Assembly (NCBI RefSeq): GCF_032362555.1
Contig: NC_083507.1
Span: 4,281,001 to 4,345,000, forward strand
Length of the DNA stretch: 64,000 bases
DNA from: Amyelois transitella
Lineage: Eukaryota; Arthropoda; Insecta; Lepidoptera; Pyralidae
Direction: 5' to 3'
Each line of letters begins with the position of its first letter. Position 1 is the first letter of the stretch. The position numbers and the translations under genes were made by a program. Below the pieces are notes generated by a model, which was given only the letters and a program-made list of their open reading frames with translations, did no database searches and was not told where the DNA came from. Positions 1-64,000 of this stretch are shown here, one piece after another.

Positions 1-540
1 TAATTGAAGTAAATTTTTGATATAAAAATCCATTTTTGTTATTTTGAATCCTTGTTCTGACCAATAAAATGCAGTTAAAGTATGAAATATTACTAAGGAT
101 ATATGAGGGTAATCCATCATAATATTTTCTATATTATTAATTGTTGTATAAAATTGGGTAGCATCATATATTTTTAGGATCACAAGATTACTTAGGACAT
201 CATGAAGAAACTTTTCCATGTTATCAATATCATGTGTCTTGTATAAAAGTTTATTTTTTAAACAACAAAATAACATGTTGTAATCCATATTGCCATCTGT
301 AGAAAATAACAAAACTCCTAACTGTGGTCCTCCAAATTTGGATGGTAATAATGCTTCACATATTAGGTCAGTGAGCAGGGGATTCAAACTTATTTGACTA
401 AACATTTCAATTGTTTCCCCAGATTTAGGACCTGTCTCAAATAAAGCAGGATAAAAATTTTCAATGTTATCCGTTCTCTTGAGTAATCTAGCAAGTAACT
501 GAACTCCTGATTCTACTTTGTATTTTGTGGTATTTGCCAT
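1..540 (-). CDS. XRCC2: XRCC2-like RAD51 paralogue (5' part; continues beyond position 1)
   Basis: The first 180 codons are open from the ATG at 540-538; an in-frame TGA lies two codons upstream, so the start is secure. The N-terminus (VESGVQLLARL), the stretch FGGPQLGVLLFSTDG-NMDYNMLF and the block SLVIFHTLTAFYW align in order with vertebrate XRCC2. In the family this is a RAD51 paralogue that works with RAD51D in homologous-recombination repair. Odd feature: where XRCC2 has its P-loop GxxxxGKT (about residues 47-57 here) the sequence reads FSQISLNPLLTD, so Walker A is missing, and the Walker B-like strand LVIFHTLTAFYW has H where D is expected. Published human XRCC2 work reports function without ATP binding, so this need not be a pseudogene. 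No intron is visible. Identity is by recalled similarity, not by search. Confidence 0.85.
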   Translation of the reverse strand, partial: MANTTKYKVESGVQLLARLLKRTDNIENFYPALFETGPKSGETIEMFSQISLNPLLTDLICEALLPSKFGGPQLGVLLFSTDGNMDYNMLFCCLKNKLLYKTHDIDNMEKFLHDVLSNLVILKIYDATQFYTTINNIENIMMDYPHISLVIFHTLTAFYWSEQGFKITKMDFYIKNLLQL

Positions 541-1025
541 TGCTCAATTTTTCTTTTACATCAGTGACATCACATAAAAATTCGTAGCACGATAATTATT
601 TGTTAATTAGGTAAACATACAAGATATGCCTGATGTACAAAACATGTAGAAAAAGATACTGACGTGGTAATCGCTCCTTTAATACTCCTATGTTATATCT
701 TCTTACTGGAACATAACACGGCACAAATAAGGTAGGTAAGGTGTTAGAACGTACTGTAAGAGGTAAATAGGTACCTACTTAGAGTATTGCGGTTGTTTTG
801 TTGTTATGAAATGACGAATGAGCTATTCAATTATGTAGGTACCTGGGTAATGGATATTATAACGTAGTGATTACATAATCTTTGATGGATTTAAGACATA
901 TTGACTCTATTTAGTTTGTGATGGTTAATCATTAATTATGTTACTTAGCAATTACTTTTTCCGCCAAAATTGCGTGTGTAGTTTGGTGTAGTGTTGCTAC
1001 TGACGAGACGATTGCAACTAGCGAC

Positions 1026-1108
1026 TATCGATAGATAAGTGTTACTACTATTTGACTAAACATAGTGTTACTACTATCGATAGGTCAAAATTACCAATAG
1101 TATCGATG
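1026..1108. promoter_or_regulatory. DRE-like TATCGATA cluster 1
   Basis: Exact TATCGATA palindromes occur at 1026-1033 and 1075-1082, with a one-base variant (TATCGATG) at 1101-1108. TATCGATA is the DREF-binding DRE of insect housekeeping and replication-gene promoters. The cluster is about 0.5 kb upstream of the XRCC2-like start codon. Function is inferred from the motif only. Confidence 0.4.
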
Positions 1109-1958
1109 CTTAGCTAGTATCGCTAGTATTTAGTATGTTTAGGTCGTACAATGAACTGTCCCATTACTCCATCACTATACGAGTGCATTGTGATCGACCC
1201 GGATCACGCAAAATGATCAATGCGCGCAGGTCTAATACCCATTTATACTGTTCTCTATCGAAAGTTGTGTTTATTATTTCAGATTATTTATGACAAAGTT
1301 ATTCATAAACTGATGTACTTTATACCCTTAACAAAGCAGATTTTATGTAAGAGAAAAGTTTCCATTTAAACTGAAATAATAGTTCTTCACAGTAGTAAAG
1401 TGAAGTAGCACGTCTTTCCTAAAGACAGAAAAATAAGTAGACTATGGCTCAAGGCAATAACTCGTCCAAAATTAAGGCCGAAACAGTATTTTAGGTTATG
1501 CAAATAAAATTTGAATTTCTATGAAAAATGTATCTAATTCACACGTAACATACGTGCAACGTTCGTTGCATAAATAGGTACCTAAATTATGTATGTACGA
1601 CACATATAAATACTCTTATAACCTTAATCTAATATTTTTCAGGCGTGGAATATCAACATGTTTATACAATAATAAATATATTTTACAAATAATCAAAACA
1701 AAGCGCCTATTTTGGAGAAACCTCCACTTTTACATTTATTCAGGTAAAACCCGTATGAAGATTTAAAATAGCATTTCACACTACTTAACAGGTTAGGAAT
1801 GGTCTTACCTATCTATTAGATACTCGCATGAAAGCTCCTCGATTTTTAAGTTCAATTTGAAGTTTTTGAACTTAAATACACAAAAACGCTATCAAAATCG
1901 CACGACAATAAATTTCATAACAAATAACAGGGGAACAAGCTACATGAGCGCCATCTAC

Positions 1959-2034
1959 GATCGATAGTATTGTTTCGCACGCGTAACTATCGCTAGATTA
2001 TCGATACCATTGTTTTATTCTACTATTATCGATA
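1959..2034. promoter_or_regulatory. DRE-like TATCGATA cluster 2
   Basis: Exact TATCGATA at 1999-2006 and 2027-2034, and a GATCGATA variant at 1959-1966. Together with cluster 1 this makes four exact copies of an 8-bp palindrome within 1 kb. They may serve either divergent gene, or could be the ends of an old repeat, since both clusters also contain the word TATCGCTAG. Confidence 0.35.
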
Positions 2035-2176
2035 TTGGTTAAGTGGAGCACTGATTCATCGTAGGTACTCTTTGTTTGCACGGTTCCCAACATAGGGGTT
2101 TTCCCCCAAATTTAGGGGGTAAATGAGGGGGATGGGATTTAAGGCTTTTATATGTTTAGAGTTATTTTTAAGTGCC

Positions 2177-2440
2177 ATGCCGTGTGGTTCCCGTCACCAA
2201 TACAAAAAAAGAATAGGACCACTCCATCTCTTTCCCATGGATGTCGTAAGAGGCGACTAAGGGATAGGCTTACAAACTTGGGATTCTTTTTTAGGCGATG
2301 GGCTAGCAACCTGTCACTATTTGAATCTCAATTCTATCATTAAGCCAAATAGCTAGATGTGACCATTCAGTCTTTTCAAGACTGTTGGCTCTGTCTACTC
2401 TGCAAGGGATATAGATGTGACCATACATATGTATGTATGT
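2177..2440 (+). mobile_element. SINE-like retroposon copy (family A), full length
   Basis: Begins with a variant of the family head GTGCCGTGTGGTTCCCGGCACC-like hairpin, passes through the family landmarks CCCATGGATGTCGTAAGAGG, GGCGATGGGCTAGCAACCTG and GACTGTTGGCTCTGTCTAC, and ends in a GTAT repeat tail. More than ten other copies occur in this window on both strands, and 5'-truncated copies are common, which is typical of target-primed retroposition. No RNA polymerase III boxes were confirmed. Confidence 0.75.
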
Positions 2441-3147
2441 ATTTTAAGGTGTTTCTAAATATATAATATTTTTAATATAAAAGTACTATCCGATCCAATA
2501 ATAGTCATTCAAATATTTTTTTAACCAACGAATAACTTCGGATTGGAAGACATCTAGTGTATCTAAATATAATTTAACTACTCTGTAATGATCTCTAATT
2601 ACTAGTATCGGCAGTATCACGCTCTACATACAAACTATCTTAAAAAATGTTAAGGTTATGTAAAGTCAATATATGTATATGATTTTAAAAATGTGGACTC
2701 TTCAGAAGAAATTGATATAGTTTAAGCGATCCATAATTTATAAATAATGAAAATTAATAAATATATATTGTTTTTATTAAATAAATATTTTTAGGATAAT
2801 TTACAAATGAAACATCTGAGGGTGTTTTCACTTAGGTTTAGCGATAAATATTTTTGTGAGTTGGTAACACTGCTTGTTTGTTATTTGTGGTAAATATTTA
2901 GGAATAAATAATTACCTGTGGTAAAAATAATTAAATTAAACGACAAAGGACGCGGTATTACATATATTTTTATAAGAGAAAAATAAAACACACAGCGATA
3001 TAGTATAAATTATTTTTCCGTGCGTGATAAATCCCTAAGAATTGGACCTTAAGCAGTATTAAAAATATGATTTTTATGAACTGACCGCCAACCAATAAAT
3101 AAAGTTTGGAAAAGGTTTAAATGGATATTACTTCGAAGTTCTAGCTA

Positions 3148-6100
3148 ATGAAATTGAACATGCATTATTTGAATATTAAGTTGTACGGTCTTATATTTTT
3201 ACTGCTGAATGAAGTACACAACTCTTCTTCAGAAATAATTACACTATCTATTGGTACCGCTGTATTAGCAGGAGCATGGATGAAATGGGATAATTTAATA
3301 ACGGATAACACCGTTTGTCGTTTCATGGAATGCTGCAATGATGCCTATGTGCCATATGATTTGGATAGTAAGTCTGACTTCTTTCTATTTTTAAATTTTC
3401 AATAAATTTCTAACTAGCCTTTACATTGGGCTTCATACGACATACATAAAATCATGAATGGTTTAGCAAAAACTACATCTTTCCACTGCCACATTCTGCA
3501 TACTTCTTGCGTAGCTTGGTGGTTTTGGGTACTTGTGATAGGGACGAGATAAAACTGAGGGTGAAAAAATGAAAATTTTTGAGTTATAAAAATTTCCATG
3601 TTTTTTCAGAGCTTAAATACTCATTGAGTGAAAAAATGTATGGCCAACCTCTTGTTAGTGAATTGGTGAATATACTTCATGCTCACAGAGAATCTGTGTA
3701 TGATAAAAATAAATCAAATAAGAAGGCATTGGTCATAAGTCTTCATGGATGGTCAGGTGTGGGTAAAAACTATGCCGCAACCATGATAGCAGAATCCTTG
3801 TATAAAAATGGAATGAAAAGTAAATTTGTTAAAGTGTTTATGGGTAAAAAAGACTTTGACTGTACAGATCTTGAGAAAAGCAAAGTGAGTATCAGTTCTT
3901 AAATTGTGATCTTCATTTAAGTAAAAATGTTATGGATATTTAAAAAAATTCTTAACCATGAAGAGTTTATTTCTTAAACAAATGGCTTTAAAAAGTTTTA
4001 CATTATGCTCAGTATTTTTTTTTAACTATTTCAAAAATCACAAAAAAGTATTTTGTGTTTATATTAAGATATCTGTGTTTATTATCAAACAACCAATAAT
4101 CGCTGTGAAAGGCCAGAATGCTGACCTCCACACCAACAGTTACACCCAGCCCTTTGATGATTATAGTTTATAAATGTGTATTTATCTTCTTCATCCTGGT
4201 ACTTACTCTGGCTGCAACTTCTTTAGGGAGACTTCAAGTGTTCTTAGTTGTTCTAAGTGGGGTCTACCAAACACTAAGAGTAGATGAAGCAACTTACCCA
4301 TGTGGCCCTGTTAACATGGTACTTAAATTTACACTTTTGGAAGACTTTAATTGAAGAAATTATATTTGCTGTAAATAATTGTATCTTTATATTTTCCAGC
4401 AAACCTTAATTGCAAGTGTCAACAGCATTGTTAAGAAGTGTGGCAAGTCTTTGATAATTTTTGATGAAATTCATGACATGTGTCCATCTGTGCTGGATGC
4501 AATAAAACCTATGCTAGACCATCATCATGCTGTTGATGGTGTTGATTATAGGTAACTAAATGACCTAGCTCATGTGCACAAAGTGTGAGTTCAGATTGGG
4601 ATGGCAATTGTTAGCAGTAATGTGGTGTGCATTTTCAGTGTGTTATAATTTTAACCTGTATCTACCTGCATACTTAAAAAGACCACTACCGATTGATAGC
4701 TCAGTAAGGTTGCAAGCAGTTTGACTAGTTTAGTCACAGCTGCTGGCTTGTGCCATTTAGTATATTACAACCTTAAGCATAATTTTTCTCATTCAATGGG
4801 GTTCAAATTCAAACATCTCCAATCTAACTAATGTGGATTTTATTTCAGGGATAGCATTTTCATTTTTATATCTAACATTGGTGGAAAAGAGATAGCTTCA
4901 AATTTATTAGAGCTTTATGGAGAAGGTGTAAAGAGGAATGAAGTTGAATTCCATAACTTCGAGCCTATAATTAGGAGAACTGCATATCATCAAGGTATCT
5001 ATATTTATTATTAACTAGCTGTAGCCCGCCACTTCGTACGCCTGGAAGAGTCTGTCATGGTTATTCTCCGTTGTATGCAAGGTGTTATCATAAATGTATT
5101 TTTGTACAAACTTATTTTTGACGTATTGTTTTTTTTTTATTCAATTCTTAAATCACCCAATCAAATCTTTTCCAGACCTGTTGTTAAAATCATAAGCAAT
5201 TTAAGTTTTCCGATGCTTATAAGGTCATTAATTTTTTATTGGTATGTCAGATAATTAAATAAATAGATGGGTAATAACACTTATCATTTATACACCTATA
5301 TCCATATAAATACCAATTATCCAATAGGGATAGGCAGAAAGAGTATTCCTCCTTGCGAAGAACCTTTTTAAAACTACATTCATGGTTGTAGCATCGCGAG
5401 AAAGGTTGATGAGTTTATATAAAAATATTTAAAAAGCGCCATCTATTGAGAAAAAGCCGTTTAGCCCGCGCGATTTTACCGCCACTTACAAAAGACCATA
5501 GGTTTTTCGCAAACCCCACAGGAATTATAGTCTTTGCGGCATTTAGTAGAATAACCATAACGGAAAATATAAAATATCTGAGCCGCGCGGCATGGTAGGT
5601 GCAGCGTCATGTTTTGCACATCATGCGGCACGGGTGAATTTTACCACGGCGTTATTTTTAAATTGTTATATCTTCTAAGATGTTCATTGAAATTAAGTGT
5701 TGCCAACTACAATTTTGTTCACAATTAAATACCTACTCTTAATCAATAAGAAATTTATTTGGATAAAGATTAATATTATTACGTTGATACAACTCTTAAC
5801 AAATAATGCATTAATTTCGTCCAAATTTGATTACCATAACAACGGTTCTAGTGAGTTTATCTTAAAAGATAGACATATACTGTTGTGGACATTTTTTAAG
5901 ATTATTTCAAGAGGAATAATTCTAACATACATATATTTTTGGTATCTTGAACCGTTTTCGCAGCGCACGCAACGGAAGCCCTCAAGGCTTAATAATTTTC
6001 CTCGTTTTTTTCATATTTTCCATTATTTCTTCGCTCTTAATAGTTGCAGCGTAATGTTTTATAGCCTAAAGCCGTTCTCGATAAATCGTCTATTCAACAC

Positions 6101-8283
6101 AAAAAGAATTTTTCAATTCGAACCAGCAGTTCCTGAGATTAGCGCGTTCAAACAAACAAACTCTTCAGCTTTATAATACTAGTGTAGATAACATTTAAAA
6201 CAAGAAAAATAAACCAAAAATGTTTTAACTGTGTTAAACTACTTGGGATTTATAAGAATAAATTCATTTGGCTTTATGAAAATGAATCGAAATGGCTATA
6301 AAAGGTTGAAAAAAAATTTGTCACTTGATAGAAATAAGCTCTGCCAAGCCATGGATCAGTTACATACTAGTTCCATATGATTTGAACTTTCGAACTTGTC
6401 TGAGTGCTCCATGGATTGGGTGAGTCAGGTTTTTACAAAGCAATTCCCATGTGACCTCTGTAACCTCTGCAGGGAAACTTAACCTATATTGGGTACGCCC
6501 ATTACACATGGTTTCATCAGGATGTTTTTCCCAACATTTACTAATGATATTACTCTAAAAAGTCTTTGGTTGGTACATGGTAGGATTTGAATGAGTGCCA
6601 ACCAGAGCATCACGCCCATTATACTCTGGCACCTTTACCGTTCCCGCTGAGGCTTATTTTGCTGAGTTAGTTGCCCATGAAACAGTATTAAGCATTACAT
6701 TTTAAGCATAGCTCAACATGTATATAAAATTTTCTCTAGCTGCACACAATTCAGTGTGAGAATGGGACTTGAATCATATTCATTTGTAAGAGACCATCTT
6801 ATGAGCCCCGTGCTGCGTTTTAGTAATTTTATTTACATACCTATAAAGTACAATATAAAAATTCTTTGCAGGAGGATTTGAAAAGTCTGCAACTATTGCA
6901 CATCATCTAATCGACCATTACATTCCGTTTCTACCTCTAGAGCAAAATCATGTTGAACTATGTGCACTGGCTGAATTCAGATTTCATGGTATATTGGACC
7001 CTTCAGAGGAGATGATGGCGTAAGTAACATACCTATTGACTTTTTCAATCTCTTAGGTATACATCCCTCTGCCTCAGAGCGTTTCTGGCTCTACATACTT
7101 TCAATTTTATTTCCAAACTTATTGTTTGTATTATATTGGATGGGGCGAGATCGATTAGAGAAAAAACATACAGCTAAACATGGCCTTTCGGACGTTCCAA
7201 GACTACCGCGTAAGGAAAATATACCCGATTACATGTATTTACGTATGAATAAATATATGGTTTCGTAAAAGAAAACTAAGGGTATAAGATTGAACCTCCT
7301 GCACCATTTAAATATCGGACGACGTGACGTAGGCAGGGATTCTACCCGTACGTGGTCGAAATCACCAACCTTCGCACCTTGCTATTCGCCAAATCTTTTA
7401 TCATGCGAACCGCTGTGATTTGTATTTTTCGCCCCGCATCTCTCTTCCCCGATTCATATAATTTGTGGATTTTCAACGCAAGAGTGTTTTAGCTTCATCT
7501 TGCTCAACAAATCTGTCAACACGTTCAAATCTATTATAAAACAAAAAATAAATAGGAACATTCATTTACATGAGTAACATTGAGAGTCGGTGGTCGAATC
7601 ATTAAGGTAAAAATCACAGGTCACATCCCACCTCGTCCATGTAGGAATAACTATTTTCGAAGTTATGTTAATTAGTTTGAATACTAATCGATGATCTTAT
7701 GGTGAGGGAAAACATCGTAAGGAAACTGGCAAATTCAGGCAACTATAGATATGTGTGTAAGAATGATTAATTCAATACGGGTTAGGTTCCTCTGCAAAGG
7801 TTGTGGAGGTCAGATGGTGGTCGTTTGGTGTAAAAACCTGTCTCACCCAATCCAGGTTCCATGATCAAAGGCATACACTAGGCTCCTCTCCAGAGGGGTG
7901 AGGATGCAACCGGGACTCAAAGTCAGGAGGAAGAAGGTGGAATTTCATTGTTTATGCATTATGTATTATCAATCACCAGAGATAATATTGATTGTTTTTG
8001 TTGGCAGCTGCTTGGAAAAAAGCTATATTAAAGTGATTTCTCAGAAAGATTTGTAGGTCTAATTTCTAGTTCAAAAGTATTTGTTAAAAGTGTGTATTCC
8101 AACCTTTTGTATTTGTGTCCATCGGTCTCTCGATAAAAGATAATATTTTTTTTCAGGGAAGCTTTAACAGTAATAACGTATGGCCCAAGTGAAGACCAGC
8201 CCATTTTTGCTAATAATGGTTGTAAACGATTTACAAGGCACATTCCATATGTAATACAGAAATTTAAGAGTAGAAAGAATTAG
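3148..8283 (+). CDS. Torsin AAA+ ATPase (6 exons, 355 aa)
   Basis: Coding exons are 3148-3367, 3610-3884, 4400-4551, 4849-4994, 6872-7019 and 8157-8283, all with GT-AG borders and matching phases. A stop two codons before the ATG supports the start. Residues 1-24 form a signal peptide, followed by a short hydrophobic stretch (ITLSIGTAVLAGAW) as in torsins. Walker A is GWSGVGKN (about 120-127) with the torsin-specific Asn; Walker B is LIIFDEIH (about 183-190). SLHGW, DAIKPML and FIFISN are torsin signatures, and the C-terminal GCK (Cys about 336) is the redox-sensor motif. Length fits the family (human TorsinA 332 aa). Torsins act in the ER lumen and perinuclear space and need LAP1/LULL1-type activators. 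Intron 4 carries a 1.17 kb Helitron and introns 1 and 5 carry retroposon pieces. Confidence 0.94.
3436..3525 (-). mobile_element. RTE-type LINE 3'-tail fragment in torsin intron 1
   Basis: The stretch CATACATAAAATCATG ... CATCTTTCCACTGCCAC ... CTGCATACTTC matches, in reverse, the better kept RTE tail at 54550-54822. It is degenerate and short. Confidence 0.5.
5015..6188 (-). mobile_element. Non-autonomous Helitron (Lep1-like), complete, in torsin intron 4
   Basis: Read on the minus strand it begins TCTACACTAGTATTATAAAG at 6188 and ends in CTAG at 5015 after a GC-rich 3' segment (CGTACGAAGTGGCGGGCTAC). It is flanked by A at 5014 and T at 6189 on the plus strand, which fits Helitron insertion between A and T without target duplication. 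The subterminal sequence (GAAGAGTTTGTTTGTTTG, then CTAATCTCAGGAACTGCTGG) is the 5' region I know from lepidopteran Helitrons. The 159-codon open frame at 5697-6176 inside it has no recognisable product. Identity from memory of the family. Confidence 0.8.
6330..6600 (-). mobile_element. Dispersed retroposon-like repeat (family B), minus copy
   Basis: Reversed, it reads TAGGTTAAGTTTCCCTGCAG ... GTAAAAACCTGACTCACCCA, which matches the plus-oriented copy at 7590-7940 in the next torsin intron. The family is not named here. The neighbouring 6600-6840 looks like degenerate repeat as well. Confidence 0.5.
7590..7940 (+). mobile_element. Dispersed retroposon-like repeat (family B), plus copy
   Basis: Contains GTGAGGGAAAACATCGTAAG and GGTTAGGTTCCTCTGCAAAG, then GTAAAAACCTGTCTCACCCA. 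The same landmarks occur inverted at 6330-6600. It sits in torsin intron 5. No reading frame. Confidence 0.5.
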
Positions 8284-9304
8284 ATTTATATACTTAAGTA
8301 AATATTTTATAACTTATTGTGATAGACTAACTTTCTTCGGGTAGCTAAGTTTGCAAAGCAAGTTAGCATGGCGTGATTGTCCGTAAAATTAAGAAACTGG
8401 AAATCTTGTGTTTTTTGATGGAATGTTAATATTTATTTATGTACTTTGTGAAGTAAGAAGAGTTGTTGTTGCTAAAAGCATTTTGTTAGTGTTCAATCCA
8501 CGAAATTTCGGGACAGTTCTTACAATTAATACTATGATTTAACGTACGTATTTATATATTTACTTGTTAATGATTTCTACACATGAAATTATTTTAAATA
8601 CGTGACTCTTTGACAAATAACAAAGAACATAGGAACAAACTTAATATTCTTTTTTATTTTATAAAATACTAATTAAATACTTGTTTTCAAAATTACAACG
8701 GTCATAACAATGTATAAAACAAATTTTATACAAATCTGTTTTTAAAAGTTATGTAAAAGAAGATAAAATGACGCGACAGGAATAGAAAGGCAATGCTTAG
8801 GTACTTGGTAAATGAAGAGAATTAATAAAAATCATAACCCTCCTATTTGTAAAGTCAGGGAAAAAGTAAGTTGACTTACCAAATATATATAGGCCTGCTA
8901 AACCTACAGGCAACTCACCTCAACAGTCCAACTGAGAAAACTTTTCTTAGTTGGACTGTTGACCACTTATTAGTAGGCAGTCACACTATATTTTCAGGTA
9001 AGTAATCAATATGCAGTAAGAACAACAGTTAAATTGTCCAATATGAAATGTGAAAATTTATAGGGTAAATCGACCGTAGCTATTGTACATTCATAAGTAA
9101 AACCCACATCACTAATAAATTCTGTTAAACATAAAATTTGTTTTATTTATTTCATATTAAAACTACAGGAAATCTTCAAAATTAGAAAATATAATAAAGT
9201 AATCAATTACATACCTACTTTTTAAGGAATGCATTTCTTTAATAATAATGACTACACACAATCAATTGCACAATAAGTGAAACTTTTTTTTGTAGTTTTA
9301 GTAT
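8284..9304. other. Convergent intergenic region between torsin and ATG5
   Basis: About 1 kb between the stop codons of two converging genes, so it should hold both 3' UTRs. It is AT-rich and has one near-perfect hairpin (8921-8961). No gene recognised. Confidence 0.6.
8921..8961. repeat. Near-perfect 20-bp inverted repeat with 1-nt loop
   Basis: CAACAGTCCAACTGAGAAAA is followed one base later by its reverse complement with a single mismatch. It lies between the torsin and ATG5 stop codons, about 380 bp past the ATG5 stop on its transcript side, and could form a cruciform or an RNA hairpin. Confidence 0.75.
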
Positions 9305-14202
<4,898 letters not shown>

Positions 14203-14649
14203 CGTGATCGAAGGTTAGTTTTTATTTTACAACTCAGGAACTTTTATATAACTCAGGAAATATTTCAAATTGGTGAAAGAGGAAAACAAATACAAAAAAT
14301 AAAAACGAAACCACACCACAGTACAAAACTTCTATTTCTTAAAATTGGAAATGACAGTGACATCTGACAAATTTGGTTGGGACTTGGGACTTGCCGTGGG
14401 TCTTTGTCTCTTTGCTTTTACCATCGAATGTCCAATGACTTTGCTTGCTTCATAGTTAATAAAAAACCTTTGATGTGTCGAAATGTCAAACGTCTGTCAT
14501 AACAAAAACACGTGTGCTTTATACAATTTGACTTTGTGCTTTTTATTTTGGCTTTATTTTATTAAATACGTTCTGACTGATAGTTTTCCCGTAATTTATT
14601 TAATAAAGTAATCTGCAAAAACAGTGTTTTAGTACACAAACTCAAGAAC
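14203..14649. promoter_or_regulatory. Shared divergent promoter region of ATG5 and EMG1
   Basis: The two start codons are 447 bp apart and face away from each other, so both promoters must fit in this interval if the 5' UTRs are unspliced. No TATA box or clear initiator was identified. Sharing of regulatory sequence is an inference from spacing. Confidence 0.55.
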
Positions 14650-16347
14650 ATGGGTAAGAAAAGAAAACTGGCTTCCAAAGACGATGAATTTGAATATGAT
14701 CCAATACCAAGACATTTAGTTACATCACATATTAAAAAGCAAGAGAAACGCCTTATAGTTATTTTAGAAAATGCACAATTAGAGACGGTCAAGGTAAGTG
14801 AATTAAAAGAGTACCCCGAAATTATTTAATATTTTGACTATCTGTTGTGTTAATTTAGTGATTAGCATGCAGGTAAGTCCAGTGTTAAGATGGTATTCTG
14901 CAGTTTTTTTATTATTTGTTTTACTAGAAATACAATACCTTGTATACTTTTTTGGTTTTTGGAATAATGCGCAAAAAACCTTCCTCCTTTTTTCCTTATA
15001 TGAGGAATAAAGTGCTTGTATTGTGTCAGGATAAACGGAGCGCACACTGAGTCGTTTAAGATTGAGAAAGGCGTTAGTCAAGGATGTGTTGCGTCACCGA
15101 ACTGTTCAACCTATTTATGGATAGTTGTTTGACAGATTTGAAAGTGGATTAAGAATGAATGAGTTACTCGTCAAAAGTCTGCTCTATGCCAACGATCAGG
15201 TTATACTAGCTTCATCAGCAGAGTTACAGGAAAACTGTATGCATGATGCTTTGAATGAGTAAGGAATAAAAGTGAACATATCTTGATCAAATTAAGGACG
15301 TCCTGGCAAAGGGTTAGGTCAGGAGTACCGGATACTGCCGAGCTTGCATGAAGTGATATATGAATGTGGATGAAGCGAAGGAAGTATGCAGATGCGATGT
15401 GTATGTAGCAAAAAACACAGATAGTCAGATAGGGTAGCTTATTTGGGCAATTTAGGTCATTTTATTATTTTACTTTCAATTAAATAATTTTTTTCCTTTT
15501 TGTTTACAGACTGGGAATAGTTTTGAATTGTTGAACTGTGATGACCATGCCAACATACTTCGAAAAAACAACCGTGATCCCGGTACATGCCGGCCAGATA
15601 TCACTCATCAGTCTCTGTTGATGCTAATGGACTCTCCACTTAACCGTGCTGGTTTGCTGCAAGTCTATATTCACACAGAAAAGAATGTCCTTATTGAAAT
15701 AAACCCACAGACCCGAATACCAAGAACATTCAAGAGATTTGCAGGATTAATGGGTATTATCACTTAACCTGAGAGCTAAGATTGTATAAGATTTTAATTA
15801 AAGATAAAAATGTTGTATCAATCACTGTATCTAACTAGTTAGTGCCTAATAAGTGTAAAAAAGTCTTGTTGAGAAGCTTATATGTTGCTGTTTTTATTTA
15901 GATTTGTCACATTTTTTTTAAAGGAAAATTAATTTAAATCCATTAAGTATTTGGTTGTTTTATTTATTCAAATGGCAGAGGTTCTGTTTTATTTTTTATA
16001 GCTAATCATAATTTTTTTTTACAGTTCAACTACTACATAAGTTTGCAATTAGAGCATCAGATGGGCCTATGAAACTATTAAAGGTAATTAAGAATCCAGT
16101 GACACAACACCTGCCAGTCGGTGTAAAGAAGATAACAATGTCTTTTAGTTCCAAAGTTGTTCAGAATTGCCGGGAGCTAGTGCCTAAGGATGAACCCATA
16201 GTGTTAATCATTGGCGCTATGGCCCATGGGAAGGTTGAAGTGGACTATTCAGAAGATGTTATATCTATAAGCAATTATCCGTTGTCAGCAGCCTTGACTT
16301 GTGCAAAACTATGTACTGCTTTTGAAGAAGTGTGGGAGGTGGTGTAA
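14650..16347 (+). CDS. EMG1: rRNA small-subunit pseudouridine N1-methyltransferase Nep1 (3 exons, 236 aa)
   Basis: Exons are 14650-14793, 15510-15753 and 16025-16347, with GT-AG borders and matching phases. The start GAACATGGG is in good context. The product has a short basic head ([10 protein letters not shown]), then [83 protein letters not shown] and the C-terminal [20 protein letters not shown], which are nearly invariant in the SPOUT-class Nep1/Emg1 family. In eukaryotes it methylates the hypermodified 18S pseudouridine and is needed for 40S subunit biogenesis in the nucleolus. Length fits human EMG1 (244 aa). Intron 1 contains a decayed RTE reverse-transcriptase fragment. Confidence 0.97.
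15025..15415 (+). pseudogene. Decayed RTE-type LINE: reverse transcriptase remnant and 3' tail
   Basis: Conceptual translation gives [16 protein letters not shown], then, after frame breaks, [20 protein letters not shown] and [20 protein letters not shown], which are the RT motif B and motif C regions of RTE elements. The catalytic YADD has become YAND. From about 15275 the 3' tail follows (CTTGATCAAATTAAGGACGT ... GCATGAAGTGATATATGAAT). Lies in EMG1 intron 1. Clearly non-functional. Confidence 0.8.
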
Positions 16348-19300
16348 ATAAATTCTATTTTTAGATATAAATTAATATTTTTTTACTGATAGAGGTTGTC
16401 AAGTGCTCGCCTTTCTCGATATTTGCTTGGAGCTAACTTGTTTATTAAGATTCTACAGAAATGGAGTCTTATTATTCCAATATCTGTGGTAAGTAGAAAG
16501 TTTGGAGAGAGAAAGAGTCAAATCGATACTTTATCAAACCATCTAGTTCTCAAGAAGTCTCATAGAGGGCATTACTTGTTTTTCAACCAATGCACTGCAG
16601 TAACTGAAAACTGATATTTTGCATATAAATTGCCATGTACTCATTGCTACAAATAAATATAAATTTTGTGAATTTAAGGAATCACTAGGATAGGATTTCT
16701 CTGATTCCCACTGGAACAGGGGAAAACAATAGTGAAGTAGGAACATTTCTAACACAACCAAACAACACTCCTTGGTTACCTGTTGACTAATTCTTTTACT
16801 GGTTTAAGATACATTTATCTTGATGTGGAAAAGTGGAAAATCAGACATAAGTAACTAAAATTAGTTCCCAACTTCATTGATCCTCTATCAATTTAATGGC
16901 ATTGCATTACATGGTTACAAAAAGTAATCGAGCTTTTCACGGTTTATAAAAAAATAAGCAGTCATGTGACGGTTTATAAAAGAAATTGTTAAAAATAGTC
17001 AAATTAGTACAGACAGACTTGGTCAAATGCTACCATAGTCCACCGTCGCCTTTACAAAAACCTAATTAGCACAGCAGTAATCAATAACATAAACTCTCCT
17101 TCTTTGAAGTCGGTTAAAAACATTATTGAGGTACAAAATACCTGCACAAAAGAGTCTGGAATAAATACATAATATAATCACGGCTCTATGCCTTGCAAGG
17201 TAGACAGAGCCACAGTCTCGAAAAGACTGAAATGCCACGTTCAGCTGCAAGCTTTGATTGAATTGGGATTCAAATAATGACAGATTGCTAGTCCATCCCG
17301 TACATGAAGAATCCTAAGTTCATTAGCCTTTCCCTTATTCGCCTTTAACGACATCTACATATTTGGTTGATATGGAGTAGTCCTTTTTAAAATGCCGGCA
17401 ACCACACGACTATAATATGTATGTAGTTACCTGTATCAAATAGCAGGTGCCCATCGGCGCGACCTGTGTTTACATTAAATTCGAAAACCCAATCCTGAAA
17501 ACATATCGCCAAAATAATGCTTAAGCTTATCAAAAAAAAATGTATGTAGTTATACCGAAAGAGCAATATAATCTTAAGGCTTTGTTTTTTAAAGAAACCT
17601 TTAGAACGAAGAATGATCTAATTTTTTAAACATCCATCTATTTTTTGTGCTTACATTCTTTCTCTTAGCCAAGCGTTATGAGGTTTAACTACCTAGGAAT
17701 GCAAGGGCGGAGCGGGATCTATGGAATGCTGGCGTCTTTTTTTTTGTTTATCATTCCTCATCTTGATACAAAGAATTTTAACAAACTCTAAACGAATCTT
17801 TATTCGTTTTCAATGTTTACGCTTTTTATTATGTATTGGTTGATAGATAAAAAAAGAACTTTTATAATAAGTATTTATGGCTAATTTAGATTAGAGGTTC
17901 AAAGTATACGCTTCCGTCATTCAGGAATCTTGAATTACATGAACTACCTAGTTATTTGCCGCCAACTTGGACCAGGCGTACACTTTAAATTTTCACAAAA
18001 TTGTGCATATTGCAAGAACTACTTGACCATAATTAAAACAAAAAATGTTTTTTACGCCCTAAATTGATTGGTACTACTTCACTGTCTTTTTTCGCTTAGT
18101 CAATAAAAGCAAGTTTAACTAAGTATTCGATCAAATATATTCAAATTAAGCTTGACTTTAAAGTCAAATATATTAAATAAACTACTAGTTGTTTGAAGCG
18201 AACTTTAGACATTGCAAACACTTTTGACTTTTACAATTTTAAAATTATAAATATCCCAAAAACTACTTAACCAATTTTGATGCCGTGGGGCAGTTGAGCT
18301 TAAAAGTCTACGTAGGTATAATTTTAAATTTCATCAAAATCAGACCAACGGTTCTAAAGTTATCGCGTTACAAACATACATAAGTGCATAGGTACAAAAA
18401 TGTAATTTTAATCGTAATAAAACAGAGCTAAAAGAATCAGAATTATAAATTATATGCATTAAAGATGCATAATTATTTGGCAAAGGGTAAAGTTTTATAA
18501 AGTAGGTAGCTATTAAAGCACTAAGAAAGCGCGTGCAAAGGTACCGGTTGTTTGAGACTTGCGAGCAATAGGCCGAGAGGCTAGATTCTTGACAACATAC
18601 CTTTAATGGTATATGGCCTGAGCCAATTACTAACTATAGCGATGTAAACAACTACTAGAATGCAAGAACACATTCACAGTATCGTATAAATTAGTACCTA
18701 TCTGTGTCTATGCACACGCACGTATGTATTAGGTACCTACTAAAGCCTAAGACTGAAGCAGAATACCGATTGTAATGTAACAATTTTTTAACCATTAAAC
18801 AAAGTCCGCATATCTGGATTAAGTATTACTATTAATTTTATTAAAAGTGGACGTAAGATGTAAAAAGCTTTAGATTCAGATAAAATCTATTTAACAAAAC
18901 AGAAGGATCAAAGAGGCAGCGAAGCGAAGTCAAGAGCGCTATTTCTTGGAATCGGGCGATTCAATGCAAGGCGCCTCAAACGACGCGATATCCTGCAAAG
19001 CCGGTTCCAAATTCTCAATGCAAAAAATGAACCTGAATTGCAAAACTTTCGCTTGTGTGTGAATGATAAATGTGCCGGGACACCGATTAAAAATTACTTT
19101 ATTATTTTTATTAACACCGACCCTTCGCTCTGTAATATAAAACTATACCTAGCGTTTTAAGCATTGTATAATAGTGTCTTTCAATGTGTCTATTTAAACA
19201 TGATTTAAATTTTGCTAAACTTCCCAATTAGATAAGTATTAGGTAGTATGAAATTTATCTTACATATGTATATACCTACCTTAAATAAATAAAATTTGCT

Positions 19301-20570
19301 TTTGCAAAAAAAAAATTATGGCACCTAAGACCATGCACCAAATCTAAGTAATTGTAGAGGTTTAAATATTAGTAGGTAGGTATAATAATAGTACATTATT
19401 GTAAACCATTTTATTGTTTGCACATTGCTTTAGTTATAACTCCCTGATATGAATATGTCTTAACAGGTAATTAATTAAGTACCTTTTAAAGCTATTACTT
19501 ATATGCAAATTTTGCCTGGACAGGAAATACCAGTCTTTAAAGTCAGTCAGGAGAGCTTGGTGTCTTACTTACTTACTCAGTGGTGCTGGCAAGTACTCGC
19601 TTACGTAGTCGTCAATGACTCAACGGTGGCGTGATGTTGTTTAAATGTAGGTACTTACTTTACCTACCTATGTACTATATCTGCATTTAATTTGTAATAT
19701 AGGTACGAACAATGACCGATCATGCAACTATTTGCACAAACAACTCATAGAGGCATTAAGATATTTACGATATTTATTAGGTTCCTTAATAACTACTTTC
19801 TTGTTGATTCCTCTTCTCTTAACACAATAATGTAAGCTCTTTAAACCTACACCGCTGGAATGAGGAGATTTCCAACGGCGTGTTGTTTGTTGAATGTTTC
19901 AAAATTTTATTAAAATAACGTTCATTTATAGTCTAGTTTATTATTTCTAGTGTAGTTTATTATAGGTTCTTGTTACTTATTTCATATGTGTTCGCGGTTA
20001 GTTTTACTGGATAAAGGGAGGTTTCGCCAATTGCTCTGCCAGTATGGACGGCAATGGAGGTACCTATAACTATTTAAACTTCCTTTTTGGTTCATATTCG
20101 CATTCGTTGGTTGCCATGTAGAACGGACAAGTAAGTAGGTACCCTATTGTTTCGGAATCAACGTTAGAAAAAAAGTCAAAAAAAATTACATATGTATCTT
20201 GAATGTTCCGCATCACTCGCAATAATGTCATCACGTCGTCGCCCGGCCGGAATAAACAGGGTAACGCAGAAATAAAGATCATCGCATACGGACAGGCGAG
20301 TAGGACCTACTTGTCCTGCATAACGAGTCGCACCAAATGTTTCTTCTTAATTGAACCAGCGCACCGCATGGTCGGCGCCTTTGTCCAAAGTCAAAGGTTT
20401 GGGCTGTTGGCGTCGCTGAAGGGCCTTTTGTTATTTAAAAGTCGGAAGATCAAAATATGAGATCTTACTCATTACAATATCATAATGAACTTCTATTCCA
20501 CAATACTAATTAATTTTTAAACAATAAATACATAGGTACATGTAAATACTACCTACTTCGTCAAGAACCT
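16348..20570. other. Gene-free region downstream of EMG1
   Basis: AT-rich DNA holding the EMG1 3' end, a SINE-like copy (17171-17408) and diverged Helitron-like repeat around 18000-18380 (AAAAACTACTTAACCAATTT ... CATCAAAATCAGACCAACGG). The short open frame at 16396-16614 has no recognisable product. No gene supported. Confidence 0.55.
17171..17408 (-). mobile_element. SINE-like family A, minus copy
   Basis: Reverse complement of the family: TTGCAAGGTAGACAGAGCCA, AGACTGAAATGCCACGTTCA, then a degenerate middle, ending near the reversed head GCCGGCAACCACACG. Confidence 0.7.
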
Positions 20571-20770
20571 AATTGCTATTCAGGCGTGTCGAGGGCACGA
20601 GAAGGGGCTCGCCACAAGCTGCATTGTATGTAGATGTAAGCGTGCATGCAACGGCTTAGCTCCATGATTCTATTCGCTCGCCATATTAGGATCATGGATG
20701 TGCGTGACAAAACGAATGTGTGCGCTGCGCAGGCGCGTTGTGGCGCACGGAACGCCGACAATGGCAGAGC

Positions 20771-20786
20771 CAGACCGAGCGGCGTC
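20771..20786 (-). promoter_or_regulatory. Candidate Schnurri/Mad/Medea silencer element 1
   Basis: Minus strand GACGCC-GCTCG-GTCTG, an exact match to GRCGNC-N5-GTCTG. In Drosophila the GRCGNC half binds Mad, the GTCTG half binds Medea, and the fixed 5-bp spacer lets them recruit Schnurri for repression. Confidence 0.65.
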
Positions 20787-20817
20787 GGTGCGCAGCCCGC
20801 CACTGCGCCCGCGCCGC

Positions 20818-20833
20818 CAGACCGTTCGGCGCC
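20818..20833 (-). promoter_or_regulatory. Candidate Schnurri/Mad/Medea silencer element 2
   Basis: Minus strand GGCGCC-GAACG-GTCTG, exact consensus, 47 bp from element 1 and in the same orientation. The GGCGCC half also fits the Brinker site GGCGYY, so self-regulation is conceivable. Confidence 0.65.
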
Positions 20834-21395
20834 TACGCTCACAAAGGACTCATTGTATTCCATGCCGTCCAATTCTATACAAGGAACCCTCAGCCTCTTG
20901 GGTTTTTACATCGAAATTCCTGATAACAGAATGACACTCAAACAATGGGTTTCCGTCCTTTTATTGGCACCTTGTTTTTTGTCGCACCTTTAAATGGACC
21001 TACCTACTACATTCTTAATAAAATCAGAACCTGTTCAGATCAGCAAAAGATTTTTGCCGCATCCCAATTTAAATTTATTTATATTCCGCTGTTCGCATAG
21101 CCATTCAAGTTATTTTTTGTTATCTACAATACCCAACTGGTTTGCCGCCTATTACTTACAACAACCTGCCGTTTTGTCTTATACTTGTTCGCACAAACTG
21201 TTTTATTAATTTGATAAGTAGGTACTGTTATTTGTTCGTCATTAAAGTCATTATATAATTGAACGACATATTAAGTTTATTTATTAAATAAAGTATATGG
21301 ATAATTACCTAATATTAATTTATTAGGTAGTATGTTCCATTAAGTTTTACGCATTATACGTAGTAAATAATGAAAAAGACCATTAATCCATAATA

Positions 21396-21537
21396 ATATT
21401 ATGAATGTGAATGTGTGTTTGTATGTCCGTCTTTCACGTTGTACCATGACATATTGCATACATTGTGTGTGAGGAGTACGGAGAAGGACATAGGGTACTT
21501 TTCACGCCTGTGGAGCTGAAGGCGGAAGCAACTTAGT
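21396..21537 (+). mobile_element. Degenerate short Helitron-like element
   Basis: AATATTATGAATGTGAATGT ... GTCCGTCTTTCACG ... GAAGGCGGAAGCAACTTAGT resembles in order the 180-bp Helitron at 63110-63289, with a decayed CTAGT end. Confidence 0.45.
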
Positions 21538-22701
21538 TTTTTTTAAAAAATAGATAATAAAACAATACAAACCCTAAGATAAACTAAAATGAAATCTAAT
21601 CTTCCCTGTGTTCCTGGTATAAATTTAATTGTTTTGATAACTTTTTTGGACAATTTCAGATGAGTTGACAACGCCACGGTTTCTTTGAAGTCTGTGAAAA
21701 AGACATTTGATGGTCAAAGATGCACTCCGGGCTTCTTTCCAGAACTGTGATGATGTAACCTGGACTTACGCCGAGAGGAAGAAGAAGATATTAAATTGTA
21801 GTGGGTAGATTATTTCACCTAATTTGATGCACCTCTTGAAAACATGGATAGGTTAGGCCTACGCCATATTATATGTATAGATATGCCAAACGAGGCGCGG
21901 TGAAGTGCGGCGGACGCCCACGATGTGGTGGCGGAGGCGCGGCGGGCAGCGAGCTCAAACAGGTTTCCTCTCACCGACGACCACGCCGCGTTCACCGGTT
22001 GCTGCTTAATAACTACTACTTGTGTGAAACTCGCATTTCCACCTCACTCAACTCTTATACGTACTTACCCAACGACAGATTTACGACTTAACAGTACTAA
22101 AAATTTGATTTACCAATTTAGAATTGATTGTGTAAAAACGCTTACTTACCTTTAATGTCTATGCGACGCTTAGTTTCATCAAGTTGTTTATGACTAGGTA
22201 GGTATTCTACTGAAGATACTAGAACATCGCCGAATGGTGAGTCCTATAACATTAGTAGGTAAGTTAAATATTACCCTACCCTGATGGTTTTTAAATCACA
22301 AAAACTACATAAAATCAGTGCCTTTTCATTTCGATTCTCACGTTTTCTAGTAGGTACCTACCTCAATTCTTAGCATACCGGCTGGCAAAACAGAGTCTCG
22401 AATGCAGCTCGAATGATGTCAACTCAGCGAAATGTTATCTACATCCGCCTGTGGCGACGTCCCTGCCTGATGATATAATTGTATTGTGATTATCATGTCA
22501 TGTGATATGTGTACGTGCATTGGAGCATTCAATAAAAAGATTCGCGTAAACAACGGGCAATCGCTTGTGAAATTCCTATTGATAAGATTAGATATTCTGT
22601 GATATTGAAGGTCGATTAGTTATAGGAATCGAATCTTATCAAAGCATACAGAAATAGAAATTAACGATGACACATTGGAAAATATTATAAAGGAATCGAT
22701 C

Positions 22702-22940
22702 AATGCCGTGTGGTTCGCGGCACTTTAGAATAGGACTTCTCCATCTCTTTCCCAGTGATGTCGTATAATGTGACTTAGGGATAAGCTAATAAACTTTGAA
22801 TTCGTCTTGTAGGCGATGTGCTTGTTGTAACTTGTTGTTGTTGTTGCACTATTTGAATCTCAATTCCATCTTAAAGCCCTACAGCTGAACGTGGCCTTTC
22901 AGTCTTGTCAAGACTGTTGAGGGAAGGGATATGTGATGGA
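22702..22940 (+). mobile_element. SINE-like family A copy with TTG expansion
   Basis: Head ATGCCGTGTGGTTCGCGGCA, then diverged family sequence with a local TTGTTGTTGTTG expansion near 22830-22845, and the family 3' words CTGAACGTGGCCTTTCAGTC. Confidence 0.7.
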
Positions 22941-24344
22941 TAGAAGTGATACCTCTATGTGAGGAAATATAAAGTGCCTATTTATAAGCGAAGAATTTAC
23001 ATATGTACATATATAGGGTACGAACTTAGATTTTTATTTGGAAATTAATCGATTATTAAGTAAGTAATTTTGTAGGTGTTATTTTAACTTTCATACATAT
23101 GTAGGTAGGTACATATTATGTCTCAGTGACAAAACGTGGGTGTTGATCATTGCAAATGTTTTGCGGATCAAAATAGACGGTTGAATTGGCCGGTCATGGC
23201 AAACTGACTTGGCGCCACCACCTGGCACGCCTCCATTCTTGCACAATACCAGTGGCGCGCTCTCTTTAGGATTACAGGTTCTTAGAAATCTAATGTGTAT
23301 CTTGTGTTCAGGCAAAGTTTCGTTCTTAGCAAGTGATAATTTGTTTAGAAAGAAAAAAAAATCTGCTTATCTGTCATCTAAAAGAGAAAACATTTTATGA
23401 AAGACTGGCTAGTATAATATGTACTTAATCCATTTAAAAAATATATATGATTATTTAAGAATAATAAGCTCATTTTTATGTCAAGGTTTACCTCTTCATT
23501 CCTTGCTTGTTCCATCAGTGGAAAATGGTAAACTATCTCAGTAAAAAACGTTAATATTGTATTACAATTTCAAGTGCCGCCTAAAAGCGGAAGAAGGACT
23601 AATGATAAAGGCCCTTCCAAGCATCGTGTTTGTATCGTTGGTAGGTATTATAATGAATTTTGGCATGGTCATCTAGCGGTTGTGTAGTTTAAAGATTTAA
23701 TACGCATAATACATACGTACAGACATCATATCTATAGACAAAGGGACAGACGCGCTAAGTGACTTTGCTTTGTAAGTGATGTAGTGAAGTGATTAAGTAA
23801 CACAGTATTTCATATTGGCAAGCCAATAGCTACTTAGTTGATAACGCGTTCCGACTCACGTAGGCAATTCTATGTAATACCTAGTACCTACCTAATATTT
23901 ACTATAGCGCGATCGGTTGCTTTGCTGGCAATTCATCGTAATTGCTTATTCATGAGCAAGCAATAGCACTAATCATGTACTTGTGCGAAACGATCAAATA
24001 ACTGTTTGTTACTCACATCTGCGCATAATCAGTAGTAATCGGGCTCAATGAAACGATGCGTAGCATGCAGGCGTGTCAGTTTTATTGGGTCTTGCTTTAT
24101 GCCTTTAAAGCGAGTGCTATTGCTTTGCTAGGAAAATTTAATTGCTTAAAACTAAACATTTAAAACTTATTATTTTCCAATATGTCTTATTCATAAGTTA
24201 AATTTTTAATGTTAAAACAGTCCTCTAAATATTAAGAAGTTTATTTATTAATTGGTATTTTCTAGTGCTAGTGCACTAGGAAATGTCGATCATGATACCG
24301 AAAAGTCAATAATATTACATACTTACGTTTTTCTAGAATCCCTT

Positions 24345-24564
24345 TTACATGTTATGAAAGCAGGCTAAAGAAATGACTGGTCTCAGAAGAAAAAATAATT
24401 TTATTTGCTTTCCTTTTTATTTTGGTTGACTGGAAGAAATCGCAATTGGGATAAGTCCGGCATACATGTTCTTTAAAATACAAGTTCTGGCCGGGATTCA
24501 AACCCGGAACCAACTGTGTCACAGAACTCACAGACAAGCGCACTACCGCTGCGCCACAGAAGCC
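24345..24564 (-). mobile_element. SINE with tRNA-like head
   Basis: On the minus strand the head reads TCTGTGGCGCAGCGGTAGTG (A-box-like TGGCGCAGCGG) and, 45 bases later, GGTTCCGGGTTTGAATCCCG (B-box-like). It continues into unrelated body sequence. A true tRNA gene is unlikely, because the anticodon arm does not fold and a second copy of the same head occurs at 55197-55262 with the same kind of body. Confidence 0.65.
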
Positions 24565-25627
24565 AGAGGTAGACCAGAGAGTGGAGTAAGATGTTCACAA
24601 TGCTTTGGGTCAAAAAGTATTTGGTTCGCTTTTTATTCCGCTTCCTTTGTCATTTCTATACCTACTTACAACACAAAAGAGCAATTTCAAACATACGAGT
24701 ATGAATATCTAGATTACTGCTATCTCCGTCTATATTTAGCGGTGATATAACCAAAACAAGCGAATGTTCGCCGGTGAATGACTGCTAAATAGATTCTCAA
24801 ATATCGTGTGGTGAGTAAAGAACGTTGCGCTGAAGCCTTTGCATTGCGCACGTGACTTCTTCAGTCTTCACGCGGTTCCTTTGTTACTCACTGCTGTCAT
24901 ACATCGTCATATCTATTTACTCATGCATACCCGAACCGAACAATCAATTTGAAATGGTTTATTCAAAGGTATTCAGTACTTATGTAGAACAACTTTGCTA
25001 TATTAATTGGTCTTTCATTAAGTATTGTTTTTCATTATTTTACAAAACGGCATTTAAGTAATTTTGCCATTTATAGGTATCTAATGGTATAAAAACGTAA
25101 TGGTTAGAAACAAGCCCCATTTCAATGATATGCGCAATAACGCTCACTTATTGATAGCGTTTGACCCTCGAACCTTGTATTAGATTAGGATGGTGTTTGT
25201 TATAATGTATGACGCATTCTCATTGCAAATCGAAAACTGAAATGAGCAGATGCGAGGGCAAAAGATCTCGGTTCATGAAAAACAACCACTGCTCGAAAAA
25301 GTACTTAAAAGGACTAAAAAAATCAAATCCTAATAAACGTAGCTTACGGGTTTAAAAATATAATGAAACAGGTGAGTTTGTCCTATTGCTTTGCCTGGCT
25401 ACGAATGTCTACGAAGTTAAGTAAGTACTTGTTACAATGAAAGTTAAAAAGTTTGTAATAAGTACTATTTATTTCGAATGAGGTGAAAATGATTGAATAA
25501 ATGGTATATTATTTGTCTTCTTTTTTTAAATGTAGGTCATATTATAAAGGAATAATTTTGAGCATATTGAGGAAGTTCTTACAGAAAATAGACACGACTT
25601 GAACATTCGTACTGTAAGTAGACTGTA

Positions 25628-25697
25628 GACTATAGTAAGTAGGTATACATAATCACATCTCAAAAGATGTGATGATGTATACCTACTTATTATAGTC
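25628..25697. ncRNA. Candidate miRNA-like 70-nt hairpin
   Basis: GACTATAGTAAGTAGGTATA... pairs with ...TATACCTACTTATTATAGTC, and the inner TCACATCT/AGATGTGA closes on a CAAA loop, giving about 33 paired positions with one or two mismatches. Length and loop are like a pre-miRNA, but the pairing is nearly perfect and the arms contain the common word GTAGGTATAC, so a small inverted repeat is equally likely. Confidence 0.35.
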
Positions 25698-26614
25698 TCT
25701 CCATAATGATAAGCTATTTTATCAACGTGGTAAAGCTGAATGACATAGGTACACAAACTTTCCTTTCTCTCTGATCTACCTATAAGCGAATAAGATCATT
25801 TGTTCAAGTCTTTCCCGAATCGATGATACAAAACAAAATCTTTTTGGCCAGGTGCATGACCTTTTGACTTGCACTTGTTGTTGCATGAGGTCCTTTCTTT
25901 TGCAGATTATAGAAAGCTTTAGTATCAGACTAAACTTTTCTTTCAAAAACTTGACATAGGATTTGGGCTTTCCCTGCAGTGGTAGAAAGCTTATTCATGT
26001 CTTGAATGAGGCTCAAATTTATGTGAGCTAGTCTGTGGCGAGATGACCAGTCGCCTGCAAACCGGTTGCTAGCGACCGGACGTCTGGCCACCATCGCCTA
26101 GTGATAATGCTAATGGTATCTACTTAATTTAAATGAATCTTGGTAACATATGTATGTATATTGATTTAAAGTTTTTCTATTTAAGTAAAACTGTACAAGC
26201 GTTACATACTTATTATTTAGTAGTGATGAAAATAAAGTTGTAGAGTATGTAGTGTAGTGTTAGGAAAATTACTTCGTGTTAAAATAAATTATGTTTTTAT
26301 AATTGCATAATCCGTCCGATATTTGGTAAGAAAGAAACTCGTTATTGATCAAGAAACACGACAGAATATATCTATTCTGTCGATTGCCGCAAAAGTTTTC
26401 CGCGATTTGCACAAACAGGATGCTGATACGTTTATCTTGAGCGGGTTGGTATCGCTGACGTTAGGTACCTGACACTGACACTCGTATAGTACCTACCTAC
26501 TGGCTATCTGCATTACAAGACAAAGAGATCACTGTAAAAAATAACCTCTCCTCCCCAGGGTAGTTTTATATTGTTGTATGTAAACGTTTTGTATGAAACA
26601 ATATGGAACTATCT

Positions 26615-26692
26615 CGTCACGTCTGTATACCTTGCGGGGTAGACAGAGCCAATAGTGGTGAGAGACTGAAAGGCCACGTTCAGGTGTTCAGG
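26615..26692 (-). mobile_element. SINE-like family A fragment
   Basis: TCACGTCTGTATACCTTGCG then GGGTAGACAGAGCCAATAG and GAGACTGAAAGGCCACGTTC: the reversed 3' third of family A. Confidence 0.65.
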
Positions 26693-28531
26693 TGTTTTAC
26701 TAACCCTCAAATTTATAAACTAGATCTACCTAAAAGTAGGTATGAGATAAATTAACCAGAACAAAATGTAGGGAAATTTAATGTCTTTAATTTTTTCTCT
26801 CTTTCTTATGGTTTACTTCATTAGCACTTATAACATGAAATGTTAAGTAAGTAGTAGGTACCTACATTTTAACCAAATCAATAATTCAATTAATTTTAAA
26901 AACATTAAACTAAAAATTACATAATTGATTTTTGATTTAAAATATATAGGTATATAAAGTAACAAATAACTATATTTGTGGAGCTGCATTACAGTGGGAA
27001 TACTGTGTGGGGATACTGTATTCAGTAGATAATATTTGTTGATTGATTTCGGCTTAAAAACCCGTAGAAACAATAATTGTGTTTTTCATATTTAAAAAAA
27101 GTTTTTAATCAAAAAATAAAACAGTAATAAAGTAAATGCTAGTAATTTTTTTGATAAGTAGGTAGGTACCTTCATTAGGTAATGCAAAAAAAAATATGCT
27201 TAGGTAAACTTCTACAAAGTTCTACTCATTGAAACATTAGACCTACATTCGGGATTTTTTCTATCGACTCTATGACGAAATATTGATGTAAAAATAGTAA
27301 TGCAGTGAATCATCTAAACGACAAATTAAAAAGGCTTAATTAGCTGATGTAGGCGTCTTAAGCGAACTTCATTTTGCTTAAAATTAAACGAAGTAAGAGT
27401 ACTTATCTGCATTGTAAAAAATCAGTCGAAGTAATAATTGTCTTAACATCTTGTTAGTACCTGACTGATTACATAGTATAGATTCCATACAGTGATAATG
27501 TTGTTATGCTCAAGTCAAGTTCTAATTAAGTTTGCGATGTTCATTGATGAAAACACTATTGGTTCATTTGCTGACGCTATCAAATTAGATTATTAGAGCA
27601 CTGGAACATTTGGAACGCACAAAGTCCTTTACGTCAAGCATGAACAAGTCTAGTTAAAATTAGTACCTATCTATTCATTTAATAGAGTTTATCCCATATT
27701 TATTACTAAGCAGGTAGAAATGAATAAAATTATATCAGTATTTTGTTAAAGTAATATACAGAAGGGTCGATGCCAGACTGGCAAACAACTGTAAAAGGTG
27801 TTTAAAACCATATTACTAAAATGCTGTTTTAGTAGAATCCTGGGTTTTAAGAATAAATGGAGATGCATTGTGTAAATTGTGACATCAGAAAAAAATGTTA
27901 CATACGCCTTTAATTTAAAGTTTGAATAGTAAACCTATACCTACCTTTATAACAGTATTAATTATAATACTTATTAAAATAATCTTACAAAAGTAGAAAA
28001 GGAATAGGTATACGTAGATCCTAAAAATAAATCGTCGACCAGACACCAGGTAGTCAACAGAATTCCTTTCAACATTTTATCCTGGTTTTATCCAATTTAT
28101 GAATTTCCTACGTCAATCGAGGCTCTAACGAAGCAGCGGACAGTCCATTAAGATCCGACAGAGCCACCATTGATACAGTTATCATTGCTACGATCTCAAG
28201 AGATATATAATGTAGCTCAAACTGGTCCCCATTTGGGTGATGCTTGAAACGCACGTGTGCTTAACACTTGGCTTTGCCGTATTCCATATGCATTGAAATA
28301 TAAACTTAATTTCATTGCCTAAAGAATTCAAATTGTACAAATGTTGCCTGGATATAAGATATTTCCTTCAATAAGTGTCGGTTGACGGCGAGATGTACTT
28401 ACTACAACTGTGGGGTGTTGTTTAAAATTGTTGCTTATTCAATAGCAATAAGATTGTAGATTTGTAGTTAGGTTTGGTCGTTGGGACATTAGTGAATTTC
28501 TCGAGTGTTGTTGGTATGGCGATCAGGCAGC

Positions 28532-28547
28532 GGCGTCGATGCGTCTG
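28532..28547 (+). promoter_or_regulatory. Candidate Schnurri/Mad/Medea silencer element 3
   Basis: GGCGTC-GATGC-GTCTG, an exact consensus match. Confidence 0.65.
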
Positions 28548-28574
28548 TGCCTCTGATTAGCTCATTTTACGACC

Positions 28575-28590
28575 GGCGGCCGTTTGTCTG
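28575..28590 (+). promoter_or_regulatory. Candidate Schnurri/Mad/Medea silencer element 4
   Basis: GGCGGC-CGTTT-GTCTG, an exact consensus match, same orientation as element 3. Confidence 0.65.
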
Positions 28591-28872
28591 TTCGATATAC
28601 AGAAATATTTTATGTTCGATGCTTCCTATTCCTATGTTTCAATTGATAATATTATATGTAACAGGTTCTTAGTTTAACCACGATAGATATTTATTATATT
28701 ATACACACAGAACCTCTGCAAAAGAATAACAGTGAAATCGACTGTAGCTCGTAAGCTTTCGTGGGCCATGCTACGAGATTTTTTGCTGAATATTTATAAT
28801 TTACCAGCAAATTTTTTAGAGTTCTGTATTTTAAAGTTTTCATAGAATATTTTGTTGAAATTTTCCTTTCAA

Positions 28873-29380
28873 AATAAATAATAAATTAAAAAAAAAAACT
28901 AAAAAACTACGCTTTTATTGCTAATCAAACTAAAAAATAGAAAATAAAAATTAATGACAAAGGAATTCAGTAGTAGCAAGTCGAACAATCAGTTATAGTC
29001 AGTTGTAGTAGTAATTACCTCGGATTAAAATTATAACAAAATTAAATTTATAAACAAAACAATTTAAATCAGAGTAAAAAGCGTGGGGTGCATTTTACTT
29101 CATTTTCATAACTCTCTTGTCATAAATATATGCTAATAGAATGATTTTAATATTTACTACATCAGGCACCCCACGCTTTTTACTCTGATTTAAATTGTTT
29201 TGTTTATAAATTAAATTTTGTTATAATTTTAATCCGAGGTAATTACTACTACAACTGACTATAACTGATTGTTCGACTTGCTACTACTGAATTCCTTTGT
29301 CATTAATTTTTATTTTCTATTTTTTAGTTTGATTAGCAATAAAAGCGTAGTTTTTTAGTTTTTTTAATTTATTATTTATT
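28873..29380. repeat. Long inverted repeat, arms about 215 bp, 74-bp spacer
   Basis: The left arm 28873-29091 and right arm 29166-29380 are reverse complements with only a few differences: GCGTGGGGTGC at 29081-29091 pairs with GCACCCCACGC at 29166-29176, and CGACTTGCTACTACTGAATT on the right pairs with the left AATTCAGTAGTAGCAAGTCG. The outer 55 bp of the right arm recurs directly at 29379-29433 with small changes. No coding capacity. It is probably a fold-back element; a transcript across it would make long double-stranded RNA. Confidence 0.85.
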
Positions 29381-29586
29381 TTCTATTTTTAGTTCGATTA
29401 GCAATAAAACGGGTAGTTTTTTAGTTTTTTTATACAATTATTTTTTGGAAGTTAACACTTCTGGTACTATCTTACTAGAAAAGACTTTCGCAACCATGCG
29501 CCCATCGCCGGAGGTTTTCACAACTAACTTTCTTAAAGTTATATGTGGCCTGATTGGATTAAATCTCATAATATTCTCATCATCAT

Positions 29587-29744
29587 GATTCTTTTTAAGG
29601 CGATGGGCTTGCAACCTGTCACTATTTGAATCTCAATTCTATCTTAAAGCCAAATAGCTGAACGTGGCCTATCAGTCTTTACAAGACTGTTGGCTCTGTC
29701 TACCCCGCAAGGGATATAGACGTGATTATATGTATGTATGTATG
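29587..29744 (+). mobile_element. SINE-like family A, 5'-truncated
   Basis: Starts inside the family at GGCGATGGGCTTGCAACCTG and runs to GGATATAGACGTGATTATAT plus a GTAT tail. Confidence 0.75.
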
Positions 29745-32700
29745 ATGATTGTTAAACCCAGTTGAAAAGAATTTTATAGTGATAAATCACTGTTAATAAT
29801 ATTTTTGACTATCCAGCAAACGTAATAATTTTCGATTGTGGCCTTGCCAGGAATCAAACCACAAGATTAAGAGGCAGATTGATACAGGAACAAAAATATT
29901 TCAAACATACCTCCACTGCCTTTACAACCAGGTACGCAACAAAGTTTATCTGAAGACATCGTGGCACTTTTGTTGTAAAATCTGTCTTTCACAAAAACAA
30001 ACACAAACTTGGGACTCCTATCTCAAATAATAAGGTACTTTTTACAGGAGTCCTATCTCAAAATATCTGCACAACACAGTAAACACAGTCAGAGTCCAAT
30101 CTCAGATGATAAAATCACACGAATATCCGGAAGAACAAAGCTCGACTCAACGGAAGATTCCAAACTCCAAATAACGACAAGTTATCAGCACAAAACAAAG
30201 TGCAAATAGGTAAATACACAGGCACCGGTAAAAAACAACAGAAAGAAAGTTTACAGGTGTTCGAATCGAATTCAATCAAAACTTACTGCAAAACTTATTT
30301 GACATAAATAAACTGTCACTCATTTTCCAAACGAGTATTACAGTGTTGCTATTATAAATAGGCAAAAGATACCTAATGTTAATTCAAGAATTGCATTAAT
30401 ATGTTAAATACGTATTAAATATCGCAAAGTTCTGTAGGTAGTAACTTTATTCTTGTATTATTGTAAATTTAGTTGTTCAATTTTCATTTATTACTTTTGT
30501 TTTATTACTTATATGTATATTTTTTATTGTTTTAAAATATTCTACTAATTCTACTATTGTTTCTAATGGTAATTCTAAATGGAGCAATGCGATGAAATAA
30601 AGAAGCCTCAGGTTAATAGTAACATTATATGGAAATATATTACATCTCTTTTTGACTCATTATACGTCAGAACTTCTTGGTTTCTTGTATGGAGATTACT
30701 GGCACTGGTGCTATCTCTGTCTCTCTTACTCTCATACGAAGGATCTAAAATGAATTTATTAATCCTGGCAGTTTTAATAAGGATAATGAGAAACTCTTAT
30801 CAAAATATTGCATTGTCATCGGTCCTTGATACGTGTGCAAAGTTCCAAGTTGATTAGACGTTTAGAAATCAGTGAAAATTAAGCTCAAAGATTCCGTTAC
30901 ATACATACATACATACAACCCAAGCTAATAAAAGCGTAGTAAAAAAGTTATAAGTATTATAAGGCCCCCATGCAACAATCGTAATTTTTAAGCAATTTTA
31001 CAACAAACGTGATGATGGTACGGAACCCTTCTTGCGCGAGTTCAATTCGAACTTGGCCGGTTTTATTTACTTTTGAACTGAAGGAATGAAAAAGAGATGA
31101 ATTATTGAATTCAATGAAGTGATACTGTTTTATAATATGATAAGACTTATACTAATGTTGTAAAATTATAACTAAGTACTCGTATGTGCATACGTTTTTT
31201 ATTCGAGTAGGTAAGACAAAATATTTTGATAACTTCTCCTTATATTTATTTAATTATAAAATATATCTAGGTATGGCCTGTATGAAAAGCAATTAGAAAT
31301 AAATCTGATGATCCTTACATTAAAACTAAATTCAAATAAAATGTGAAAAACACAGTAAGTAAGTAACAGATATGTGTTTGGTTTGTTGACATATTTTGAT
31401 ACTTGACTAATAAATCACGAGAACTACCTAATTAGAGTAAGTAATTATAGTGTGGCCAAGTGTATGTATGCGACCATGAGTAGGTACTTAGCAAGTAGCA
31501 ACAAATTCAATGTGGCGTGGCACCATGCGAATGCCAGCAAAAACTCGGGCCAACTCGATGGAATATTTTGCGAACACCATGATGTCATGGTGGATTAAAT
31601 TACTGGGTACTGTGACCTTGCCTGTCAGTCTTCAACTACTCAACTAGCCAATATCAGCTACTGGCCATGGTTACTAACAAATTTTAGTTTTTATTGTAAG
31701 TACCTATCTAATTTTTCACGTGGTAGGTGTGATGGTAAAGTAATCCATTTTAATTATAAGTCATATACCTACTTCATATTTATGAACTAAAGACGTGATA
31801 TGATAATTTAAGGCAGAATTATGTACTTACATAACTTTTTATTACATAAATACTTAAGTACAAATAATTCAATTCGTGAAGAAAAAATGGATTTAACAAT
31901 AATGAGGGCGCTTACACCCAATAAAATCTCAAATTCCTATTTATGATCAGGTCATCTAACCTACTTCTTTTTGATTGAACTACATTATATTTACCTGCCT
32001 AAAAAACCGCTAGAACTCACAAAACCGGATTTACAATAAATTGATGGTGTACTCGTAGGTATTTTTAGGTACGTATCGAGAAGAATCCTTTGCATGTGAG
32101 AGAAACAAAGTACCTATACACTTGTATAAAACTATAGGTAACATTAAAAAAACTTGTTTAGTCAACTAGGTAAGTCATCGCCTGCCGGGCCTCATATTAG
32201 CATGGATTAATTTTAATCGTTTGAAAGAACCGGCTCAATTGTAGACCTGGTGATCATGTCGCGTCACATTCACACGCGATAAAAAGCTTCATTTCATACG
32301 AGTATGATCCCACAGAATGCGGAGCAATTACAAGTTCTCCACGTATCGTGTATCAAATATCGGACTCGGTCGGTGCCCTCTGGATAATAAACCACCTACG
32401 TTCACACACACTTCTTATAGCTAAAAACATTCCTATTTAAGTCTGCGTGCCTTATATGTATATGTAGGTATTATATTATTTGTATTTCTTACATTTTTTC
32501 ACCGAAACCAAAACAGGACAATTTTGTTTACCAATTGTTTTGTTTGCTATGTTCGCAGATAAAATTACTATACTCCCTAGTTCCTTCTTCTAGAAAAAAT
32601 AAATAAAAACAGTAACTCCAGCCATTTATAAAGGAGCTATAACTAAGGCATTTTATCACCAATCAGTGTTATAGTAGGCTTATAATGGTAACCATCGGGA

Positions 32701-34763
32701 GTGTTGTACTATTAACGTTGTTAACAGAGCAGTTTGGTTCTATAAGGTAAAAGCATTTCAGTCCTATAAATTAGCTCTTAGAGCGCTTACATACTTTAAT
32801 GTGTGTTCAAAGTGTATTAAGCATGCGATTATAGTACCATTAAATACTGTATACAATTTTATTGCACATTTATATATGTATTTCGTTAGCTCTAATGATG
32901 CGTTAAAATAACTATTGTACTACAATTACTATATCGAAAACTCTATTTATGTCTATCTATACTACTCTATCTATGCTTTGTGACTTTATGCTATAAAGTG
33001 ATTCCTGGTGCATTTTTAAGTAACGAATACCTACTTTAAAAGGTTCTATGTATAAGTAAGTTTTTATTACTGTCATAATAATAGCTAGTACATAACGTAA
33101 AAACCCATAAATCATTTGGCTTTGAAGCTTTGTTCGCTCCATTTTGTGTGGTCACAAGATATACTTGTAGATAACCCTTAGCTAGTTGGACCTGTTGGTA
33201 TTAAATCTTTATTTTTTTATTGCGGGGTGCTACCGTCATAAAATCATGTCTTTAAAATCTACTTTAACCTACATTGCAGAAGTTTTTGATATTGCGTTGG
33301 TCAACAGAAACCTAACAAACCTACCGTCACAAGTAGATTTTTCATTCTTCAGATTTTATTCACTTTCTTCCATTTAGTTTTGTGCTTTCGATGTATAAGG
33401 GTAGATTTACAAACTATTTAATTTTCGACGGCTCAGTCAAAATGTTATAAAAAAAAATATTTCAAACTATTTTATTTGTACGGCATTCTGTTATTGGTAA
33501 CTGTTTCTGGCTGGCCTCTAAATATGATATTGTTTTTCAGTTATTATTTGAACGAAATCACTATCGGAAGTGCCGAGTTCTCATTACAAAATCTAAAGGA
33601 ATGCAATTTAATTTAAAAGTTTTTTTTGTTCTCTTTTAATAGGTATAATAAGCAAGCGTAATTAACGATTTCCCAAAGCAGAATAAAAATATATTAACGA
33701 GTAAATATGTACTAATGCTGGTGTCCCTTGGATGATTTTCTAAATGTATACAAAATTTTTATTTCTATCATCTCAGTACAAAATGATCGTGAGAATATAG
33801 GACGAATTCCGACACCTTCAGATTAATCTGCAGGGCGAACAAACATAAGATTAACTTTTAAGATAAGGGCCACTGAAATCTCGCCGCTCAATATCAAATA
33901 AACAAGAATTTGTAACCACAATACGGTACTTCGTTATCTAGAACATAAAGTGATGCATTTTAGACTCATTATACTTACCTACATAAGCATTATAATACAT
34001 AAGGACATCCTTTAAGTAGCCTATATTACACGTAAAATTCTGTGTAAACTTCTTTGTGCTGTAATACCTACATATATTACTTAGTACCAATGCCGGATGG
34101 ATTAATATAAATATGTTAAAATCCTAGCTTGGATTTTAAATGAAGGAAGCTTTGGCAGGCCGCTAATTCGTATTTTTTTTGGTATAAAGTACCTACTTAA
34201 TCCCAGGAACGCAAAAGAATAACGATATCCCCGAATGTAAACAATAAGCAACTGGCCACATCTTCCTTTTAAATTCCCATAAGTAGATACTTACTTACCT
34301 GTTTATTTTGTGTCCAGTAATTTCGTGGAAGATCCGAGTCAGGTATAGAATTTGTGCCGGATATTAAATTTTAGTTTTGTGAAAACAAACAATTGAGAAC
34401 ACCATTTCGACATGTAGGATGTCTATTTCTCTGTAAAGTTTTAAAACACAAACAAAACTTTTGGTGAATGGTGCAAGTACATCTTTTTACGTTTACTTCA
34501 AAAGTTTAAGATTACCTAAGTACCTAACTTAAGATCTTGTTTTCCAAGGCAGTGATTAGTGGCTTAATTACACTTCACATTCTTATTGTAATTATAAGCG
34601 AAGAGGAAAAACCCACTATTTTACTTTACGATTAGGAAGGTACTTACCTAGGTACTATGATGAAATGACGTGACTGCAATGCGATGGCTTTTAAAAAAAA
34701 AACAGGGGTCAAAGCAAGATTGGTCCTTTCTCTCGAATTCTCTCTCTCTATCTCATCATCATC

Positions 34764-34826
34764 AGTATGTAGTGATGATAGTGATTATTCAACATCTCTG
34801 AATAATCACTATCATCACTACATACT
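34764..34826. repeat. Perfect 28-bp inverted repeat with 7-nt loop
   Basis: The left arm 34764-34791 (AGTATGTAGTGATGATAGTG...) is the exact reverse complement of 34799-34826, with loop ACATCTC. It follows a CT-rich run. It could be a fold-back insertion or the source of a hairpin RNA. Confidence 0.85.
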
Positions 34827-34944
34827 CGAACGCTTCCCGCATCTGTCCCTTTTTCTTTATGTGTATGTATTATGCATACAAGATCTTTAAAAACACACAA
34901 CGGATGCAGTTATTAGATCTTAGAGAAAATTTTATATGTATAAA

Positions 34945-34976
34945 TGCTACCCATACGAAGCCAGGGCGGGTCACTA
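34945..34976 (+). mobile_element. Helitron 3'-end remnant
   Basis: CATACGAAGCCAGGGCGGGT then CACTAG followed by T keeps the 3' hairpin region and CTAG terminus of the lepidopteran Helitrons. Confidence 0.5.
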
Positions 34977-35332
34977 GTTAAAAATAAATTAAAATATTAT
35001 TATTAAATTAAATTTAATATTTGCATTCTTTCATTTGCGAATAACTTTCAGCTTAACAGGATTTTATTACAATCTATGGATATGATATCATAGATATCGC
35101 AGTACTTAATAGGTACGATTTCTACACACGATGTAGAATACATATGATAAAGAAAGGTAGGTATGTAGATAAGTACTTAATAAAGCTATTGTTTGTATTT
35201 TCTTACAGATTTAACATTGCATGTTACGGAGATAGAGTTGAATTTTTACGAAAGCTCTACTTATATCAATAGCTTAGATATGCCTACCTTCAAATTTTGC
35301 TAAAGGAAATAGGTAGCTGAAAGAATATTATA

Positions 35333-35386
35333 CTTTGGCCCTGTCTACCCCGCAAGGGATAAAGACGTGACTATATGTATGTAAGT
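35333..35386 (+). mobile_element. SINE-like family A, 3' end only
   Basis: TTGGCCCTGTCTACCCCGCA then AGGGATAAAGACGTGACTAT and a GTAT tail. Confidence 0.65.
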
Positions 35387-35619
35387 ATTTTATTATTACA
35401 AAATATGGATGAAAAGTTTGCAAAGTGTAAGTTGGTCACTATTTTTACGGTCGCCGGACCCAAGACAGGCACGGCAGGCGGCGTGGCAAAAAAACTTTCC
35501 TCGAAACAGCGATGGCGCTAAGTCACTTTTCTACTTACAAAACGATATAACTACCAGAATTCTAAGCACACCTGAGACCTTTTGTCGATTAACAACTTTG
35601 GAGTTGAAATAACTTGTTG

Positions 35620-35800
35620 AAGCACGTTGCGGGCGGCGCGGGTGTGAGCGGGTGCAGGAGGGAGTTAGCGCCGCCGAGCGACGGCCTGTCTACAGCGTTG
35701 AGCCGGCGACACCCTGTCTGCCGCCGTCGGCGACGTTGACGCTTCATGCACATTCTTGTCCGCCCGCACCCCCCCACCAACACTCATGAACCGTCCGCCC
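35620..35800. promoter_or_regulatory. GC-rich brinker-proximal island with a silencer site
   Basis: A strongly GC-rich block 0.9-1.1 kb upstream of the brinker ATG. It has one exact silencer consensus (35705-35720) and, 28 bp before it, a degenerate AGCGAC-GGCCT-GTCTA (35677-35692) in the same orientation. It may be a promoter-proximal module or part of the promoter CpG island. Open frames here are a GC by-product. Confidence 0.55.
35705..35720 (+). promoter_or_regulatory. Candidate Schnurri/Mad/Medea silencer element 5
   Basis: GGCGAC-ACCCT-GTCTG, an exact consensus match 979 bp before the brinker ATG. The next bases (CCGCCG) resemble those after element 7 (CCGCGG). Confidence 0.68.
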
Positions 35801-36648
35801 GCGTTCACAAAGCGGCAACGTTGCATGCAAACTTGTTTCGTAAACGGATGTGGCAGCGACCAAGGCAGGACATGTGCTCTCTCGTTTTGTCACGAAACGG
35901 TTTATGTGTATGACAAGGATAGCAGAGGTGGCGCTACGAGCTATCGGCTCCCACTTGCGGCATTTTTTCACGCCGAGAATGAGGCGAGATTACTGACTTA
36001 AGAAACGTTTATACTGGTTAAAAAAGGTTTGAAAAATAAAATAAAATAAACTTGCCGTAAGTTACCCAGCCAAATAGAAAATATTTCCTCAATAGGAATT
36101 ATACTTAATTACACTATCACTTTTTTTATTATTGCCAAAATAGTAAATTATTAAAACTTAATAAAAATGAACTCAAATTAAAACTAAAGCTAAAACTACA
36201 TAAAAAAAGAAAAAAAAATACAAACTAAACTTTAATTTACAAATTGTACAGTCCCTGCATTGATTGATTCCTTTATTATTGATGAAATGATTGTATAATC
36301 ATCAGATTTTCAGATATTCTTGGTGTTTTTATGTTTTTTTTTTTGTTTTAAATACTTCTGGATGACGTAGTTACTCTACCGCACGAAAGGTCTTTCTGCT
36401 CTGAACGCCGTTGTATAACGGGTTACTGTAGAGTTAAATGTATTAATAAACAGACAGTTGAGATAGTTTTTTTCATGTTAAATACTGAGAAGCTTTTTGA
36501 TTGAGTACAAACATCAAAATTAACACATGCAACTTTTTTTTTATATTGACACCAATATGGACAGGGCTTTATCGGTATACGAGGCTTGCGTCTCACACTC
36601 ACGTCGGTTGGGCAGCGGCGCGCCATCATCCTCGGTACGTTGAACGAG

Positions 36649-36660
36649 CAGTCAGTTCGG
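36649..36660 (+). promoter_or_regulatory. Possible brinker initiator (TCAGT)
   Basis: GCAGTCAGTTCG contains the arthropod initiator core TCAGT (36652-36656), 43 bp before the preferred ATG, in a GC-rich stretch without a TATA box. If transcription starts here, the in-frame upstream ATG at 36501 is not transcribed. The motif is short and could be chance. Confidence 0.3.
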
Positions 36661-36698
36661 CGCCGAGAGCCGCCACGCGCACACGTTTCTATTGCAAA

Positions 36699-37388
36699 AT
36701 GGCCGCCGCCTACGCACAAACAGCCCCCACACCCTCCGACCGTCGATCAGAGGGTCGTGCTGGTTCCAGACGTATATTTCCACCACAGTTCAAATTACAA
36801 GTTCTCGAAGCATATAGACGCGATGCTCAATGTCGCGGTAATCAACGTGCCACAGCCAGGAAGTTTGGCATTCATCGTCGCCAGATTCAAAAGTGGCTGC
36901 AAGCTGAGCCCACGTTAAGAGCGGCCCTTTTACGACGAGCTCCACAACCAGCACCATCACCGCCACCCTACGCAGCTGGTTCACCAGAAAGTGCCCGATT
37001 GCCATCGCCACCGCCTGTCGTCCTTCCTACAATCGTACAAGTGCCCACGCCAATGCCAACAACCATACCAGTGCCAGTGTCAATAGCCGTCTCAACTTCA
37101 GAGCCAATAGATCTCTCTGTGCGACGGCCTTCACCTACTCCAGTACTTCAACCGAAAAATCCTTCCGCACCGGAGTCACCACGCAAGCCTTATAAACTTT
37201 TCCGGCCATACCTCCTTGGGGAAGAAGAGGATCAAAAGAGACCAGCCGTTGCTTCCCTGCCAGTAACCAGTGGCGTGCACGTGTCCGCGTTCGTGCCAGT
37301 GCAGAGTGCAGCCGGATGCGCGTTAACCGCGTGTCCCACGCCACGCTGGTGCGCGGCCATGCCTTCCTTCCCGGCTCCGCTCAGATGA
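36699..37388 (+). CDS. brk: Brinker transcriptional repressor (intronless, 229 aa)
   Basis: The start CAAAATGGCC is in strong context; the same frame is open back to an ATG at 36501, but that leader has no conserved features. Residues 23-77 form the Brinker DNA-binding domain: GSRRIFPPQFKLQVLEAYRR, RGNQRATARKFGIHRRQIQK, WLQAE. A Pro-rich linker follows, then PIDLS (136-140), the CtBP-binding motif, and KLFRPYLL (FRPY 168-171), close to the Groucho-binding FKPY of Drosophila Brinker. In Drosophila the protein binds GGCGYY and represses Dpp/BMP targets, and Dpp represses brk through Schnurri/Mad/Medea. At 229 aa it is much shorter than the roughly 700-aa fly protein, which also lacks introns. 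Candidate silencer elements surround the gene. Partner binding is inferred from motifs. Confidence 0.92.
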   Translation: MAAAYAQTAPTPSDRRSEGRAGSRRIFPPQFKLQVLEAYRRDAQCRGNQRATARKFGIHRRQIQKWLQAEPTLRAALLRRAPQPAPSPPPYAAGSPESARLPSPPPVVLPTIVQVPTPMPTTIPVPVSIAVSTSEPIDLSVRRPSPTPVLQPKNPSAPESPRKPYKLFRPYLLGEEEDQKRPAVASLPVTSGVHVSAFVPVQSAAGCALTACPTPRWCAAMPSFPAPLR

Positions 37389-37646
37389 GAGGATGCCACC
37401 GGGGCTCTGCTCCGCACCTTCTGTGATCTAGTCGCCGACGCCCGCCTGGCGCCACCAGGGGCGTAGCCCTCCATCATCGTGCCTTAACATACACGACGCC
37501 ATAGTGCATTATGCCATCGTCTTGAGATGATAGCTTATTTTTGTGTAAAGATATAAAAATGTATTTTTATAAGTGGGGCTTTTAATAAGTCCCCACATTT
37601 ATCAAGATGACATTATATTATTATGACTAATTATTATTATTACATA

Positions 37647-37652
37647 AATAAA
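37647..37652 (+). terminator. brk: Likely brinker polyadenylation signal
   Basis: AATAAA 259 bp after the stop codon, in an AT-rich stretch. It is the clearest AATAAA close to the coding end. Confidence 0.5.
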
Positions 37653-37659
37653 GAAAATT

Positions 37660-38540
37660 GTTAACTAAAACGTATTTTCATTCAAACTATCCAAGGATTT
37701 TTATGCGACAGCTTGCAATGAAGCAGGTAGCGCCGGCGCCACGTAGCCCCGTATTTCCTTACCTGGTTTTAATCCCCGATATTTCTTCAACCATTTCGGG
37801 GTACTTACATTCACGATGATGTTTAATTATCTTTTAAAAAAAGAACATTCAAGTTTGGAAAAAAGTAGGATTATAATAATTATTAAGGCAAAACTACAAA
37901 GAGGAAAGATTTGTATTTGTTGTTTCTTTTTGTAATAAATGACATCATAAACAAGTTAATTTACCTACATATGAATTTCGACTAAATATAGAGACAGACA
38001 AACCTTCAACGTAGGCTACGTTCTGTTTGGAAATTCCTGCACAAAAGCTAGTAGGTACTTACCTAGGTAGTTTTTAAAAACAGTACTTTGAATGATTTAA
38101 GTTATTTTTTTTCTAACATGTTATTTAAATATCATTCAAGTATAAATAAAGTGTTCAAAACAAGACCATATAATCAATTTATCGAAAAATAAATCGGAAT
38201 TGATAAGTCAATCAGATAATTAATCAATATAAGACAATATTTTTTACGGAAATAAAGTAGCAATGAGTGAATGATGAATTTTCTGTTGGAAAGACGCACA
38301 TATTTTTTAAAAGTTACATGTAATGTTTGGGAGTAAACCTACATAACTATGTATTTATCGCGAATATTAATTGAAATATGATAATACATTTAAAAAGAGC
38401 TCACTGCAAAAATGCTGACAAGATTTTGGCAATGGTATCAAGTGTCAATGCCGGCACAATTACTATAAATATCAATATATCTACATACTTCATACAATGA
38501 AGTAGTTATAAAAACTGGCAAAGAAAGTAGTTTACTGAAT
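37660..38540. other. Gene-free region 3' of brinker
   Basis: AT-rich, with no repeat or gene recognised. Confidence 0.45.
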
Positions 38541-38564
38541 TTATGTGTGTTGTGGGGAATAAAT

Positions 38565-38580
38565 GGCGTCGCGCAGTCTG
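38565..38580 (+). promoter_or_regulatory. Candidate Schnurri/Mad/Medea silencer element 6
   Basis: GGCGTC-GCGCA-GTCTG, an exact consensus match. Confidence 0.66.
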
Positions 38581-38592
38581 GAAAGGGCTGGT

Positions 38593-38608
38593 GGCGACGT
38601 GGTGTCTG
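38593..38608 (+). promoter_or_regulatory. Candidate Schnurri/Mad/Medea silencer element 7
   Basis: GGCGAC-GTGGT-GTCTG, an exact consensus match; same Mad half-site as element 5. Confidence 0.66.
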
Positions 38609-40438
38609 CCGCGGCGGGCGCGACGACACGGCCCGCTGCATTGCATCCAGCATGCACAAGACTCATATAGGTACCTACTCATAACCGCAACAATTGCAAC
38701 TTAAATACCTATATATAGGTACATACACATTAACTATGTCTATAATGAGGAGTTTTTTTTATATTTTGGTGTTAATGGATTAACTAAAACAACAGAAATT
38801 ACCTAATTATAAAAATTACACTGCTTTTTTTGCTGTCAAGGAGAGCACTAAGACATTTTAAACAAAAAAATGAGTTAGGCTAGATAGTAGTTGTTACTAA
38901 ACTAGTCTTTGCTAGTGATTTTTTTGTTTTTTCTGAAGTTAGAATTTAGCCTAAAGATTCTGCCTTAGGTTTATTTTTATCTAGTAAAAATACAAAGCAA
39001 ACCAACTACAGCAAAGTCTTCAACTTGTTCTCTAAACGTAAGAAAATAAATATCAGTTACTGTCACCATAGTACGAACGTCTGTAATTTAATACCAGTGA
39101 AATTCCATTAGAACGATGAGTAATTACATGTAGGTTGTCATGTCACTCTTGAAGTCTCTGTATAGAGTACCTGCGGTTTCGTACAGGTGGCTAAAATATT
39201 TTAGTCCCTCTGCAAGTATTTTTGTGCTCGCCCGGGATGAATTGACGTAAGTCCGTTTGACGTAGATTTCAGAAAATTCGTAAATAATTTTACTGTTTAT
39301 TTACATACCTCAGATAAAACAAGTATGGATATATGTAAATTTCTTTATTTAAAAATTTAAGAAGTTGCTAAATCTATTTCACTTGTCTCAAGTAGTCACT
39401 TGTCTCAAATGGAATTCTTCATTCCATTTACAGAAAAATAGAATTTTCCAAAATTGGATGCAAGCTTGACTTGTGTCGATGTCTTAAATATCGTCATAAT
39501 ATTGTGGTAGGGGTTAAAAAGAATACCTTCTTCATTAACATGATTATTAAAATTTTAGGTAAATAGATATCTATGACATATAGATATATATGATATGAAT
39601 TTAAGACATAGAGCAGGTTGATCAGATCATCAAATATTACTATATACATATATGGAAATTGATATAGATATATGTATGTTCTCTCTACAGAGTAAAGAAA
39701 ATATTTCTCTAGCTTTTTATGAATTTGCCATGGCATCAGTCCGATACGTTATTTCAGTCTTATTCTAATTGCAAAATAAAAATAATGTATTTATATAGGA
39801 ACTGGGTTCTTATATGCATAACGAAATTAAATAAAAACAAAATCACCCAGTGTCACATATGAGTTTGTGAGATCACCATGCATGCACTTGTATGTGCGGA
39901 TTTGGAAAAGCTTCTTAAATCCATAAATACACTATAAAATACGAAAATATGACGACGGTCTGTTAAACATTTTCTGTAAAAAGGAAAAGAGCACCCCATG
40001 CCCAACAAGATGCTTCGAACTACCGCTTGGAAAACATGTAAAAAATATTCAATATATTGTCCGTCGTTTTTTGTTAATATGGTGTCCTTATCCTAACGAA
40101 ATGTTCTTGCAGTGGGTTCTGCGGGCTGCATTCGCAGATGTCTGCGCTTCGCGGTATTTACGGCTGCCGGAAGAGCGCGATGGCTCATAAAGCTCAAGTT
40201 CTACGGCACAGGCTGATGTTCAATGATATTTTTGGCATAGCAAAGAGTACCAACTTATTTATAACGTGTATGTACCTACTGTTACATAATAGAGTTCTGT
40301 ATAAAATATATTTATACATTGATAAAAGGAAGCTGAATTGTACCAGACTCAATGTTGTAGGTAGGTTGAAACAAATTCAGCGAAGGTAGGTTGAAACAAA
40401 TTCAGCGAACTGACCAGACCATTGTATCATTCATTCAC

Positions 40439-40590
40439 ATATAATCACGTCTATATCCCTTGCGGGCTAGGCAGAGCCAGCAGTCTTGAAAGACTAACAG
40501 GCCGCGTTCAGTTGATAGGCTTAATTATTGAATTGAGATTCAAATAGTGATAGGTTGCTAGCCCATCTTCTTAAAGTAGAATTGCAGCCT
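40439..40590 (-). mobile_element. SINE-like family A, minus copy 1 of an adjacent pair
   Basis: ATATAATCACGTCTATATCC, GGCAGAGCCAGCAGTCTTGA, AGATTCAAATAGTGATAGGT and GGTTGCTAGCCCATCTTCTT are reversed family landmarks; its 5' part is missing. Confidence 0.7.
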
Positions 40591-40606
40591 ATTAACCTAA
40601 ACATCT

Positions 40607-40779
40607 AGCTATTTGGCTTAATGATAGAATTGAGATTCAAATAGTGACAGGTTGCTAGCCCATCGCCTAAAAAAGAATCCCAAGTTTGTAAGCCTGTCCC
40701 TTAGCCGCCATTTACAAAATCCATGGGAAGATAGAGTGGTCCCATTTTTTTTATATTGGTACCGGGAACCATATGGCAC
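40607..40779 (-). mobile_element. SINE-like family A, minus copy 2 of an adjacent pair
   Basis: Starts at AGCTATTTGGCTTAATGATA and runs to the reversed head CCGGGAACCATATGGCAC. It lacks the family 3' end, which the neighbouring copy supplies, so the pair may be a rearranged or nested insertion. Confidence 0.7.
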
Positions 40780-40863
40780 ACTTAAAGATATTAGCAAAAA
40801 ATCGATATGGGTAGCAATATATATATCCAATCGGTATGGATACAATATATCCCAACTTACATA

Positions 40864-41154
40864 CAGTGGCGTAACTATACCATTCGTGGCCCGTGGCAAA
40901 TTCATCGGATAGGTACGTTCTAAAACTGGGTTACAACCCTTTTTTTACAAAAGCTTTGAATTTTTAATATTTTTTTACTTGTGTAGGAAACTGAGTAGAT
41001 AACAAAAATAAATCAAAGACTAAAACTTTTTTTTACTAAACATGTATGATAAATAAGAAATGTTGGGAGTTGGGATTCTCCTCTGACCGGGGGCCCCTTC
41101 CGGCTGGGGGCCCGTGGCATTTTGCCGACTTGCCACCCTGTAGTTACGCCACTG
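40864..41154. mobile_element. hAT-type MITE with perfect 8-bp target duplication
   Basis: Terminal inverted repeats CAGTGGCGTAACTA (40864) and TAGTTACGCCACTG (end 41154) are exact. CTTACATA flanks both sides (40856-40863 and 41155-41162), an 8-bp duplication as made by hAT transposases. The 291-bp interior is non-coding. Confidence 0.9.
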
Positions 41155-42239
41155 CTTACATATACGAAAGTAAGTTTATTTGTTTGTTACCTCTTTCCGG
41201 GTTATCTACAAAATTTTACCTTCTCCAAATATCACGTATATACCTATATAAATAAGAGTCTAGAGCGGGATTTGCGAAAAACCTATTTCTTTTGTAGGTG
41301 GTGCTAATTTCGTCGCTTTATAGCACTCGCTTTTTGGAAAAAATGCTCTTATTTTACGTGAAACAAATCAGTAAATGCAAGTAGGTATATATAGGAAACG
41401 CTTCTGTGGGCTAATCCTTCATTATGAAGGACAAGAAAACTTCCTTAAAAACGGGTAGGTATCATAAACTCATTGTTCAGTATACATCTACCTGTGTGTA
41501 CTTACAAAAGGGCATAAAGTCGGATGGCGTCCTTTGAGTTTGTTTCTTCAATGCAAACAAAAAACAATTAAGCGCGGTGTCTTTTGTGTGTCTCTTCCAG
41601 TAATTCCCGTTTGTAGTGAGCGAGCCGCCAACACTTTGAATTTAGTTTCTTTTGATGTTCCTGCCCAAAATACAGTTGTCGACTGATGACTCCTATCCGG
41701 TGAAAGAAATAAATTAAGTACTTGTATAATTTATAATAACTACATAAAGGTATTTGAATACATAATATCAAGTGCAATAGAATACAAGCAAGAGAGATCT
41801 GTAAGGATGAAATAAAAAAATGCACAGTTTCAGCCTGGGTAATCGGACATGTGGACGGTCATAGATTAGGTTATCAAGTATGTAATTTTAACCATTTTGG
41901 TTATTATATACATTTTTAAATGTAAGTACCTATGTTAAGTTTATAGTATTGTTTATTTGCATATTTTACAGTTGGTAGTTACATAGATGTGGGTGTGGCT
42001 TATTTTAGCAAAGTATATTAATAAAGCTTTTAACTAGGTGGCGGCGGCTAAGCGTACCTATAACTTTTCACATATGTCTCTTTCAAATATTTGTTCTTTT
42101 TATTAAGTTTGATTTAATATTAAAAAAATAGTTAAGTATCTAAGCAAAGTAACCGTTAGTCTCCTAGTTTCTAGGGCTGAAACTTCTAAATAAATAGGCT
42201 TGACATCACTGCAGAACATAAATATCTCGACTAAAAATC

Positions 42240-42480
42240 ACAAGACAGACGTGTCGGCGGCAGCCGCACACCGCGCCACGCCGCTGTGCATGTGTGGGGT
42301 GATGTGATGGCACGCTGCGGCCGAGGCGCGCCCGCACTGGTTGGCGCCAACGTCGTCCGCGTGTTATTTCTGACGCCATTACTCACATCGGCTTTGACTA
42401 ATTATAATAAACCCGAGCTCGCATCATCGCTGTGCTGTCCGCTGGCTGCGCCTTGAGCGCCCCAGATATGCTTTTTCAAA
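42240..42480. promoter_or_regulatory. GC-rich island downstream of brinker
   Basis: It contains the 12-bp palindrome GTTGGCGCCAAC (42340-42351), which resembles an E2F site and includes a GGCGCC Mad/Brinker-type core, and one near-match to the silencer (CAGAC-GTGTC-GGCGGC, 42246-42261, one mismatch). Candidate regulatory island, not a confirmed element. Confidence 0.4.
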
Positions 42481-44299
42481 ATGTGACTCTTCCAAGAAAC
42501 CGGTGCAGTAGTTTATACGAGTATGTCCAGTTCCTGTTAATTGATATCGTTGCGCTGATAGCGTTCGGCGAGATCAGAGAGTGCGGTACCGTTGAAACGT
42601 CTGTTCTGTAAACATGAGTGCGAGGCTAGCGGCGACGTAATCAACTTGCCCCCTGACATCAGTCTCAAAGCTGATAATAATAGTTGTGATGCCTACCTAC
42701 TGTAGGTACTATCTACACAAGCCAGGATGCTCCTTGTTGTAAATAATTATTAAGTTCTTAAAACAACGATGAATGAACAAACGCAAATGTAAAATAGCAT
42801 TTTACCAAACCACCGTTAGTCATAACCTTGGCGATGTTCCACCTTCGCGACAAGGGACAGTGTGTGACAGTGGATACTTTTTAAGTTTTTCATGAGCGAT
42901 GACCGACCATGACATTCCTGTCCACAATTCTCACAGCTAATGTATGTGAGCTACACATGAAATCTGCGAGTGTAAGAAAGAATTCATTTCAGTTAAAAGC
43001 CACATTAACTAATGGCGCTGCACTGACGCTAGAGCACAAGATAAAAATGTCATTAGCAAGAACGAGATTAACCTATTGCTTTCTAAATGTTATGATAACA
43101 ACCCATTGTCATAGCTTACCGTCCTATGACTTATTGTGTTATAGTCATTTGTAATGGATGCTTCTGCGATAAGTTCCTACTACTAGCTTATTACACCAAT
43201 TTAGTAATTTCAAATATAGGTGCCATTTTATATATTCGACAATTGTACGCACGCACTGCATAATTTTAAGTTAGTTCATTATTACTATGCGTAATTAATA
43301 AAACAGTAACTGTAATGTAAAATAGCTTGGCGAATCAAGCACTGCACAATTACAAGGGTCAATGGTACGAATTACGATGCGATTCGCAAGGTGTCTAACA
43401 ATTTATTCTTTTTTTAGGAACGTCATGACGCCAATAGAGACAGTGCCAAATCATGGCGTTCCGAAGAAATTAGTTTTAGCTATCGTTACATAAAGAGCAT
43501 GTGGTATTTGAGACTGCTTTATTTAAAGTTTTCCATAACAGTACGATACACCGGCGGTTTTAAAATCGTTAGGTCGTCATTAAGTATAACAACAGTTTCA
43601 TGTTTTTGTCAGTTGCCCTCTTGATAAACTCTTCTGATAGCGCATTGCGTTACTGGAGTTATGTGGACCACCCGAGAGGTAAGCGTGAGTCTAATCGATG
43701 TCGTAAATATTACTGGCGCAACGGGATCATCGTTGCCGACACTATAAGCTTCTGATAAGCCACAAAATGTCCTTTACTACTTATTGTCAACAGAATATTT
43801 TTGATCTTGTCCAACCTAATCCGAGGTGAGATAATAAGTTAAGTGAGAAATACTTGGCTTAATACCTAAATAAATGTAATCCAAACACATTAATTGTGTA
43901 TCAATATGTAGTTGCATGTCTATATGCAGCAGATGACCCAGTTTTTGAAACAAAGAAAAACTCATTCTCTCGTTAGGTATTCCCTGAGTAAATCTATACC
44001 TAAATTTTAATTCATTCTTGCTTGCAGGGATTACTGAAGTAACTAAAATATAGTCATCGAAAAAAATTCGTAGTCATCATGATTCAGTCTGAAATAATAA
44101 TATCCTGTTGGTATGGGTTGTGTTGCGTGTGCTGTCCTTATATACAAGAAAAGTTAATCCAGACTCAACTCAATTACATTAAATTTTACAAAATATAATC
44201 TTCTCAGAAATGATGTGAATGGAAAAGCGCTGAAGACCACTTTTATAATTACCTATAGCTATAGGATTGTTGAACTGGTTAGTAAGCTGGGTGCGCCAA

Positions 44300-44530
44300 G
44301 CAATTTGCTGCGCGGGTGTTGCGGGGCAGGGGAGGCCATACTCTGCAGGGGCCCAGCCCGAGGCTCAGCGACAAGTTGTCTGGCAGGGCCGGCGGCGCCC
44401 GCGCCTTCGCCCCCCTCCCATCTCTCCCCTGTGAGATTATTATGGGCTTGACGCCGCTGCTGACTTGCGCCCTGGCCCCTTCGCCCCACTCCACCTCGCC
44501 GCGACGCTGCGCCTGCGCCACCGCTTCTTG
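44300..44530. promoter_or_regulatory. GC-rich island
   Basis: A GC- and CpG-rich block with C-rich tracts. It contains AGCGAC-AAGTT-GTCTG (44367-44382), one mismatch from the silencer consensus. It could be a promoter of an unseen transcript or a regulatory module. Open frames on both strands follow from the composition. Confidence 0.35.
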
Positions 44531-45183
44531 GAAAAATTATACCACCGATATTTCTGACGCACACATGGACACGGACGTTTTGCGGTTAACACACGTAACC
44601 TCCATCATAATACTCAAGACAATACTTAAAATCAATTGCACAAGAGTCAAAAATTAGCAAAAACAAATTAGCAGGTGAGTGCAATTTTGTTTTCAAAGTA
44701 GGTAGGTACGTAGATTAATTATCGATTAGGTACTTACTTATGAATGCAGCTCAATTATATCATGTCAACAAATAAATCTAGAATGAACTAGTCAACATCC
44801 GAACTCTTTCAAAGCGTATTTAAATAGCCCAATATGAGTCAACATAAAAAAAAGTTGAAGGAAGGTAAAACATATCGTTGGCTCGGCCGGAGCAGGTTCT
44901 CCGTAGCTATCAGATCCGAAGCAAGATACATTTTACGAGTATAAACGTCGGCTCGCATGCTCGCGTTCGTGATTCAATCGAACTGATACGTTCGCATCGT
45001 GTGTATAATAATCATCAACACAAAGGAAATGAGCGCCGGTGCCGCTGGTGGATCGTCATAAAATACATAGCACACAGAGATACACAATACATTTTAGTTC
45101 GATGTTGTCGTTCTCTGCACGTGGATTCATTAATGGTTTTAATAATCTTGTGTTAATATAGTGTTAGTGTTAGCATAGCAAAC

Positions 45184-45315
45184 ATACATAAAATCACGCC
45201 TCTTTCCCGAAGAGGTTGTGACTTCATCTTTCCACTTGCCAGTCTCTGCAAACTCTTTCACTTCATCCACATTCATAGCACTCTTCATATAAGTTTGGTG
45301 GTTTCAGGTAGGTAC
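45184..45315 (-). mobile_element. RTE-type LINE 3'-tail fragment
   Basis: CATACATAAAATCACGCCTC, TTTCCCGAAGAGG, CATCTTTCCACTTGCCAGTC and CACTTCATCCACATTCATAG match the reversed tail of the copy at 54550-54822. Confidence 0.7.
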
Positions 45316-48300
45316 TTTTGACCTTTTATGCTTGTTCTTGCAAATTTCCATGAAAGTCAAACATACTTTTATTGTAGTATACGTAGGTAAGAATGTCTTT
45401 TGTTCTTCGGATCATATTCATTATCACAGTAGTTTCTGTCCTTAGTTCCTCTTAGATCGTTGATATAAGAATAAATACAATGAATCCTTTATACTTATGT
45501 CTATTACAAGCATTTTATTTTATCATCAGTATTTAGTTTCAAAATAGCGCTAGGTATATAAAGAATAGTATCTGTGCTTCTTTAATTTGTGAAATGGCGC
45601 TGTGGACACCTCCACACAGGCTTGGAATCCATGTCAGTATTTCTTCACACATCGACGACTGTTCAATATGGATGACGAGTGCTAGTTGGTGTGCGTAGAT
45701 AATTTATCGGCGAGCGTTGCTTGCCTGTTGCATGTGGTGGTAAGGTGGGTCGCACTTTATATGGAGAGTTGTCTAATCCACTGTATAAATTTCCATTAGT
45801 CCTAGGTTTCTCCTGAATGACTAATGGACATATAAGAATTAGCTTTCTAGTTGATGCAGGTTGGTACTCACTGTTTGGTTGCGCTGCCATGAAATAACAG
45901 ATCAAAAAACTAGGTAAATATCTACTTTACTGCGCTTGAATCACTGTATTTTGATGAAATAAAATGGCACTATGATCCACTGAAATATCAATAGCACTTT
46001 GTTCATAGAGCATTTGATAAAAACTTGTCAGCGTGGACCAAACAATACAGTAATTCGAATAACCCACTTTTAGACAAATATTATGACATATAGAGTTAAA
46101 TTAATGATACGTTTTTATACTGTAATGAAATGTTTACGGACACGAAAGGAGGAATAGAAGCTTTGAATAGGTTGGCAATGTTGGCATCAACCGGTCAGGT
46201 CGGTCAGGGCGAGCAAAGAAAGTGGCGCCTGCCTACAAGAGCTGTGCCCACGCCTCCTCCGCTTCGGTTACAAATAAAGAACCTCATATAATGAACCCAT
46301 CAGAGATAGTTGTGTTTCTTCAACTTTTTACTTACATAGTTCTATATATCTGTCTCTACGTACCACGTCTTTCGTGACTTTTTTGACTTATTTCGATTTC
46401 TGTGAACCCTATTATATTAGAATCTATGTTACCTTCTTTTATTTATTTTTTATTTAATTTACTTATACGTATATTTACTATGTTTGTTACTATGTGATAA
46501 ACCTAATGTCTTTCTATATTTTAATAAAAAAGACCAGTCTTTATGTGGTGTTTAACGCTAGTCATTATTAAGTTTATTGTAAGTTATCTTATTATATTAA
46601 GAAAGAACATTTTATAAATGTGAAGTAAAAACCATTAAACTGTTTTTAAATATTTTTTTAAACCCCACAATCAAATGTTATTTGCGTAAATAATACCTAC
46701 AATGAGAACTGTCATAAAGACTACAATACAGGACTACAATTTCTTTGAAAATGCCCATAATTTGCGAAGTACAAATACAAAGTACAAATACTTTTCCAGT
46801 GTAAATATATGTAATAAATCCAGCATTGTCCGTAATAATAAGGGCATTATTGAAGGCCTATTAAGTTCAGAGACACGCCGCCAGCGAACCGTTGAAGGTC
46901 GAGCGCTCAGGTTTCCACCGCATTGTCACACACTTGAATGACGCCTGGCTATTAATCACTGGTGATTATTGCATGCTTGCGCCGTGACGGTAAAGTAGAA
47001 TTATCGTTCAACTACAATATTGTTCGTAATTATTAAGTTCATTACTAAGCCCTTCTCTATAAGTATACATTATATGTCCTACGAAATATGGGGCGCCAGG
47101 GTTTGTTTGACATCGACTGTAAGTACGAGTAGATAGGACATTATAGGTAAGTACGCCAGTTTTACAATGTTTGTTAACAATTTTGTAGTTTTTAATTTGG
47201 TATTTGTATTATAATTAGTTACATATCCAGAAACCAGTGTACGACAGACATCACAAATAGCCATATAAGCCAGAGAGTTAATTGATAATTTAATAATTTC
47301 TTTATCTCGGTCGCAAGCCTACAGAGATTTCATATCTGTTACTTATTCTGCATTACGTAATATCATGAATTCCTTTACACTTAGGCGTTGCATTCTCGAA
47401 TGATCAATCGCTTGGTATCTCATTGTGCAGGGATAAGGGCCTTAGGAATGGAGAACGTGGACGCCAAGGTGAACCGGCAGGCACAAACCAGCGCCGTCGA
47501 GTCTGCCACGTCGTGTATACTACAAAGTAGTGACACTTTAGATACTTACGCATTATTTATATTTTTTACAATAATTTGTTTAATTTTATTAGATTTTTAT
47601 GAGTTTTTTTAGCCAAAACTTATTCCTTGTTATTTTTCGTTACATACTTCTTTTCTGGATGATGTTGTTGTTAATTTGGGTCTTATTAATGTCATTTTAT
47701 ATAACAATCTTGAATATTTTTTAAGTTGTATGTACTTAATAGTTGGTGAGTAAATTTTTTAGAATGATATGAAATTAAATTTTATTATATAACTAGTGAA
47801 ATTTGTAGAGTACGTGTGCTCTTGTGTAGGACTGCAGAAGCTGGACTTCTATATCAATGGCTCACGGTGAGTTTTTTTCTGCTTATTTAATGTATTTATT
47901 TTGTAATATGTTTGTCTTTCTGCTTATTTAAATATTTCATACTACTTATCTTGTATTAATTTTGATTAGTATTATAAGGACAGAATTATTATTGCACCTA
48001 ACTTGTCTATACTTTACGATGTTACCCGAATGTTTAACACGATAATTTATGTGCGATAGACAATAATCTAACTTCACTTTTGAATGGTTGGTAGAGTTCG
48101 AGAACGTATAACAATATAATTTAAGCAAACTGCCCACGTAATTCAACCTGTCTATAGATACTTTAAAAAATTTAAGTATCTACGTATTACGCATACTAAA
48201 CAAATAAGTGTTCCTTTTTTGAATCATCGAACTACTCGTAATTCATGTCGTCGATACGTACTTGACACCTTAGTGTCATCTTTAAAATGGGTGGGTTCCT

Positions 48301-49491
48301 AAAATGGAAAACCTTGAATGAAGTGATTGGGATTCTATTGGTAAACAAAGGTACCAACTACTTAGTGAAGTTGCAGGTGATTTGCTGATATAAAACTGAT
48401 TTGCAAACTTCACACTCAACGATGATCTTACGAGGAGGCAGAGCTTAAGCCTGTGAAGTTACAACAAGAAGAAGCAACTTACCATGCGGGTACTCGGAGG
48501 TTAAGGCTTTGAGACTAAATTATGTAATACAGAAACAATAATGTATTGCCTCTCGAATCTATTTTATGTAAGAAATAACAAATCATTTGAAATACCTATT
48601 AAAGTCGTTACATTACAGGTAAGGATTTTACCAAAAATACTATGAAATTTTTTATTTAGGGATGCCGAGCACTGAAGAAATAAGAGCAAAATTAAACATT
48701 ATCGAACGATATGTTGGTAACATACGAATATAGACATGACGTTCTACATAACTATCAGATAAAGTAGGTAAGCAACTGAAACGGTTATTAAAGGACGAAT
48801 ACCGGGTTATCAGTACGGTGGGGTCAGGGGGTGTCCATCTCATTAAGATAATTATGTAAAGCGGTAACAACAAAACAGTGCAAGTTTGGAACACCAACTC
48901 ATAAGATCCTAAATATTTAAACCCCTTAACAGTCTAAATTTTGGAAATAAAATGCTAAGAAATAAGGCCGATTGGCCAATATAGGGAAACCCTTCTGGTC
49001 TTTTTAGAAATAGCCAAATAACACATTTACATGTAGTGTAGTAGTTCAAATGATATGAATAATGAATAAACCAGAGATTGACCAGTGGTTCAGAGACATA
49101 AAGAATACAACCACCGCCCAATAAAGCTTGGTCTTTGTACCATCGGCGACATCAAAGTGAGTCACCGCCAAGTTAGTTGTAATCGTGACAATCGTGCACG
49201 TGCGTGATCCGATCCAACTCATGCCGTACTGCGACTTGTAACTAGGTACCGTCACCTTGGGTAAACAAAAACGCTATTAAGTTTATATATTAGACAAAAA
49301 ACTGACTCTTTTGGGGAAGTCAATACATTTATCAACCGAAAAAGCAATAGTATTGGGATTATTTTTCATTAAGTTTCATATTATGCATTGCAATCATGCA
49401 TTTAATTAAAATGATAAGCTTGGCAAAGATCATAAAGCGACTGGCAGGAGTTAGTTGGACCGAGTGGAAGTACAAACCTACTAAAATTGTC

Positions 49492-52400
49492 ATGTATGTT
49501 AGTCAATTGACATTATGGACTCTGTTTCTGAATATCTGTAAGTAATTATATTTAAAACAGATAAAATTTAGGTAATTATAATTTAATAACCGTTGTTGAC
49601 TACAGAAAAACTCAGAGTCGTAGTAGAGTAAGGCATACCTACGTAGATCTTTCGTTAATCGAAGCAAAATTTTCTGCAAATGCTAGGAAAAGCGACTACT
49701 TACTTTACAACGTAAATAGTGACGTGACCATAAAGGTACGAAATAATTATTACGAATTACGATATTTATATAAATATTAATTTTAAGGGAATATTAGTCG
49801 TAATTATATATATTTGATTCTTTTTTTTCTAGTCTATCAAACTGAAGGTTCATCAAACATCATATACCTATGTAATATACCACTACTAGTCGTAAAAGGC
49901 GACAAAGGGATAGGCTAATAAACTTGTGATTCTTCTTTTAGACGATGGGCTAGCAACCTGTCTCTATTTGAATCTCAATTTAATCTTTGAGCCTTCAGTC
50001 TACGTGAGACTGTTGGCCCTGTCTATCCCCGTAAGAGATAAAGACGTGATTATATGTAGGTATGTATGTACTAAGTAAATGCTTAAAAGCATGTTACAGG
50101 TTTGTGCAGTGTCTGCTGCTTAGATATGAAAAAAGAGTACAAAAGGAATCCAGCACCGGACGGACATAGGTTAGTTATTCGTGAGAATAGTATAATAATT
50201 ATATCAATGAACTTGCTTAGATAATGTGTAGTATGTATTGTGGATATAGAATCAATTTTATACCTCCTTAAGTTTTCGTACTTAATATCGCGAACGTCGT
50301 TTTACTGTAAATTAATAAGTAGACGTTGCAAATCAGCAATGAAATAGATATTAAAAAAAACATAGCTGAAATGCAATATCGCATACATATTTGTATAAAA
50401 ATTATGCCATTATTCCTGATTTATGTAATCTGAATCTGAATCATCGCCGAGTTGACGTCAAACAATAAAGGGCGTCAGCGGCAGATACTCATCGCAAAAA
50501 ATCAAGATGATAATAGTTTCTACAAATACCTGTTATTGGAATTGTTTAGCTTATACATCGCTTTCGAGGCTCTGCCCCGTGAGGAAAAAAGACGTGATAT
50601 ATGTAGATATACATCGTTAAATATCAACGGGTGTATGCCACCATAAGTATAAATTTGATTTAATAACCAAATACATATCATAATCCCTTTGAGCCTTCCA
50701 TATTAGATTTGTTGATGACAACATGTTTTATAATCAATTTTAAAGAAAAAAAATAAGTCTATAGTCTAGTTGCAAGACGTGCCGTCTATGGTAAGGTGCT
50801 ACAACCCCAGTGAGTCCAACCCGTGGTCCGCTTTAGCTTCGTCTTAACGCCTACGTTACATACTTATTATACGGTTTTGGAGTGCCTACCTAAGCTTTGT
50901 GTTCCTAAAAAAACATAAAGGTATAGGTATAATTATTTAAAGGTTAGGTCAACAGTTCCCCAAACCGACAAGCTTGCGTGAAGAGAATAATGAATGTGGA
51001 TGATGCGAAAGTATGCTGGGATCGTGGCAAGTGAATAGATGTAGCCCATGCGTACACTTCGGGAATGAGGCGGGATATTATGTGGGTATGGTATATAATT
51101 CTACTGTTTCGTAAGTAAGTAGGTAAAAACTTTGAAGTAGGAATCGAAGACCAGACTTGTTAGATCAACAATGCTTTATTTTATAATGCTATTTTATTAC
51201 ATACACAAACATCGAGGACGCCAAAACCCATACCAAACAACGTTTTTCATCATAATTTGAACGGGAATCAATTTTAAAACATGTGGTTCAGAGGCTGAGA
51301 ACACGTTACTAACGCTAAGCAGGCCGTTTCATTTATTGGGACATTATTATACATACATATAATCACGTCTATATCTCTTGCGGGGTAGACAGAGCCTACA
51401 GTCTTAAAAAAAAGACTGAAAAGCCATGTTCGGCTACTTGGCTTAATGATATTATATTTCGCAAGTAAATGCAAATTATGTGTAATAAACCAAAATAATA
51501 ATTATAAAGGTATAAATTAATTGATTAAGGTTGTACGTAGATGGAATACTTAATTTGAAAGTTAATTAAGGTAAATGACCGTGCTATTACCGTATTTACG
51601 TACCTATGGCTAAGACATGAATTTTGTAAAAACAAAAAACTGACTTCAATGGTAATGAGAGTTACATATATTTTACCACGTCTATATCCCTTACGGGGTA
51701 GACAGAGCCAAGTGTTGAAAAGATCGAAAGGCCACGTTCAGCGGTATGGCTTTTCTAATTGAGATTTAAATAGTGACAGGTTGCTAGCCCATCGCCTACA
51801 AGAATAATACCAAGTTAGTTTATTAGCCTATTCCTCGGTCGCCTTTTACGAAATCCATGGGAAAGAAAATCCTATTCTTTAGTGATAATAATTAGTGATA
51901 ATAAAAAATAATACATAGTTTATTTTTTAAATATATTATATTTTTACTTGCCTAATTACCAATCACGGTCACTATTATAAAAATGGACATACCACAAAAG
52001 CTATTCAAAACTGTCATTTTGTTAACATTTTCATAGGTGCGGCGTATGTCCCACGTACTTCCAGAAAATATGCGCCTTCGACCTTATCAACAATTCAACG
52101 TTTATATTTGACAATCATTGTATAATGGATATTTACAACTGCATAGAAGGAACAGGTGTGTTATTTTTTTTTTTTCAGAAAAACGTTAAAGAACTTAATA
52201 ATTTCTGCAGATTTTAAATTGGATATTGTCGGACGATTTTATATGTTTAAGTAGGTAGTTTGGTATCTTTTGTTTATTCGTCAAATTGTATTCAACTTAA
52301 AATAAAAGCTTTTAAATATTTATTTATCTAAATTTATCTCTCTCATTCATTTTAATACTAACATTTGTAACAATACTCTATACAATACATTATAACATGA

Positions 52401-52637
52401 ACAAATATATATCCTAGTCGCATGAAAATTATCCACTTTCTAATGAATCCCAACCCAATTGAAAGACGACTAAAAACATATTATTTTTCAGAGTTTGTGC
52501 CGCTGAATTACGATCGGTGCTTATTTTTCGGAAATTTCGCTTATGTGCACGGACTCAAACGAGAGGACAAAGACTACGGCGAAGATCATTACATCGTTAA
52601 GAACTCCAAGAAGAATCCAGATTTCATCGATGTATGA
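49492..52637 (+). CDS. Small secreted Kazal-like cysteine-rich protein (4 coding exons, about 118 aa)
   Basis: Exons 49492-49537, 50124-50169, 52037-52155 and 52492-52637 have GT-AG borders and all four phases agree. The first exon gives MYVSQLTLWTLFLNI, a signal-peptide-like hydrophobic start; the frame is open to ATGs at 49411 and 49396, so the start is uncertain. Exon 2 is a basic linker (KKEYKRNPAPDGHR). Exon 3 and the start of exon 4 carry six cysteines spaced C-x2-C-x7-C-x15-C-x6-C-x13-C (CPTYFQKIC ... DNHC ... YNC ... YDRC), the pattern of atypical, vasotab-like Kazal domains. A charged C-terminal tail follows, ending in DFIDV. Kazal domains are often protease inhibitors, but no target can be named. 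The large introns contain SINE-like copies. Confidence 0.75.
49879..50074 (+). mobile_element. SINE-like family A, 5'-truncated, in intron 1 of the Kazal-like gene
   Basis: Begins at CGTAAAAGGCGACAAAGGGA and ends GAGATAAAGACGTGATTATA with a GTAT tail. It ends 50 bp before exon 2. Confidence 0.75.
50945..51085 (+). mobile_element. RTE-type LINE 3'-tail fragment
   Basis: TAGGTCAACAGTTCCCCAAA, GACAAGCTTGCGTGAAGAGA and AATGTGGATGATGCGAAAGT match the tail of the 54550-54822 copy; it lies in the third intron of the Kazal-like gene model if counted from the right. Confidence 0.6.
51351..51450 (-). mobile_element. SINE-like family A fragment
   Basis: ACATACATATAATCACGTCT, CTTGCGGGGTAGACAGAGCC and CTACTTGGCTTAATGAT: the reversed 3' part only. 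Confidence 0.7.
51674..51885 (-). mobile_element. SINE-like family A, nearly full-length minus copy
   Basis: CACGTCTATATCCCTTACGG through GACAGGTTGCTAGCCCATCG to CGAAATCCATGGGAAAGAAA; the head is missing. It ends 150 bp before exon 3 of the Kazal-like gene. Confidence 0.72.
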
Positions 52638-54356
52638 GATGTGTTTATTTAAATGATGTGGTTAATCATGGCCCATAAAACGCAAGAATCCAGTGGATAC
52701 TATTTTTTATCATCCTTTACTTTAACTATTTATCTACCTGTCTGCCACAGCCGGTTTTTAAACCCTAAAATTAAAAGCATGAACAAACATGAGTCTCTCT
52801 GACAAAATGGTGAAATAAACTTTTAAAAATAAATACAAGTGGGGTTAGTGCGGATTTTACTCTATCAAACGCGTCGAGCAAGTAAACGCGAATTTGTATA
52901 TGATTGGATCAGCGCCACCTCGTGGTAACACGATGGCACTAATGCAATTCCATACAAATTCGTGATTACTTGCTCGACGCGTTTGATCGAGTAAAACTCG
53001 CACTAACCCCTCAGTACCACAATTTCACGTGACGCGACCCTCTCTTTCCGGGGTGAATATAAGCTTGATATGCAAGGTATATTATTTTTGTCATTTTCCT
53101 TTACTTTGGTAATCTTTAAAAATTATGGAAAGATAAATAGACGATAAGATATATGCCTTGCGAACGTTCGCGAATAAGGAGGCTGGTAATTTTTTCAAAT
53201 ACATATTTGTTGCAACGTTTTGATTACAGCTCCTATATACATATACACATAAATAACTTTTTTCTATTCCTTATTTAATTCCACCCCGACTATACCTATA
53301 TTATTTTGTGCCCGCGATGAATAAACTCCAAAAACATTATTCTAAAAAGTTTTGTAATTAAAGTCATTTTCGTAGTAATAGAATTTATTTTTGAGCTGTT
53401 TTATCAAACATACATAAGTAATGTAATATAAATAAAGTGGTATAGATGCATAAAGGCATATTTTTATAGCATGATTGTTCATTTTATTTTAGATACCTAT
53501 TTTTAAAATGGATTTTTTATATCACCATGAAATATATTAAAGGAGGTAAATGTAGGAATACAATCAATATATATTGGTGGATTGTTAATTTTAGTTTAGT
53601 TTCATAATTTAAATATTAAAGTACAGATACAAGGATTGCTAGTTAACAAGTATATTTTAAAAGTGTATTTTTTTTTTAATTTTTCATGCATTGGAATGAA
53701 CAACAGCTAAATATAATTACATGGATTTTTATAAATAGTAACAAGATATTGACAGGTCTTCACATATAGATACACACCAAACAGTACAATTTTATCGGGA
53801 TATTATTATTGTACTTATAATATATTTCTTAATTGAATTTTAGAGACACAAATATGCCTTGTATTTTTTATATTTTAAGATTTGTATTTAGCTTTACATA
53901 TTACAAATGGTACAAAATACTTGATTCCCAGAGCACACCAAAAATTTCGCATTCGTCTTTCCTAAAATATGTATATGAAGTGTGGCTTCTATATGGTGGT
54001 TGATTAATTTTTATGTAAATATATTTACATTTGTACAAAATAAAAAAAATGTTAGGATTATAGCTACAAAACCATCTGATATTTCATTGTCTTTTCTATT
54101 CTTCATTAAACTAAAAAGGAAGTAATCCTCTGGCTGCTTGACAAATGTTGGATATTGTTTGTTTTTCATTTATATATTATACTAACTTAAGTCATATTAT
54201 CTTAACTATTGTAATTATTCAAAAAACATAACTTAGTTTTACCTAATAAATTTCAATAAGTGATTTATCCATGCGGTAACTAAGACTGTCTTTTTACAAA
54301 CCTCTTGGTGTTTCACAATAGATTCATGGAAAGGCAGCCTAAGGTAGAAACATGGG
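52638..54356. other. Convergent intergenic region, Kazal-like gene to MED18
   Basis: AT-rich, with a palindromic MITE at 52841-53010 and otherwise no recognised element. It must hold the 3' UTRs of both converging genes. Confidence 0.55.
52841..53010. mobile_element. Palindromic MITE (170 bp, TIR about 58 bp)
   Basis: The left end GGGGTTAGTGCGGATTTTAC and the reverse complement of the right end, GGGGTTAGTGCGAGTTTTAC, match and stay paired through CAAACGCGTCGAGCAAGTAA to AATTTGTAT. The centre is unpaired (about 50 bp). A target duplication was not clear, so the superfamily is unassigned. Confidence 0.8.
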
Positions 54357-56874
54357 CTATGTGACTGCCATGTGGCCTAACCGCTTGTAATCAATCTTGT
54401 CAAGTTGCACCAATGGTCTCAGTTGGTCGGCGAAGGCGCGCATATCCTCTGCGATTGCATCTTGCCCTTGTGGTGCCAACACCTGTAATATTACATATAG
54501 TCATAGCTTAGTTGTTTATTTCTTCCAATTAACCTTTGTTTGGTCATGTAGAGAGGATGAATAAAAGCAGGTTGACTAAGCATATATACAAGGAGAGTGT
54601 GGAGGGAAAGGTCGGGAATGGGAAGACCTAGACAAACGTATCTTGATCAAATTAAGGACATCCTGGTCAGGTCAAGAGTACCCGAAAACGCCGAGCTTGC
54701 ATGAAGAGAGTAATAAATGTGGATGAAGCAAAGGAAGTATGCAGAGATCATGGCTAGTGATGTAGTCTCTGCCTACCCTTCCGGGAAAGAGGCGTGATTT
54801 TATGTATGTATGTATGTAAGCTTTGTTGCGGAGTCTCTTTGGCTGATAAAAGCAAGACTTACAAAATACATCCATGCCATTATGTAATTTTCAGACACAA
54901 AACTAGCTATGCAAGAGGTAAGACTTTTTCAATAGAGAATCTATAAAAAAGACAGAAAGTAAAATCAACTTTTGTAGGTATTGAACATTTAAAATAATGT
55001 AATATACTTACAGACAATTCTACTAGGTAGCTCTGAGAAATAGGCTCGGGTGTCATAGAACTCTGTGATATTTTAAAAACCTTTGCAACTGTGATCTTCA
55101 TTCGTCCTTTTCTAAACATATAACCTGAAATCACAAAGGCAAGTAAATTAATTTACACAGATTTCATAGACAGATACGTTATATTGTTTAATTATTGACC
55201 TCTGTGGTGCAGCAGTAGTACGCTTGTCTCTGACACCGGAGGTCCTGGGTTGGAATCCCCGAATTTAATTAAACTCTTTAAAATGGTCATTGCAAATTAT
55301 ACATCCATAGATATCAGACATCTTTCTTTTTAAATAAACATATACACCTTTATATCCATTACAGGATAGACAGAGTCAACAGTCTCGGAAAAGACTTAAA
55401 GGCCATGTTTAACTATATGGCTTCATGATGGAGTTGAGATTCAAATTAATGACAAGTTGCTAGCCCATCTCCTACAAGAGGATCCCAAGTTTATAAGTCG
55501 CCTTTTACGAAATCCATGGGAAAGATATGAAGTGGTTCTATTCTAAAATGCCAGAATCCACAAGGCACTCCTTTTTTTATTTTTAAATAAATAGTTAAGA
55601 AAGTAAATTGTTAGACTATACCTTTCACACTATATTCAAATTCAATTCGACAGCCCAGCTCACTGAGAAAATCCAGTAACATTCCACTGCATGCAATGTC
55701 TAGACTGGACCTCACCACAGTAGGTCTGTTCTTGTCTCCAAGGTCAGGCTGTCCTATGTATCGTAGTTGATATGGCATGTCACGTGCATCCAAAGCTTTG
55801 CGTACACGCAACATCAATGGTGCCGCCTAGAGGAAATTACAGACAATGATTGTGTATAGTTACAAAATTTTTCGTAACAAATTTATAAAGAATACCTATT
55901 CAAAAACAACTCTTTACCTTTTTTATTTCGGTCACTTAAACTTAAACACACTTCTTAATCATTGAAAGTCTCAGGACCAGCATACATTATCACAATTTTA
56001 TAAAGAATACCAATTTAAAACTTTTATTTGTCGCCAAGTCAAGCAAAAAAAAGTGACATGGTCTTATCATCCTTTTCTCGAAGCAATTCTGGCTATTTTT
56101 GAACTCCCTATAATTTCGTTATGGATGAACAAGAAGTCTGTATTTTCAGTAACTAATCAGGCATTATATTAACACGGTATATTTAAAATTTCATGGCATG
56201 ATAATAACTTATGTAATTACTGAAGAAGTTGCTTTAAGTAGAGACTTAGCTGCAAGACTTGGGTTTTTTACAGGATGTTTTTGATGGCATATCTTTTTAC
56301 CTGTTGATTTGGGTCACGTAAACTAAAACACACTTCTTGATCATTGAAAGTCTCAGGACCAGCATCAACATTATCACAAAGGCCACGTAGCCTATGTAAT
56401 AAAACTTCTACAGCAGAATCTAACACCGATCCCTGCAATAAAAAAGTGATGTAAAGATCAGATCCAACAGTCTTGAAAAGATCGAAAGGCCATGTTCAGC
56501 TGTATGGCTTAATGATATAATAAACATTAAACATAAATTTTATCTATTTATAGCTTTTACCTGCAAAACAAAAGAATACAGGTTTTTCGCAACTACGGTA
56601 ACTATGGTGTTTACCGTAATGGAAAGTACCTATCTACTTTATGCTTCACCACTCTTGATTATACTATATTTGCAAAATTTACTACTGAGACAAGAAATAA
56701 ACAAATAAACTTACTTCTGCATTTATGATATTACCTATCTACGGATAATGATTACATGAGATAAATATGAATACTAACTTGGAGTAAATATTCTTGATTG
56801 GGAATTATATTGGCTTTCAAAGCTTGCGATAAGCTGTCAGTAGCAGTAATAGGTGCAACATTAGCACCAGACAT
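54357..56874 (-). CDS. MED18: Mediator complex subunit 18 (5 exons, 223 aa)
   Basis: Minus-strand exons 56874-56779, 56432-56301, 55826-55622, 55124-55012 and 54482-54357 join with GT-AG borders and consistent phases. The product contains EYLLQGSVLDSAVEVLLHRL, RGLCDN and PETFNDQEVCFSLRD, LRYIGQPDLGDKNRPTVVRS, then MFRKGRMKITVAKVFKI, SQSYLVELS and APQGQDAIAEDMRAFADQL, ending LVQLDKIDYKRL. All are MED18 landmarks in order. MED18 is a head-module subunit that pairs with MED20 and touches RNA polymerase II. Length fits (human 208 aa); the extra residues are an N-terminal extension of about 15 aa and a short C-terminal tail (GHMAVT). Introns 1-4 contain only repeats. Confidence 0.97.
54550..54822 (+). 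mobile_element. RTE-type LINE 3' end, best-kept copy in the window
   Basis: GAGGATGAATAAAAGCAGGT, GAATGGGAAGACCTAGACAA, TATCTTGATCAAATTAAGGA, GCCGAGCTTGCATGAAGAGA and GTAGTCTCTGCCTACCCTTC, ending in a GTAT repeat. One frame reads like the end of an RTE ORF ([20 protein letters not shown], with small changes). In MED18 intron 4. Confidence 0.75.
55197..55315 (+). mobile_element. SINE with tRNA-like head
   Basis: CTCTGTGGTGCAGCAGTAGT (A-box-like) and GGAGGTCCTGGGTTGGAATC (B-box-like), then a body with TTTAAAATGGTCATTGCAA. Same head as the minus copy at 24345-24564. In MED18 intron 3. Confidence 0.6.
55346..55567 (-). mobile_element. SINE-like family A, minus copy in MED18 intron 3
   Basis: CTTTATATCCATTACAGGAT, ACAGTCTCGGAAAAGACTTA, GACAAGTTGCTAGCCCATCT and CGAAATCCATGGGAAAGATA, ending near the reversed head (CCACAAGGCAC). 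Confidence 0.72.
56462..56520 (-). mobile_element. SINE-like family A fragment in MED18 intron 1
   Basis: CAACAGTCTTGAAAAGATCG and GGCCATGTTCAGCTGTATGG. Confidence 0.6.
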
Positions 56875-57300
56875 TTTGTTAGTAAAAAAAATAGGTCCGT
56901 ATTGTAATGTTCAACTCAATAGTTCTACTCAAATTAATTTTTGACCGAAGTTGGAGACCGAGATTTCTGTTTATTTTCGTCAATTCTTTTAACTAATTTA
57001 CCGGAATGAAGTAATACAAAATGTGGCTCTGTTACAGTTTGTTTGACAGTGATTGACTTATAAATATTTTTTTGCATTTCTGCCTATAGTTAGACAACCA
57101 ATATAACACTAAATCTATGTAAGCCAGCAAAATAGTAAGTAATTTGCGCACCGTCTGCGGGCCAACTGCCTAACGACGAATTAAACGATTCTTCTATCGC
57201 ACATTAAGTCTATAATTTGTAGACAATTGACGTGCCCCACGGTTTTATTTTAGTCTAGTCTATGCATATGTTTATAATTCCCACGACTGTATCTATTTTA

Positions 57301-57486
57301 TTATTTTTTGGTTTTTAGTACATTTATATTAAACATTGCAATGTATGTTTAACATAAAACCGTTTAACTTAAAAAGTTTTTTTACCTATTTTTTTATTTT
57401 TTGGTTTTTAGTACATTTATATTAAACATTGTAATGTATGTTTAACATAAAACCGTTTAACTTAAAAAGTTTTTTTACCTATTTTT
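57301..57486. repeat. Tandem duplication, 2 copies of 93 bp
   Basis: The unit starts TTATTTTTTGGTTTTTAGTA and contains the partial palindrome ATTAAACATTGCAATGTATG. The two copies differ at very few positions (for example GCAATG/GTAATG), so the duplication is recent. Confidence 0.9.
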
Positions 57487-57489
57487 ATT

Positions 57490-58000
57490 TGTTTTTGTAA
57501 CGAATAAACTCAAAAACTACTGGACCGATTTGAATGAAATTTGGCACAGGGATAGACTTAACCTTCAGGAGTAACATAGGCTACATTTTATCCCACTGCT
57601 TAGATTTTAATTTTGAATAGTAAATTGTATTCTACTTGTTGAGACCTTTCATTTGATACCCATGTTGATGGGATTGATAAAATCTAAGTTATCCGCCATT
57701 TTGTAGAGGCCGCCATCTTGGATTTCAATTTTTTATAGTATATTGTATTCTGCTTGTTGAGCCCTTTCATTTGATACCCATATTGATGGGATTAATGAAA
57801 CCTAAATTATCCGCCATTTTGTAACGGCGGCCATCTTGAATTTATAATGATAATGAATAAACATAATTATATTGTCACCAAAATCCAAAGTGTATACAAA
57901 ATTTCAGATTAATCGGTTGACAGGAAGAGGGTGAAATTTGAATTACTAAATTTGACCCAAGAATAAATAAAACAAACGGGGTGAGCTAAATAAAACCGTT
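57490..58000. mobile_element. Dispersed repeat with Helitron-like internal sequence
   Basis: CTCAAAAACTACTGGACCGA, then ATTTGAATGAAATTTGGCAC and ATAGGCTACATTTTATCCC are words shared with many lepidopteran non-autonomous elements. Borders are not clear. Confidence 0.5.
57603..57838. repeat. Tandem duplication, 2 diverged copies of 118 bp
   Basis: The unit carries GTATTCTACTTGTTGAGACC, CCCATGTTGATGGGATTGAT and TATCCGCCATTTTGTAGAGG; the second copy begins at 57721 with about 10-15% differences. Confidence 0.85.
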
Positions 58001-58696
58001 TAAAAATAAAGTTATTATTAAATTAGGAAGATGTTGAAGGTTGGAAGGCTTCATCTAAGGTACCTGCGATTGATTTGGAATATTTTTCCTTAGTACCTAT
58101 TTTGCAGTACCGATTTAGGTAGTTATGACAGCATTGGCCCTTACGTAGTGAGTCTTTTACACAAAGGATAGAATTATGAGTTACTCACTCTGTTAGTTGT
58201 TTTTAGCTACTAGTAAGCATTTTATTTGGAGGATAAAATTTTTACCGCTGTAAGCATATAAAAAAATTTCAAAATCAAAAGTTGTTGGAAAAAGTAGCTA
58301 AAAAGTTTAGCAACAAGATTTTTTAAAAATTAGCTACTTGATTTTGTGGCGAAATATGTACGCCACAAGTCACAAAAATAAAAAATAGAATCACGCGACG
58401 CTATCAATCATAAACAGCGAAAAACCTAAATCGCGCAAGCGAAGATTTGACGGATTAGAGCCATTTATACAACCTCGCGACTCAATATCGTCGGAGCCGC
58501 GGTTCCCCAAGCATAACACCTAGCCTGGCGGAAGATCTCCCCTTGGGTGGCGGTCGAGCCGAATCATCGCTCCCGATACAACTTCAAAAAATTGTCAATT
58601 CTAGCTACAGAGTTGCCAAATTGGCAACACCTTTCATAAAAAGGGGTACGCGGCGCCTACTGTAGTATTTATTATTTAGGATGAGCCCCAATCTTA

Positions 58697-59174
58697 AGCC
58701 CCGTCTACGCTAGGCGAGCAGAGCAAGAGCCGAGCACGAGCGGAACGTTCTCGGCTTTGTCGTTCGCGGCGTCAAGTGTGGACGTACAATGAACCTGCAA
58801 CGATGACTATCCTCGAACATAGTCCTCCGCAGTGTGCTCGCGGCTCTTGGCGAAAATGGACGACATTGCAGTAGCCGCTGCTGCAGCAGCGATTATAGTG
58901 GTAGTCAGCAAAAAACAAAAAAGGCCAAGACGATGGGGATCTACAAATCTATATAATATGAGATCCAATCAACAAAATGATTAGTTATCCATTTTGAGAG
59001 GTCAAGAAGCAACTGGCCAATTTAAGAACTTTCTTCGAAAAACCGACACGCAGGCGAGCACGAACGAAACGCTCGCAGCGCGCTCGTTCGAGGCTTTCAA
59101 GTCGGTCCACACTAGACGAATTGTGTTCGGCTCGTACTCGGCTCGTTCTCTGTTCGCCTAGCGTAGACGCGGCT
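58697..59174 (+). mobile_element. PIF/Harbinger deletion derivative with TTA target duplication
   Basis: Terminal inverted repeats AGCCCCGTCTACGCTAGGCG and (reversed right end) AGCCGCGTCTACGCTAGGCG differ at one base, and both ends are flanked by TTA (58694-58696, 59175-59177), as PIF/Harbinger elements make. Subterminal AGCCGAGCACGAGC-like words recur at both ends. The interior keeps the start of a transposase-like frame. 478 bp, non-autonomous. Confidence 0.88.
58856..58984 (+). pseudogene. Remnant of a Harbinger transposase N-terminus
   Basis: AAAATGGAC opens a 42-codon frame: MDDIAVAAAAAAIIVVVSKK, QKRPRRWGSTNLYNMRSNQQ, then stop. Immediately after, in another frame, LRGQEATGQFKNFLRKT resembles the region that follows in Harbinger-type transposases. 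The DDE catalytic part is deleted. Family call by recall of HARBI1-like N-termini. Confidence 0.6.
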
Positions 59175-59700
59175 TTAGCCTTTTTTCTAAGTAGAGTAAG
59201 CCATTGAGCTAGCTACAAAAAAAAATTACAATGTTATAGGTGTTGACATAAGACAGTAAAATAATTTGTCTGTACAAAAAGTATATTTTCAAATAAACTT
59301 TTTAATCGACCATGAATTTGAAAAACAAGTCTGTGTTTGTATGTTCATTTTTACACGCTAATCTCTGGAACTGCTGAATCTGGAACAGCTTATGTCCAAC
59401 CATACTCAGCTAAACTATCAGAATATCGAAAATACGTCTTAACAAAAGTTGTTTAGCCTAATAAGCATTTTCTGTTAGCGTATAAAAATCGAAGATCTGG
59501 AACAGCTGATGCAAAACCATTACAGACCAGCTAAATCATACGAATTATGGAAAAGACGCTATTAAATATTAGGTAGTACGAATTTTTAAATATTTGCTGT
59601 CAACTGTATGTGCCCGGGGGATCGGCTGCCGTGAGAATTTCGTGATATAAAGTATTTTTTGTTAATCCAAATTATATCCTATATAATACCAAATTTTCAT

Positions 59701-59942
59701 ACACATGATCACATCTATATCCCTAGCGGGGTAGACAGAGCCACCAGTCTTGAAAAGATGCTCAGCTGTTTGGCTTAGTGATAGAATTGGGATTCAAATA
59801 ATGACAGGATGCTAGCCCATCGCCTAAAAGAGGAAACCCAAGTTTATAAGCCCATTCCTTAGTCGCCTTTTACGACATCCGTGGGAAAGAGATGGAGTGC
59901 TCCTATTCTTTTTTGTAATGGTGCCGGGAACCACACGGCACA
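59701..59942 (-). mobile_element. SINE-like family A, full-length minus copy
   Basis: Reversed 3' end CACATCTATATCCCTAGCGG, middle GACAGGATGCTAGCCCATCG and CGACATCCGTGGGAAAGAGA, and reversed head GGTGCCGGGAACCACACGGC. Confidence 0.8.
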
Positions 59943-60951
59943 TACCAAATTTGGTTGAAATTTATTTTGGCAAATTTGAGTAAATTTAATAACCTTACCC
60001 TTCGTATTTCCAAGTTATTAGTATTGTCTTTTTAATTATAAAACACTTGAAATAAAACGCGTTCATGTATGTAATTTTACATTTGCATTCTAGTTTACAA
60101 AATTTTGTTCATTTCGTTATCAATAGTTTGTAAATAAGTTTGCAAGCACACTTTTCAAGTCGGCTATTAAGTGTAAATTTATTTTATATTTATGTCTTCT
60201 ACTTTTGATAGATCCTCAGATTAATATCATACTTAAATAAAATAAAATAGTTATTGATAAAGAAATATAATTTGACTTTGGATTATAGTATGGAGAAGGC
60301 ATGCAAATGTTGTTTACCCAAATACTTGGGAACCGTATAAATTCTTTTATGACAGCCCTGGGTTTTACTGTAGTCTAGGTCATAAATTCTAAATCTTCTG
60401 TCAGTTTCAGTAAATGAAGCTTTTATTGATTTGCCTTCACAAAATCAAAGAAAGAATATTCTCATCGACTTCAGCGACCAACGTATATACTACAGCCCAC
60501 GCCTGGATCTCTTCGACGGCCGCTGTTCTATCCAGCGTGGCAGCTCTGCACGATATCTATAGAAAAAACGTACTTACCAGTGAATAACAAGTATAGTTAT
60601 TTCTTTCTTATTTCAAGAAACTGTGATTGATTTGATAAGTAGATTAGAAAATAAGCGACATGAGTTTTGATACGAGTTAAATTGAGGCGCCCCTTCAGTT
60701 CAAAGTAGTAGCTAGCTGCCCCGTGCACCTGTCTGTGTCACAGCTTACAGGAAAAAGATTTTAAAAAATCGATTCGATTTCTGCTGTCTGTCACTAATTG
60801 TCAAAATATTCAAACGTCAAAACGTTCAAAAGAAACAAACAAGTAGGTAGTAACTAAACTACCTAGGTATTATTTATCTGGGAAAGAAACGGGAAATTTA
60901 TCAACTTTAATTTCTTATTTATTTGAAGCTGAGAATTATTTAAACATAAAA

Positions 60952-62887
60952 ATGACCGGCCACGTATCTATAAAATTAGCATCTGAAAGAGTTAATCATT
61001 GTGTAGCGTCTTCTAATGAGTTGCCCCGTTTTTACACTCCTGGTGAGGTTATAACTGGTATGCAAGATTATATGCGGTATGTATAAATTTGCAAAATCTA
61101 TATTTTTTTACTCCCGTAATAGTGTATTAAATACCAGTTTGGTTTCAGGGGTCATGGAACCTACGCAGACGATGACTGTCTCAAATCTTCCGTGGCTGGA
61201 GTTATGCAAAAAGTAAACAAACTCATATGCATAAGACCTCTGAAAAGTCGTTATGTGGGTGAAATTGGCGACGTAGTGGTCGGAAGAGTTCTAGAAGTGC
61301 AACAGAAAAGATGGAAGGTTGAGACAAATTCACGTCTTGACTCTGTACTGCAGTTATCATCAGTTAACCTTCCAGGTGGAGAATTGGTAAGATATTTTGA
61401 TGTTAATAAATTAATGTACCTACCTTGTCCATTCGTTTATTTGGTTTGTATTGAAAAAATTGTTGTTGATTATGTGTATATAGTTAATTTGGGTACTTTG
61501 GTTTATCTTACAGCGTCGACGATCAGCAGAAGATGAACAAATGATGAGGAAGCATTTGCAGGAGGGAGACCTGATAAGTGCAGAGGTTCAGAGCATTTTC
61601 TCTGATGGTTCCCTCTCATTGCACACTCGAAGTTTGAAATATGGAAAGGTATCAAATCAAAAGTACCTACCTAAATAAGTGGTATAAATTTTATCTGCAA
61701 GAGTTTAAATTAAAAAAAACAATATCAATTGAATTTCTTTCATACATAACATTGTTTGATAGTTAAATACATGATAGTACATATAAAAATTAATACTAAA
61801 TGTCTGACAGTAAAGAGGCATAGAGAAAATGCATTTATATACTAAGAAAGAGACATTGGCAAATTAAATTTTCTCTGATATATTTTTTTTGGTAATATGT
61901 GTATGTACCTATCAAACTTTTTTTATTTGTTTCTTTGTTTACTTACATAGTTACAATTTAACTTCCTTTTTCAGCTTTCGCAGGGAACATTGGTCAAAGT
62001 TTTTCCATCACTGATTAAAAGAAGGAAGAATCATTTCCACAATTTGCCATGTGGAGTGTCAGTAATTATTGGAAACAATGGATATGTGTGGATAAGTCCT
62101 CAGAAGCAAGAGGCTATGTTAGAAGAGCACAAGGAAGATATTGACAGCTGTGAATTAGAGGTAAATGATCCCCCACACACAAAAAAAATTCACATTCATG
62201 TAGCTGAATAGTTAACAATGCTCCTTCTTCTACCTTCTAATATTTAGGAGTTAACTTTTAATGTATGGAGTTATGTGAGCCATTATCCAATATGAATATA
62301 TTTCTCAAAGTTGTCACAGGCAAACCCCTTCTCTCCAGAGAACTGAGATGCAACTGAGACTATCCGTCAATATTATGATAATAATATAGAACTCCAAATG
62401 TAGTAAATAACTAGTTCTAAAATTGTAAATGCGAAAGTGAGGATGTGTGATTGTGTGTTTGTTATTCTTTCATTTCAAACTTACTGGACAGGTGAAACTT
62501 TGCAGTCATATAACTTAGATATTAAAATAACATAACAAGCTAAATTTTAAGGCGGACAAAGTCACAGGGATCAGCTGGATTAAGTAGTAGTAGCTGAATG
62601 TGTAATATATGAATTTTTATAGGGACAGAGCAGTACAATAAAGTTCATTTCAATCATACATTTGTTTTCAGCCTGTGAGCAGATCAGACAGAGAAGCCAT
62701 GGCCAGAGTCAAGAACTGTATTGCAGCTCTAGTGGCTTCAAAAATGATGCTTGATGATACCAGCATCATGTTTGCATATGAAGAAAGTCTCAAGTATGAT
62801 GCAGTTAAAGATCTTTTGGACCCTGAAGCTATGTTGGATATAGCTTTCTTAACACAACACAGAATAAATAATATTATGGAAGAGTAA
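60952..62887 (+). CDS. EXOSC2: Exosome complex component RRP4 (5 exons, 299 aa)
   Basis: Exons 60952-61076, 61149-61386, 61514-61648, 61975-62160 and 62672-62887, GT-AG, consistent phases. The protein has an N-terminal segment ending PGEVITGMQDYMRGHGTY, an S1-type domain with VNKLICIRPLKSRYVGEIGD and VVVGRVLEVQQKRWKVETNS, then LDSVLQLSSVNLPGGELRRR, EGDLISAEVQSIFSDG, SLHTRSLKYGKL, and a KH-type region with LPCGVSVIIGNNGYVWISP. These are near-identical to metazoan RRP4. RRP4 is one of the three S1/KH cap subunits of the 3'-5' RNA exosome. Length fits (human 293 aa). No catalytic site is expected in a cap subunit. Confidence 0.97.
62413..62580 (+). mobile_element. Degenerate short Helitron-like element in EXOSC2 intron 4
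   Basis: TTCTAAAATTGTAAATGCGA, GTGTGTTTGTTATTCTTTCA, then a middle of diverged family sequence ending GGCGGACAAAGTCACAGGGA TCAGCTGG, a decayed 3' end. Confidence 0.55.
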
Positions 62888-64000
62888 ATGTGGGTTTAAT
62901 TTTTCACATTTTTTTTTTAAAGAATAAATTAATTATGTATTGTGATGCGAGCAGTGTTAGCTGCTGATACAGAAGAAGGTGGCGCTGTCTCAAAGTGATT
63001 TGTGAATTTGAAGCCATCCAAAAACTTTGTAATTACATCTTCTTTACCAGACGGAATTACCATATATAGGTAATATTCACTTATATTTAAGTTCCTTAAA
63101 ATTTATATATCCTACTAATATTATAAATGCGAAAGTTTGTGAGTATGTCAGGATGTCACTATGTATGTTTGTTACTCTTTCACGTGTAGGTAGTTGAAGA
63201 CCCAGAATAACATATAAGCTTAATACTTTTTATGCCGGAGTTCCCACGGGATTGATAGGGTTTCCATGTGGACGAAGGGCGGCCTCTAGTCATAAATAAA
63301 CCAGTAGTTAGGCCTGTAGAGAAGGAAACCTTGTGACGTTGTGTCTCGTATCGTGAAATATGTACTTCCTTCTGCATCTGACCCATGATCCAGCCATCTA
63401 GCTAGAGCGTCTTTAGATGTTGGTCGAGATTAATATTATTACACCATATTTAGGTTTCTATAGTGGGGGGAGTACTGTGGTGACATCTCTACGTCATAAG
63501 TCAGCTAAACACGGGATGCGGTAGCGCTGCAATAACAGCGAGTATGTTAAATCGCGATATTCAAGTTTCCACGGATTGGAGCGTGTAAACAACTTCCGAC
63601 TGTAGTAATTTTTTAATGCAAAAAAATATTTTTTATACACATAATAATTAATGAATTATTGAGCTAACGGTACCAGCTTTCAGTATAATCAAAGTGTGTA
63701 TAGTACATGTAGTGTGTACATAGTATCTCTATTTAGTTTGTGGTGTGTACTCTGTGTAGAAGGAGTGGAACATTGGTTTTTCTGTAATTGTTTGCAATTG
63801 GTAACTATGGTAACGTTTGTTCTGCTATCATAAGTGGACACAAGTGTCACACGCTGCCTTTCAATATTTTAAATATTGTTATAAATTCAATAATATGCGT
63901 AAAAATCTTTCAGATAATCGATTTGATAATCAGTTTTAAAGAAGTGTCGATTTTTAAGTAATGATTTAGTATTTGAGGTATATTTTGAAAGTACCTATGT
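62888..64000. other. Region downstream of EXOSC2
   Basis: Contains the EXOSC2 3' end, one short intact Helitron (63110-63289) and otherwise sequence in which I see no gene. Any gene to the right starts beyond the window or is not recognisable here. Confidence 0.5.
63110..63289 (+). mobile_element. Short non-autonomous Helitron, complete (180 bp)
   Basis: Starts TCCTACTAATATTATAAATG, contains GTATGTTTGTTACTCTTTCA and CCGGAGTTCCCACGGGATTG, and ends GGACGAAGGGCGGCCTCTAG. Flanks are A (63109) and T (63290), with no duplication, as expected for Helitrons. Confidence 0.82.

Follow-up and report, generated by a model that had tools for sequence, protein, structure and literature searches.

A dispersed array of exact Schnurri/Mad/Medea silencer consensus sites around brinker in a moth

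In a moth, the brinker gene (brk) is flanked on both sides by exact matches, seven in all, to GRCGNC-N5-GTCTG, the bipartite silencer element (SE) consensus of Drosophila; they are spread over 17.8 kb of a 64-kb stretch of DNA (the window, which denotes the whole stretch analysed). It is highly likely that these are Mad/Medea/Schnurri silencer elements whereby Dpp represses moth brk, as in Drosophila, and the logic that controls fly brk very probably operates in moths too.

Results

Scanning both strands of the window for GRCGNC-N5-GTCTG returned seven exact matches and no eighth (Table 1). This bears out a preliminary description of the same DNA, which had placed seven sites at these positions and strands and nowhere else in the window. 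Both half-sites, GRCGNC and GTCTG, are exact in 7/7 sites, and all seven carry T at position 15, which is part of the pattern searched; the proposed match to the fly bipartite silencer is therefore upheld for the two half-sites, the 5-bp spacer and T15 as published (PMC3738585). The array is laid out as three same-strand pairs and one single site, at −15.9, −8.1, −1.0 and +1.9 kb from the brk ATG. The span of 16 kb upstream to 2 kb downstream given earlier needs only the small correction (−15.9 to +1.9 kb) that follows from placing the ATG at 36699. The scanned flank of the window (50 kb) contains 0 further exact sites, and on this contig (C3, for which every site is listed) the nearest others are at 4,013,406 and 4,895,592, some 0.29 and 0.58 Mb away.

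Table 1. Silencer elements, weak candidate sites and genes located in the window
Feature	Position	Strand	Remarks
Atg5 exons (ATG5_UblA)	13260..14214	-	neighbour of brk
EMG1/NEP1 methyltransferase exons	14584..16344	+	left border of the gene-poor region holding brk
Silencer element GACGCCGCTCGGTCTG	20771..20786	-	exact match; distal pair
Silencer element GGCGCCGAACGGTCTG	20818..20833	-	exact match; distal pair, same strand, start-to-start 47 bp
Weak candidate degenerate site AGCGACCGGACGTCTG	26071..26086	+	sole mismatch at position 1, as in fly SEm1
Silencer element GGCGTCGATGCGTCTG	28532..28547	+	exact match; middle pair
Silencer element GGCGGCCGTTTGTCTG	28575..28590	+	exact match; middle pair, same strand, start-to-start 43 bp
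Silencer element GGCGACACCCTGTCTG	35705..35720	+	exact match; single, GC-rich island, ~1 kb 5' of ATG
Weak candidate degenerate site GGCGCCGAACTGACTG	36649..36664	-	34 bp 5' of ATG; matches relaxed fly consensus GNCGNC-N5-GNCTN
brinker CDS	36699..37388	+	single open frame, 229 aa; BrkDBD at N terminus
Silencer element GGCGTCGCGCAGTCTG	38565..38580	+	exact match; downstream pair, 1.2 kb past stop codon
Silencer element GGCGACGTGGTGTCTG	38593..38608	+	exact match; downstream pair, same strand, start-to-start 28 bp
MED18 (Mediator subunit) exons	54910..56495	-	right border of the gene-poor region holding brk

The gene in the window is identified from its predicted product as brinker, in agreement with the preliminary description. 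The product contains the Brinker DNA-binding domain (PF09607, BrkDBD; E 3.6e-27) and its structure match is 2glo, Drosophila Brinker (E 5.1e-23). A protein search with it gave 131 matching proteins, its own sequence counted, with lepidopteran relatives among them, some named Brinker; the nearest named relative is from Plodia interpunctella (87%), and the moth itself is probably a pyralid. The protein also carries EPIDLS, which we take to be a CtBP-type motif, and KPYKLFRPYLL, presumably a motif of the Groucho type. EP[IM]DLS and KLFRP are conserved in 13/13 aligned sequences, the window's own counted. The seven sites fall between EMG1/Atg5 on one side and MED18 on the other. The first EMG1 ORF (14584–14826) is without a Pfam match and was assigned from its position. 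MED18 (54.9–56.5 kb) is the right-hand neighbour of brk, lying nearer than RRP4. An Rfam scan of the window at gathering scores gave 0 matches.

How many exact sites are expected was assessed within the window and across the genome. One hundred dinucleotide shuffles of the whole window contained 0.04 exact sites on average and at most 1. An order-1 Markov model (blocks of 200–1000 bp) expects 0.03–0.044, and block shuffles (60 per size) gave a mean of 0.08 with a maximum of 2 at 200 bp and a mean of 0 at 500 bp, with means of 0.04 and 0.03 in 100 more at each of the two sizes. With the half-sites fixed and the spacer varied, N5 yields 7 matches, whereas the 100 remaining lengths in the range 0–100 yield 16 in total and no more than 2 each; at least 3 of those 16 (spacers 33, 48 and 52) are halves of paired sites read across one another. 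A word scan 3' of GRCGNC in the window, covering 31,744 combinations of spacer and 5-mer, places N5-GTCTG at the top with 7, the next combination reaching 6.

The whole genome contains 542 exact sites (233 + 309) in 327,366,114 bp, or 0.106 per 64 kb. The 0.24 per 64 kb calculated earlier for equal base use is arithmetically correct but about twice this real rate. A comparable density in GC-rich intergenic islands across the genome had been named as a finding that would count against the silencer reading; the rate measured over the genome at large does not do so, GC-rich composition being handled by the local models within the window. Seven sites in 17.8 kb are not a matter of chance, because the genome rate gives a Poisson probability of 4e-15 for one such stretch; for seven in 64 kb the value is 2.7e-11, or 1.4e-7 when multiplied by the number of windows. 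Clusters were ranked among the first 100 of the 542 sites listed, which span 57.6 of 327.4 Mb: brk accounts for 7 of these 100, and every other 17.8-kb stretch in the same 57.6 Mb has two exact sites or fewer. Exact sites are concentrated at brk without being enriched in the genome at large, where a reversed-pattern control (351 + 331 = 682) is commoner than the real motif. Since the exact motif shows no genome-wide enrichment over this control, a match by itself is no proof of function.

Might the array nevertheless reflect chance matches in GC- or CpG-rich islands near a developmental gene? Three of the seven sites do lie in islands of 51–54% GC, and CpG observed/expected around the sites is 0.94–1.36 compared with 0.92 for the window. 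The middle and downstream pairs, however, are embedded in sequence of only 38–39% GC, and the low genome rate, the shuffles, the local Markov expectations and the counts obtained with other spacers and other words lead us to reject chance or base composition for the seven sites, leaving this explanation exceedingly improbable. An origin of the motif in a duplicated segment or mobile element, which would make the seven sites non-independent, draws on two observations: the distal pair forms a 16-base repeat of 88% identity, and a 13-base word, CGTGACAAAACGA, is common to islands 1 and 3. Yet a direct-repeat search within four regions of 0.9–1.1 kb found no longer repeat linking the sites of a pair, and spacers and flanks differ among the seven sites. 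The likeness is hence limited to the motif itself, and we consider such an origin very unlikely.

A further alternative accepts the sites as functional but assigns them to other Smad-related regulation, with Mad/Medea activating brk or with Brinker acting on its own gene through autoregulatory sites (GGCGYY), in place of Schnurri silencing. The Mad half overlaps a Brinker word (GGCGCC or GGCGTC) in three of the seven sites, and a loosened form of the activating element, GGCGCCRNNNNGNCV, is matched at 37439 (−) and 37735 (+). Brinker sites, though, have no need of a GTCTG five bases off, and the BMP activating element is published in a different arrangement, GGCGCCA-N4-GNCV (PMC4161316); its two loosened matches are the only ones in the window and neither is at any of the seven sites. 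The T at position 15, which permits Shn binding in the fly (PMC3738585), is moreover kept in 7/7. This alternative is accordingly unlikely, although it is less remote than the other two, and Schnurri-dependent silencing is the reading that we prefer.

Sites with one mismatch at N5 number six in the window (26071, 28040, 36649, 42246, 44367 and 47490), all within 26.0–47.5 kb. This is above the block shuffles, which averaged 1.3–1.4 and reached 6 in 1 of 200. One-mismatch sites in the window nonetheless show no spacer preference, with six at N5 against 0–10 at each remaining spacer in the range 0–30 (10 at N2, 8 at N6 and 7 at N26). Degenerate sites are important in the fly, yet the relaxed fly consensus, GNCGNC-N5-GNCTN (PMC3738585), likewise shows no preference for N5 in the window: nine matches, seven of them the exact sites, against 1–8 at spacers 0–15. 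Because one-mismatch sites are equally common at several other spacers, a wider array built of degenerate sites is not claimed, and two are listed in Table 1 as weak candidates. The mismatch at 26071 is of the type found in fly SEm1, which differs at position 1 only (PMC3738585), and the sites at 44367 and 47490 are of this same type. Eight 8-mers are shared by three of the four 601-bp islands around the sites, each with 7–23 copies in the window, and no 8-mer occurs in every island.

Discussion

If the seven sites are silencer elements, active Dpp signalling would place phosphorylated Mad on GRCGNC and Medea on GTCTG, with five bases between the two. The Smad trimer, fixed at this spacing, would recruit Schnurri, which would in turn repress nearby brk enhancers and the promoter. 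Because SEs act at short range in the fly, each of the four places probably silences an adjacent enhancer module. Paired sites may raise local occupancy, and the predicted outcome is a graded one in which brk is expressed only at low Dpp.

Several of these steps have published counterparts in the fly. Mad, Medea and Shn are reported to bind 13/13 predicted brk SEs in gel shifts, mutation of SEs expands brk expression and T at position 15 is needed for Shn binding (PMC3738585), while half-site spacing determines Shn recruitment (PMC10847725; PMC4161316). Data from the butterfly Bicyclus place higher brk in control tissue and higher Mad6, Optix and omb in eyespots (PMC12820215); this brk expression is consistent with the silencer reading. 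Not every moth site need act, since fly SE13 is described as apparently making no contribution in the wing disc and some Dpp-dependent repression persists in flies with all predicted SEs mutated (PMC3738585).

The moth array resembles the brk SEs of Drosophila melanogaster in its 16-base consensus, 5-bp spacer and dispersed copies, in the gene concerned and in the nearby Atg5, which adjoins brk in the fly too (PMC3738585). It differs in number, the fly having 10 exact and 13 relaxed elements (PMC3738585) and the moth seven exact ones, and in its arrangement of three tandem same-strand pairs and a single site over 17.8 kb. The suggestion that moth brk keeps the fly logic in a dispersed array is supported, but the surprise attached to it was overstated: dispersed SEs around brk are already known in the fly, and the SE is already known from insects. 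Rebeiz et al. (2012) reportedly found one SE and a 'Downstream Element' to be conserved upstream of brk across insects. The same authors are also cited in print for SE numbers at brk in insects besides the fly, which are significantly lower than the fly's (PMC3738585), in contrast to the seven exact sites of the moth. The Mad/Medea/Schnurri complex also acts on SE sites in the Drosophila msh and ind enhancers (PMC4161316). Unlike the moth's array of exact sites, the msh element as described has two functional SE-like sites and no perfect consensus SE (PMC4161316).

The array would provide direct sequence evidence that Lepidoptera and flies share one bipartite Smad/Schnurri code for the circuit in which Dpp silences brinker and so opens its own target genes. 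The last common ancestor of the two lived roughly 280–300 million years ago. The spacer series suggests that the silencer code can be recognised in one genome without alignment, and the seven exact sites offer targets for editing tests in moths and butterflies.

Another exact SE pair, with its sites 20 bp apart, lies ~73–108 bp 5' of the start codon of a gene on contig C4 (L014:4660–5523, minus strand) that encodes an uncharacterised protein, secreted as judged by eye. We raise tentatively, as a doubtful possibility, that the working unit in this moth lineage is the tandem same-strand SE pair (28–47 bp), one per brk enhancer module, and that this Lepidoptera-only gene has adopted it as well. 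It would in that case be a new direct Dpp-repressed target exclusive to moths and butterflies. Two or three exact sites occur within ~7–25 kb of each other at each of 14 retrieved loci (L015–L028), and ORFs viewed by eye in eight of these loci include, in some, transposon-like frames.

Matches to a silencer element cluster around brinker

Exact matches to the silencer element (SE) pattern GRCGNC-N5-GTCTG, a Mad half-site and a Medea half-site five bases apart, were located by scanning both strands of the 64-kb window. The preliminary description had placed seven such sites around brinker (brk) and nowhere else in the window; all seven were found at the same coordinates and on the same strands (see table), with no eighth. 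Dinucleotide shuffles of the window (n=100) gave a mean of 0.04 matches.

The background rate that it had called for was taken from the whole genome (327,366,114 bp in 33 contigs), which holds 542 matches (233+309); the window occupies C3:4281001-4345000 in it. The reversed pattern, used as a control, gives 682 (351+331), so that across the genome as a whole the motif shows no excess. At the genome-wide rate 0.106 matches are expected per 64 kb against the 7 seen, a Poisson probability of 2.7e-11, or 1.4e-7 after multiplication by the number of such windows. For the 17,838 bp that the elements span the probability is 3.8e-15, a generous figure as this length was picked from the data. Clustering elsewhere was judged from the positions of the first 100 genome sites listed, which cover 57.6 Mb, the other 442 being known as counts. 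Seven of these 100 are those at brk; among the other 93, a 17.8-kb stretch contains at most 2 and a 64-kb stretch at most 3. Base composition of the islands (601-bp stretches around the SEs) was rejected as a cause of the cluster: order-1 models fitted to blocks 200 to 1000 bp long predict 0.03-0.044 matches.

The strongest control is internal to the window. With both half-sites fixed, the N5 spacer yields 7 matches, whereas the other 100 spacers (0 to 100) together yield 16, with a maximum of 2 each, and at least 3 of these 16 are halves of paired SEs read across one another. Among all 5-mers downstream of GRCGNC at spacers 0 to 30 (31,744 combinations), N5-GTCTG ranks top with 7; the next has 6. 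In the fly, 5-base spacing and a T at position 15 let Schnurri join Mad and Medea, according to passages of PMC3738585 and PMC10847725.

Layout of the elements and the brinker locus

Six of the elements form three same-strand pairs, spaced start to start by 47 bp (at -15.9 kb from the brk ATG), 43 bp (-8.1 kb) and 28 bp (1.2 kb past the stop); the seventh lies unpaired at -1.0 kb. Spacer letters and flanks vary among the seven. A 13-mer, CGTGACAAAACGA, occurs only twice in the window (20703-20715 and 35882-35894, on opposite strands), in the distal and the proximal SE islands and in both on the GTCTG side of the elements.

Allowing one mismatch adds six N5 sites (26071, 28040, 36649, 42246, 44367 and 47490), all of which lie around brk, in the interval from 26.0 to 47.5 kb. 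Sites 36649(-) and 26071(+) fit degenerate variants for which fly gel shifts showed complex formation (PMC3738585). Such degenerate sites are weak candidates because one-mismatch sites show no preference for N5 (6 there, up to 10 at other spacers).

Features of the window (silencer elements by start position)
Feature	Position	Strand	Remark
Torsin exon	3573-3899	+	recognised gene
Atg5	13260-14214	-	Pfam; EMG1 sits between Atg5 and brk
SE	20771	-	
SE	20818	-	
SE	28532	+	
SE	28575	+	
SE	35705	+	
brk	36699-37388	+	Brinker domain
SE	38565	+	
SE	38593	+	
MED18 exons	54910-56495	-	recognised gene
RRP4 exons	61123-62208	+	recognised gene

The brk reading frame (36501-37388) encodes a 229-residue protein from the ATG at 36699, which carries the Brinker DNA-binding domain (Pfam) and matches the solved structure of the Drosophila domain. 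A protein search gave 131 matches, of which the best 120 were listed, the window's own first. Named relatives within the first 50 are Lepidoptera, some called Brinker by their sources, and the nearest named relative among the matches listed is a Plodia interpunctella protein (87%). In an alignment of 13 lepidopteran sequences picked from the 131, the DNA-binding domain, EP[IM]DLS and KLFRP are all retained; the latter two are motifs of the CtBP and Groucho types.

All seven SEs fall between ~16.4 and 54.9 kb, where brk is the sole gene recognised. ORFs of at least 70 residues were listed for this stretch, and a Pfam scan of brk and six others gave no match for those six. The nearest recognised genes are Atg5 and EMG1 to the left and MED18, then RRP4, to the right. 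What is directly observed is the motif, its spacing, number and placement, and the identity of the gene. Left of the stretch lies what is probably a retrotransposon piece (10048-11640, plus strand; a 530-residue open frame with reverse transcriptase domain PF00078). Right of MED18 are two short tandem duplications, 57293-57486 and 57599-57843, with 93-bp and 118-bp units in ~2 copies each.

Atg5 is near brk in Drosophila as well (PMC3738585). The neighbourhood may be old because a fly SE-like site lies within an atg5 intron, downstream of brk, and a bystander gene may have long been linked to the brk regulatory domain; one passage of PMC3738585 and one Pfam result point this way.

Relation to silencing in the fly

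Our literature search on brk SEs in Lepidoptera and other insects identified no description of lepidopteran elements, although one may well exist beyond it. Rebeiz et al. in 2012 reportedly found that insect brk genes have a conserved SE upstream of them, accompanied by a downstream motif. PMC3738585, citing that work, states that SE numbers in the brk locus are significantly lower in other insects than in the fly. The moth array is a new, unusually clean case of elements already known at brk.

By analogy with the fly, we infer binding and repression at the moth elements: pMad/Medea/Schnurri would probably assemble on each and, in regions of high Dpp, silence the brk enhancers close by, so that brk expression would probably run opposite to Dpp. 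At fly brk, according to PMC3738585, each of the 13 predicted SEs assembles the complex in vitro, and mutated SEs lead to expanded expression. One functional SE is insufficient there to repress enhancers spread across the locus, and with all SEs mutated some Dpp-dependent repression yet persists. In Bicyclus, brk levels are reported to be higher in control than in eyespot tissue (PMC12820215), which agrees with silencing by SEs without being a test of it.

A possible second target

Among the 93 listed non-brk sites, one pair within 100 bp was seen against 0.015 expected; it was found among 100 of 542 sites, and other pairs may exist. Its members, C4:3946596 and 3946616 (L014:5596-5631 in the locus fetched from contig C4, or C4:3946596-3946631), are in tandem, 20 bp start to start. 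They lie directly 5' of a gene for an uncharacterised protein (L014:4660-5523, minus strand). The gene may be a second one under SE control, or the pair may have arisen by chance in a GC-rich 5' end. A Pfam scan of the protein gave no match; a protein search gave 43, and every named organism among them is lepidopteran.
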